This document shows, piece by piece, positions 1 to 64,000 of a DNA stretch of 64,000 nucleotides. Source of the stretch: Rhea pennata (taxonomy: Eukaryota > Chordata > Aves > Rheiformes > Rheidae); contig NC_084677.1 in the NCBI RefSeq assembly GCF_028389875.1, forward strand, positions 9,156,017 through 9,220,016. The letters run 5' to 3'. The notes beneath the pieces were generated by a model, which was not told where the DNA came from, did no database searches, and saw only the letters and a list, made by a program, of their open reading frames with translations. The position numbers were made by a program, and so were the translations under genes. The stretch's first letter is position 1. Every line of letters begins with the position of its first letter.

Positions 1-2639
1 CAAGCATAATACATGATGGTTAACTTCTTGGCAGTATTTGAATGTCACTCTTGCAGCTAAGGAGCTTGAGACCTGCTTGAGTGTGATAGTTGAAACGTTC
101 TCATCTTTTTCTAGAATCTTTCTGTATGCCTATTGTCATGGTACGAGACAAACTTGGATTTCAGAGATGGGTTCCGGTAACTTAATTTTGCTTAACCTAC
201 TACTTGTTACATTGTATTTGCCATGATTTCCTGTTAATTGTGGCTATTTTTTTATTGCATGTTGATTTAATATTATGTATTAGTCCTCCACTCTCTAGTA
301 CCTCGTGTCATCTGATGTTAACATCTGAAACCTGCAACTTTCATATATGGTACTTTAGAATTTACATAACAAAGAATATCAACCCATTTCTTGTGCTAGA
401 GCAAATGTTAAACTAAATGCTCCCAACAGCTACTAATTTTTATTAGAAAATGTTGTTCATGTGGGCAGGCAGTATGCAAGTATGTTAAAATACACTTTCA
501 AGAAGCCTTGGACAGACTTCTGGATTCCTCTTTGAATAGTGTATATATTAGGGTTCACAGGTGTAAAGGCAGAGCAGGTAGCTTGAGGCTGTGTTGAATG
601 TGCATGTGATATACATTCAAGTAATCTTTAAAATTTATTCTAGTGTATTTTTTCAGACATTATTACAATGTGCATCTAACTTAAAAAAAAAATGTAATAA
701 ATATTGTGACTGGAAACTTTCTTGAAGTTTTGAATGTTGCAAGAATAGTTTCCCCCCCCAGCCCCTGCCACTCTTGCAAGGTTTGTTCTAAGGCTTCCCT
801 TTTTTTTTGTAGGTTTGAGAATATCTTTCACCTATTCACTGCATTAATTTCTTCATGCTTTCCTTCTCTCCATGCTGTTGCTTCTCCTGAGCCTTATGAA
901 CAGCTTCTGTCTTTCCAGAGACTAGAGAAGACTTTGCTGAATGCCAGTTAGTACTGCTTTCTGGTCATCTGGAGTGATTAGGGTATCTTTTCTCTCCATC
1001 TCAGCTGTTGAGTACACTGCCCACATAGTGTTATAATCTGCTAGATTTGAGGTTTAAACTCACCTCGTTTCCATTTCTTTTTTGAGGTTTAGAATTAAAT
1101 TCTACCTTTTACTTTGATGCCCCTATAGTTAAGCAGACAAAAATGCTTAAGGTACCCACAGTTCTTAGAAATTGGTCTTTTTTTTAATTGAAATACTGCA
1201 TTTACCATATTTTTTTCCAGGTCTGTTGTACTTAGTTACAGAAAGTGATTGACAGTCTTGTCCTCGTAGATGTTCATATAAGGTGACAACTACTTTTCTG
1301 GCTAGGAGAACTAGGTGGAGCTCGCTCTAGAAATAAGTCAGAACAACATATGATTAGACAATGGTGCTGAATAGGTTACTTTTGAGCAACCTAGTTTGCC
1401 CTTGCTTCCACAGGCAATTAGGTGTTCCATGGCACTCATTCTTTGTTAACTTGTGGGAAAAATATTTCTACTTATCTGTATTGAGATCTGTACAAGTAGT
1501 AATTGATGTGAATATCACATAGGACTTCTGAAGAACATAGAGCTGGGTGTCGATAGTGTTCTGTGTACACTAACTTCATGTTTTTAGTAATCCGTCTCAA
1601 ATTTCTGTTATTATGTTTAGAACATTGGTATAACTTTTATGGATGCGATTTAGGATGCTAACTTTTACAAAACTGGGAAACTCCTGAAGCTTTCAGTCCA
1701 AGTAGTTTACCTTAAAACTTGTTTTATGTGCATTTTCCTCTGATAGCAAATTGTGTATTAGGGAAAATATCTGATCAGCTTTTACCTCACTAATGTAATT
1801 TTTGCTTGCAGATCATTTCAGAATTCATCTGAATTTGAAATCAAGATCATTGCTTTTTTTATATACAAAAAGGACATATTTAAATTTCTGAACCTAAGGA
1901 ACAGTTTGGGGGTTTTTCTAATCATTCCCAACTGTTTTATCCTTGGGGACTTTCTTTCATCAAATTGCATCCCAGTCAACTCATTTACTTAAAATCTCAT
2001 TTTGGTGGATTCCATCAGAAGTTTGAAATAGAGATTTCTTAAATTACATCTGCAACAGTCATCACTGTACCTTCCAGTAAGTATGTCAAGTATGTCATGG
2101 ACAAGCTGTCCTTTTTAGAGAAACTTATTTTAGATAGCAATTGCTAGAGTAACAAACTCAACTGAAATAAGACAAAGTGATAATCAATAAAACTACAGTA
2201 GATTGGTAGTGCCTCTAAATGTTTCTGATCACAGCTTGCACCTTTACCATTCTATAACATCTGTGACTTAATTCCTTACTTGCTTTATTATTTTCTTAAA
2301 TATAAAAGAGGTAATTGGATTTTTTGTTTGCATTTGGGTTTTTGTTTCTATATCAAGGTATGGTTTAGAAGCGTGAGGGACTAATTAACCCTTCTCTCTC
2401 TCCGCCAAATTAATAAAATTTCTATTCTCATGTATGTGAGAACCAAACATTTAATAATTGAAGTATTTCTGAAAATGCAGAGTCAACTTGCTTTCATTCT
2501 TGTGGTTAGATTTGGTCATAGTTCTTGAATGTTTACAGGATTTTTGGTAAAATTCGTAAGTGGTTCCTTTTGTGGGTTTTATTCTATTCTGTGGTAGTTT
2601 TCATCTTCTTTTTAAGTCATTTTTTAAGTATTCAGTATT

Positions 2640-2690
2640 GACTCTGCTTGGAACGGAGGCTGATCTTCCTGAGGTCCCTTCCAATCTGAA
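2640..2690 (+). mobile_element. CR1 3'-end scrap
   Basis: CTCTGCTTGGAACGGAGGC followed by TGATCTTCCTGAGGTCCCTT and CCAATCTGAA resembles the last 50 bases of CR1 (CTGCTTGAGCAGGG..., GATGATCTCCAGAGGTCCCT). It is short and diverged, so the call is moderate. Confidence 0.5.
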
Positions 2691-5090
2691 TTTTTTAGGT
2701 AAGAAAGAAGCACAAAAGTAGCAAGAACTGAAAAGTACGTGGCACACAGCAGCTGGTATAGGAAAGATCACGTTTATCCTTCTGCTAGTGTTAGTGCTAT
2801 TACTTCTTTTAATATCCTTCATGAACACTTCTAGCAAACTTATAAACACATTTAGCAATGACTACAGTTTAGACATTTTGCATCTATCGTCTTGAGCAAA
2901 GCAACATCTGGCCTTAGATTCAATGCCCTTTAGATTGCTTCACTCCCTAAGTATCTTCACTTGCTTCAAGTAGTCACTTTTGAAATGGGTTCAAGCAGCT
3001 GTACATCCTCAACTTTAAAATGCTGTAAAGAAATGGATATAGCATCTATCTTTTGAGTTTTCCTTACTGTCGTTTGTCATGACCGTCCCACCCCCAAACG
3101 GACAAAGAGAGATGCTTCAAAGTTTTCTGCTTCTGTACAGGACCCTCTAATTTCCAGAGTAGGATGATGTGTTATCTGTCCTTTGTTCCCCATAGCTGGT
3201 TTATCTCTTGTTTTACCCCTTTATTTATCTCTGTAGTCAGTGTTTAAGACTTTCTTCAACGAATCAGTTTTCACGAGACTTCATTTGGCACACAAACATG
3301 CTAAGGAAGTCTTGTTTGTCTAAAACAAGTAATTTACTATCTAAGGATTGCAAATTTGCATGCAAATACTTGTGTAGCCATATGATTATTTGCTCAAAAG
3401 TACAGTAATGCTACTGTAAATACTTCATATTTGTAAAAGTGAACTGTGAGTTCTTACTGCTTATATAACAGCAAATCAGTGCCATATTGTAAATACTGAA
3501 GTATGATATAAATTCTTGTTAAATTAAAAAAAAAATCTTGAGTTTTGTCATCACTTATCTTCATCTAGAGCTGTGCTGTTGTGTATCAACTGCTATAGAC
3601 AGATGAGTTACATAACATCTCCAAAAGGTCAGTGGGAAGAAAGGCTGTATGTTTTGGCACTGATTTGCCAGATGATCAGAGCTTATGTACATATGTGATG
3701 TAGTCAAGGTGCCAGTGTTTTACACAGAGGTTCTTTGTCAACTCCTGGTCTATCCCCAGGGAAGTGACCATGATTGTTTTGCTCCTTTTAGAATAATTCA
3801 GCAGACCTCTGGCCTTTGTAGGAGTCCAATGAAAGACACATGCTAGGAGCAGATTGTGGACTTGATGTCCTAGCAGTCTACATATAGTTGCTGGCCATGT
3901 ATTTTGCATCCTGATCTGGATTACTGATTTAAAGTATTTAAAAGGATACTCTTAACTGAAAACTTGGGTGCGCCATCAAAATAAATACAAAATGATTTGG
4001 GATAGTTCTTGAATTCTATCAGCAATTTGGTTTTACAATTTCACTTTCAAAGTGTTGGGCTTTCTCTCTAGCTTTGTGATCAGATACATACATGAGCAAG
4101 AGAAGCAGCTGATTGTACAGAGTTAAGGTAGAAAGATGGTTTTGCTTTTACCATGAGGGAATCGAGTTTTCAAAATTTAATGAACCGAATCTCTGATTGT
4201 GTTCTGAGGAGGTCCATATGAAAATGATACTGGTCAAATTTCAGTACAAAAGGTAGAAGTTCAGGACAGGTGATGCAATATTGAAAATTAGTTCTCTAGA
4301 ACAGCCTCAGCATTTTGAACTCTGATGTGTAAATGTTAAGATGGTGAGCCTGACATGCTAAAAAGCTATCAGATGCGTAGTTTTTTTTTTCTGTTCCTAC
4401 CGGGTTATGAGATACTGCCATAAAAGACTGGAATCCTTAACTGTCCTAATGCAGAGCTTAATTTCTTGACTATCTTGAAAATCAGTCTGTCAACTGAGCA
4501 CAGATATTTGGCCTTCAGGAAAAGGATGTTTCCTTATATTCCTTGCAAATCCACATAAGCTTTCACAGACTTAGTTGTGAAGAAGCATATTGGTTATGCA
4601 TAAGGTAAACTTAAGGTGTGTACTCACTGGGGAACAAAAAAGATGGATCTCTTAGTAAGCTAGTGTGTAGTAAAATCCTATGAAGACAAAGGAAATACTC
4701 CCTGCCTCTCTTTCCCCACTACACGCACATACACATTTTACCACCTCATGTTAGAACTATTAGCTGGTGCATTTTAAGAACTGGGCATACATACTTTTCC
4801 CTGTCCCTGCTGAAGCTGAGGCTTAGACTATGAAGCAGCACAGAGACAATAAGGAAATTCTTAGGTATAAATTAACTTCCTAAGTGACTGCTTTAAAGAG
4901 TGACCTCTTGAAAACCTTTTCTTTCTGCTTATTTTAAAATACTGAATATGAAATATTTTGTGTAGCTCTAGCACCTATTTTCCTTAAATAGGTAACTTTT
5001 TGTAGTTTTTAGCCAGAAATCTATCACATCTATCTTTTGGCACTCATTCTTCTGCTGTCTTTGACTCAGACCTTTAATTATGCTCTGATT

Positions 5091-5444
5091 TCTTTTCTTT
5101 TCTTTTCTTTTCTTTTCTTTTCTTTTCTTTTCTTTTCTTTTCTTTTCTTTTCTTTTCTTTTCTTTTCTTTTCTTTTCTTTTCTTTTCTTTTCTTTTCTTT
5201 TCTTTTCTTTTCTTTTCTTTTCTTTTCTTTTCTTTTCTTTTCTTTTCTTTTCTTTTCTTTTCTTTTCTTTTCTTTTCTTTTCTTTTCTTTTCTTTTCTTT
5301 TCTTTTCTTTTCTTTTCTTTTCTTTTCTTTTCTTTTCTTTTCTTTTCTTTTCTTTTCTTTTCTTTTCTTTTCTTTTCTTTTCTTTTCTTTTCTTTTCTTT
5401 TCTTTTCTTTTCTTTTCTTTTCTTTTCTTTTCTTTTCTTTTCTT
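5091..5444. repeat. Pure (TTTTC)n pentanucleotide array, about 71 units
   Basis: About 354 bases of TCTTT/TTTTC repeat with no interruption that I can see, lying in the presumed intron 1 of GSPT1. All pyrimidine on the + strand, all purine (AAAAG) on the - strand. Lack of interruptions suggests recent, ongoing length change. Confidence 0.97.
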
Positions 5445-5864
5445 AAGAAAGGTAAATATCTGTTAGATAATTTAAGAAAACTGTTGAGACCACATGGCTG
5501 TTGTATAAATATGTACTAAAATCAGGTATTCAAATCACAAATGTGTGAAGATGATGGGAATCCTAAGATGGGTGTTATGCATTTCTTCACTCTTCAGCCT
5601 TCTAGGAATTTCTGTGAACGAACTTGATGCCTCTGCTGAAGCAGCAGCTATAAACTCACCATACAGACCATCTAAGTTTTGTAGATAACACATTTTTTTC
5701 AAACTGAGTTTGCCCAGGTGTTACTTTATCTTTTTTTTTTTTCTTATTGCACAAACTCTGTTTCAGTACACCATAATCCATCTTGCTTGTAAAGTACCAA
5801 CACTGAGTTCTTACCACACCTGTAATGGAGCAGGCTGAGAAGTGTTAGTGCAGCTATGCCTAGC

Positions 5865-5890
5865 AAAAAAAAAAAAAAAAAAAAAAAAAA
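5865..5890. repeat. A26 homopolymer
   Basis: Uninterrupted run of 26 A. No flanking element that would make it a retroposon tail was recognised. Confidence 0.95.
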
Positions 5891-6711
5891 TACTGTCTGT
5901 CATCAAGCCATGATAACTGACTCTCCAAAAGCATTTGTGTTGTGGCTTAGGTGTCTGCCTCCTCAGAATCAGTTACTACCAAACAGTATCTTTTTTGTGT
6001 AGAGAAGTTTCCCTGCTTATTCTATGCATCTGGTAAATACTCGAGGTAAAAATGAAAGCTGTCATCACCGCTTACCACTTGAACTTGTTCTCATGTTGCT
6101 AGTCATATACAAACACAGTTTGGGCATCTGTGAGCTAGGTGCTTTTGCGAAGGCAGCATAAATGAATTAATGTTTTTGTGGTGTAAATAGGAGTAGAAGT
6201 AACAAATGGCATGACTGAATCAAACAGAGACAAGTGATAGTTGCACCCATTGATCTGGTGGAGTCAACATCAGGATCAAATTTGGTGTCTTGTTCTGTGG
6301 GCCGAAAGGATCTGAGAGTGCTAAAAAACTGCCATTAGTTTGAGTAGTCAAAAATTAATTGGTCCCTGGCCTCTCTCTCTTCTCTCAAACTAGTTCAAGC
6401 TCTGTTCACTAAAAATGTGGTTACTGCCACATGTGGTATCTAAAATACTAGAGGAAAATAAAATGAGGAGAGATTTCCAGATCTTCCTTGTATTGTAAAA
6501 AACATTTAAAAGGAGGTAAAGGATGAAATATTGCCTCAAACACTGATTTTTGTTTAGGTAACTACTATACTTGCTACTCTAATGTTTTTAAGGAAGGTAT
6601 GCTAAGGACGTAAGCTTATTTCTAAAGTTATGCTGCATTCTCTTCTAATGACTTTAATAAAGTATTTTAACTGCAGTTCTTTCAATATTGATTCCCAGGT
6701 TACCAACTACA

Positions 6712-6840
6712 CTTGTTGATTTTCCCCATGAGGCAAGAGAAGGGCATGGTAACAAAAAACCTTTGAAGATGAGGGAAACAGAAAGGTTCCAAGTGTTCCT
6801 TGTAACTTTCCCTGATATTTCCAATACACTCTAGGGACAC
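6712..6840. repeat. Inverted repeat, left arm (129 bp)
   Basis: Its reverse complement matches 7826-7954 along all 129 bases with six mismatches and no gaps (about 95%). The arms are separated by 985 bases. Confidence 0.95.
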
Positions 6841-7825
6841 ACATGAAATTCCTGTTTTGTTCTAATAGAAATTTTATTCTAAAGCAGTTTTCTGCTTTTT
6901 TCCCCCTTAAGTATTCCTCCAAATTACTAATGCTGCTAAGTTCCTGGCTTATACCATTTTTAAAATAATGTTTTCAGAGGCTGAGTGATAACTTTTATTT
7001 GGTTCTACTTGTGCAGCCTTGGTTATTGTAAAACAAAAAGGCTCACAAGTACAAAACTTAGTGTAATACAGAATAAATTCATCAGCTGTAGTAGAATGCA
7101 GTGTGAATTCAATAAGCACTATGCATTCTTGCAGCATTTTTTTAGGACACTATCTGTGTTTTAAAGAGAGCAATCACTGTTTTTAAGAGTAGTGCAATTT
7201 TGGATACTTTATTGGGAACATACTTCTCCGGTGAGTCTTGTGGAAAAAAATAAATTTTTGCCTTATTCAGATAAGACATTGAATTACATAAAATCAGGTC
7301 TAGTGGTCTACTTACAGATAAATGAAACACATGTATCTTTTCTTTTTCTTCAGCAATAACAAATATATTTCAAGAAATACCCTAGAGCTTTAATGTTAAG
7401 AGGACTAAAAATGAACTGTTTGCTTCTTGTAATACAGTGAATAAGAAATGAAGTAGCAGTTTATTTGACTTATAGTTTGGGGAGAAATATAGTATAAAGG
7501 GTGTTAGAAAAACCCAAATTGTTCAATTTGTCACATGTAAATGCAAGAATTGGAAACACTGTGTAACTTCATTCTGACTTTAAAAACAGATTTCGTGTAG
7601 ACACTTTGAAGCCTTCTCATGTAACAGGACTCCTGCCTGAATGATTTTCAGAAGAAGTAGTAGAATTTTCAAGTTGAACTTGAAAGCATGTTACAGATTT
7701 TTTTTTTTAACTTGTATTTTGGCTTGTTGTATGTGGTATTTTTACAATAACAGTAGATTAAGTTAACCATAAATCTTGTTAGTTAATTTTCTGACTTCCA
7801 GAAAACACAAAATTAAAAACTTTAC

Positions 7826-7954
7826 GTGTCCCTAGAGTGTATTGGAAATATCAGGAAAAGTTATAAGGAACACTTGGAACCTTTCTGTTTCCCTCATCTT
7901 CAAAGGTTTTTTGTTACGATGCCCATCTCTTGCCTCATGGGCAAAATGAACAAG
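7826..7954. repeat. Inverted repeat, right arm (129 bp)
   Basis: Partner of 6712-6840. Similarity stops sharply at both ends (outer ends CTTGTT and AACAAG). I see no target-site duplication, and the sequence is unlike CR1. Confidence 0.95.
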
Positions 7955-10381
7955 TTCACTTCAGTTCACTTGATTAGTCCAAACATTTTGCCGCAAGGCC
8001 AGCGTGGGGTTTGGATTTCTTTTCATGGCAAAATCCCAGTACTGAGCCCTAGGTAGCAAGCCTATTTCAACTAGATGCAGAATTGCTATCTCCTTATCGC
8101 ATGGTCCAAACATTTGCTGGGCTACTTGAGCTGCAACTTACAGGTGAAGTGTTTTCCTTGCATTACTGAGAGTGCTCTTCCGTTGTCTCTGTTGTGACAC
8201 TTTTCTGCTCAGGTGAGATGTTGCTCCAGAGAGCTGGTATGCCCAAAAGCTACTGGCTTTTTTGTTTTTCTTTTGGTTTTTGTTTGTTTGGGTTTTTGAT
8301 AGTTCAGTTTTTGGTCAGATCAGCTCCCTCGGTGGACCCTCAGTACAGTTACATACACACTAATGCTGAGGCGAGAAGAGATAACAAGGAGAAAACTATG
8401 GCAACCCATCTGAATTAGCTGAGGAAGCTGTAGAATTGCATCCTTCTCAGGTGATAATCTTAAAGGCATGCTTTGGGGAGTCTGTTCATCTCTACACAGA
8501 GCCTACAGGGATAAATCTGACTCTCTAAAATCGGATCTTTTTTTCCCCATGTGGATTTGTTTGCAGTGTACCAATGTCCAAAATAAGTCGACTTAAACTG
8601 CAGCTGTTTATCAGAAACAAATGATTTCTGAAAGGTGTTTATTTTTATCAATTAAAGCCGGTTCTTTTTGAAATTAAGTTTCTTTATTTCTTTTTCAGTT
8701 GACTTTTCTGCAATGGGCTTCTCTTTCAGAGAGCTGTTTGTATTCCTTTCCTGCTTTGAAGGAATGGTGAATCTTCCATATAATTCAGTCTTCTCTTGTA
8801 AAACTTCTGCCATTTTGTCTACCAAAATGACCAGCATTTAATATGTCTGTGGTCATAACTGAGGGTCTGTTGCTTCTTAGTTCTGTGTGGCACTGGTACT
8901 GTTTGGGTTCCCTATACAAACTGTCGTGCCAATTCCCTTGTATGTTAGAGCCATAGGAGATTTAACAGATGGACTTGCTCTCCGCAGTGCTATTCCTGGT
9001 AGAGTGAACTCGGAACCCATCCTTCTTGGGTTGCAATTTCCAGCTTCCCCCCTCATTTTTTTTTTGTGAAGGAACTTCTTGCTTTCCCTCTCTAATTCAT
9101 ACACATGTTGGCTTACAAACTGAGTTTATTATGGATGCTGTTTCTAAGGAATTAAAATAATTCTTCATCCACTTGTAGAGCTTCCATTTCAAGACAAGTG
9201 GATGAATACTGTAACATAATAGGTTTGGTTTTCTTTTATGGGCAGACATCAGGACTGAAATCATAAGCTTACTGAAACGATCTTCTAATGAAAATAGTTG
9301 TGCATCCCAACTACAATGTGTGTGAAATAGCCAGCAGTTTTCTGATGTGTGACCAAGCAGTGGCTTTAGGTTCATACCTAGATTCCGATCTAACTATGCC
9401 ACCTGCTTGCTTTGACACACTGATAAATTTGGGTCAGTTTAGGTCTGTTTTCCAGCTCTTGAACAGAGGGGATTTTTTTGCTTTTTTAATAAGGAATTTT
9501 GTTCTAACCATACACTTTTACTCTAGCCTGTATTAAATCATTTCTCTTAGAGGCTTGTTCCAGTGGTTTGGGGACCCTATATAACATGATGCAGGAGGGC
9601 AGGGAACCTTGCTGTGAAGTTTCCTCTCTGGGGGTGCTGTGCACCCTCTGCTACTGCTGGTCACTTTGCTGTGCCATGACCCACATTCCCCCTGCCTGCA
9701 AGCCTTGTCCTCTGGCCCTCTTCCAGCTTTTGCAGCGCTGCTCCAAGTTATAGAAGTCTGCAGCGAATACACAAACAGAGCTAAAGCAAAGAGGCTTAGA
9801 AGTAGGTCTTTGTGCGTTTTTTGTTGTTGTGAGAGGATCTGTTTTGTCTTTAGGTCCCATCTGAATATAGAGCAAGTAATGCTGTGCAGTCTGGACTTTT
9901 ATAGTGAGGCTGAAGGAAATTGACAGTTGAAAATGTGAGTTTGGTATGTGACTACAATAAAATTGGGGAATAAGATTCTTTCAAGAAATTTTGGCGTTGA
10001 CTTCACGCTAAGAAAACACTAAATAGGCTAAAGTTTTAAGGATAATTAAAGGATACTTCTTGAACAATGTCTCAAAGCATCAAATGGGGTATTTGTTAAT
10101 GGGAACATGTCATTCTTTGTAGGTTTAATAATTATTTGTATCTCGGCATATAGTTTAGTGCCATGGTTTCGTGCTACTGAGATAATTGAATGATCTATCA
10201 AAAAAAAAAAAAAGTAACTTTGTGACACCAGCATCCCTCTGAGATTGCCCTCTGAGTAATGGGACTTAAACAGCTTAGGCTGATGATAAAGGAGGATGGA
10301 GCGTATGAGAACTTAAACCAATTCATCATGTGTATACGACAAATAACTTATTTTTAACTTGGCCCAAGTAAGGATTGTTTT

Positions 10382-10384
<3 letters not shown>

Positions 10385-10427
<43 letters not shown>
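10385..10427. repeat. T43 homopolymer
   Basis: Uninterrupted run of 43 T in the presumed GSPT1 intron 1, about 0.7 kb before exon 2. Its length is likely to vary and to be hard to sequence exactly. Confidence 0.95.
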
Positions 10428-10429
<2 letters not shown>

Positions 10430-11086
10430 AAAGGGAAGGGGTAGCATGAATAATGAGGAACCTAAAGCTGCTCTGGTATGTAAGAGGACTGTCAAACTTA
10501 TTAAGTATATGAATGAACTTATATCTTGACACTAATGATTACAGAAGATCTTTAAGAATTTATTCTTGGTAGTTTTTTTTAAGTTTCTACTCCACACTGA
10601 GGTGAAATTCACAAAGCAGGTAAGAACTGTAGATATGCCTGTAAGCTGAAGGCAGCAGAACCTTCCCTAGAGCTGTGACTTCATGCAGGCAAGTCTGTTT
10701 CACTGGATACAATGAAACTGCTTTGCCATGTTTTAAACATCAGTTAGATACTAATACCTAAAATAGCCAGCATGCCCAAGAAGGATGGACAGGTAAAATA
10801 CAATGTGTAGAAAACCTGCTTCCTTTGAACTTCCTTTAATATATCGTTCTAGGAGAAAAAAATAGAACTCTTTACAGAATTTGTGTATTATTTTCAAAAC
10901 TTCATTTAGGCAGTGTACTTTCTTTAGAATTATTTGTGCTTGGACATTGTATTTAATACTGTTTTCAGAGGGAGAGTTGTTTTTCAAAAATACAATTTTG
11001 CAATAAAGTTTGAAGAATGGTCTTTTATAACTAAATATTGAAATTGGTTACATCTGTGTATTTTTAAAATTAAATTTTTGCTGCAG

Positions 11087-14000
11087 GTGCACCTGTAGAG
11101 TCTTCTCAAGAGGAGCAGACAGTCTCTTGTGAAGGTAATTGCTTTTATGTTCTAAAGTCACACAATGCAGGTCCATTAAATATGATTTAAGAAACTTAAT
11201 TGCAAAGCATCTCCCATTTAAAGATGCATGTAAATCTATTTACCAGTCCTTATCATACTACAACTGTGAGATAAGTCAGTATGGTTATGTCCATTTTTTA
11301 GCAAATAAAGCAATGCACATAAAGACCAATCAATTTACTTAAGATCAGAAAGCATGTATGAAGCAGAACTTAAAAATTTGAACTTGCATCTTAAATAGCA
11401 TAGGGAAGTGCCCAAACAGCTGAATTGTTTTTTTATTAATTTAATAACTAATTTTTCCTTTGTTCACATTTTCATGGTAAATATGTACTTAATGATTCCT
11501 TTTCCCCCCCAGGTTCAAATGCTGCTGTTAACATGGAAATTTCAGAATCTGTTGGTAAGATGAGAAATGATCCACTTGCCTATAACATTGCTATAAAACA
11601 GCTAATCTAGTGCTTTTGCTGATTCATTGTAAGCTAAACTGAAGAATCTATTACTGAGCCTTTACTTTTTTTTGTTCTTACAATTTTGATTTTTTTCTCT
11701 ATAGTTAGATTAGAAAAGAGATGGTTGACCACTAGGATGCAATGTCAGGTGCAACTGTATTACTTGAACAATGAATGAGTGTCTGCACTTCCTTCAAAAG
11801 TCATTTCATATTACCAAATCATCTCATTAATATGTGTGAAATGGTGATTAACAAAGAAATTTCAAGGTGATCAATAATATGAACAAGCAGATCATGGAAA
11901 CTTTATCTTTCTACTTGTATTTATATGGCTTTTGCGTTGCAGACTTAAACCATTATCCCTCTCCTTTCTAAAAATATGATGGTGCATATCTATCTGTGGT
12001 TTCAGAACAGCATGATGATCTGAGTCAATTTTCAGATTTGTTCCCTTCCCACCCCACATAAAATTGTTTCTTTGTTTAAAATAGAAGTCCCTGTGAATCA
12101 TAGTTTTCTGATGTCAGTGCACAGGCTAGTTTGAGAACTTCTAGTAGTATCCATTTCAGAAACAAGCAGCAGTTGCCTCTTCTTACATAAGAAGACAGTA
12201 AGAGACTTGATAGTTGAAAGATTTCAACTATTGAGGAGAGGGAACCCTTTCTCAGTAGTCATTGCTTTTTAATTTCTTGATCTCTTTGAATGTATCTGAT
12301 TGTTTAACTTTTAGTGGAAAATGGAGAGACAGAAATGTCCCCTGAAGAGTCATGGGACCACAAAGAAGAAACAAGTGAAGCAGAACTAGGAGGTGGTCCA
12401 GCAGGGGATGCAGGTCCAACTGAAGAAGGTGCTCAGGAAATGATGGAAGAGGAGGAGGAAATACCAAAACCGAAATCTGTTGTAGCACCACCAGGTGCTC
12501 CCAAAAAAGAACATGTAAATGTAGTATTCATTGGGCACGTAGGTAAGTTGTAAATGAATGTAAAATAATTGGATATTTGCTTTATATATTACCTAGAGAT
12601 GGGATTATTAGGAATTAATCCTGTTCTTTCTAGGGATGTAAGAATTCATCCTGACTTGAGGTTATTAGTAACATTTCATCCTAATGAAGCTGCTCTGGGA
12701 AAAAATAATTAATATTGAAGAAGGAATAGTGTGCTTGTGTTCTCTTGTATACAACAATGTGTATGTTCATGACTTCTAAAGTAGTTGATCTTTTGAATAT
12801 TTATCTATGTTTATGATCCAAAGGATAAAATCAGAAAATAATCTTACCTTTGTCTGGTTTAAATATTTTGAAATGGTTCTTATTAATTGTTGAAAAACTG
12901 GTTCAAAATGTTGTGGAAGATATTATCTGTAGACTACAATAAATGAAGTTAATTCAGTGTTAAAAGCCAAGCATTTTCAAACAACATCTCAACAGAATAG
13001 TTTCAGCAAGCTTCAAAAAAATCTTAAATGATGTTGAAGTACAGAAGGACTACTGAATCAGTTTTACAATAAACGCTGTATTTTCACATCTAAAATCTCT
13101 CATTGTAAAAGCACTGTAACTTAAAGCTAGTCCTCAGGTAAATTCAGAACCAAGCCACACAAAGAGGCAACGAGTGGAGGTGCATGCCCATGTTGAAGAG
13201 CAGCCTATAGAAGTTAGGGACAAGGCTGGAAGGAAGCAGGGAAAGGGCTTTTGCAAAATATTCTGGACATGGGTAATCCACACTTTTGCTGAATCATAAC
13301 TTATATTGGTGGTGGTGGTGGCGGTAGTTGTTATGGTAATGCCAAGTTTATAGGTATGAAAATACAGTATTCACAACTTGATATAATTTACTTGCTAGTG
13401 TACTTTCCTGGGAAGCTGAGAGATGCTTCTAACAGCTTAAAGTTAGGTTACAAAACAACTAGAAAATATACGTTTGGAAATAAATTACGTGACATTCATA
13501 ATTACTTTCTCTTTTTATAGGTTTTTCTTTTTATTTTTGAATTACTTAACAATTTACGTGTGTGTGTGTGTACATGTATTTTTTTTTTCTTTTAGATGCT
13601 GGCAAGTCAACTATTGGAGGACAAATAATGTAAGGAAAATTCTCAAGATTCTAGATTTTCTGTTCTGTCTTGTGACTTAAATACATTAAGTAAAATGAGT
13701 ATTATGGCTTTAATCAGCATAGATTGATATTTTTATGGCAAAATGGTTCTCTGCCTGTTAATTTAGTTGCTCTTTGGCATTTTTAATTCCAGCAGATCTT
13801 AATTTTATCTCTGTAGGAGTTTCACTTAATGGAAACAACTTTACAAAAACATACATCATTTAAAAAAATCCATCCCTTTCTTAAAACATAAAACTCCATT
13901 TTTCATTGTGTTTTTTAAATGCTATTTAAACTGCATTTTATCCTTGCTTAAACTTTCTGTGAGAATTAAAAAAAAGGAATATGCTTATTCCCTAACATTG

Positions 14001-17000
14001 TCAGACGTAATTTTATTTTAAAGCATGAAATTGAAATAGTTAACCCTTAAGTTTATTTTTAAATAGATGACAGTAATTGCAATATCCTTGTAAGACAAAA
14101 TTAAATAAACCCTATTAGATCTGACAGTTTGTCAAAAACAAGAAACATAACTTAGTGCATGCAGAAATACATGCTATCCTGATTATGCCGAATATTGGTA
14201 TAATTTTAAAATAATATTCTCAGAAAGTGCGAGGTCTTTTGGCATTGTTGTCTTGTCGTCTTTTGTTTTAACCAGACTGGAATGTTGGAATTGTCATGCT
14301 GCATTTAATCTTCTAGTTCATACATGGGCAAATCAGCATTTTATTATCTGATGTGTCTTGAATATTCTTACTGTACAGTGCCTATTCTTAACACTCCTAT
14401 GCGAAGTAGTCATGCTCCTAAAGTTTTTTGAATGAATGTTTCTATGGTCTTTCATTTCTGGAAGATATCCCTTTTTGTTGTAGGGAAATGAAAAATAGAG
14501 CCAGTACCACCTTTGTCATTAGCCATTTGTTTACTGTTACCATTACTCTTCCTTATAGACTAAGCAGATGACTCTTATTAGAAGATTAGATAGAAATACC
14601 TGAGGGGAAAAATATGAAAGCTGTAACATTATAAAGCTCTATACTGCTTACTCATCTCTCTCTTAGTATCTTAAGATGTATCTTAAGACCTTTTTTAAAT
14701 CTATCTAAGAAGAATAGTAACCAAAAATGTTTTTAACTTTCAGTAATGTTTCATTTTTATAAAATTATCCTACACCAAATTTTATTTAATTTTAAAGTGT
14801 AATAGAGCAGTCTCCAAAATGTGCATAACAAATATAGTTCTTTTCAAAAACTTGTCTCTGTCAAGCACTTTAGTAGAAGTATAAGAAATGTGTTTTTCAC
14901 AATGTGTAGTAAAGTGGTGGTAGTATAGTTCTCCATATCAAATAGTGGTGTGGAAATTTCTACTGCTGCTCATATCAGACTGGTTTTCAAAATAATCTAT
15001 AGTGATTGTGTAACTATTAAACAGGGAAGTAGCTCCAAATAGTTAATGTAAAATTACTTTTTTTTTTCCCTCCCTCTCTCTTCTTAGGTATTTGACAGGA
15101 ATGGTTGATAAAAGAACACTTGAAAAATATGAAAGAGAAGCTAAAGAAAAAAACAGAGAAACATGGTATGAAACTTGCTGAAGATAAAACAGTTTTCTGT
15201 TAACACTGTGATAGGAACTGGAAATATATTTATTTATTCATTTTTGTCCCTGTAGTACTTGCGTCTTGCTGGATTGAATTTTCAGGGGCAGATTATTTTG
15301 TTTTCTTCCAGAATTTCTTTAACTAGGGCTGCATGAAGTAGTGCAATTCACATTGAAACAGGTTTTGCTGCTTTTTTTTTTTTTTTTTTTTTGCTTTTTT
15401 TTTCCCTTTCTTTTCCTCCTTCCCTTCCCTTCCCTCTTCTTCCTCATGAGAGCAATGCTTTACATTCCAGTGCTTTGGAAAAGCTAGTTATCTGGTAAAG
15501 GGAATACAAGGCAGACACTTTTCTCAGGCTGCTCTTGGACTGTTCCGTCTGTATGTCTTTTACCTGGAAAGAGTGGAGAAGGTCATGGGTAAGGACAGAG
15601 ATTGGGGTTATTGGTTCCGGAGACATAAGGAGAGAATGACTGGCTCTCCATCCTCCGGCTTCTGCCTTGTTAACTTGTTTCGTATGTTGAGAGTCTCAAA
15701 ATTTGAGTAGTTCTACTTTGTGATTTAAGGAAAAAAAAACAAAAAACATTTTAGAGTTGAAATTTCAGTCAGGAATGCATCCTTCCCCCCAAAAACCCTA
15801 TGTGCAAAAGAAATTTTCCATCCAGTTCATCTATCTGACATTAAACCTAATGTGGTTGTCAATGGCCAACAGGATAAAACGTTATTAGGAGGTGATGTGA
15901 TACTGTTAATCTCATACCCTTAGAAAAAACAGACTATTTCTAAAATGTCTTATTCAAAATGAATTCTTAAAAACTGACAGCCATCTGATGATGGGCATGT
16001 TTTATGCATTGACAAGCTATGTTGTTGTTCTGTGGTGTTTCCACTGGTGGTCTGTTTTTTCCACCTGATGGTGTTTTTTATCAAAGATTTAGAGTGTTTT
16101 GGACAAGTAGTCAGTTATGGTACCTGCTAGAGTATGCTGAGGTCCACTGCTTAGTCCACAGTTCAATACTTAGTTATAACACAAATAATAAATGGCTTAT
16201 CTGTTCAACCACAGAGACAGCTGAAGTAATCCTTATTTATTCTGTTTCTTCTTTATATAAAGCCTAATTGATGTTTGTGAGATTCTGTAATGGGGATTTT
16301 CTGGAAGTATATAATCAGAGTAATTTCTGTAGCAAGAGAATAGTATTTTGAAACTTGCTTATTTTGATTGTGAGAAAACAAGATATGGTTAAAAAGGCCT
16401 GTGGTTATATCTCTGCATGAAGAATTGTGGGTTTTTTTTTTTTTTTTTTTAATTAAGTTGTCTTAATTCATAGAATTAATGTATTCTGCCAATCTTCTGC
16501 TTTTATCTTCAGGATATTTCTGTCCCTTGACAGTACACTATGTTAGAGATTTTTTTTTTTAAGTAATAAGTAAAAACACTGAAATTCAGCTGTTGTCAGT
16601 GTTGTTCTTGCATAGAGTAAAACTAAAGAAATGAGGAGCACTTGTGCTTCTCCATCAATTTGTTGCAGACTGGAAAAAAAACTACTAATTGTTTGTAGCC
16701 CTGCAAATTTATTTTTTGCACTCTATAGTTACTCTGAACTCTTGAAATTCTCTATAATAGCAGTATAGGCAAAGACCTATTTTGCATTTGGGAAAAAAAA
16801 AAATCAGTAGTGTACATTAAAGCTTAATGTAATGTAGAATTACAAATGTCATACTGATGGGGGAGGGAAGGAGTCAAAAAAAAACTTTCCTCCCACCACC
16901 CCCTATTATGAATATGAGTATGGGGCATCATTTTGAGCCTTTTTTATATCTGGAAAACCAACTCAGGTGTGTTTTTTTTTTTTTCTTAGGAGTCCTATGA

Positions 17001-20000
17001 AAATTATGAGATGACCTTTTCTGTTTAATAAATATTGATTTCCTTTTTGTAAAGGAAATAATATACAAGGAGATATGAGCAGTTTCCAAAATACTCCTTT
17101 GTCAATTTGAGGATTATGTTATTCTACTTCTCTTATTGACATAGAATTCAAGCATCAGACTAGTGCTGTCATTTAAAATGTTAGTGTATTCAAACTCTTG
17201 AGAATAACTACAAATATTCAGTTGTGTCCAATACCTGGTCTAGGGGCTTGATAGGTCAGGGTGCTGTGAATATGAAACAAATTTGAAACAAAAGTGAATT
17301 TATTTGATCATGTTCTGTCACTTGTGTTTAAAGCTGTAAGAGAGAACACATATGAAAGACTGAACAATATTATATTTTCCAAATACTGCTCAGGAACAAA
17401 GGATACTCTTAAGTAGATCAAAAAGTGAAAAAAACTTTTCACACTATCTTTGCTACTTTACAGGTAGTCTCAATTTCATAGCTAACTTTTTTTTTTTTTT
17501 TTTAAGGAGAATTTAGTAATTGAAAATATGTGTTTAGAATTGCACTCTTTTAGCTACAGGTGAAGAATAGATATCTCTGGGCAATATAGCTCACTACATA
17601 TAGGCATAACCTTGAGTTTAAAGTTGGTATCAGTCGTGGAAATGGCTTAAGTTTGGCAATAATGATATAGTTAAAACTGAGCAGGAAAAAGATTTTTATG
17701 ATAACTAAATCTTCAAACTTAAATATAGTAAAAACTAGTACAGAACCAGAATATTTGAGTTGTTGAATTTTTTTGTAGGTACCTCTCATGGGCCTTAGAC
17801 ACAAACCAGGAAGAACGAGACAAAGGTAAAACAGTAGAAGTGGGCCGTGCCTATTTTGAAACTGAGAAGAAACACTTCACTATTCTAGACGCTCCTGGAC
17901 ATAAGAGTTTTGTTCCAAATATGATTGGTGGTGCTTCTCAGGCTGATCTTGCTGTGCTGGTAAGAACAAATCAGATTTTCTATCTCAGTCTCTCTCTTTC
18001 CTTTTACCTCCCTCCCTCACCTCCTTTTTCAAATCTTACAAAGTCTGGCAAGCTGAGTGGTTTTGGAGTTACTTGTTAACAACTTGATAAAATTGTTCAC
18101 AGTTGTCATGTGATTTTTATATATGTCAATGCAGAAACTGATGGGTAGCATTGAGGTTATGCCAGTGTGTTTTCCAAATCTTGTACCAATCTTGACTAAC
18201 CCAAAGTTATTTATTGAATAAGGCCCTACTGTTCATTATCTGTTCTTGTGTTGAGAGAATCATAGAACTCTTTTTAAATGTGTATTTTTAATTAGGTTAT
18301 TTCTGCAAGAAAAGGAGAATTTGAAACTGGATTTGAAAAAGGTGGACAAACAAGAGAACATGCCATGTTAGCAAAAACAGCAGGTGTAAAACATTTAATA
18401 GTTCTTATTAATAAAATGGATGATCCAACCGTAAACTGGAGTAATGAACGGTGAGTTTAATTTTTAAAAACAACTTTGTTAAAAGATATTGAACTAAAGT
18501 AAGACTAAACGAAAGTGACTATATGCCAAAGTCATTCCTGATAAAAGAATAGTGAGCTAAGGATAGAAGTTATCAAAATTGTGGGAGAAACAGAAGTATA
18601 GTCTCTTAGAACAATGCATCTTGACTAAGCTTTTATTTCTACATTGCTTTAAAACACTGACTGCCAAAAGACATAGCATTTCTCTTCTTGGCTCTGTGCA
18701 GCCATATCTAAAAAATGCATGCATTCTAACATAGCTTAATTGTTGACTTGGAAAGTTTGAATGTACTGAAACTGAAAGGAAGTGACTCTTGTCAGCAGTT
18801 TAGCTTGCCAAATTCTTGATAACTTGGCCATGTTCCTGCTAAGCTCCTAGCTTAGGTTTAGCGAGAATAGCATTATCTTGCTCACTGTATATGTGTCTAC
18901 TCTGTATTATTTGCAGTTGTTCTCTCGTGATAAGCTGAAATGAATAAGCGAATAATATATTAAGTGATTCTTGATTGCATTTGGGTTGCGGGGGTGAGGA
19001 GGGAGTAGGAGTCTTGCCCTGGTACAGGCCCAGTAAAAATAACTATATACTTAGAAGTATAGATAACTAGAATAAAAAGAATTGAGCTTTTCTTTTTCTG
19101 TCTTCATACTCGATGTTACTTAAGGGCTTTAACTTTCCTAGGTGTCAGAATTCATGTCTTGATGTCTTGTTTAGCTTCTCTCTCATCTTTCTTCTTCCTT
19201 TAAGCTGCATGCTAAAAAGCATGTTTCAGTCCTTCTCTGGAAATATTTGTGTAGTGAAGGGATACAGTTTTTCTTTCTACAGTAATTACAAGAGATTTTT
19301 GTTTAAGTGGGGAATATTCTGTGTATGTACAGTGTATGAACATTGTATTAGAATGCATATATTCTGTCTTTAATTATCCCCAAAGTGACCTGTAGCTGCA
19401 GAGTGTTATGTGCCTCAGCCTGGGGCAGGGAGCAGAGATGCAATAAAAGAGGAAATAGGTCAGCACCTCAGTGGAAAGACAGATATTGGTCTCTGTTTGT
19501 TAGACACTATTCTGGAGAGGATCTACCTCATTAGGTTTGTGCCATTCTTAAATCAGATCTTAGTCCCAAACTGCAGATGTGGTATGAATACATAGTCATC
19601 TTGACTATCAAAATACATGGTTCTCAGCCAAATCCGTGGTGACTTCTCCCTCACAGAGAACTTACTGCATTGTCAAGAATCATGAAAGATTTTGAGGAAA
19701 GCTATGAGAGATTGTGCAACCTCAAAACATCAGCCTTGTTTCCTAAGAGAGTAAGGCATGCTGAATTATGCTGTCTTAGTCCAGCCCTAATCTTCCCCAA
19801 GCTTTTGAACATTGTGAAATTCAGTTACAACTGGCTAAGGGGGAAAGTCTAATAGAAATAAATATATTTAAGTTTTATGAAATTGTATGGAAGACTGAGA
19901 GAGACCAAGCCATCATTAAAGTGGAAGCAAGACTTAAGTAGTTGTCTGCTTGGTTTGTCCTGCTATCTTGGCCTGTATCTCTAGTCTAAAAGCCACTATA

Positions 20001-23000
20001 GTATATGCTGCTTCTTGCCCAGCCTAGTATTCAGTGTACATGGGGGGAGGGGAATGATGATGTCTTACAGGGTGGAGGAATGAGGGGAATTGACAGTATT
20101 AAGTTGTGCTGGAAGACTAGGGAGAAGACTCAAATAAGCCACCAGACTTTACTACACATTTATCACAGAGTAATTTAACTGATGAAAATTAATTTTTTTT
20201 ATTAATTTAAAAAGTGTTATGTCATACTAAAATAATTTAAATCCATCTTGATTCATTTGTTGTTTTTATAGATACGAGGAATGTAAAGAAAAACTGGTGC
20301 CATTTTTGAAGAAAGTTGGCTTTAATCCCAAAAAAGATATTCATTTCATGCCCTGCTCAGGATTGACTGGAGCAAATCTTAAAGAACAGTCAGAATTCTG
20401 TCCTTGGTATATGTATGTATCCAAAATCAACAACTTGGATAATAGTTATATTTCAATAAAAGTCAGTGCTATAGTGAAGTTATGAAGAAGTACAGCTTGG
20501 TGTGCTGTAGCTGTATTCAAGAAGTATTGGCTAAGGTACTTGAGGAAGTATGATCAGCACAACAGGAACACAGAACTCTGTAATAAGCCAAATAAAAGCA
20601 TTTAGTAGCTGCAGAAGATGAGTTGCCAGACTCTATAGAAAGTGTTAGCAGTATTCGTTAATTTTTGGCTTGTGAGATTGAATGCCAGCACTCTAATTTT
20701 TCAGTGATGCTGCATTAGGTATGTTGGAGGGAAGAATAATTTGATCTGGAGTGTTTGCTTGAAGCCATATTATAATAAGCTACAAGCCATGTCTCCATTC
20801 TTATCATATTTTCAGTATGGTTCATGGGAGCTAAAACATTAATGAAAATCATATTTGGAACCATATGATTTGGCACTTCCAAAACATAATAAGCATATCT
20901 AGCAAGATTTCTAAGGGATAGTGATTTTGTGTTCATTATGCCTGTGACATAGCTTAAAAGCTACATGTGCTTCCTGAGTATTACCATGATAGCTAAGGGA
21001 ATGTGAATGCTAATGATGGGGTATTAAGACAGACTTAACTGTATTTAGCATTTTTAGTAATAAGAAGGGTGTTCACATAACTAAAATGAATGCCTTTTGC
21101 TGTTTTAGTGGATTACCATTTATTCCATACCTGGATAATTTGCCAAACTTCAACCGTTCAGTTGATGGACCAATCAGGCTGCCAATTGTGGATAAGTATA
21201 AGGTACAAATCCAAAATAATGGGATTCAAATGATAAATGGATTGTTTTCAAAAAGCAGTAAATGGACTATATTTCACTACATTCCTTCCCCCTGCCCCCC
21301 CCCCTTTTGATATGGTGGGCAATTGTTGTCTACATTTTTGAACTGTGGAATGGAGAAAGAAGTAAACCACTTCAGTATTATATGAGACTCTAAAATAATT
21401 TTTTGTGAGAACAGCTTCCAAAACATTAAATGTAGCAGCACTAAATAACTTCATAGAGTTAAATGACCATGTTTAGAATTAAATAGTAAATAGAACAGAC
21501 TTTAGAAAAATGTCTTTTATGTTTTTTTTAATGAAGGATATGGGTACTGTGGTCCTTGGAAAGCTGGAATCAGGCTCTATTTGCAAAGGACAACAGCTTG
21601 TGATGATGCCAAACAAGGTATAGTAAGGTTTACATATTTTAAAAGTATGACTCTACTGGAAAACAGCTTGATTCTTAAAGAAATTAGTCTAAATCAAAAT
21701 ATTTCAGTGGCTCAGTTGAGCAGAGCTGTACTTCTGTGTTTTACATGGGTGATGTTTCTGAGTGTATATACACATACATACCTGTATGTATATATACACA
21801 TGCATGTGTGCGCACAAGAGAGAGTGTATCTCCTTACTAAACTCAATTACTTAGTGATCAGTCCTGACAATTTTTGAACTATGTTTTGCTTTGCATTTGT
21901 ACAGTTGGCCCTAGAACCTTTTGTGCTGCTTTTTGTGGGTTAGTATTGCTCAAAACTTTTTTTTTCACACAAAAAGAAATGGGAAAAATTAAAAGGATAC
22001 AGACAGTACAGTGCATTACAATAGTTTTTATTATTTGCTTTGGTAGTTAATAAGGTGGGAAGTAAGACTTCAGGAAGTTGGAATAATGACCATCTTTCTG
22101 AAATTACCCCTCTTTAAATTCTCTGCTATTCCAATTTTTATTTCTTGTTGGTATCTAGTAATGAGGCTGTATAACAATGTATTTTGCATTCTCCTTGGTA
22201 GATAATAGGCATTTATTCTCACATCTCTTTATAAAATGTTTAAAGTGACTTTACTTTAAAGATAGTGGATACGTTTTGAATTTGCTGTTCATTGAACAGG
22301 TTATAGAATTCTGTGAATTCAAATCTGTTGAACAAATATGCTATGTTATATTCTGAAAAATCAGAAGTTCCATTACATTTTTCAAATGCTTTACATGTCA
22401 TGAAGCTTGTAGAACTGAGTATATGAATTTAAGCTATAATAGATTTAAGTATTGAAATCATGTATTAAAGTGATTTTGGTACAGACTGAATTATTCATAC
22501 TAGAAAACTTCACTTTTGCTTCCTTTAAGCACAATGTGGAAGTTCTTGGAATCCTTTCTGATGATGTAGAAACCGATTCAGTAGCCCCAGGTGAAAATCT
22601 AAAGATCCGACTGAAGGGAATTGAAGAGGAAGAGATCCTTCCAGGATTTATACTCTGTGATCCCAACAACCTGTGTCATTCTGGACGCACATTTGATGCC
22701 CAGGTAGAATAATTAACTTTTAATTGCTATATAAGTGGGTAAACAACTGTAAAATATTTTACCTGTGTTTCAACAAATCTAAATTTCAGTAGCTTTACTT
22801 TTCAGTTCAGATTTTTGACTCGCTATTATATCTCCAGGTTGATAATAACATACATACTTCTGACTCTGGAGTCAGAAATATGAGTTCTAAAAGTATCCAT
22901 CACTTATTATGAATGTAACCTCTACATTAAGTTTTAGACACCTATAATCTTGAAAGCAAGGTCTTTTCTGGCCAATTCTTCCATTTCATACTTTATAATA

Positions 23001-24459
23001 TAAACAGTTAATTCACTTCTGAATTTTATATTTTTCACTAAAATTTGTTAAACGGGGGTATATTGTTCAACTACACATTTTAATATAGAACTATGTTTGG
23101 TTATTCTCTGATCTTTTATAATGAAATGAGAAAGAAATACACTTATTTTTTATTGTTTTGCAGATAGTGATAATTGAGCACAAATCCATTATCTGCCCAG
23201 GTTATAATGCTGTGCTGCACATCCACACCTGTATTGAAGAAGTTGAGATAACAGTAAGCATCTCTTAAGTAGTAATATGAATAATCTGAACATAGACAAT
23301 ATACTTGCTGGGGGCAGGAGATCTCTCAGTACATACGTAGAAAAACTAATATGACAATGCTCCAGCCCTGTTTGGAAACTTTGGTCAGTACTAAATACAA
23401 CCAAAAATGGCAGTAAGAAATAACGATTAATTTTCTTATACAGTAAGTCTTAAAGAAGTTCTTTTTATACTTTTAAGTGTTTTCTTTCTTAGACCATTCT
23501 TCAGTTATGTTTAGAAAAGAAGGGAAAAAAATATTTTAGCACTCACAGATACTCATTCTTTTCTTATGTAGGCCTTAATCTGCTTGGTAGACAAAAAAAC
23601 AGGAGAAAAAAGTAAGACGCGGCCCCGTTTTGTGAAACAAGATCAAGTATGCATTGCTCGTTTAAGGACAGCAGGAACTATCTGCCTCGAGACATTCAAA
23701 GATTTCCCTCAGATGGGACGCTTCACCTTAAGAGATGAGGGTAAGAGTGCTTGGTCAATAATTATTAATTAGACTGCTGAAAAAATACATTTATTTGAAA
23801 TAGAAAACCCTGCGTGGCAGTGAGGTACTGAAAATGCTTGTATCTAGTGGGAAATTGTTATGTAGATAACTGCATAAGAAAATCAAAGCAAAATACTGTC
23901 ATTGTACACTAATTTTTTGCTAGTAACAAAGAATGTTCTAGAAGAATATTTGTACAGAAATATGCCCTGTGAAGCAAAAAGCTGAATTGGAAAAACTTAT
24001 GTCAGTGAAATTAGGGGGTATTGTACTTTGGGCTTTAACTCATGCTTATCCTGGTAAAAACTCTTAAGGATCTTTGGGATATGTTTAAAATAAATTACAT
24101 TTAAAAGTTGCAAAAACAGGAGTTGAAATTCTCTTGTATAACAATGATTAAATGGTATGTCTATATAGGATAAAATAGCTTCTGTAGCTTTTTTAAAAGA
24201 AGTATTAAGAGTACTATTTAAGATTTTTATTTTACTTTTAAAAATGCACTGGTACTTTAGCAATACAGAGAATAAATTGCTGTATTGTATAAGTTCTAAT
24301 ATTCTGGAGAGCGTGTATTTTGAGGAGGTAGCTTTCACACTCTTTAGATATACTGTTGAAAAGAATGTATATACCTCTAACTTTCATGTTTGTCTCCTTG
24401 GTTTAGGTAAGACCATTGCAATTGGAAAAGTTCTGAAACTGGTTCCAGAGAAGGACTAA
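11087..24459 (+). CDS. GSPT1: GSPT1 (eRF3a), peptide chain release factor GTPase; exon 2 to stop, first exon not seen
   Basis: eRF3a is the cytosolic GTPase that pairs with eRF1 to end translation and couples termination to mRNA decay. Coding exons, with phases that join without a break: 11087-11134, 11513-11554, 12315-12542, 13596-13629, 15088-15165, 17779-17959, 18296-18450, 20272-20412, 21109-21202, 21537-21617, 22530-22703, 23164-23253, 23572-23740, 24407-24459 (stop TAA). Together they encode about 522 residues nearly identical to human GSPT1 as I recall it. The GTPase motifs are visible: GHVDAGKS across exons 12315/13596, DAPGH in exon 17779, NKMD in exon 18296. EF-Tu domain 2 and 3 type barrels follow, and the protein ends in VPEKD. 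The acidic linker (EEEEEIPKP) is in exon 12315. The first exon, which in human carries the glycine-rich region and PABP-binding PAM2 motifs, is not found and probably lies left of the window. The methionine at 11533 corresponds to the start of the human short isoform. Confidence 0.96.
15372..15392. repeat. T21 run with pyrimidine-rich flank
   Basis: Homopolymer followed by about 55 bases of C/T-rich sequence, inside a GSPT1 intron. Confidence 0.9.
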
Positions 24460-24895
24460 GCATTTTTCTCAATGACCCCCGCACAATACTGTGAGGAAAA
24501 TCAACTCTGCAAAAGCCTACTTCACACCGCCTTCTTATTTTCTGCCCATTGATAAACTTCTCCCCATATTTTGCAAAGACAAATTTCACAGCAAAGGTCC
24601 ACATTATGTCAGCTTTCTCATATTGAGAGCTCTGCTATGCCACTGTTGAATTTCTCCCAAAAGAATTTTTTTTTCTCCCAAATTCTGCTTCCTTGGAAAG
24701 ATTCGGCAATAGCTTTGTAAGTGATGTGGACATAATTGCCTATAATTATGAAAAATTAAAGGATTTTTAATGTTTAATTTCCCCCAGCATATATTAAGAC
24801 ATCTTTTTTCCAGGCAGATCATTCAGAGTGTGCGAGTGTGTGTGCACATGTTACAAAGAATACTACCATGTTAATAAACTATTAAATTTGAAATC
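24460..24895 (+). other. GSPT1: GSPT1 3' UTR, proximal form
   Basis: Follows directly from the TAA at 24457-24459 and ends shortly after the AATAAA at 24873-24878. A TG-rich stretch (about 24830-24845) lies upstream of the signal. Later AATAAA hexamers at 26102 and 27531 could serve longer 3' UTR forms. Confidence 0.7.
24873..24878 (+). terminator. Poly(A) signal of GSPT1
   Basis: Canonical AATAAA 414 bases after the GSPT1 stop codon, with a T-rich stretch just downstream. It is the first canonical hexamer in the 3' UTR. Confidence 0.7.
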
Positions 24896-24899
24896 TTTT

Positions 24900-27800
24900 T
24901 CGGTATTTGAATTACTTTTGAATAATATTTTTTATCTGGATGTAACGCAGTTGCATTAGCTTTTTAACTTTCCAGTAACCTAGATATTTGGTTACCTGGA
25001 CTTTTCTAAACTCTTCAGCTCCCCACACACACAGTTTTAAATGAGGCAATTAGGCACTCAACCAAGTTTGTATTACAGGAATTAGTTTTGCCCCTTCCCT
25101 TTGAATGCGTTCTTTAAAATTAAAAACATTCATGCAAATGTGGCACCTTCATTAGCTTTACATTTGTTAATATCTACAGCAAATTTAGGTTGATTTAACA
25201 TGTTTACTAGACACAGTAAGTCAGTTTTGAAGGCTAGAACTACATATTGTGTCTTTATAAAATACAGCGTTATTAAATTCTTAACTGCAGAAAATGCTAA
25301 CAATGAGTAAATCAGTGAAACTTGCAAAAATAAGAGAATTTGTGGCAATAGTGCCTATTAGTATTTATAAGAGCTACATTTTTGTGGGAGAACTGGGCCA
25401 ATTAAAAAGTGCCAGTTATATAAGTTACTCAGTTCACCCTGTCTTTAATTTAGAGGGCTGGATAATCCTTGCTGTTTTAAAGATCAGTCTGAACTGAGAG
25501 GGAAAAGGACTATTTAAATCCCTAGGAGTTTGCACATACTGAAATATGGGAGGGTCAGAATCAAGCACAGGCTGTAAATTTTTGCGTATCAAAGCAATGT
25601 AAGCTTGTGAGGACCAGTGATGTTTTCTTGAGAAATTAAAAGCAAAACTGGTTCAAAATAAAGCTTACTCAGTACAACTTGAAAGAGCTGCATAATGAAA
25701 TCCTATTTAGCTGCACTTTGAAAGTACAATTGCTATCCTGATTCTAACAATTAGGATGAAGACTAACTGATTTTTCATTTTCCAGAGTGTTACTAGTGAT
25801 TATTAAAAGGAATCTTCAGAGCTTCTTCAGAATGTCTTAAACTAAACATTTTCAGTTGTACAATTGTGGTGAGCCCATCTCCTCCCCCAAAAGTTTACAG
25901 TCTCGTGACTATATCTGAATTCACAGAACTCAAAACTGAAACAGATTTACCTTTTTGGGTTTTTTTTTGGTTTTGTTTGTTTCTTTGTAACTGTGGAACT
26001 CCCATTCATTTCACTTACAGCTACATTGTATGGACAGAAGAGGTTATTGTCCTTCAGTTTCATATGACTACACTTGTAGCTACCGTAATGCATGGAATTT
26101 AAATAAATTTTATTATGTCTGCAAATCTCTGGACTTTTATTTTTCTGGTAAATCAGTTTTAAAGTAACTTTTTTCTGCAAAGCGAACAAAACCCACAATT
26201 CCTTGGATCTTAAACTAATGAAGAAGTCGAAAGCCAAGGAAACTTTTATTGTGTTATTCTTCTGAATTGATTTAGGATTTCCACCTATCAGTGTGCTCTC
26301 TTAAAGTCAGCTCATGGATTTTTAATTCTCTAAGACCATCACTGGAGAATCTTTACAGTTCTGAAAATTCCTAAATTGTTAAAACTTTTAAAACTTTTCC
26401 TAAACACTGAATACATCTCAAAACTACATGATGCTCAAGTGGAATTTTCACTTTAGAGCAAACTTAATGAGAAATTCTAAAATTTTGTTATTTTGGGGCC
26501 AGACAGAATGTATTCATGGCAAAACTGAAAAGAATCATCTGGTGGGTTGAAATACTAGTACAAAGAAAGTTTTAGCATCTCCATAACTCATCCCATCTAG
26601 TGCTTTTGATTACCATTTGCATAAATCCAATTAACATCACCTTGCCTATAATGGGAAGCTTAAATAAAATCTTAATCTAAAATGTACAGTTCAAGATACT
26701 AAGTAATATGAGATGGTTTTGATTAGGGTATAAAATACTTACATTATATAACACTTAAACATGCTGATACAGAAATACAAAGCAAAAGTCTACACTAATT
26801 GGCTGCATTTTAGGTATAAGAGCTAAAAAAAATATAATTAAATAATCCTCAGATTGCATCTCAACTTTTTTTTGTTACATCTCCATTCTACATTTCTTAT
26901 AGTCCCATTTTTACTGCTATTGAACACAGCTAAATTTAAATCAAAAGGAAAAAATGATAATGTGGCTTTGTTTGAAATAGTATTTGCTGATTCACTGATG
27001 TAATAAAATTTTTAAATGATCATTTTGAGTACTTATTTCCTCTTGTGAAAACATGTGGTACACTGAAGATGCAGGAGCTGTGCACCCACAACAATTTAAA
27101 AACAAAGGGAGGAAAAAAAGGGAATGGAAGTTGAATTGAAACTACCAGCACCCCAGGAGCAGTGCTAGTATATGATACTTGCAGAGTATTCCTGAAGTGG
27201 ATGTAATTTATACCAGCAAAACTGAAGTCTGTCTTTTTTTTTTTTCCCCTCTTTTCTTTCTCTTTTTCTCTCTTTTTCTCTCTCTTTTTCTCTATTTCTC
27301 TATTTCTCTATTTCTCTTCCCAATAGTGGAAAGGAGGGGATTGAGGTTTTTCCCCAGAATGCATTTATGGCAGCTTTTGTATGCAGTGTAGTACTGATCT
27401 GGATTATGCCTTTTTTCTCTGACTGTTGGCCAAAGTTTATAGGGTAGATATGACTTAAGTGCATAGCCATGATGTAACTTATAAAAACATAAATTATAAT
27501 AATAAAAACTAAGTTCTTGTATGTTCTTGAAATAAAAGCTTTGGTATATGTAACAATAATTAAATGTAAAGTAATCTGAATGTGCAGCAGTACTGATTAT
27601 TTTGCAAAAAGAAAATAATTATTTGTTCTGCAAGTTACAAGAAGTAAAGAACGCTAAATGAAGAAATGGGAAATGAAGCCAATTAGTTGACTTAACTTTG
27701 CCATCAACTTGAATCTACTTTAAACCACACCATGTACTTTGATTATGTTTGCAGACAATTAGAATCTAGCATACGTTTGTATGCTATGGTGGCATCAGTT

Positions 27801-30800
27801 TCCTGATGCACTCATTTTGGTAGTAAATTGTATTCTTAACAACAAGCTATTAGGATGGTGTCTTAGTGTTGTAAGAAAAACAGCTTCTTTAAGGAGGTTT
27901 ATCCACAGGGATATCTGCTGGTAATTAATTTTATGCCCCTCCACAGATTTTTTTTTTCCAGTGGCATAAAGGCCCAGCAAAGATTGCTCAGTGAAAAACC
28001 TCTGTTTTAAACTACTTATGACACCAGTCCAAATATTAAATACTATATCAGTTACGAGAAATGTGAGGGTTTTTTAATAAGTGTTTATTATTGGATATTA
28101 CATTAAAAAAAATGATTGTTTAAATTGTCCCATGATTCTGTATTACTCTGGGTTTTTGGTTCCTAATGCAAACTGTTTAAATGATGATGTCAAAGCAGAT
28201 GAAATGTACTCCAAACAAGACTGTTTTCTTCCTGAACTGGTACTTAAAGGCTCTTACTTGTTCTGCTGTTTTTGTACACTCTGTAGAGCATTTGGTAAAG
28301 AAAAATATACCAACAAAACTGGAGTTACTACTGAAGATCTTACATTGTGAACCTGTTTCTTTGTGTATATTTTAGTGCACTATAAGCCTGCCAAAATGTT
28401 TCTTTTTTTCCTTCTGGAAAAAAATGCTAGCAAGGAATCTAGTCTTAGTATAAAATGGAAATTTATGCTAACAAACCCAGAATCTGGTGTGTGTATGTTT
28501 AACTTTTTGTAATACAAACCCTTTCACTGGCTTCCCTTCCCCAGAAGCTTCAGCTTCCAACTTAAGTTGAATTTTCCTATCTTTACCCTCAGCTATCTAC
28601 ACAAACACCAAAAACAGTCCACATATTTCTAACACCAATGAGAGATGTGAGTGTCTAACTATTGGGGAAAAAATGTACTCAAGACAACTTTTCTTGTCAT
28701 TTTGTTAGTGCCGCAAGCCAGCAGAACTGGTGATAGGCAAAAGATGATAGTAAGAAAACTTTGCAGCTTGTGTCACGAAGACAGGTGCCTCTGCTCCTTT
28801 GAAACAGGTGTGCTGGAGTAACTTGGAATGTAAGCATCCATCCGTCTGGTAGTTAATTAGATTATAGCTAGAGGCTTACATTGGGACTGCAAAGGAACAA
28901 AATCTAAAAAACCCCTAGTGTTTCAATGCCAGCAGTAGCAGGAAGATGCTGCTCTTAAGTCCATTTTATGAGGGACTTCTTAATCTGTCTAATTGAATAC
29001 CTGTGTATTCTTTGCACTTCTTTTGTTGCAAGAACTACACTTCATGAAAAGCTTGGATTTTGACATCTGCCATCAAACTATCAAGACTAATACGAACTTG
29101 CTAAGGGAACTTTTGGGAGGCACACAAGGGAGATAGCCTTTAACCCCAAAGACAATTTTAGATATGTGATAGAGTGGAATGGTTGGCAATTGCATCATTT
29201 TAAATCTTACAATTTAAATAAGTGTGACAAATTGCTTAGGGAAAGGTACATACTTTCATAAGCAGACACAGCTAAACTGAAGGGCTACAGCAGAATATGT
29301 TTCAGGTAGAGCGTTTTTGAAAGTGACAAATATAGTTTTCCTTGTAAGAACAGCTACTCATTTGCAAACTTCCAAAATTAAAATTACATTTTTAATAGTT
29401 TACAGTCACTGTATGCAATTCATGTATTAAGCTGAAACATTCCTTATCCAGAGATTAATTTAGCATTTTTTTTCCCAGACAGCTCTACAGCTCTATTGGC
29501 TATATCAAATACTTTTCAAGAGAAAATAATCCTAAGTCAGTTATATCATATCTAGTGAAATTTAGTCATGCCAGACTTAAAAGCTTGCAGAAAAATGTAT
29601 TTGGATGAGACTGCTATATGAGAAATTTGAATTTAAGTCTCTGATAAATCCCTTTAATTTTATCTTATTAACGTTATGCTGACCTAGTACAATCATGCTT
29701 CAAACACACTGTTCAATCATAGCTTACAAAACTAGCCTGGCTTACTTTCAAAGAGGCTTCCCATGCAGTCATCTGACTTTTTCTGTCTTATTACAACATG
29801 TTATAATAATATGTTTCTGTTTTATTAAAACGTGTCTGCTGTAAAATACACAAGGCCTCTGAAAAATCAGGAACAAAGCTAATACAATTAGTAGATGATA
29901 AAATGCATAGCTTGTATCATATGCATAGAGTTTTGGCAGTGCTCAAAAGATTTTAATGGGTCTCTCTAATTTAGCTGCTCTGCATGGTTTCAGCCTTTCT
30001 ATACTTTCTCCAATCTATACTTCGTATTACAACTACCTGATGACAAATCATGACTTTTCCTTTTCCTAACCAGTTTCATTTATTTCATTTATTGGTCCAA
30101 GTTACAGAAGAGAAAGTCAAAATTTCCATTTTCCAGGAACTTCTTCACTTTTTTAATATCAGTATATGACCTAATTAACAGCAACTTACAGTAAGTCAGT
30201 TAAGACACAACCCACCTTCCTAACTCTGTATGCATGCCCCAAATTACAAGCTGTGAATAGGCAACTAAGTAGTGTTGAAGGTGCTACTCCAGGCTCTTCT
30301 CTAAGGCTGGGGAAGTCTCAAAGCCATTGGCTCTTTCACTGATGCCCCATGAACACCACCAGCAGAATTTAAACATCAATTGCTACATAAAGCAGTTTGT
30401 CAGAGATATGGGTTAATCCCTTTCTCTTTGTACTGGGAGGGCAACAAATTGTGTTGGAAGACATCTGATAAGAAGGAATAAGGGCATGATTAGAAAGGCA
30501 AAGAGTAAGAAAAAAATGAAGTAGAGCAAGGAACTAATAGTTTCACGTATGTTTTATCCCCAGTAATGCATTGCTAGATTACCTATGTGGTAGCTTACCA
30601 GTGTTATGAATGAAGACAGCCCAAAGGTGCCAGGGGAGATACTACACTGTGGAATGAGGCCAAACTGCTTCCAGGCTAGGTCTGGTCTGGAAACAGTGGA
30701 TGCAGTGGAATAAACTTCTCAGAGCTAAGCTCATTTCATGCATCTCTAAAAAGAAACAGAGATGCAGCAGCTCTGCCTTGATTATTCACGAACAAGGAAG

Positions 30801-31080
30801 AACTGGTCGGGCATGTGGTAATGAACGACAGCCTAGACTGCGGTGACCAGGAGATGGCACAGTTCACGGCGCTGAGGGCAGTGAGGAAGACGAGCAGCAG
30901 AGCACAGACCCTGCACTTTGGGAGAGCCCGTTTCGTTTTGCTCAGGGACCCGGCAGGTGGGATCCCAGCTCTGAGGGGCAACGGAGGCCAGGAAAGCCGG
31001 CAGCAGATCTTTAAGGACAACCTCCTCCAGGCACAAGGACGGTCCCTTCTGATACTGGGGGAAACAACTAGATATATCAG
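24900..31080. other. Intergenic or extended GSPT1 3' UTR
   Basis: AT-rich sequence between the GSPT1 poly(A) signal and the RSL1D1 CpG island. I find no exon, tRNA or recognisable transposon. There is a pyrimidine tract at 27232-27322 and AATAAA hexamers at 26102 and 27531 that could end longer GSPT1 transcripts. The open frames are short and look random. Confidence 0.5.
27232..27322. repeat. Pyrimidine tract (T-run plus TCTTTTTC / TATTTC repeats)
   Basis: About 90 bases almost wholly C/T with imperfect TCTCTTTTTC and TCTATT units, downstream of GSPT1. Confidence 0.85.
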
Positions 31081-32110
31081 GAGACTGGCTTGGCTGAACA
31101 GGGAACTCGTGACAGTGCCCCGGGGCGAAGTGGCGGCGTGCAGGAGGCGAACGCAGGGTCAGGCCGCGACGGAGCAATCTAGAAACGTTGCCGAGGCAGG
31201 CTGGGACGGCGTTAGGAGGCTCACGGCTCGCCCCGAGTGGAGACTGGCCGGGGACGGCAAGGGCAGCAAGAGCGTCCGCGGCTTCAGCAGCAGCGAAGGG
31301 CTGGCAGGGGAAAACCCGACGGCTGCTCAGCGCGGCAGGCGAGCTGAGGTGCTCAGAGCCCTCCCGGCCGCGGGCTTCATCGGGAAGAGCCCCCAGCCGC
31401 TGTGCTCGGGCAGCGGAGAGGAGCCGCCAGCGGCGAGGGCAGACCCCGCCCGCGGCCGCTCGCGAGGACGCAGCGCGGCGGGCGCGGCCCCGCCCCGCGC
31501 CGGGCCCGGAAGGCGGCGGCGCGCAGGCGCGGGGCGGCACGTGGCGGCGGCGCCATGGCGGGCAGGGAGCAGCGGCTGGAGCGAGCGCAGGTACCGCGCG
31601 GGGCGGGCCGGGCCGGGCCGGGCGAGACCGGACCGGACCCGGCCCGACCCGACCCGCCGCTCCCCGCGGGGTGCTGTCCTCCTAGGTGCGGAAGGCGGTG
31701 CAGGCCCTGCTGGCGTTCGCGCGGAGCGGGGCGACGCGGCTGCTGGGCGAGGGCGAGAGCGTGTTCCTGGTGGTGACGGTGTGGAAGATCCCGCGGGCGC
31801 CGCGTCTCGTCACGCTGTGAGAGCCGGGCGGGCGGGCGGGCGGCGGCGGGGCCCGGCCCGGCCCGGCCCCTTCCGAGGGCCCGGCCGCCACCCGGCCGCC
31901 CGCAGCCTCCCCGCACTGCTCTTGCAGGCCGCTGCCGCACGGCATCCGGGGCGACGCCGCCGAGGTCTGCCTCTTCACCAGGGACGAGCCGGGCCTGTCC
32001 GCAGAGCAGACGGAGAGCGCGTACAAGAAGCTGCTGGCGCAGAACGGCGTCTCCAGCGTCAGCCAGGTGGGCGCTGCTGCCGCGCCGCCGCCTGCCAGCC
32101 GCAGGGGAAG
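31080..32110. promoter_or_regulatory. CpG island / promoter of RSL1D1
   Basis: GC content rises abruptly from AT-rich flanks and CpG is frequent across the first three RSL1D1 exons. A palindromic E-box CACGTG sits at 31538-31543, twelve bases before the start codon. CCGGG/CCGAC-type short repeats fill intron 1 (about 31600-31670) and GGGC/GGCC repeats fill intron 2 (about 31825-31870). No TATA box is apparent, as expected for a housekeeping CpG promoter. Confidence 0.75.
31538..31543. promoter_or_regulatory. E-box CACGTG (MYC/MAX or USF type)
   Basis: Perfect CACGTG in the RSL1D1 CpG island immediately before the start codon. Ribosome-biogenesis genes are commonly MYC targets through this element. 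That it binds MYC here is inference. Confidence 0.45.
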
Positions 32111-32172
32111 GCAGCCCGCTTTACTCCTCTTTCCTCTTCTCTTTTTTTCCTTTTTGCTCGCGCGCTCTCTCT

Positions 32173-32206
<34 letters not shown>

Positions 32207-35200
32207 GCCTTCCTGCCCCACTCTTGAATATCTCTCATTCTGTGTTAATGATCGCTGATCATTTTTCTGAAAATTAAAACTGCTTTTTTTTCCACTAAAC
32301 TTAATAATTTACTTGTAGTAATTTCTTCAGTTCAAAGCTGAATCTTTAATAGATGTGTTTGCTAGATACAATGGTTCAGTATTTAATGTGAATAAACCAA
32401 CAATTTAAAAAACCCACGATGTGAAATCCCCAGGACCTCTGTTGCATTGTTTATGCTGTTGGCAGAAAAATTGGAAAAATCTTGCTGTTATTATATTTGC
32501 TTTGTTTAGATGTTACCACGTGCTGCAGTTTTATTTGGTGCTATGCAGTTATTATGTAAGAGATCCATATTGTTTGACTCTTAAATAAAAAGAACAGTAT
32601 CCTTTTTCACTTAGTCATCTTCAGTGCTCAAAAATAAGGAGGACAAAATAACATATCTTGATAGACTAGCAATTATACAAGTTACTTCTGTGCAGTTATA
32701 AAAAGTATTCTAGGCTGTTTTCAGCAATTTAGATTAACCTGTTGCACGCATTGCAGATCATCTCATACAAAACTCTGAGAAAAGAATATAAACCGTTTGA
32801 AGCAAAACGTCGTCTCCTGAACAGGTTTGATCTCTTTCTGTCTGATGACCGAATTAGAAGACTGTTGCCCTCGCATCTAGGAAAACACTTCTATCGAAGT
32901 AAAAAGTAGGTCTTTAACTTTTGTGCGAGTGCTTTGCGGTAACTTATAAAACTGAGTCTTTGTAAAGTGTTTTTCCTCTCCCTCCTCTTTGTTCCTTAGG
33001 GTACCTTTATCTGTAAACCTGAAAGCCAGCAATCTTGCTAAGGAACTGCATAAACATATCCAGGGAACCGTACTCCCAGTTACCAACAAAGGTTGCTGTT
33101 AGTAAGTACAAGTCAAAATTCCTACAGTACTATAGTCCAAGTGAAGTATTGAGTTATTTATATTCTAGTAATATATGAATAAAAGAGGTTAAGAGTCACC
33201 ATTCTAGATGTAGGCCATTTTGAATCATAATGTCTAATATATATAAAAATTCTTCTTAATGAGAAGTCTTACTGTGGGGTATCACTTATCTTTTTTTTTT
33301 TTTTCTTGATAGCTTAGGAATTTTTAGGCGAATTTCTAGGCACTATCAAACAGGATATACAATCTTTAGAAATATTACTGTTAAATTAGATAAAAACTGC
33401 TTCCGAAATCTATTCTTCTAAGACTTTTTTGTTTGTCTTGCATCTAAGTCCATCTAAATCTGCAACATGCTTGGTAATATAAGGTATAAGCTACATATCC
33501 AAACACAAAAAGGTTAATGTAATATGAGTAAATTCATTGTGACTTACTACAGAAGATTACTGCAGTGGCAAACCATCCATTAAGATAATTGCAGATAAGT
33601 GGGTTTTTCATTTCTGGATATACCTAAGAACAAGTCAATTGATAATTGATTAGAAGTGGGTGGGTTTTTTTTTTAACCTGTTCATAAACACTATTCTTTC
33701 CTGCTTTCAGTACAGCACGTATAGGTCACACTGGAATGAAAGCTGATGAGATATTGGAAAATGTCGTTGCTGCAGTTGAGGTGATTGCAAAGAAGTTACC
33801 AAAGGTACTGCTGACCAGTTGTGCTGAATTATGAAACTTCTTGGCTTCAGCTTTGTTATTTTATATAATATACCATTTTTGTTGTTGCAGAATTGGAAAA
33901 ACGTAAAAATTCTTCACCTCAAAACAGCTAAATCAGTTGCTCTTCCAATTTTTACTGCACAAATCTCCAACTTAGATGAGCTTGACAAAGAGCCATCTGT
34001 CGATAAACAGGAAGAGGTAAAAAAAAAAAATTCTTTCCACTAAGCCATAAAACCCTACGGAACAACTTGTTCTTTAGGTAGTGTTTATGCATTATAGTAT
34101 CTAATATGTTGGTTTTGAATGTGTTGGCAGTGGATCCCAGGCATGTGTGGCTACAAATGGATTAGATACTCCTGGGCACTTGCTTCAGTATCATGAAATC
34201 ATGGAAACTCCCTGATAGGTTGTAAAGCAAACTGGAAATAGAGTGGTAGCAGGCTGTTCTCTTAAGTTATAAGCTTCTACCCTTTAACTGTAGGGATCTG
34301 ATATTTCTTCTCAGAACTTTTTGCTTGAATTTAATGCTTATTTTCACATTTCCCATCCAAAAATACATTCATTAACATATATGCACAGATTAAGACTATG
34401 CATCCATTACTCATCAGCTAATCAGTGGCATCTGAATAATCCACAAGCTCAAATATTTACATCTTACTTTAGTGTTTTTTCACCTATTTTTTTTAATATC
34501 ACCTGTTCCTTGGCACAGAAACATCATACAAAAAACTGCACAAAATAAATTGGGAGCATATGTATTCAACTTACAGGCTGTAATCCTGACATTATCATTG
34601 TGCATTTATGTGGTATTTATAAGGAACTCTTCTCACTTAGACAGTTACGCATTTTTTGTTTGTTTGTTTTATATATGATTGACCAGTCAGGTCTCTAGAA
34701 CAACAATATTTACATTGACATTGCTAGAATGTCTTATGTTTTAACCATACTAAGACAGATCACTATATATGTAGAAGTACTGTGGGTATATGTTTGAGAT
34801 AAACTTGCAATTAATTTCAGAAAAAAAGGGAAAAGAAACCGAAGAAAGCAGGTAAAAAACTGACTTCAAGTGAAGTTGCTGTGACAACTGAAATTAATGC
34901 TACTGCTGCTAAGGAAGAGCAGGAGATGAAAGAAAAAGCAGAAGTAGTCCAAGAACCAGATGATGATGATGATGGAGAAATTCCACAGCTAGTGCCTATT
35001 CAAAAACCAACCAGTGTAGCTGAGCTGAAGGTAATTGTTTAATTGTTTGTTAATATTGAGAAACTTACACTATGGTTAAAAATGAACATCTAGAACTGAT
35101 TAAACTCCTTAGAGAACAGTATGTTTCAACATACTTCAAGTGAAATGGTATTGTTTCTTCTTTCTTTATTTTTCTTTATTTTTTTGTAAAATATCATGAA

Positions 35201-36690
35201 AGCAAAGATTTGAGTATAGGTGAGAGGGGATACCTTGGGAACTTTTCTATTAACCCCTCTTCTAGACAGAAGAAGCTAGTACTTACTGTTCTTCACTTTC
35301 AAATAGTGGCAGTTCTGTCAGCTAAAATGGCAGGTTTGAAGTCAAAAGTAGGAAAAAAAAAGATTGAGAAACAGCTTGATAATTAAATTGAATGTTTGTT
35401 TAATTTTTAAATTAAAAACTGCTTGTAGGTATTAATTCTAATGTAATTTAATGTATCTTCTGCCTGGACTGCAAAACTTCAGGAAAAACAGCACATTCTG
35501 TAGCCTAGTAGCATGCAGTATTAATAATCACAAAATATAAACTGAAAGCTGACAGCTTTTGTGAAATACTCTACAGTTGTATTGTTATCAGTATTGGAGA
35601 TGTGGATCATGTGACTAACATGACTACTAAATCGTATTCATGTCTAACAACATCCTAGTTGAAACAAAATAGATGAATAAAACAATAACACTTCTAAATT
35701 CAGTTTAGTTCATGATTGGATCATACCCTTGAACTCTGTGTCCATTCAGGAATGTCCAGTCTACAGCCATGAATATGTGCAATCCACCAAGGAAATTGAA
35801 ATAGCTTGTTTCAAGCTGTTGTTGTGTGGTAGGCCTAGGTTAGCTCATGTGATGAGGTATGATTTCAACTCCAGCTTTATCAGCTCTGGCATTGAATGAA
35901 TTGATCTGTTGACAACAAACTGCTCTCATGGGAGGCTCTTGGGAATATGTGTCAGCTTCTAGGGAGTACTAGGCTTAGTGCACAGTCAGTTTATATCTTG
36001 ACAGATTGGCTCTACTTAAAGTCCAGCTCTGCTGAATCTAGTAAGCCCAGACATGTAGCAAGAAATGGACTGTGGTATAAAGCTCTGCCAGCAGATTAGC
36101 TCAGTGACCTGGCTGGCCAAACAGGTGGATGTTCATGTATCAGTTAAATCTATTTAATGTCTTACATTGCTACATGCAATATTGCATGTAGCAGTTTTTC
36201 ATGACTGGTGTGTTAATTCTGCACTTCCTGCCTGAAATGTGAACAGATTTGTGCTAGGGAATAGTCCAATTGATAGAAAGCACTTGTCATTTATGATAAT
36301 TTTCACTGATTTGTTTTATTGGAATAAAAGTAAAGATGCTTCTTATGTGGAAGGGTAATGGCTTTTTTGTCTCTTTAAATACAGAAAACAGAACCAAATC
36401 AGAGTCCAGAAAAAGGTGACAAGCTGGGCAAGAAAACCAAAACACGCCTTGGTAAGAGAAAAAGATCTCTACCTCAGGAGACTCAAAAAACAAAACATAA
36501 AGTTACTGAAGAGCAGGCAGTCTTGCAGATATCACAAAAACAAGCCAAGCAGTTCAGCATGCCAAAGGAGGCAATAAAGGAAAAAGAGCTGAGAAAGACT
36601 CCCAGAAAGCCTGAAGCGAAGTCTTTTGCAACACCTAAAGCTGGCAAAATAGTACAGTCATCCAAGAAATCTTCCAAAATGCAAAAATGA
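31555..36690 (+). CDS. RSL1D1: RSL1D1 (ribosomal L1 domain-containing protein 1), complete
   Basis: Nucleolar protein with a ribosomal-L1-like RNA-binding domain, linked in mammals to ribosome biogenesis and to control of cell growth and senescence. Nine exons, all in phase: 31555-31590, 31686-31816, 31928-32066, 32757-32905, 33000-33101, 33711-33804, 33891-34016, 34821-35030, 36385-36690 (stop TGA). The product is 430 residues, against 490 in human. The L1 domain covers roughly residues 13-259, with family features such as [14 protein letters not shown] and [15 protein letters not shown]. From about residue 260 the protein is lysine-rich and low in complexity, with an acidic [13 protein letters not shown] stretch shared with human. 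The start sits in a strong context (GCGCCATGG). It lacks about 30 N-terminal residues found in human, and the tail is also shorter. Confidence 0.95.
32175..32205. repeat. T31 homopolymer in RSL1D1 intron 3
   Basis: Uninterrupted T run at the downstream edge of the RSL1D1 CpG island, 109 bases after the donor of the third exon. Confidence 0.95.
36168..36193. repeat. 26-bp perfect palindrome in RSL1D1 intron 8
   Basis: Two 13-base arms, the left reading TGCTACATGCAAT, meet with no spacer and are exact reverse complements. The site lies about 190 bases before the last RSL1D1 exon. Confidence 0.85.
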
Positions 36691-36801
36691 ACGAACACCC
36701 AAGAAAAAATACACAGCCCACAGTCAGCCTGAGTATTGTCTATTATAACATTTTATATAGTATTTCAATGATGTCTTTTTAGGAAGTCAATGTGTTCATG
36801 A

Positions 36802-36807
36802 AATAAA
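36802..36807 (+). terminator. Poly(A) signal of RSL1D1
   Basis: AATAAA 112 bases after the RSL1D1 stop. A second AATAAA lies at 36902-36907. Confidence 0.7.
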
Positions 36808-37966
36808 GCAGCTTCTTAAGGAAATTTGATCCTAGGAGCTTTTTTTCACTGAGACCTGTGATGATTTGTTAGTATTTCCTTCTAACAGAGGATTTGGAAC
36901 AAATAAACACACTAGCTTGGTTGACTGTATTTCTTCTATTATAGAGTAGGAAAAGATAAGTTCTCAAGATTTTGTGTCAAAGGGCGGGAGGTGATTATTC
37001 TATACAAAAGTTGAGAAATACTGCATAGAGTGACCTCTTTCCCTCGGCATAACTTGGCACTGGAACAAATAAAGGCTAAAACAAGTACCAAGAGCAATCA
37101 ATTTAGCTTAAAATTTACAACGTTAAGTCTGAAATAGCTGCTATAAATTTTCTTGAATTGTTCAATATAATGAAAATAGGATGAGATCTATCAATTTTAT
37201 TCCAGGTATGTAAGTCAGCAGCTTGACTACAGGCAAAGATTAATGTATTCTAGCTATTTTTACTTCGGTATTTGCAGGTTAAAAATATGGACAATTTAGT
37301 AGATTTGGATATTTATTCAAAATAAAACTTTAAACTGTCAGTTCTGGAATTGAGAGTCATAGCTATGAGAGGGGGTAACATGTTGGTATTAGATTTCTTT
37401 CATAATGTAGGGTTTTTTATTGAAATGGCAAGTAGTCTTTTGCAGCAGTGAATAGTATAAGAAACTTTTTCTTCTATGTATTTTGCACAAGTGTTCAATA
37501 ACTATACATGCTACTATCAGCAAGCATATTTTTCCTTTCAGTTCAAGCAAAAGGCGGGTTCAGTAGCTTGAACAGTTCAACAGTTCCTGGCAGTGCAGTT
37601 TATTTTCATCTTGTGCTAGTTCCTCTGTGATTCTGCCTCCATTCTCAATCAACTGTTCTTTACTGTCACTCGTTCATCCATCCCCCGATTGGTTAAACTG
37701 TTTTTCTATCTTGTTATGTCTGTGCAATTTTGCCCCCAACATCCACTCTTTTCAGTCTTTCTTCTCTATGTGTTGTTTTTTTTGTTTTGTTTTGTTTTTT
37801 TTTTATTTTTTTGTTCTTCACAATAACTATTTAACTTGAAAATTATCTTTTGGTACGGCTCCTGTTTTGAATTCTCTCCTCTTCCTTGTTCTTTCTTCAC
37901 ACAGCAATAATGTAGCTCTCTGTTACCTCTATTCACAGGAAGATGGGAGAATTGGGTATCTGTTCT

Positions 37967-38252
37967 GCCTTAGAAGTGGAATATAATAAATTCCTCTATA
38001 TATTTACACCTATGGAGTACTTTCAGTTGTGTGATGTTCTTCTCCATTTCAGCTTCTGTTGCTCTAATTCTATTCTCAATGCAATCCAGTGATTCTACAG
38101 GCTGATCTGGCACTAAAAAATGACACTTACACCTTTTGCTAGCTTCTCCCTTCAGGATATCTGATAGTTGACCATAAAACTTGTCTGTCTTCAGCTTCCG
38201 TGGCAAGGAGGTTTTTTCTCTGTTGTTATATACAGATAGATTCTGCAACAGT
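37967..38252 (-). CDS. Unrecognised coding-like exon on the - strand, coiled-coil-like
   Basis: Read on the - strand, a good acceptor (GATACTGTTGCAG) is followed by an open frame that ends at a TAA. It encodes about 94 residues of protein-like composition: basic at the start (REKTSLPRKLKTDKFY), then ILKGEASKRCKC, then a charged helical stretch with heptad-like spacing (ENRIRATEAEMEKNITQLK). A weak donor (CATAG|GTGTAA) near 38012 would drop the last residues and make this an internal exon. An open frame could also begin at an ATG at 38255-38257, inside the presumed acceptor. Intron-like sequence lies just upstream. I do not recognise the family. It could be the last exon of a - strand gene convergent with RSL1D1, a decayed gene, or chance. 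Confidence 0.35.
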
Positions 38253-40884
38253 ATCATTTACAGAATGCTATTTTATTCAATACTTTAGATAACTTCAATT
38301 CACAAATACAAATTTGCTTCTATGGTTAAAAATGTACAAATGTATCTTCTAGTTTAAACAAATCTTCCACTCCAAACTGAAGCTTGCACCCTCTTTTGGA
38401 GGATGTGATTTTTTTGATGGATGCCTAGCTATCTGGTCAAGCTCAGTTGCAGAATGGCTAAGTTATGTTCATGTTCATATTCAGATTTTTTTTCCTGCTG
38501 TGTGTTCTCTCTTCACTTTTGGACATCATCTTTAACTTGCCTGTTGTCCAAGACCACAATTCATGTGATCTCTCCCTAGGACCTCACTTCCAAGTTGTCT
38601 GTATTTTGTAGAGCTCATGCAACAATTCAACTGTCCAGGGACTCCTTTATTCACTCTGTTGCAGGTTCACATTGCAGTCAGCGAAGTCATTTATAATTTT
38701 AGCAAATGCAGTCTAAAATCTATTTAAAATACAAGCAAACTCACTAAACTGCAATTTTGACTATATCATCTTTGAACCCTTGGCTTGTTTTCCCTTTCCT
38801 ATTCCACCAAATAAGGTTTCTTTACTTTGCAAGGCCTGTCACAATCTATTTCTATCCTTTTTAGTATTTCTCATGTACAGTTAGACGTTGGCTCTGTTTG
38901 GGGAGTCCGTTATATTAAAGGCAACTTTCTGGGATTTTTCTGTGCTGTTCTTAACGCTTCAGAGACACTATATTTCTTTGAACTTCAAAGGACAAAAGTT
39001 ATCTTGCAAGTAAAGTCACGCTTATCAATATTGTCTCATCACAACTTTGCATTTACTTGATTCATCTTTTGAAGCTATAAAATCGCTGGTAGAGACTGTA
39101 TTTTTGATCTATTTCCACAGCCAGGGGAATAGGGTTCTGGTATAAGATAACAGTTCCTAAATACTACTGTAATACAGATAATAACAAACTGATTCCAATA
39201 TGTTTCTTTGTATAAAATATTCTGAGTTTGAACACTATCTTAATATAAAAATAAATCACATACATTTACATCTAATGTTTCTATTGCTACATTTTCATAT
39301 TTTAAATGCATTTCATAAGTACTCTTTTTATCAGAATACAACAGATACAGTTCATACCAGTTTAAGTATTTTGTAATTGTTAACTTGAGGTATTTGCTGG
39401 CCACAGAACTGAATAGCAGCTTGTAGAAGGTTAGACTGAAACTAAACAGCAGTTTATGGAAATACCATGCAATCTGTATCAGGCCCCAGTCTGTAGCCTG
39501 TGATGCAACTTAAAGCATTATTTACTGTGTATTATCTCTCTAGCTTCTTAGTCAACTATTCTTAATAACATTTTTCATAGAGAATGACAAGTGAAATATT
39601 ATTCATTGAAAGTGAATTTTATAATTTATTACACTAAAAAAAGACTCATTCCAGTAACAGTCTAATTAGCCTGTCTTTTTTTACTGCAATTTTGTGCATA
39701 CTTTTTCATTTTCTAAAAGGAATTAAAAGTTAAAGCTGGTACGGGTGATAGCAATATATTGTGCTTGTTAGCAGATGTATGTTTTCACATAAGATAAACA
39801 GAATGCAGTGCTTTTGTTTAAAGTCATTTACTGTAAATGTATCTTGTTAAAAAATATTTTAGTAACAACATTAGAGTGACATCCTCTGCCTTTTGGCAAA
39901 GGATTGTGCTTTAAACTCAGTATGGTATATTTTGTTTGATGGAACAAGAAGGAACATTCTTTGTTACTAAGACTTAATAGACATGGAGGCAATTGTTTAG
40001 TGACAAAAATACCCAAAGATAAACTAATCTTGTAACTTCTGGGGAAGTTTATACAAGCTAAGCTTTGAAGTTATTCTCTGAGCTTTTTTAAATTTATTTT
40101 TATTTTATGAAAGGGATAATAACAGCAGAACTGATGCAGGCTTTTACTGATGACTGTTCGTATGTCTATCCTTTTAACACCTGAATTGCTGTTTGCAAAT
40201 CCTTTGGGAATACAGATGCACATGTTAAGTGGTTAGCAAAATCAGAATCTCTGCAGATTCTTAATGTGCTAGTATAATACAAATAATGGTCTTAGAAGTC
40301 ATATTTGGTGATAAAGACTCGAGAAAAGAATACCCCAAGCAGCTGTCTCATTACAACAGCAGTTGGCACAACAGTGTGTCCTCATGTTACAGAGATTATC
40401 CTTTTCTTGGATGTATGTCTTTGCCTAAAGAAATCTTATTAATCTGAAAGAACTCTTCTGACTGTACCCATTGACAGATGTTACTAGAAAAGGTAGAAGT
40501 GCTGAATGTTTGTTGGAGCACTTAGGTAAACTCTTTTAAATCTGAATCAGTGAAGGAAGTAACTTTCCCAAGTTATTTTCAATTCTACTTTCCTTTGGGA
40601 GGTGGCTTGAATGCTGAACCAAGATTCAGCAATATGGATGGAATGCTTTATTCTTTATAAATAAAGTGAGAGAAATCCAAGAGTATATATATTCCTATAA
40701 ATGCAAAGATTAAGATTATTCTTTAAAAAAAATTGTCTATTCTCTCTATCCATGGAAGGAAATTAATCTCAAATCTGTTTGTTTTTTTTTAACAGAAAAA
40801 AAAAATCCTGAAGCTAATATATTAGCCTTTTTACTTGTATCTTTGTATCAGCTATTCTTTATGACATAAACAAGATCTCCTTAC

Positions 40885-40967
40885 CTTCACTTATGGGACC
40901 TGTTTCTGCTTCCTGAACAGTTGAGGGTATCCTTACAAGTTGGTCACAATACAGTTGTTTCCTCCAT
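40885..40967 (-). other. Exon-like segment on the - strand
   Basis: On the - strand a strong acceptor (GGTGTTTTTCAG) and a strong donor (GAAG|GTAAGG) bracket 83 bases. One of the three frames is open throughout, encoding 27 codons (WRKQLYCDQL..., ending in ETGPISE). The other two have early stops. The outgoing phase does not join in frame to the segment at 38252, which would hit a stop. If both belong to one gene, another exon must lie between, or this exon is untranslated. No product is assigned. Confidence 0.3.
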
Positions 40968-42548
40968 CTGAAAAACACCAAAATTTAAATGAATTTAGAG
41001 GTGCACAAGCTACTTGAATCAGAGGCACAAAAAACACACACTGCGGAACTGAAAAATTACAGAATCACAGATTCACAGAAGTTTTACAGAATAAGCAAAC
41101 TGTTTTCTCCATGATTTATTTCAGACCTTCCTCAGAGTGAGAATAAAAGGCAGATTGTGATGTAAACCCCTAAAGATAAAAACCTTTCTTAATAAAACTT
41201 TACTCAAGTTCAGAGAGAAAAAAAAATCATAAAAGAAGACAATATTAGCCAACAATCTGTAAGCAGCTGAGTTCTGAAAAACCTATCCTATTTCCTGTTA
41301 AGGATATCCTGTACCGATAGTTTTGATGCCTATAAACTATCGAGTTAAATAAAATGTGGTAGAAGAAACACCAGAGAACGTGAAAACATTCAGCTTGATA
41401 GATGGTGTCAACTTTCTGTAATCCATGACCTTCCATTCCTGTCTATCATAATTTTATTTAATCAAGAAAAAGCAAGTCTGACTCAATAATCACCATTAGT
41501 TCCATGCTGACAGAAGATACTGTCTTGACCAAAAGTAATCGTATCACTTTCTAGTCTGGGATGTGTCTATTCCATAATAGCAGTGGATGGAAAAGTCACC
41601 TTCTGACTGCAAGCATGTTCTTGTTCTAATCATTCATGCTAAAATAAAATGTTTCTTAATTGTGGATGTGGATGTGCAGAAAATTCTGAAGATCATAAAG
41701 TCTGTATCAATAATCGATAGTGAAACATACTAGTTTGCAGGGACTGGAAAAAAACATTTTTCACATTGGAAAAATTAACAGGAACTGCCTTGGAACACAA
41801 TGTATACTTCTCTGGCAGCTTGAGCCAGTCCATGCCAGGACTGCAGTAGTCTTGCTTCTTCTTTCATACCAAAACTGGAATTCACACAGCTAGGTGGTTA
41901 GACATGTGAAGCAGCTGATCCAGCTACAAGCTAACCCATGGTGTGAGAAATATAGGGAGATTGCTATAGCCCAGTTTGTTCTTTTATGTTGCAGAGTACT
42001 CTGGACTCTGACAGTTAAATAAGTAAGATATGGAATTACTGGTGTGATTTCTTCTTCTTTTAAACAGTGTATTGTTTAGTTAAAAATTATTTAAAATTAA
42101 GAAAATCAGAGGGAAATAATTTGATATAAGTACTGCAGATCTTCAGTTAGAGTCATTTGCAGTAGTCACTTCTGCTTAGAAGCACCAAATTACCATTAAT
42201 GTTACAAAGAGTTATATTTCCCAGTTTTTCAACAAACTATATCCATTGAAAATCAGTGCTGAATGACGAAGGAGTTAAATTAAATTTGTTTATTCAGAAA
42301 ACTATTTCTTATTAATGTTTCTCATGCTTGTCTAAGAGAGTTAGGAAATCTTGTCATGTTGCTAATCAGGAAAGGAGGAAATAAGGAAAACTAACGTTCA
42401 TTCCAAATAAGTTGAAGCTATGTCTACTGCTGATGTGCTACAGAATCAAATCAGGTGTAAAACACAGTTGTTCCAATTTTGCTAATTCCAACTGGCCATC
42501 TGTAAGGACCAAACTACCACTTTATTTCCTTAATATAACTGTGGATTG

Positions 42549-42603
42549 AAAAGAAAAAAGAAAAAAGAAAAAAGAAAAAAGAAAAAAGAAAAGAAAAGAA
42601 AAG

Positions 42604-42634
<31 letters not shown>

Positions 42635-42665
42635 GAAAAGAAAAGAAAAGAAAAGAAAAGAAAAG
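42549..42665. repeat. A/G-only satellite: (GAAAAAA)n then (GAAAA)n
   Basis: About 117 bases with only A and G. The left third repeats a 7-mer GAAAAAA and the rest mostly GAAAA. The pentamer is the complement of the one at 5091-5444. Confidence 0.95.
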
Positions 42666-44671
42666 TTTTCTGTGTGCTGTCGGTGGCAAGTAAGATGGAA
42701 AACACCTCCCCAAGGGCTGAGCTGTTTTAACTCTGCAAGACACATTAGTGAGTATAAAGTTCAGTCTTAAATGAACAACTAGCGTGCAATAGTCAAGTTT
42801 GAGCCTATGTAAGGACATTTCTGGGAATAGGCATCAAGAGACTAAAATAAATCAGGTATGTTCATGTGTAAATACTTGGTCTATAAATATCTGTTAGTAT
42901 TTTTGTTCTTGTAATTCTTGTTCTGTTCTGACTGACTTTAGAAATAGAATGTGAAGGGTTTAACAGGCATCTGAATAATTATTTAAGGTACTGTATCTTT
43001 GACCTTACAATTTTTGTTTCTTAAAAAAAAAAAAAAAGAAGGGAGTAGATAGTTTGTTAGCTCCTCCTACGTTCATGGAACAGCTAGCAGAACTATGAGT
43101 CTTATAATAAATCCATAGTACCGTGAGTTCTCTTGAGAGTCTTATAATTCTGAATTTAAAAAAGGGACTTCAGTTAAATTTTTACACAAAGCAACACTTC
43201 CAGTAGTTAGTCTTAACTATTTAACTTTGACATAACTTAGCCTTTTTTTAATAGCAATAAATTCTGATTCTGTCTGTTTACTAGTCTCTTAATAGAGAAT
43301 AAATTATCTTAAAAATAAGGAGTTGTCATGCTGTATTTAAGCTCTTGGAGCACTTGAACAAATAGGACTGGAGCTTTCTTTAGAACACTTGTCTCTTCTT
43401 GAGGAAGTGCTGCAGGGAAATTAGGTTGTAAGTAAAACACTTTTGGCTATCCTTCCTGTGAACCTAAAATTCCTTTAAAAATACTGAAAGTGTAGTGACT
43501 TCATGGAGGGTAGAAAGGAAGTCAATAAACTTCCAAAATATTAGTATCTTCCACCTCCCTTTTTTTTATTTTTAAGTGAATGAAATGAACTATGTAACCT
43601 GTTTTATTGTTAATATTTGCTGTCAGAAAAACCCTCTTGATTTAGCTCAAAGACAGGCTTCTGCAGGGAGTTTTCTTTCTTATTCAAAAGGTTTAATAAA
43701 GATACTAACAAAATATTTCCTGTATTATTGCACAAAGTCTTTTTGTTTGTTTGTTTGTTTGTTTTCTGACTGGATCTGATTCCACATTTCCCATTTGTTC
43801 TCCATGTTAGAGTGGGCATTAACCTGTGGTATCTACGAGGGATAAACCAGAGTTAGGAAGGAAATGTTTCAAAAGACTGCCATAAATGTTAGAAATTACA
43901 ACTCTAATGAAATATGTAACTAACTCAGTCTGAAATACTTAATGAAATTAAGTATTAATGAAATTAATTAAGTTAATGAAATACATAACTGACTCATTTT
44001 GCAGAAATTAGGTCTTGGGGACCTAGACTTGCTGCACATATGAATGCTATAGGGCTAGAACTCAGGTTTTTAATAGCTATTTCCAAATAATTTAGGATTA
44101 TTAATATTGACTTGCTTAAAATTCCTGCGCTATTTTTTCCTGTTGCAGTTAGATCTGATTTTTAATCCTAGCAATCTTCAAGTTAAACAAAATGGCATAG
44201 CTATTTCTTTTAATTTTTTTATTTCTTTTATATGATTATTAGAGTTCCTACTGCTCTCAGGATCCTAACATTAGCTAGACTTCCTAAAAGCTATCCTGAA
44301 TCTAACGGATCAGAAATCATAAGATTTAGGCAGGCATACGAACCTCACTTGGAGATTTGGATAACTGGCATGTTATCTTCCTTCCCTTAAATTTTTAAAG
44401 TCATAATTAAGATGGTTACTTAACGCTATAAGGCAAGGCAGAAATAGAACTGCATTATAACAAGTCTTTTACTTAAGCTAGGTTTAAACCTTAAAATCTG
44501 AAAGATCAACAAAATAGTCAGAATAGCAAAATAGGCTTTTTTTGTACTACAGATGATTTTAAGATAGAAGTGATCTTATATGTTGTTACTACAAGTCCCA
44601 AAGTAAAAGACACTTTAAGTAAATAAATAGCATGTGTGCTTTCTTTTTTTATTTTTTTTCTTTTCTTTCAG

Positions 44672-44716
44672 AAGTCTTCAGCTTGTGATTTTTGTAACGA
44701 CACATTTTGTGGAATA
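44672..44716 (+). other. 5' UTR portion of the PIRT-like coding exon, after a splice acceptor
   Basis: A T-rich tract followed by TTTCTTTCAG ends at 44671, giving a typical acceptor 45 bases before the presumed start codon at 44717. This implies at least one upstream non-coding exon, as is usual for genes with a single coding exon. Confidence 0.5.
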
Positions 44717-45094
44717 ATGTCTGTAATACAGGCAGCCCCTAATGAGGAAGTGGCTTCACCTGTTCTTGATTTTCCATCTTCTGTAAGAGTACAGATAAAT
44801 GAACCAAATCCCGTGACTAATGCTGAGAGTCTGTGGTGCTACTACAGCAAACCAGTTACACTCATCGTTGTTGGAGGAATGCTCGTCGTCAGCAGCATCA
44901 TCATTGGCACTCTCCACTTCACCAAATACCTGGACGTCCCACGCGCTCTTGGGCCTGTCTGTCTGTCCATTGGCCTGATGTTCCTAGTTACGGGAGTCGT
45001 GTGGATACCCATCGTTAACCAAACTGTTAGGTATAAAGGGCTCCTGAGGGCACGTGCAAGAAAACATACAGCTGCGTATAGTTCTTGCGCTTGA
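44717..45094 (+). CDS. PIRT-like two-pass membrane protein (phosphoinositide-interacting regulator of TRP channels family)
   Basis: Predicted 125-residue protein in a single coding exon. An acidic, proline-containing N-terminus is followed by two hydrophobic segments (about residues 46-66 and 78-100) and a short basic tail (RYKGLLRARARKH, about 105-117). The arrangement and the phrases KPVTLIVVGGM and GLMFLVTGVVWIPIV closely resemble PIRT as I recall it (KPIVIMSVGGA, GLMMLVCGLVWVPII). PIRT is a small sensory-neuron membrane protein that binds phosphoinositides through basic residues after its second membrane segment and modulates TRPV1 and TRPM8. The N-terminus does not resemble PIRT, so this is probably a paralogue. 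The start at MSVIQ is chosen because it follows the acceptor at 44671; the reading frame is open further upstream only through intron-like T-rich sequence. It lies 0.9 kb before a TMEM238-family gene on the same strand. Confidence 0.7.
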   Translation: MSVIQAAPNEEVASPVLDFPSSVRVQINEPNPVTNAESLWCYYSKPVTLIVVGGMLVVSSIIIGTLHFTKYLDVPRALGPVCLSIGLMFLVTGVVWIPIVNQTVRYKGLLRARARKHTAAYSSCA

Positions 45095-45480
45095 GGATTT
45101 GAAGTGTTTAACAGCAAAAAGTTACGTACCATAGCTGATATCCACGAGAATGGACTGAAGTGAAATATATCTTGCTTTTTATAGAGCTGTTTTACTTACT
45201 GGATTTTTCATCTTTGCACTTGTGTTTTCAACTGGTTTCCTTGTTAAATTGTTGAGCTGATGTGGGATTGTAAACACTTGTTTTGAGCCAATCTCTTCAA
45301 GAACGTACCTAGAGCTGCCCTGTGTGACTCTACAGGAGCACGTTATAACTGTCTTACGACCCTCTGCTGTCCCCGAGTAGCTGTTTTGACCGCTGGGTGG
45401 AGCGCTACGGCCCCTTGCGGGAGGGAGGCTGGATTTCGCTAAGCTGAGCTAAAAACCTCACCTCATTTAATCACCTGATG
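45095..45480 (+). other. 3' flank / probable 3' UTR of the PIRT-like gene
   Basis: Moderately AT-rich sequence after the stop, passing into the next CpG island by about 45.4 kb. I see no canonical AATAAA or ATTAAA before the TMEM238-like start, so the transcript end is unknown. Read-through into the next gene is possible. Confidence 0.35.
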
Positions 45481-45716
45481 CCTCCTCGGGGGCCCCTGTC
45501 ACACCGGGTCCAGCAGCGCATCGCGCTTGTCCGCACAAGCAAAGGGCGGTGCCTGCGAGGCACCGGGGGCACCCCGGACCCCTGCCCGCTCCTGTGAGGC
45601 GCAGGGAGCCGCAACCGCCAGCGGCCCTGGCGCGGCGAGGACAAGAGCGAGAGCCCCAGCGCGGGGCTGACGCGGCGCGAAGGCGGCGCTGCCCTTCGCC
45701 TCAGCGAACCGGCGCC

Positions 45717-45904
45717 GCGAGGCACCCGCGCGGCGGGGCGGGGCCCCGGGGGGGAGGCGGGAACGGCCCCGCGAGGCGCCGGGGGCGGGGCCGCGAGGCA
45801 CCTGCGGGGCGGGGCCTGGGGTCCGGGGGCGGGGCCTGGTGCGGGAACGGCCCCGCGAGGCACCTGCGCGGCGGGGCCTGGGGGGTGGGGGCGGGAGCGG
45901 CCCC
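45717..45904. repeat. GC-rich promoter minisatellite, about 3.5 units
   Basis: Units begin GCGAGGCACC(C/T)GCG and end GGAACGGCCCC or GGAGCGGCCCC. They start near 45717, 45771 (partial), 45792 and 45855 and vary from roughly 20 to 63 bases. Each carries one or more GGGGCGGGG boxes. A further half-match lies near 45555. Confidence 0.65.
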
Positions 45905-46001
45905 GCTCAGGTGCAGCGGCCCCGCGCACTTGCCGCCGCCGCCGCCTCCCGCGAGGTGCAGCCGGCGGCGCTGCCGCCGTCGCTGCTGCCGCCCCACGGC
46001 G

Positions 46002-46388
46002 ATGGCGGCCCCCGGCGGGCTGGGCCGCTGCGTCGCCGCCTTCTGGCTGGCGCTGGCCTTCGACGCGCTGGGGCTGGCGGTGCTGCTGGCGGGGGTGTTC
46101 GCCGACGTCTTCTTCTCCGACCTGCTCATCTACGGGGGCGGCATCGGCATCTTCCTGAGCCTCATCTGGTGGGTGTTCTGGTACGCGGGCAACCTGGAGG
46201 TGCCGCCGGAGGAGCTGCGCGACGACGTGGGGCTGGCGCCGCCCAAGGGCAGCCTGCTGCGCGGGCTGGTGCAGGGGCTCAGCCTCCGCCTCTCCTCCGC
46301 CTTCGCCAGGCCGCGCTCCCGCGCAGCCGCCGCCGACGTGGAGCTGCAGCCGGCCGCCGCCGCCCGCCCCGCCGCCGCCGCCAGGTGA
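46002..46388 (+). CDS. TMEM238-family two-pass membrane protein
   Basis: Predicted 128-residue protein. After a short N-terminus ([10 protein letters not shown]) come two hydrophobic segments (about residues 11-32 and 41-61). The second runs through the family-typical phrases [15 protein letters not shown] and [17 protein letters not shown]. Human TMEM238 and TMEM238L carry closely similar text (GLGRC, DLLIYSGA, FLSL, WYTGNIEIS) as I recall them. The rest is a basic, alanine-rich tail. No biochemical role is established for the family. The start is chosen for its position in the CpG island and the match of GLGRC to the family N-terminus; the frame is open about 450 bases further upstream only because GC-rich DNA lacks stops. 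The stop TGA (46386-46388) overlaps a consensus splice donor, so a longer spliced C-terminus is possible. It lies just downstream of the PIRT-like gene, same strand. Confidence 0.8.
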
Positions 46389-48361
46389 GGCCGGGGAGGG
46401 GCCTCGGGCCGCGCGGGGAGGCGGTGCGGGGGAGGTGGGGGAGAACCCCGGCTTTGCCTGGAGCCTGGCGGAAAAATCTTTCTCCCCTGCGGCTGGTGGT
46501 AGGTGAATGCGTTAAACCATTCACTCAGAGCAGGCGCTTCGGGAATCAAGCCAGATGAACCCCCCCCCCAAAAAAAAAAAAAAAGGGAGGGGGGATTTTC
46601 TTCTGCCTGGCAATATTGAAAATCGAGCCAGGGAAAGTGCCCCGAGCTGGGCGAGGCGGTTAAGGCGCTTCCCGAGGGCGAAGTGTCCCCGCGGGGCCTG
46701 CGAGGCTCTCCCGTCGGCGAGCTCCGTGGAGAGCGGGAAAACGGTGGCTTGGTTTTGCTCAGGAATGGTTAGAGCTGCTTAGAACTGTTCAGAACGTGTA
46801 AGTGCAAGCGATGGTTAAACCGGCTCCTGTTGCGAGCATCGGTCCCCCGAGAAAAGCGCGCTGCTGCCCCGTGAGCAGAGCCAGAGCTCGAGTCCGGCCT
46901 CAAAAAGTCTTTTAGAAATAGACCTGATGTGTTCATTAATGTATTTATTTGGGGAGGTTAGTGTGCTTAATGCCCTGAAAAAGGCAAGAAAAAAAAAACA
47001 TACAAAACCAAGCTTGCCATTCATTATATAAAATATTCTGAAGGAACTAGTTCAGCCAAGGTAGGTTTTATATCTGAACTAGTCCAGAACACTGAACATC
47101 TTACAGTTCTGGCTCACTGTGTACGAGGTTAGCCTTTTCTGCTGTTCTTTGAAACTAAATCTTGAAGCAGTTGTGGCTCACAGGAAAGTTCTTGTGAAAA
47201 TCATCATAGTTTTTTTTCTTTTTTTTTTCTTTTTTTTTTTGTGTGGAAGTTGCGGAATTCTCTTGAGAAGAAATTCTAACAGTAAAGAAATACTAAACAG
47301 GTACCTATTGCTTAATAGAAAATCTGTTGAAGGGGGAAAAGGAGCAGCAGCAAGATAGCTTTAAAAGATTAGTTACTAGTATTTAATTTATTATTGACTC
47401 TAATAGCAATTTGAAAACTGGCTATTGATAATGTGTCATTCTCCTCCCAGACTTTTTTAATTTATTTTTTTCCTGAAATAGGTTTACAATTTGACAGAGA
47501 GAGATCAATATTTTCAGGATAGTAAAGACATAAATGACCCTGCCTAACTTCCTTTATCTTAAGGTTATGACAATTAGAGGAAATTAATAGGTAAGGTGCT
47601 ATACTTGCAGATGGTCCTAGTCTCAATACAGATGTATATTTTGCTATAGTAAACTCTTAGTGTTGAAAGTTATCCTTTTTATTTTTAAATCTTTCACATC
47701 TTAAACATTACTGTTTTCATTTAGAAATAATCTTTTTTTAAAAAAATCCTATAAAAGCAGATACATTAATTGCTTTGTAACAAGTTCTCTCATGTAAACA
47801 TCATCTGCAATGAAGAGGCTTTGGTATAATTGCGTTAGCAATTGTAACTCAAAACAAACAAAACCAGAGCGTATGAGAGTCATATTACAACAGGTAACAT
47901 GAACTCTTTTTTTTTTTTTTTTTTTGTTTTTTAATTTTTCAAGGTAAAATAAAGGGTAACAAATGGTTGTATTTCCAAAGCTAATTCAGAGTTATGAAAG
48001 AACCCTTTGAAATAAGTTCATTGGTATTTGGCATCTCATAAATAAGTATCTGAACTGGAACATCCTTTACTGATAGACTAAATGATCTCCCCATCTGGGG
48101 ATATTTATGAACTCAATCAACTGGGCTAAAAATGTATGGACAGATGCTGTATGGAGGAAATCTTAAAACTTAAGGAACTACAACAGCACGTAAAAGTGAA
48201 GTGCAAATGCTGGGTACATGAAGTTTTTTCCTTAAGAATGCTGTTCTTTACAGAAATTATTTCTGTATTTTTTTGTCACTTAGATAATTTGGTGATTCTT
48301 GTCATTTCATTAATAACTTTCAAAATTAGCAATGCTACATGGTGTTCTGATTTCCTATCTT

Positions 48362-48367
<6 letters not shown>

Positions 48368-48399
<32 letters not shown>
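48368..48399. repeat. (CA)16 microsatellite
   Basis: Uninterrupted AC/CA dinucleotide repeat of 32 bases between the TMEM238-like gene and RRN3. Confidence 0.95.
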
Positions 48400-48401
<2 letters not shown>

Positions 48402-49864
48402 TAAGTATGATACAAGAAAAGTGAGAAGAATTCTCAAGATATGGAATGAATTCTATTAAAGGAATAACAGATTAGGATTCTTGAGCCTGAAAAGAGATGA
48501 AGAGTTTGGATATGGCAGAGGTCTTAACAGTTAAAGAGATATGGAGAAGGTGAGTAGGGAATGATTGTTTACTGCCTCTTCCAAGACATCTTCACCAGAG
48601 GAAGAGTCAAAACATCAGAAATAATGCTCACATGCCGTGCATCTAACGGGGGGGGAGGGGGTATTTGATGTGGGATAATGTGACAAGTAAAAATTTATAG
48701 GGATTCAAAAAGCAAGAGGGGAAAAAAAACACAAGAGACGCAAAGATAGTATCTTTGGCTCAGGGCAGCAGGTGGAAGTAAGGATAATATCCTTAGAAGA
48801 TACTACTAGCTTGCCATATCCTTATGCCCTTCTCTAGACATCCATTCTTGATCATTGTTGGAGACAAGCTGCTGACTTGATGGGTCTTTTATTTGACCTT
48901 AGCTGACTGTTAAGCTTGTGGAAAAGTACTTTTTATACTGACTTCAAATAATAGTTGAGAGTTCTATATGATGATTTGTTCCAAGACTATTTTGAAGTAA
49001 CTTTTTTTTTTGGTTGTTGTTTTTAATGTATTATCTTCAGGATCTGCTGAAGACACACTCATTGAAGTTACTGCCTCTAAAAGTGGGGGAAGTGTTGCAA
49101 ACTGTGGAAAGAGAATGGCCCACTTAATGCAATAGGATTCTTTCATTACGGAATAATCTCTGCAACCGTCATGGACTCTGTATAAAATGGACACACACAG
49201 AGACATGTATCTCTGCCAAATGTACCTATTTCAGTGTTGGACTGGGTGGTTTTTATCTTTCAACATTTCAAAACATAAACTAAAACTTAAGTGAGAACTA
49301 ACAAAGAAGCAAACTCGATTCACAGAAAAGAATCATCAGAACATTTAATATAGAAATACCTCTTTTATAGACACGTGTACCTAGGAATGTTTGGATGAAA
49401 AAGCTCTTGCACAATTAAAAGCTCTTGCACTGTCTTACCAAGGTCTGGAATCTAAATTTGCTGTGAACTTTTATGGTGTCAGTGCAATACTTTTATTTGT
49501 AGATACTTTAAAAGTATCTATGTGAAACTACTGAAGCAAAGTTACAAATGTAGCATAAATTGTTTATATTGTAAATACAATTTATTGTGATTCTTGTACA
49601 TTTTCTTGGAATTTGAAATTTTGTAAATAACAAGTAAAAATAGTGATGTTGACATATCAATCATTCTTTCTTCCTAGCAGGAAATGATGTAATGTGCTGA
49701 CTCTCGGATGAGTCTTTTTAATTACAGAAATTATTTTTCTAATGCTGAAACATTTTTAGAAAGCTGTAGGTTAACAAATGCTTTGCTTTACGAAAATCCT
49801 ACCAAATCTACATCCAGATGTAACTGCGATTAGAACTAGCACATGGGGAAAGACTTATATTAAA

Positions 49865-50108
49865 GCTTAAGACACAAGAAATGAAACGCAGGAAATTCAG
49901 CTTGAATGTAAGAAAACGCTACTTTACTGTACGAGTGGCTGAAGACTGGAGCAGGTTGCCCGGAGAGGCTGTGGAGTCTCCAGCTTTGGAGATAGTCAAA
50001 CCTGACTGGACCTGGTCCTGGGCAACCTGCTCTTGGTGACTCTGCTTGAGCATGGGTTGGACCTGATGATCTCAAGGGCCTGTCCAGCTGCAACTGTTCT
50101 GGATAATC
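49865..50108 (+). mobile_element. CR1 LINE, truncated 3' end
   Basis: About 240 bases match the familiar 3' end of avian CR1: AGGTTGCCCGGAGAGGCTGT, then GGAGTCTCCAGC, TGGACCTGGTCCTGGGCAAC, and GGACCTGATGATCTC near the end. It is 5'-truncated, as CR1 copies usually are, and diverged from the consensus, so it is an old insertion. Only untranslated element sequence and the end of its reading frame remain. It is the best marker that the genome is avian (crocodilians and turtles also carry CR1). Confidence 0.9.
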
Positions 50109-51339
50109 ATGTCTAAAAATTCTTTGTAGAATTTCCTAAGGAGTTCCTCTGTTTCTGAACTAACACTAAAAGTTTGAAGCTACCATTAGCAAATATGGGT
50201 AGGTCTTCCTCTTTAAAATAGACAATTGTTTTTATGCCACACCTACTTGAATAGTAGATGTGGATTTAAGGAAAACATTTAGTAGGAATACGGTGGCTGT
50301 ACTTCCTTGTGAACTCTTGAAATGTCTTTCAACTTACTATTCCAAATGATTTACAACTTCCTCCTTTGCCTTTCTATGTATATTTGATTTAAAAATGTTT
50401 TCAGAATGCTTTCAGTCTTTCAACAAGTTTAGATAGACTCTAGACTTGAAGGTTTGTTTAAAAAAAATAAAACTTCTTTAACTGTAGCTTTTAGGATGTA
50501 TTCGAAGTTGTTTCCTTCCTCTTTTATCTAAAGTTCCCTCCTTCCATAAAAACATGTAGATGATTGTTTTGGTGTTGTTTTAACAAGAAAAATGTTCATT
50601 TACTTCTGAACAGACATAACTGCTTATACTGATTCCCTATAGTTTCAATCTCCAAACTGAATTATAAGGTGTAGTATTTAGTAAGTGGAATGATTAGTAT
50701 CAGCTATAAACTAACCCCAAACTTCTGTGTAGCTGCTCTCATACATACTCTAGTGATTAATCTTGAATCCAACATTGGATACCAAGTAGTGGTTGTGTAG
50801 GATGGTAGGTAGGGTACTACCTGTTGTTGCAACCCCACTCAAACTGCAAGGGATTCCAATGTTTGCAATTATGAGTAGTCTATGTGTGTTTTAGCAGTTA
50901 AATATAGGAGCTGACACTTCAGGGAAGAAGAAAAAAAAAAAAGGACCGAAGATGATCATAAAAAATGCTATAATGTTATTAGTACGATGTGTCTAAAAAG
51001 TGATAAGATAAAATTACTTGCATGGGAGCAATGATAACTATTATAAACTATCATTTTTTTGGGGGAAAATATAAAATAGTTACTGTTCCAGGCAGTCTCT
51101 TTTTTGTGTCCTAAATAAGGAAGACTGTGATATTAAATTGGCAAGTCAAACAATTATTAACAGTTAAACATTAACACATTTAAAACTACTTTAGTCTCCC
51201 AGCATCCTTATCAGTTGTAGCTCAGTGCAGAACGAAGTCCATTCAAAGAACTTATATCTTATTTGTTGGAGGAAAGAATTACTTGTTCATTGTTAGGATT
51301 GTTTGTATTCTGTGAACTTTGAACTTCTCATATAAAATG

Positions 51340-51362
51340 AGTTTTTTTTTTTTTTTTTTTTT
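51340..51362. repeat. Poly(T) run, about 22 bases
   Basis: Homopolymer in the intergenic region before RRN3. Confidence 0.9.
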
Positions 51363-52839
51363 CCAAGAACTGTCCTTCTCTGTGTGTTTGAAAACAGCCA
51401 AACCCCAAATAACCAAATTCTAGCCACAGAGTTTGGTTGTACAAGAGTTCTTTAAATACCTGTTTAAGCCTTAAAACTTAGCTCAAAATGGCATCCTGTA
51501 TTTCATTTTGTTACACGGTAACTAAAGGAAAAAAGCCAAACTCTGAACTTACAGTCATAGAAGAAGATTGAATGTTTTTTTAGAATCTGGTATGTCTGCT
51601 ACATCTGAAGAGACTTTTAAAGCAAAATACACTGTTTAAATAAACATCTTATGAAGGGACAAATTAGTAAAAATTAATTTATTAGTAAATTCTATAAAAA
51701 TCTCTTTTTTTTTTCTTTTTTGGTTTATTTGGTGGGGAGGGGAGATGGACGGTTGGTGGGAGGGAGGTATTTATTACAGTAGCAGCTCATGTAGGAAGCA
51801 ATAAGCAAACGTGTAGCTGGATAGGAGGAGAGAGGTCCTATAAACTCATGTGTTGCTATAGTTGTTTTACATGAATCGGAGAAGGAAGCATTACTTATTC
51901 AGCTGGATTAAAATAAAAGTTTTGAGCAAATAGAATATTACTGAAGAATGAGATAGAAATGCGTGTTTCCTATTCCTGTTTATCCAGGTAGTTTTGAAAG
52001 CTATTGGAGGCTTAATGTATTTAATGTTTAATTCATTTGGATTGTATGATCTCCAAGTTGCTATGACCATTAGTAGTATCAGTTGGAGTCTACCAAAAAC
52101 GTGTTTTTTGAAATAAAAACAGCTAATGATTTTTCTCAACAGCAATTTTTATATATACATATTGTTTTGAGGGGAAAATTAGCTGCTAGTGAAGAGATAG
52201 AAAAATCTATAATGTATGTTATTTTATATCATTCTTCGTATGCTCTGCTACCAGTATTGTGCTTTAATGTAGACCTACCTTACACGAAGAGGATGGAAAA
52301 AGCCCAGAAAGCTTGATAAAACTCTCTACCTGTCCCTTTGGCCTAATATTAATTGCTAATAAAAGGTCAAAATTTGCTTTAACTGAATGTCCGGTGATTT
52401 TAACCTTAAGTAAATGGGATAATTTGATTTTTTTTAACTTGTAGATTGAAGTAGTACAGCTACAGTACCATTAAAAAATAATAATAAAAAAAAAACAAAT
52501 AAAAAAGTCAGAGCTTGCTCCTGGGTGCTGCAGCCTCGGGGTTGCCAGCCCGGTGTTTTGATGTGCTTTGGGATCTGCAGATTTGCGAGGGATCTGGTTG
52601 GTTCTCAGTGTAGCAGCTCGCAGGTCATTCCTACTTCGTCTCTTCAGGTGCGCGTGTCAGTGGGAAGTCACTCGACCCAAATGAGGGAAGCGTGCGTTAA
52701 ATCAGCTGAAATTCTGACGGACGGTGACAGCGGTGCCGAATTTGGACTTCTCCCTCTCTAGGCAATTTAAAGTCACAATCTGAACTTGCGTGTTTACTCG
52801 CACTGCTCTTTAACACCCTCCAGCTGTGAGTACTGAAGA

Positions 52840-53440
52840 TCTGCGCCGGTATCTACCTAGGCTGCGCTGAGCCGCAGCATCGCCGTGGAAAGCGGGTCGC
52901 GCCCGTGCGGTTTGCGCGGGGGGCGCCGCGCCGCGCCTCGCCCGCTCGGTCCGCCCGCAGCAGCGATGCCCAGGCTAGAGCAGCGGCGGCCCTTCCAGCC
53001 GTGCCTCTCTATGGTGCGGGGGGGGCGGAGCAACGGCCATTTCCGGGTAGGCGAGCGCCCTTTCCGCCCGGGGCCGGCATGGGCCCGCAGCGGCGGGCGG
53101 CGCGGGAGGGCCGCGGCGGGTGGCGCCGCCTACGCCGTTAGCCGGGCGGCCGCCGGCGCAAGGCAAGGCGGGGCGGTGGCGGGGCCGGGGGGTGGCTGCG
53201 GCCGTTGTTGAGAGGCGCTGCCGCCTTTCTTTCGTGGCCGGGGGTCGGGGCCGTGGGGGGCGCGGCCGGGCGGCGCGGCCGTTGAGGCCGGCGGCGGCGG
53301 CGGGCACTCACGGCGCGTGGCCTCTCCTCAGGCGCGGGCTCGTCGCCATGCTGGGAGGGGACGAGTTCATCAGCTCCCCGCCGAGGAAGACGGTGCGGTT
53401 CGGGGGCACCCTGACGGATATCCTGCTGAAGTACGAAAAG
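52840..53440. promoter_or_regulatory. CpG island / promoter of RRN3
   Basis: Abrupt GC- and CpG-rich block before and over the first coding exon of RRN3. It contains an exact GGGGGGCGG-type GC box near 53021-53028. A GGCCATTTCCGGGT stretch at 53035-53048 combines a YY1-like core (CCAT) with an ETS-like core (TTCCGG). No TATA box is seen. Confidence 0.7.
53035..53048. promoter_or_regulatory. Overlapping YY1-like and ETS-like sites
   Basis: GGCCATTTCCGGGT: on the opposite strand this reads ACCCGGAAATGGCC, joining a CCGGAA ETS core to an AAATGGCC YY1 core. Such pairs are common in CpG promoters of ribosome-biogenesis genes. Binding is inferred only. Confidence 0.35.
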
Positions 53441-56400
53441 GTGACTGTCACGGTCTTTCTCCATCGTAAATCGAGTTTGCAGCGCTTAATTTCTATGCGA
53501 AGGCTTAGTTTGATTAACATGGGGGGCGTCTGGTGACGTAGAAAAAGGAAGCTGAAGGTAGCTGAGTCCTTTGGGCATATACTGGGCTGCGTTGTTCTGT
53601 AGATTAAAGAAATTCCCCCATAACCTTATTTGGGTGACGCACTTGATGGCTGCAAAGTTCAAGTGATACCAAAGGATGCAAAATGATCACAATTGCTTTT
53701 ACAGGGAGACAGCTAAATTACCTGACAGCTAAAGCTGCCCTTCAGGGAGAGCCTTCTGCTACTGCTACTTTTGCTTGACTTGAGCTTTCTTACTGATTTG
53801 TATCACTGCTAAACAGTATCGGCTTGTTTAGATATGCTGATGAAACTTGTATTTTCGTGGCAGAAATATATGATCGTGGTTTGTGTTTTGTATTCTTTTC
53901 CCCTATTAGGGTGAAACCACTGATTTTGAGTTGTTAAAGCATCAGCTGTCAGATCCGGACATAAAGGTAAGAGTTTCTGTAGTGAAGAGTGTGATGACTT
54001 AAATGTTAGTTTTTGATCTGAATATAATCATTGGGAAAGTGATTCTGGTGTTTAAAGCTTAAACTGCTTAAACTAAGAGCAAAAGAAAAGAAAATAAAGA
54101 TTCTCTGAGTGCCATCTCTTTTAAATATATTCTGTGTAAGTCAGGTTTGCATCCCTTGCCCAGCCTTTAATGTAACTCTTTAACTTAACAGGCAGGCTCT
54201 TGGTTTGAAAGTTGCTGTGCATTTATTCTTGCATTGAACAACTTTCACTGGGGAGGGTAGAAACTTAGTCCAAGAAATTCCCAGCATGTTAATGTGAAAA
54301 TAATTTCTATTTACAGTGTCAGTCATTGCTTTGTCATTTTAAAGGTTTTGTTATTTTCTAGTAATAGGTCATATTATTTTTTGAAATTGTTACTTGTTTT
54401 TTCTGCTTATGTTAAGGATGCTCAGATCATTAACTGGCTGCATGAATTCCGAGCTTCTGTTGCATACTTGACCAAAGACTTTGAACAATTGGTCAGCATT
54501 CTGCTGGTAAATATCTGTCTGTTATATGCAAAGATGAAGAGTTTAGTATTCAAAATCTCTGTGATTGACATCTTGCTCTTTACTTACTTTCAGAAGCTGC
54601 CATGGTTGAGCAGAAGCCGAGATGTAGTTGAAGAATATCTGGGTTTTCTTGGCAATCTAGTGTCAGCACAAACGGTCCATCTTAGGCCATGCCTCCGCAT
54701 GATTGTGTCACAGTTTGTTCCTCGTAAGTAACTTTTTTTAAAAAAATTCTTTATTTGCTTATCAAAATGTGTCTTTCTAGATAATTCTGTATAAATATAA
54801 TGCATGCCAGAATTAATCTGGTATTTTTTTTCTATTGATTCGTTTCTTCACTTGAATAACTGAGGTAAAATACAATCCATTTTATGTGGCTTACATTTCA
54901 GAAAGCATTTTCTAGTGGATGATACAGTCAGATACCATTTCTATGTGTTTTGATTTGGCACTGAGAGTTTTACCTATAAGATTTGTATGATTTGGCAATA
55001 ATAATCTCTCTTTTTGCTAGCTCGGATAACAATCAGAGAAGATGATGTGGATATTTCAGATTCTGATGATGATGAAGAAAGTGAGTATAAAGGAAGTGTG
55101 AGTTGTATATGTTATTGTAAGCTCTTCAGTAACAAGTGCAGTGCGCATGTTGGTCTATTTTTACAGAATTTAGCTGAGTTACTGTTTCTTTACAGAGATT
55201 TTACATTAAGTTCTTAAATTATCAAGTCAGAGGATTTCTTGAATTTTTTGAAATTAAGTTTCTTGAATCAATGGTGTGGTGACTTGATCTGTTTTTCTTT
55301 TAAATGCTACTGTTGGTACAATATCTGTAGAAACAAAAAAAATGCATAGGAGAGCATTCCCAAGCCATAGCTTGTTTAAAAAAAAAAAAAAAACATAAAA
55401 ACAAAATTAGTTTTTTTGTTCTCATTTTATTTACCTAGATCCTGTTTTTAGGATCATGTTGGTTGTTCTTTAGATTCTTGGATCTTTTGTTGTTTGCCTG
55501 CAGTCAGCTCAAATCCAATTGCTATCAGTAACCAAAATGCTACATGATTAGTTTGTTTATTGAGTAGGCCACAAGATAGCCTTTCTTTGTCTTGCACACT
55601 GGAATAAATCTCAGTTTTGCGTGTGATGAGTGAGCCACAATTCAAGTGTTTACTGTGGCTATGCTTGGATGAACCAAACCTCCCTTCCCCCATCCAAAAA
55701 ACAAACAAACAAACAAAAACAAACAAACACACACACTGCTGTATTATTATATTAGTCTGATTAGTTGTTTGTTGCCTGCTGGGAAAATGAGACGTGATCT
55801 TTCAATATATTTTGGCTAGTTTAAGACTCTGCTATAATATCTTCTCACTATTTTTGTATTGTGGTCTAAATTTGGGATTTCCATATTTAACACTTAGTGT
55901 GAGAGAGTATAGCAACAATACCTGGCTTTGGTGGTAGCAGCAGATTCAGAGTTTGTTAATTGTAATACTGTGAGTTTTGTTTAGAATTACTGTTCACAAT
56001 AATTTTGGTAGTAAAGCAGTTCGACTCCAAAAACTAGTTTTGGCAAGTGTGATTTCCTTGGAAATCTTTAGAATGCTTAGTTGATATGAACTATTTTTTC
56101 TTGTTCCTGAATTAGTACTCTACATTCAACTTGTTAAGAGTACTTCTTCTTTTTCTAGACCTTTCTGAAAACTTTAATACATGCCATAGAGCATTGCAAA
56201 CTGTAGCAAGATATGTTCCTTCGTAAGTATATAATTTCATAATTTTGTCTGGCCTTTTCTTGCATATTTAAAGCTTGTGTAACAGTGAATTAATTTTTCT
56301 TCTGCTAATTGGAAGTGTAATAGTTTCATGGCACTTTTTCCTATTATTCAGTAACTGGAATGTTGTGTCCTATCATTTTGAAATTTGCGTAGACTTCAGA

Positions 56401-59400
56401 GTCTGAAAATCTTGTTAATTTTAATGGAAATAGGAAGTAGGGAAAACGATGTTCATAGCAGCATGTTTGAAGTAGCTTCCAAGAATTCAACAGTGAAAGT
56501 TTGCTGCTCATCATTTGTTCTGCTGTACTGTGAGAACAGATCTTGTGTAGTTAATTGTCTTAAAATGAAAAAAACATTTTGTGAAATAAGCTTATTCCAG
56601 TCTCTCTTTGTAGAGCTGGAGCTTAGATATTTGCTCTCATGATGACACTTTAACTACTTTTTTATTGCAGAACACCACAGTTTCTTATGCCAATACTTGT
56701 GGAAAACTTTCCTTTCATAAATAAATCGGAAAGAACTTTGGTAAGAACAATGATTTTTTTTTTTTTTATGTATAAAAATATTCCATAGCATGGTAATTGG
56801 TTTGGCAATTGAACACAAATGTTTGAGTGCATTGTTTAAGAATCTTCTCATAGCATTTTTATGTATACATACATACATACATGTCTTTGTGTGTCTGTTT
56901 AGTATGAAGGTTGTCCAAGCATACTTGAATTCCTTGTGCATATGCATTGTGCTAGTCTTTAATGACATAACTGCATATCTTTTCCACAGGATTGCTTTCT
57001 TAATCAATGCACAAGATGGACCTCTTTGACGCTGAATCTCAGGGTTGTATAGTAAGGAGACGGTAGGATACCTGTCTCATTTGTTGTAAAAATTGGAAAG
57101 TATGTAGCAAATGAACAGGGGATTTGATAAGCAAACAAAGCAGTGGATATTACAGCTGAAAACCAGTTTGCCAGCAGTATACATCTCTGCCCTGATGCCT
57201 CTGTGTGGTGAAAAGTAATCTGACAGCTTTTCAGAGGTCACTGCTCATCTGCAATCTTTATTTTTGTGCTTTCCAATCTGATATCTGGGCACTTTCTTTA
57301 CAGAAGGGCAGATCCCTGCTGCAGCAGTTTATGTCAATTGGAGCTGTGTTTTGAAATTACCACGTGCTGAAAAAACTCAAAATTGTTTGTATTTCTTGCT
57401 AGATATTTTTTGTTTTACATAAGAAACTTTAAGTGTCAGATCCCTATCTGTAAAGTGAGGCTGATAATAGTTATTACCAAGTCTTATGAGAATGATTTGA
57501 TTTAATTTTTGAAACATTTCAGTGAGGAGCACATTGTGAAGAAATTAATAATTGTCTTGAGACTGAGGTTTGAGTGGAGTGTAATTAAAATATGGTCCAT
57601 GCATTATTGGTAAATATTTTCAATTTACAGAGTCTCGTGAATTAGTCCTTCTCATCTTATGCTCTAAAGTGCAGAAGAGGGCCTGTGGAAAAATCATATG
57701 TATTATATAATTAAAGGTTGTGTTATAATGCATATTCACAAAGAGACTACAGCATACTTAAATGTGGCACTAATTACCTTTACCTAATCTAGCTACTCTA
57801 ACTAAACTTGTCAGTTTTGCTCTATGCAAGTTGCAGTGTTTTGTTTTGTATCTTATGTGTGTATGGGAACGTGCACGCTCATATAACTTGCCTGTTAACC
57901 TGTCTGAAATGTATGCAGAACTCTGGGAAGACTTGTGTGTGGAATTTGGGATTGTTCTTGAATTGGCTTAATATAATAAAAGTAAAGAGGTATTCAGTCT
58001 CATTTTAAACAGTTCTATTAGATCTGTGTCTAGACATAGTAAAGAATAGGCATATGGCTTTCATTTTTTCTAGAGAAAGGTTAGGCGAACTCCTATGGAA
58101 ATTAATATTTAACCTTTCTGAGTTTACACTCATTCTGTTTAAAGATATTTTGAAAAATTAGCATGGAAATTGTAGATTAGAAGTTAATGGTAACACAGTT
58201 TAACAATTAAAAGTTAGTGTTTTGATTACCCATTAACTTACTCTAGGTTGAATGCAGTCTTATTTCCAGCTATTTTTAGAACTTTAGATTAAGAAACTTA
58301 TTTAAAAAAAAATCTTTGGCAAGAATGAAACTTCCAGTTAACAGTACTATAGACAGTTCTTTTAATTTTGTGTTACAGGAATGCTATGTTCATAACTTGC
58401 TACGAATTACAGTATACCTTCCAACACTGAGGCTTGAAATTCTGGAACTTATTGTTGAAAGGCTGTTAAAGCTGGATGTAAGTTTATTTTGTGTCATCTT
58501 TTAAGAAAGTTTTGTGTTAAAGTGCAGAAACTCAAAAAATAGAGACAGAGAAACTCTTGAGTATTCAGCTCAACAGAAATTATATTCCAACGGTGCACAT
58601 AATCGTAAGCTATGCATATTACCACAGCTGAGGATAACAGTGTGATATGTAATGTTAGTCACTGCATGGAAATTCCATGCCAGAATCAAAATAATCTTTT
58701 TGTGGTTATCAGTGCCAAGATGTGGAGAACATGCTACTCTTTGCACAATTGATCTCTTTTACTGTTGCCTTATAATGAAAGGATTTGTATTCTTAAAAAC
58801 ACAGAAGGGGAAGCATTGCAAATTATTAATGCTCTTTATTTTGGAGAACCTCCGCATATATCAATCTGTTTTGTGTGGGGCAAAGCTAATCTTCTGCAAG
58901 TAAAGTTCTGAAAAGTCAGTGTGTGTTCGTATGTATATATCAATCGTTATATTAATGTGCATTTAATCATGGATAACATATAGCTAGAAGTTAGGAGTAT
59001 TATGATTTCTTGTGTAACTAACAAAGCAAGGTTTATAAAATTTAATTTCTTTGTTGCAACTGTAGGTTAGCACTCCACAGCAAGATATTGAAGATGCTGA
59101 AGAAACTGCTAATAATTCTGATAGTGAAGAAAAATCTACAGAGAAGGGACTGTTTGACATGGTGGGCTATCTTGTTCTAATAAAAACTTGATAGAAATTT
59201 TTGTGTTTTAGGTGACTGTGAACTATAAAATAGGATAGCATAGGAATATATTATTACTTTGTATTTACTGGACTGTAAACGTATAAAACCCAGATCTTCA
59301 AACTTGAACAGCTGATAAATGGCTAATCTGTTCTTTGGGTGTTGATTTATTCATGTAATTCTGAGCATGCGTGCATGCTATGGAACAGTTTCCTTATGTA

Positions 59401-62400
59401 AAAACACAAGCAGCTGTACATAAACCTAATTAAAGAGTTCACGGTAATTGGCTTAGCTTACAGAAACTTGCTATGCTAAGCTGTGTAATTAGATAGTGGT
59501 GGTTTTTTGCTTGTGTTTGTTTTAACTTTCAGTAGCATATCACTGAACAGAGAAATTCTGTACTTCTGTTCCTCTGATTGCTGTCTTTATGGTATTGTAT
59601 GTATAAAAGATGCATGACTGCCATTTTACCTACCAGGAGGAAGATGAAGAAACAAAAGGGAACAAAGTTGCCTCTTCTGATAGTGAGAGAATGGCCCATC
59701 CACTTGCAGAGCGCCTGGACATTTTGATGACCATTCTATTTTCTTATATTAAAGATGTCTGCCATGTAGATGGTAATAACACATGAACTCTAACTGATTT
59801 TTTTTTTGTTTTGTTTTGCTAATGAGTAAGAAAAACACAAGTGGAGATTGTACTTATGCTGCTGCAAGATGAAGCCCTGACTCTTCAGTAGGCAAATTTT
59901 GCTCTCAGCAAGCTCTAGGCCGGATTCTTACCTTTGTCAGTTGTTTGTCGGAGGAGAACGCAGAGGTCCATTTATGACCTTAAAGTCTATTCTTCAGCTG
60001 TAGGCGTTTTGATTATACAAATGTGACACTATCCAAATTGTAACATTACAAGGTACAAGGGTAAATAGGGTTTTGTTTTCCATGGTGCTACAAAATTTCG
60101 TAGCAGATTGGAAATACTTACTGATTAAGCACAGTACTTTATCATTTGCTTTTACTGTGTTACTTGCTTTGAGTATTAGAATTATGGGAAAGTAGGATTC
60201 TTTCTACACTGTAAGCACTAGGAGTAGATTTAAAACACCAACCACTTTATTCAGTTTGAAATGCAAAAAAAAAAAAAAAAAAAAAGGTGCGAAAAAAAGG
60301 TGCGTGTTATGGGAAAAACACTTTGTCTTCTTTGATGGAACATGAACAAATGTCTGTTGGCATTTTTTAAGGTGCTGTATTTCTTAGAAGATGCTTTTGC
60401 TTCTTTGTCACTTAATTCAAGTTATCATAACTTGTTGCATAGTATCTCCTTCTGGTTCTTCTGAATTAACAGATTACTGCAAAGTTTGCATGTCTTACCT
60501 GTGTGCATGTGCATGTACGTTTTCCAACGTAACTGACATAAAAAACATTAGAACTGAAATCTGGGAAAGTTTTACTCCTAATATTTTTGTTTTGAATGTC
60601 AGATAAACCCAGAAGTCAGGTTGACAGTATTTCTTTAGATGTCTGTTACTGGTTTAGAAAGATTTTATAAATGTCATTTTCATAGCCTGCGGGTAGTAAA
60701 AATCCAAACTTGTTTTTTTTGTTGTTACTGTTGTTATGTAGGCAAGCTTGATATCAACAAGACAAAAGATTTGTATCGGGACCTGGTTTCTGTTTTTGAC
60801 AAGCTCATTTTACCAACACATGCTTCATGTCATGTACAGTATTTCATGTTTTACATCTGTAGCTTCAAATTGGTGAGTAGACTCCATTTCTTTTAATGAA
60901 ATGTCTTTTGTTATTTCTATTGGTTTTGTTTGGTTTTCCTACAACAGATAGCTGCTTTCAGATGAAATTCCAACATTACCTTACATTTATCTGAAAATGG
61001 TGCATCAGTACTCATTCGTCCCTTTGCATTCTCTCTTGTTAAGTTTTCCATTATATAGTTGCTTTTTTCATGCAGTGCATAAACTACAAATAAGTGGAAT
61101 CTAGGCCGGCTTGAAGGCACTTCGTTAATACAGCTCATTTACAAAAATCAGTTGGACTTTTGAACCTGAGGCATAGTGTTCTACCAAATTCTTTCAGCAT
61201 CCAAAAGCTATCTTATAGATACTGACTGTTTTAGCTTTTTAGTTTGGACATCATGTTTACTGTTTTCTTCTGCTCTTTCCCATCTCTCTTAAATGAAATG
61301 CTGCCGTTTCTAATACAGCACTTAAATAAGAACATCCATACTTTTTGAATAAGAATTTCTAAAGATCCAATTAAGCTAACACTCTGTCTGTGACAGTGGT
61401 GAATAGTGGATTTATTAGAAAGAATATTGGAGTGGGGCAAGCATGTTATGGTGCTTTGCCAGCATACGTTCTCAGCCTGCAGCAGTTTTCTGAGCCAAGG
61501 TGATGTTCTTTTATGGTAACAGCCCATGATGGACATATTCAAAGTGCAGATATATCATTGCTTTTTGTGCTGATAAGAATTTTTGGAATCCAGGATTTCT
61601 GTGACAAAAAGTTGGACGATGTAAGCATTTATTGGGTGAAGAATCACATTTGGTTCCGCTAAGTTCAACTTCCTGCTATTTTCATCAGATACACCATACC
61701 TCTTCTGCTACAAGCTTCCTGTTTACCTTTTCCTTAATGCTCTTAATTCTTAAAGACCTCTCCTATATCTATTCCAGACTTTCCTAGACTTTGAGTTCTG
61801 TTTACTCTTTGCAACTAAATATAGAGAAAGACATAGAAAAGAGTATAGATTTTTATGTGCTTTTTCCATCATGTGTAGGAGTAGTTATTTACTGCAGTGT
61901 TAGTTGGTTGGGGGGTTCTCTGGTTGATTATGGTAGTTAGTATTGAGTATTAGGAATCTATTACTTACAGAGGCATCAACGTAACAAGTAATGATTTCAT
62001 GTGTCTTGTTTCCAGGGGTTGGCTGAGGCATTTTTAGATCATCTTTGGAAAAAAATACATAATCCAAACAATCCTTCAGTGATCAGGCAGACTGCTGGGA
62101 GTTATATTGGCAGCTTCTTGGCAAGAGCTAAATTTATTCCAATTGTGTAAGTTATTCTGATGAATGAGCAGAACTAAACAATTTATAATGTTTGCTGAGG
62201 ATTCTGTACAGAGGTACAGTGTTGGTCTCCTGATTGCACAACTTTGCCTGTAATGTATTAATACACTCTTTTTTACTTTCTGCAATACTGTTTCAGAATT
62301 CTCTTGAAGTTTCCAGAGCATTTTGGTATTTATAGGATGTAGACTAATGTTTGCTGGGATTCAGGACTTGTTATTTAAGGCTTCACTTAACAAGAAATAT

Positions 62401-63798
62401 TGAGCAGTGGCAAGTTATGCTGATTTCAGGCAGTCATGGATGCTCAGTATATCTGATATTCAAAACCAGATCTCTTTATGTGAAATGCCTAATGCAGATG
62501 GATTGGATTTTGAGACATCTAAGTCATGTGTTCAAGTATTTTGAAACAGATGGATTCAAATACTTCAACACATGAGTGTTCTTTTGTACATGTACCTTCT
62601 ATGTTTTTATCTGTTCAAGCTGTAGCCTTAGTGAATTGAATGTTGAACTTAAACAGATACTGGAATTACTCCTTGGACATTGGAGGCATCTGCCTCTATG
62701 CTACTCATAGTCCAAGATTTTAATTACTTATTTAATATTTATTTAATACTTAGTTATTTTATTATTTACTCTCAGTCACATAAAACATAAATTCATGGGA
62801 TCTTGTGCTTTCACAGTTTGTGATTTTCTAATACATTTATAAAAAAGCTTGTAACAATCTATTTTTTACAATGTGATTTTCTTACTGATATTTTTATAAC
62901 ATGAGATCCTTGAACAATTCATATGCTATTCTTGCATATTATTTTCTCTATTATAGTACAGTAAAAGCATGCCTGGATCTTCTGGTTAACTGGATGCACA
63001 AATACATAGATAATCAGGATATGGGGACTAATGCTTACTGTGATGTAGCTCTCCATGGGCCATTTTATTCTACGTGTCAGGCGGTATTCTATACGCTTAT
63101 TTTCCGTCATAAGCAACTTTTGGAAGGAAATTTAAGGAAAGGTGAGTATGTTCTGTTTGAAGGGAGTTAGAGATTTATTTGCAAGCTTTATTCTTGATGT
63201 GTCTTGTCAGTTCAGTCAGGTAACTAATGGCAACTTTATGCTGTTGTATTTTAAATGAAATAAGATGGCTTGTATACATGTTGGTCTACTGAGCTAAGTG
63301 ATTTTTGTCTTTTGCTCTACAAAAAATAGTAAATCCTCAACCTGGAATTTCTAGCCACGCTTATTGAGCATGTTTGAATTCCAGCTGTATAGAAATAGTG
63401 TGGGCTTCAATTAATGAGTCTGTAATAGTTGTGTGCCTCTGTCAGTCCCTGAACACAGGCATGTAAGTGTAGCATCTTCGTTGCTAGGTGGCTGGTAGAA
63501 GGGTCCTTCGTACTGTGACACGTTACCATAAATTAGAATAGGTTTTCTGCTGAGCAAGGTGTGGGCTAGGTCAGTGTTAATTAACTCTCTTATAGAAAGT
63601 ACTTCTGTGGTTTTGTGCAGAGTTTTTAGAAATTAAGTTAAGCTTCTATGATGTGTAATGGGTATTTGTAAATTGTTCTTATTTTGAAGGTCTGTCATAT
63701 CTGCAGAGTTTAAATTTTGAACGTGTTGTTATGTGTCAGCTAAACCCTTTGAAGATTTGTATACCCTCTGTTGTTAACTTGTTTGCTGCCATTACGAG
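53348..63798 (+). CDS. RRN3: RRN3 (TIF-IA), RNA polymerase I initiation factor; 3' end beyond window
   Basis: RRN3 binds RNA polymerase I and links it to the promoter factor SL1, so it controls rRNA transcription in the nucleolus. Coding exons, all phase-consistent: 53348-53440, 53910-53966, 54417-54506, 54594-54723, 55021-55080, 56159-56222, 56671-56740, 58379-58477, 59066-59161, 59637-59772, 60742-60872, 62016-62146, 62957-63141, 63690-63798. They give about 483 residues closely matching human RRN3 (651 residues); the last quarter lies right of the window. Conserved landmarks include SPPRKTVRFGG, YLTKDFEQL, FLGNLVSAQTV, LLPTHASCHVQ-type and CDVALHGPFYS. The acidic SDSDDDEE in exon 55021 matches the human CK2 site (S170/S172), and the STP across exons 56159/56671 matches the JNK2 site (T200). 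The start MLGGDEF follows an acceptor-like CTCCTCAG ending at 53331. Human RRN3 has a longer N-terminus, so an upstream first exon in the CpG island is possible. Confidence 0.95.
60266..60286. repeat. Poly(A) run in an RRN3 intron
   Basis: About 21 A followed by a short duplicated AAGGTGCG unit (at about 60285 and 60298). Confidence 0.85.
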
Positions 63799-64000
63799 GT
63801 ACCTACTCATTTATTTCATTTTTTACTTGATAAAGATTATATGAGTGTGCATATAATAATAGCACAGTTTTCAAAACCCACTTAATTTTTTTTTATTTCA
63901 TAATTGTTAGTATAGTATCAACTATTAGCCCAAGAGTAGTCTTATGATATTGGTCATATTGTAGACAGGCTATGTTTATTTCTGATTCAGATCCAATGAA
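63799..64000 (+). other. RRN3: RRN3 intron, cut by the window edge
   Basis: Begins with the donor AG|GTACCT after exon 63690-63798. No further exon is visible before the window ends. Confidence 0.7.

Follow-up and report, generated by a model that had tools for sequence, protein, structure and literature searches.

A second PIRT-TMEM238-type gene tandem in Rhea pennata and its probable origin in an ancient block duplication

Work on PIRT has treated it as a one-copy gene whose product tunes the sensory-neuron channels TRPV1 and TRPM8. In the genome of Rhea pennata a gene resembling it (hereinafter gene A) is followed by a TMEM238-type gene (gene B) in the interval between RSL1D1 and RRN3, which raises the question of whether this tandem is PIRT and TMEM238L themselves, relocated by a rearrangement, or a second copy of the pair, and, if so, of what origin and age. 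The window, i.e. the whole stretch of 64,000 nucleotides that was analyzed, corresponds to C15:9156017-9220016 (C15 being contig NC_084677.1), and positions given without a contig prefix refer to it. Genome-wide searches were conducted against the organism's own assembly (1,268,942,789 bases, 180 contigs).

The gene pair and its immediate neighborhood

The two genes lie head-to-tail on the forward strand, 0.9 kb apart from stop to start, and both the open reading frames and the hydropathy peaks agree with their initial description as small two-pass membrane protein genes. The ORF of gene A (44717..45094, +) is intact over its 125 codons, and the 125-residue product has two hydrophobic segments (residues 47-65 and 81-99) and a basic tail (101-125). 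The whole coding sequence is contained in a single, probably last, exon (44672..45094, +), of which 44672-44716 would be 5' UTR. An acceptor-like site immediately 5' of 44672, 45 bp before the ATG, is the sole one in the preceding 400 bp; by the crude criterion used, such sites number 95 per 64 kb on the forward strand of the window, so that this one is only supporting evidence, weak by itself. Gene B (46002..46388, +; 128 residues, one exon) has hydrophobic segments at 16-34 and 41-59 followed by a long C-terminal tail, and is contained in a CpG-island stretch (45400..46800, not assigned to a strand) with a G+C content of 0.61-0.78 and a CpG observed/expected ratio of 0.81-0.93. The part of this island 5' of gene B includes a tandem repeat (45710-45878; period 76, 2.1 copies).

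The genes on either side were recognized through Pfam and PDB matches on the forward strand, and these bear out the placement of the pair between RSL1D1 and RRN3, with GSPT1 nearby. Exons of GSPT1 (eRF3a) occupy 12308..20482 (+; extent partial), with a GTP_EFTU match at 17759-18076 and a PDB match to eRF3a (1.1e-36) at 17759-18010; those of RSL1D1, upstream of the pair, occupy 31686..36687 (+; extent set by eye), with Ribosomal_L1 at 32733-32906 (1.6e-13); and those of RRN3, downstream of the pair, occupy 53051..58501 (+; start set by eye, the gene continuing beyond), with RRN3 family matches at 54261-54728 (8e-9) and 58280-58501 (6.9e-8). Five of the 10 fragments scanned from these neighbors matched a Pfam family. 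A further Ribosomal_L1 match in RSL1D1 (33688-33831) is below the cut-off, and no Pfam match was obtained for the GSPT1 fragments at 12308 and 20252, which were assigned by eye, the RSL1D1 fragments at 31821 and 34815, or the RRN3 fragment at 55005. Rfam models produced no match in the window at their gathering thresholds. The window also contains a perfect TTTCT array at 5089-5444 (71 copies, 100% match) and a less perfect GAAAA array at 42548-42665.

Family membership and copies elsewhere in the genome

Gene A belongs to the PIRT family and gene B to the TMEM238 family. The Pfam PIRT profile (PF15099) matches gene A with an E-value of 2e-12 (47.4 bits, cut-off 30.6), aligning residues 35-103 with profile positions 38-108 of 128; three further Pfam families were returned, each under its own cut-off, and there was no PDB match at E 1. 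Its two hydropathy peaks predict the pair of transmembrane segments characteristic of the PIRT family. For gene B the match to PF15125 is stronger (6.1e-27, 94.1 bits, cut-off 27) and spans the entire domain (profile 1-64 of 64), one further family being returned under its own cut-off.

Genome-wide, the PIRT family has two matches (16 of 16 candidates scored) and the TMEM238 family three (10 of 10 scored), and gene A used as the query likewise retrieves just two, namely itself and a gene on C19 (2 of 2 scored). The latter is canonical PIRT (C19:11289211, +; 132 residues), with 249 bits against the 46.5 of the window copy, and has, like gene A, a single acceptor-like site in the 400 bp examined, in its case 24 bp before the ATG. 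By the same crude criterion, none of the three TMEM238-type genes has such a site within the 400 bp 5' of its start codon. Downstream of canonical PIRT, on the same strand, are two TMEM238-type genes: a middle gene (C19:11297090-11297533, +; 148 residues, G+C-rich), situated between PIRT and the last of the three, and a TMEM238L-type gene (C19:11305725, +; 75 residues). Canonical PIRT in this genome thus has two TMEM238-type neighbors rather than one, a minor correction to the initial description. The order and strand of genes A and B on C15 are as on C19. In 14 prokaryote genomes used as controls there was no match for PIRT, Shisa_N, myosin head or NUDE_C, whereas TMEM238, tektin and SAP each gave a sub-cut-off match in a single genome.

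These copies bear directly on the first alternative, in which genes A and B would be PIRT and TMEM238L themselves, relocated by rearrangement with no other copy in the genome. Both families are indeed recognizable at the window and adjacent to each other, as this reading would have it. However, gene A is not the best PIRT copy of the genome: that is the C19 gene, which has a SHISA gene 252 kb away, and the C19 copies, including the 75-residue TMEM238L-type gene, sit beside SHISA, NUDE and myosin genes. The rearrangement is thus already refuted in the organism's own genome, and we regard it as extremely improbable. The separate pair next to a SHISA gene, for which the first-pass annotation had proposed to look, is therefore present on C19, where it consists of canonical PIRT and not one but two genes of the TMEM238 type.

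The relationship of gene A to canonical PIRT was further assessed by direct comparison. As the pairwise blastp involved two or three sequences and lacked composition correction, identities alone are quoted in place of E-values: gene A and the C19 PIRT share 40% over 67 residues, mostly in the hairpin and the residues adjoining it. Whichever of the two proteins is shuffled, their alignment score of 135 is reached by none of 2000 randomized sequences (z = 11.2 and 9.9), where each shuffle preserves the residue class at every position (n = 2000 per test). The low identity and its concentration in and next to the hairpin might suggest that gene A resembles PIRT merely through both being short two-pass membrane proteins; yet the shuffles retain precisely that class pattern, the PIRT profile alone exceeds its cut-off among the families returned, gene A finds PIRT and nothing else genome-wide, and the gene order matches, so that a chance likeness of this kind has hardly any probability left. 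Consistent with this, the cross-family comparisons of PIRT-type with TMEM238-type proteins carry no signal, the observed score being reached by 178 and 638 of 2000 shuffles.

At the codon level, identity between gene A and the C19 PIRT at positions 1/2/3 is 54/71/34% in the core (56 codons), 34/41/34% in the N-terminus (44 codons) and 33/38/10% in the tail (21 codons). Judged from the sequences, the pattern in the core is that of old coding sequence under constraint, and it is hardly visible in the N-terminus and tail.

Gene B is 44% identical over 66 residues to the TMEM238L-type gene and 35% identical over 126 residues, tail included, to the middle gene. In the core the two are nearly equidistant (27/61 and 25/61 identities, respectively), and the long tail of gene B aligns with that of the middle gene. 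None of 2000 shuffles reaches the score in any of the three tests (z = 12.6 and 12.5 for the TMEM238L-type gene, 18.8 for the middle gene), and third-codon-position identity is 36% with the TMEM238L-type gene and 51% with the middle gene, where both sequences are G+C-rich. Gene B differs from the TMEM238L-type gene in possessing the long tail and from the middle gene in lacking its 5-residue insertion. Human TMEM238 presumably has an insertion and a tail resembling those of the middle gene. With TMEM238 and TMEM238L (FORCP) gene B shares the whole 64-position domain and the two hydrophobic segments, and by analogy with TMEM238L/FORCP its product is probably a two-pass protein of the ER or other endomembranes. 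FORCP/TMEM238L is reported to reside in the ER and to favor apoptosis when the ER is stressed (PMC7673786).

Colinear blocks and the origin of the second copy

The proposal of an ohnologous pair, made at first from the two genes and their neighbors, finds its main support in the wider gene order. Six families occur in the same order and on the same strands on C15 and C19: SAP (-), SHISA (-), PIRT (+), TMEM238 (+), NUDE (+) and myosin head (-). The SAP genes are at C15:8307263 and C19:10245121 (both -; among 18 matches, 48 of 48 candidates scored), the SHISA genes at C15:8875190 and C19:11036919 (both -; among 11 genome matches, 30 of 30 scored), and the myosin-head genes at C15:9414051-9443438 and C19:11414610-11464585 (both -; among at least 99 matches, 65 of 420 candidates scored). 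The NUDE_C genes, at C15:9383697 and C19:11362353 (both +), are the sole two matches of their family at E 0.001 (5 of 5 scored). Relative to the PIRT gene of each block, SHISA is 325 kb upstream on C15 and 252 kb upstream on C19, on the same relative strand in both; NUDE is 183 kb and 73 kb downstream, and myosin 213 kb and 125 kb downstream, respectively. A simple placement model gave small chance values but assumes even placement, and it is used here for the distances alone.

A third, partial block is found at C1:54736015-57583432, with SHISA at 54736015, SAP at 55454630 and myosin head at 57556321-57583432, all on the forward strand; the genome-wide family searches returned no PIRT or TMEM238 match in it. 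Tektin, tried as a seventh family (88 of 88 candidates scored, 31 matches), is present on both C15 and C19 but is not colinear, and it is left out of the argument. Myosin-head matches are also seen outside the blocks among the 65 of 420 candidates scored: on C19 they form a cluster at 9.81-10.08 Mb, and on C15 they lie at 15.9 and 16.7 Mb.

The families, their order and their strands fit the human 16p13/17p paralogon, with SHISA9, MRTFB, NDE1 and MYH11 on the one side and SHISA6, MYOCD, NDEL1 and MYH10 on the other. We take the SAP genes to be MRTFB on C15 and MYOCD on C19, the NUDE genes to be NDE1 and NDEL1, the myosin-head genes to be of the MYH11 type on C15 and the MYH10 type on C19, and the SHISA genes, classified by eye, to be of the SHISA9 and SHISA6 types, respectively. 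The C15 SHISA exon has a single PDB match, Shisa-3 (3.1e-7), which cannot separate SHISA9 from other members. The difference from the human arrangement is that the 16p13 side is not known to hold a PIRT or TMEM238 gene.

That the duplication is old is suggested by the DNA itself. The blastn comparison of the window with 120 kb of C19 gave three matches, all to one dispersed repeat near 49.9-50.1 kb, and in showing no similarity beyond this repeat it indicates that the duplication is not recent; a recent segmental duplication was accordingly ruled out. Masked ORF blastp of the window against the 120 kb around PIRT gave nine matches, one to PIRT and eight to the dispersed repeat; the TMEM238 pair was missed under masking, though the homology of gene B was found by the genome search and pairwise blastp. 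The repeat itself (49875-50076), by appearance presumably a CR1-type element, aligns at about 74-76% identity with three sites in the 120 kb around canonical PIRT.

An older segmental event, in which a PIRT-TMEM238 fragment was copied from C19 to C15 at some time after the vertebrate genome duplications, would account for PIRT being the sole gene matched in the masked ORF comparison of 64 kb with 120 kb, and for the lack of a larger shared stretch nearby. It would leave unexplained the duplicated SHISA, SAP, NUDE_C and myosin-head neighbors, which retain equal order and strand over more than 1 Mb, as well as the third partial block on C1; moreover, third codon positions are identical in just 34% of the PIRT core and DNA similarity is confined to a repeat. 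We consider such a copy quite unlikely. Rather, the window pair is very probably the second surviving copy, or ohnologue, of an ancestral PIRT-TMEM238 tandem, and goes back to an old block duplication. That ancient event would have copied an entire chromosome block, leaving two of equal gene order and strands, one of which would now be on C19, with canonical PIRT and its two TMEM238-type genes, and the other on C15, with the window pair. As the blocks are distributed over three contigs, a vertebrate genome duplication is the natural source, and from the block structure a paralogon of the vertebrate whole-genome duplication (2R) is the most likely one.

In human there is one known PIRT, on 17p with TMEM238L beside it, and TMEM238 is presumably in 19q13.42, near SHISA7. 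With SHISA7 in the same band, the move of TMEM238 to 19q that had been considered at the outset may be an unneeded assumption: human TMEM238 may instead belong to an additional block of this paralogon, situated on 19q. Human RSL1D1 and RRN3 are megabases apart on 16p13, which would put a rearrangement at the expected site of the pair. On these positions, the pair itself may have been lost in human. Among the literature matches listed, none dealt with a second PIRT; in automatic genome annotations gene A may well carry a name such as PIRT-like.

Divergence of gene A and what a second PIRT would mean

Gene A and PIRT share the two-pass hairpin, including a common stretch G-P-x-x-L-S-x-G-L-M-x-L-V-x-G-x-V-W-I-P-I, a one-exon coding sequence after an acceptor-like site, a basic tail and a co-directional TMEM238-type gene downstream; they differ in that gene A belongs to another chromosome block, retains 40% identity in the core only, and lacks the two regulatory motifs reported for PIRT. 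The polybasic amphipathic C-terminal helix of PIRT is described as binding PIP2 and the S1-S4 domain of TRPM8 (PMC6773951). Its C-terminal tail is described as binding calmodulin through a 1-14 motif, and a CaMKII site in the N-terminus, R36-S39, is reported to show 100% conservation (PMC7175203). The C19 PIRT has two overlapping matches to the calmodulin 1-14 motif in its tail and an N-terminal R-x-x-S at 34-37. A motif scan of the gene A tail found no 1-14 motif, and the N-terminal R-x-x-S is absent, the only R-x-x-S/T in the protein being R-x-x-T at 115-118 in the tail; a calmodulin 1-5-10 pattern is present at 100-109. The proposed retention of a basic tail therefore stands in part: the tail is still basic, with a net charge of +6 in 25 residues, but this compares with +9 in 23 for the C19 PIRT, and its maximal hydrophobic moment is 0.34 against 0.64. 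A CRAC (cholesterol-motif) pattern follows the first transmembrane segment of gene A (residues 66-76), and as the C19 PIRT has none, it carries little weight.

The stretch from the stop of gene A to the start of gene B (45094-46002) contains neither AATAAA nor ATTAAA, and the first such signal listed past gene B is at 47948, the coding stretch of gene B lying outside that listing. Transcripts of gene A may end at a variant poly(A) signal or continue into gene B. The absence of a canonical signal before gene B, together with the weak retention of motifs and the confinement of the codon pattern of constraint to the core, could also be taken to mean that gene A is decaying or is an ORF that is never expressed, leaving gene B as the sole working gene. 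Against this, the ORF is intact, with both hydrophobic segments and a constrained core, an acceptor-like site shortly precedes the ATG, a feature shared with canonical PIRT, and an unconstrained ORF would be unlikely to have remained open since an ancient duplication. We judge decay unlikely, and gene A is treated below as a putative working gene.

By analogy with PIRT, the gene A protein would be a two-pass membrane protein with both ends cytosolic, whose transmembrane hairpin bears the mark of old constraint while the N-terminus and tail have diverged. Its likeliest function would be that of a small ion-channel partner, anchored in the membrane by the hairpin and contacting voltage-sensor-like domains of channels as PIRT does, with a less basic tail that would bind acidic lipid weakly and escape calmodulin control of the PIRT type. 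This reconstruction, which extends the known properties of PIRT to its paralog, is offered tentatively, as a possibility falling somewhat short of even chances.

Further still, and as a speculation we ourselves hold to be doubtful, a second PIRT could have been kept by vertebrates and overlooked because the mammalian 16p13 region is rearranged at this very point. It would be expressed here as a calmodulin-free ion-channel regulator working beside canonical PIRT, and the known TRP regulator would then be a two-gene family with divided functions. A second ancient PIRT would change comparisons across species, since functions attributed to the one mammalian gene may be split over two genes elsewhere. 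With the calmodulin and CaMKII motifs naturally absent and the hairpin retained, gene A would also serve as a natural experiment for assigning functions to the parts of PIRT. As each PIRT has kept a TMEM238-type neighbor, one may also ask whether the two genes are regulated together.
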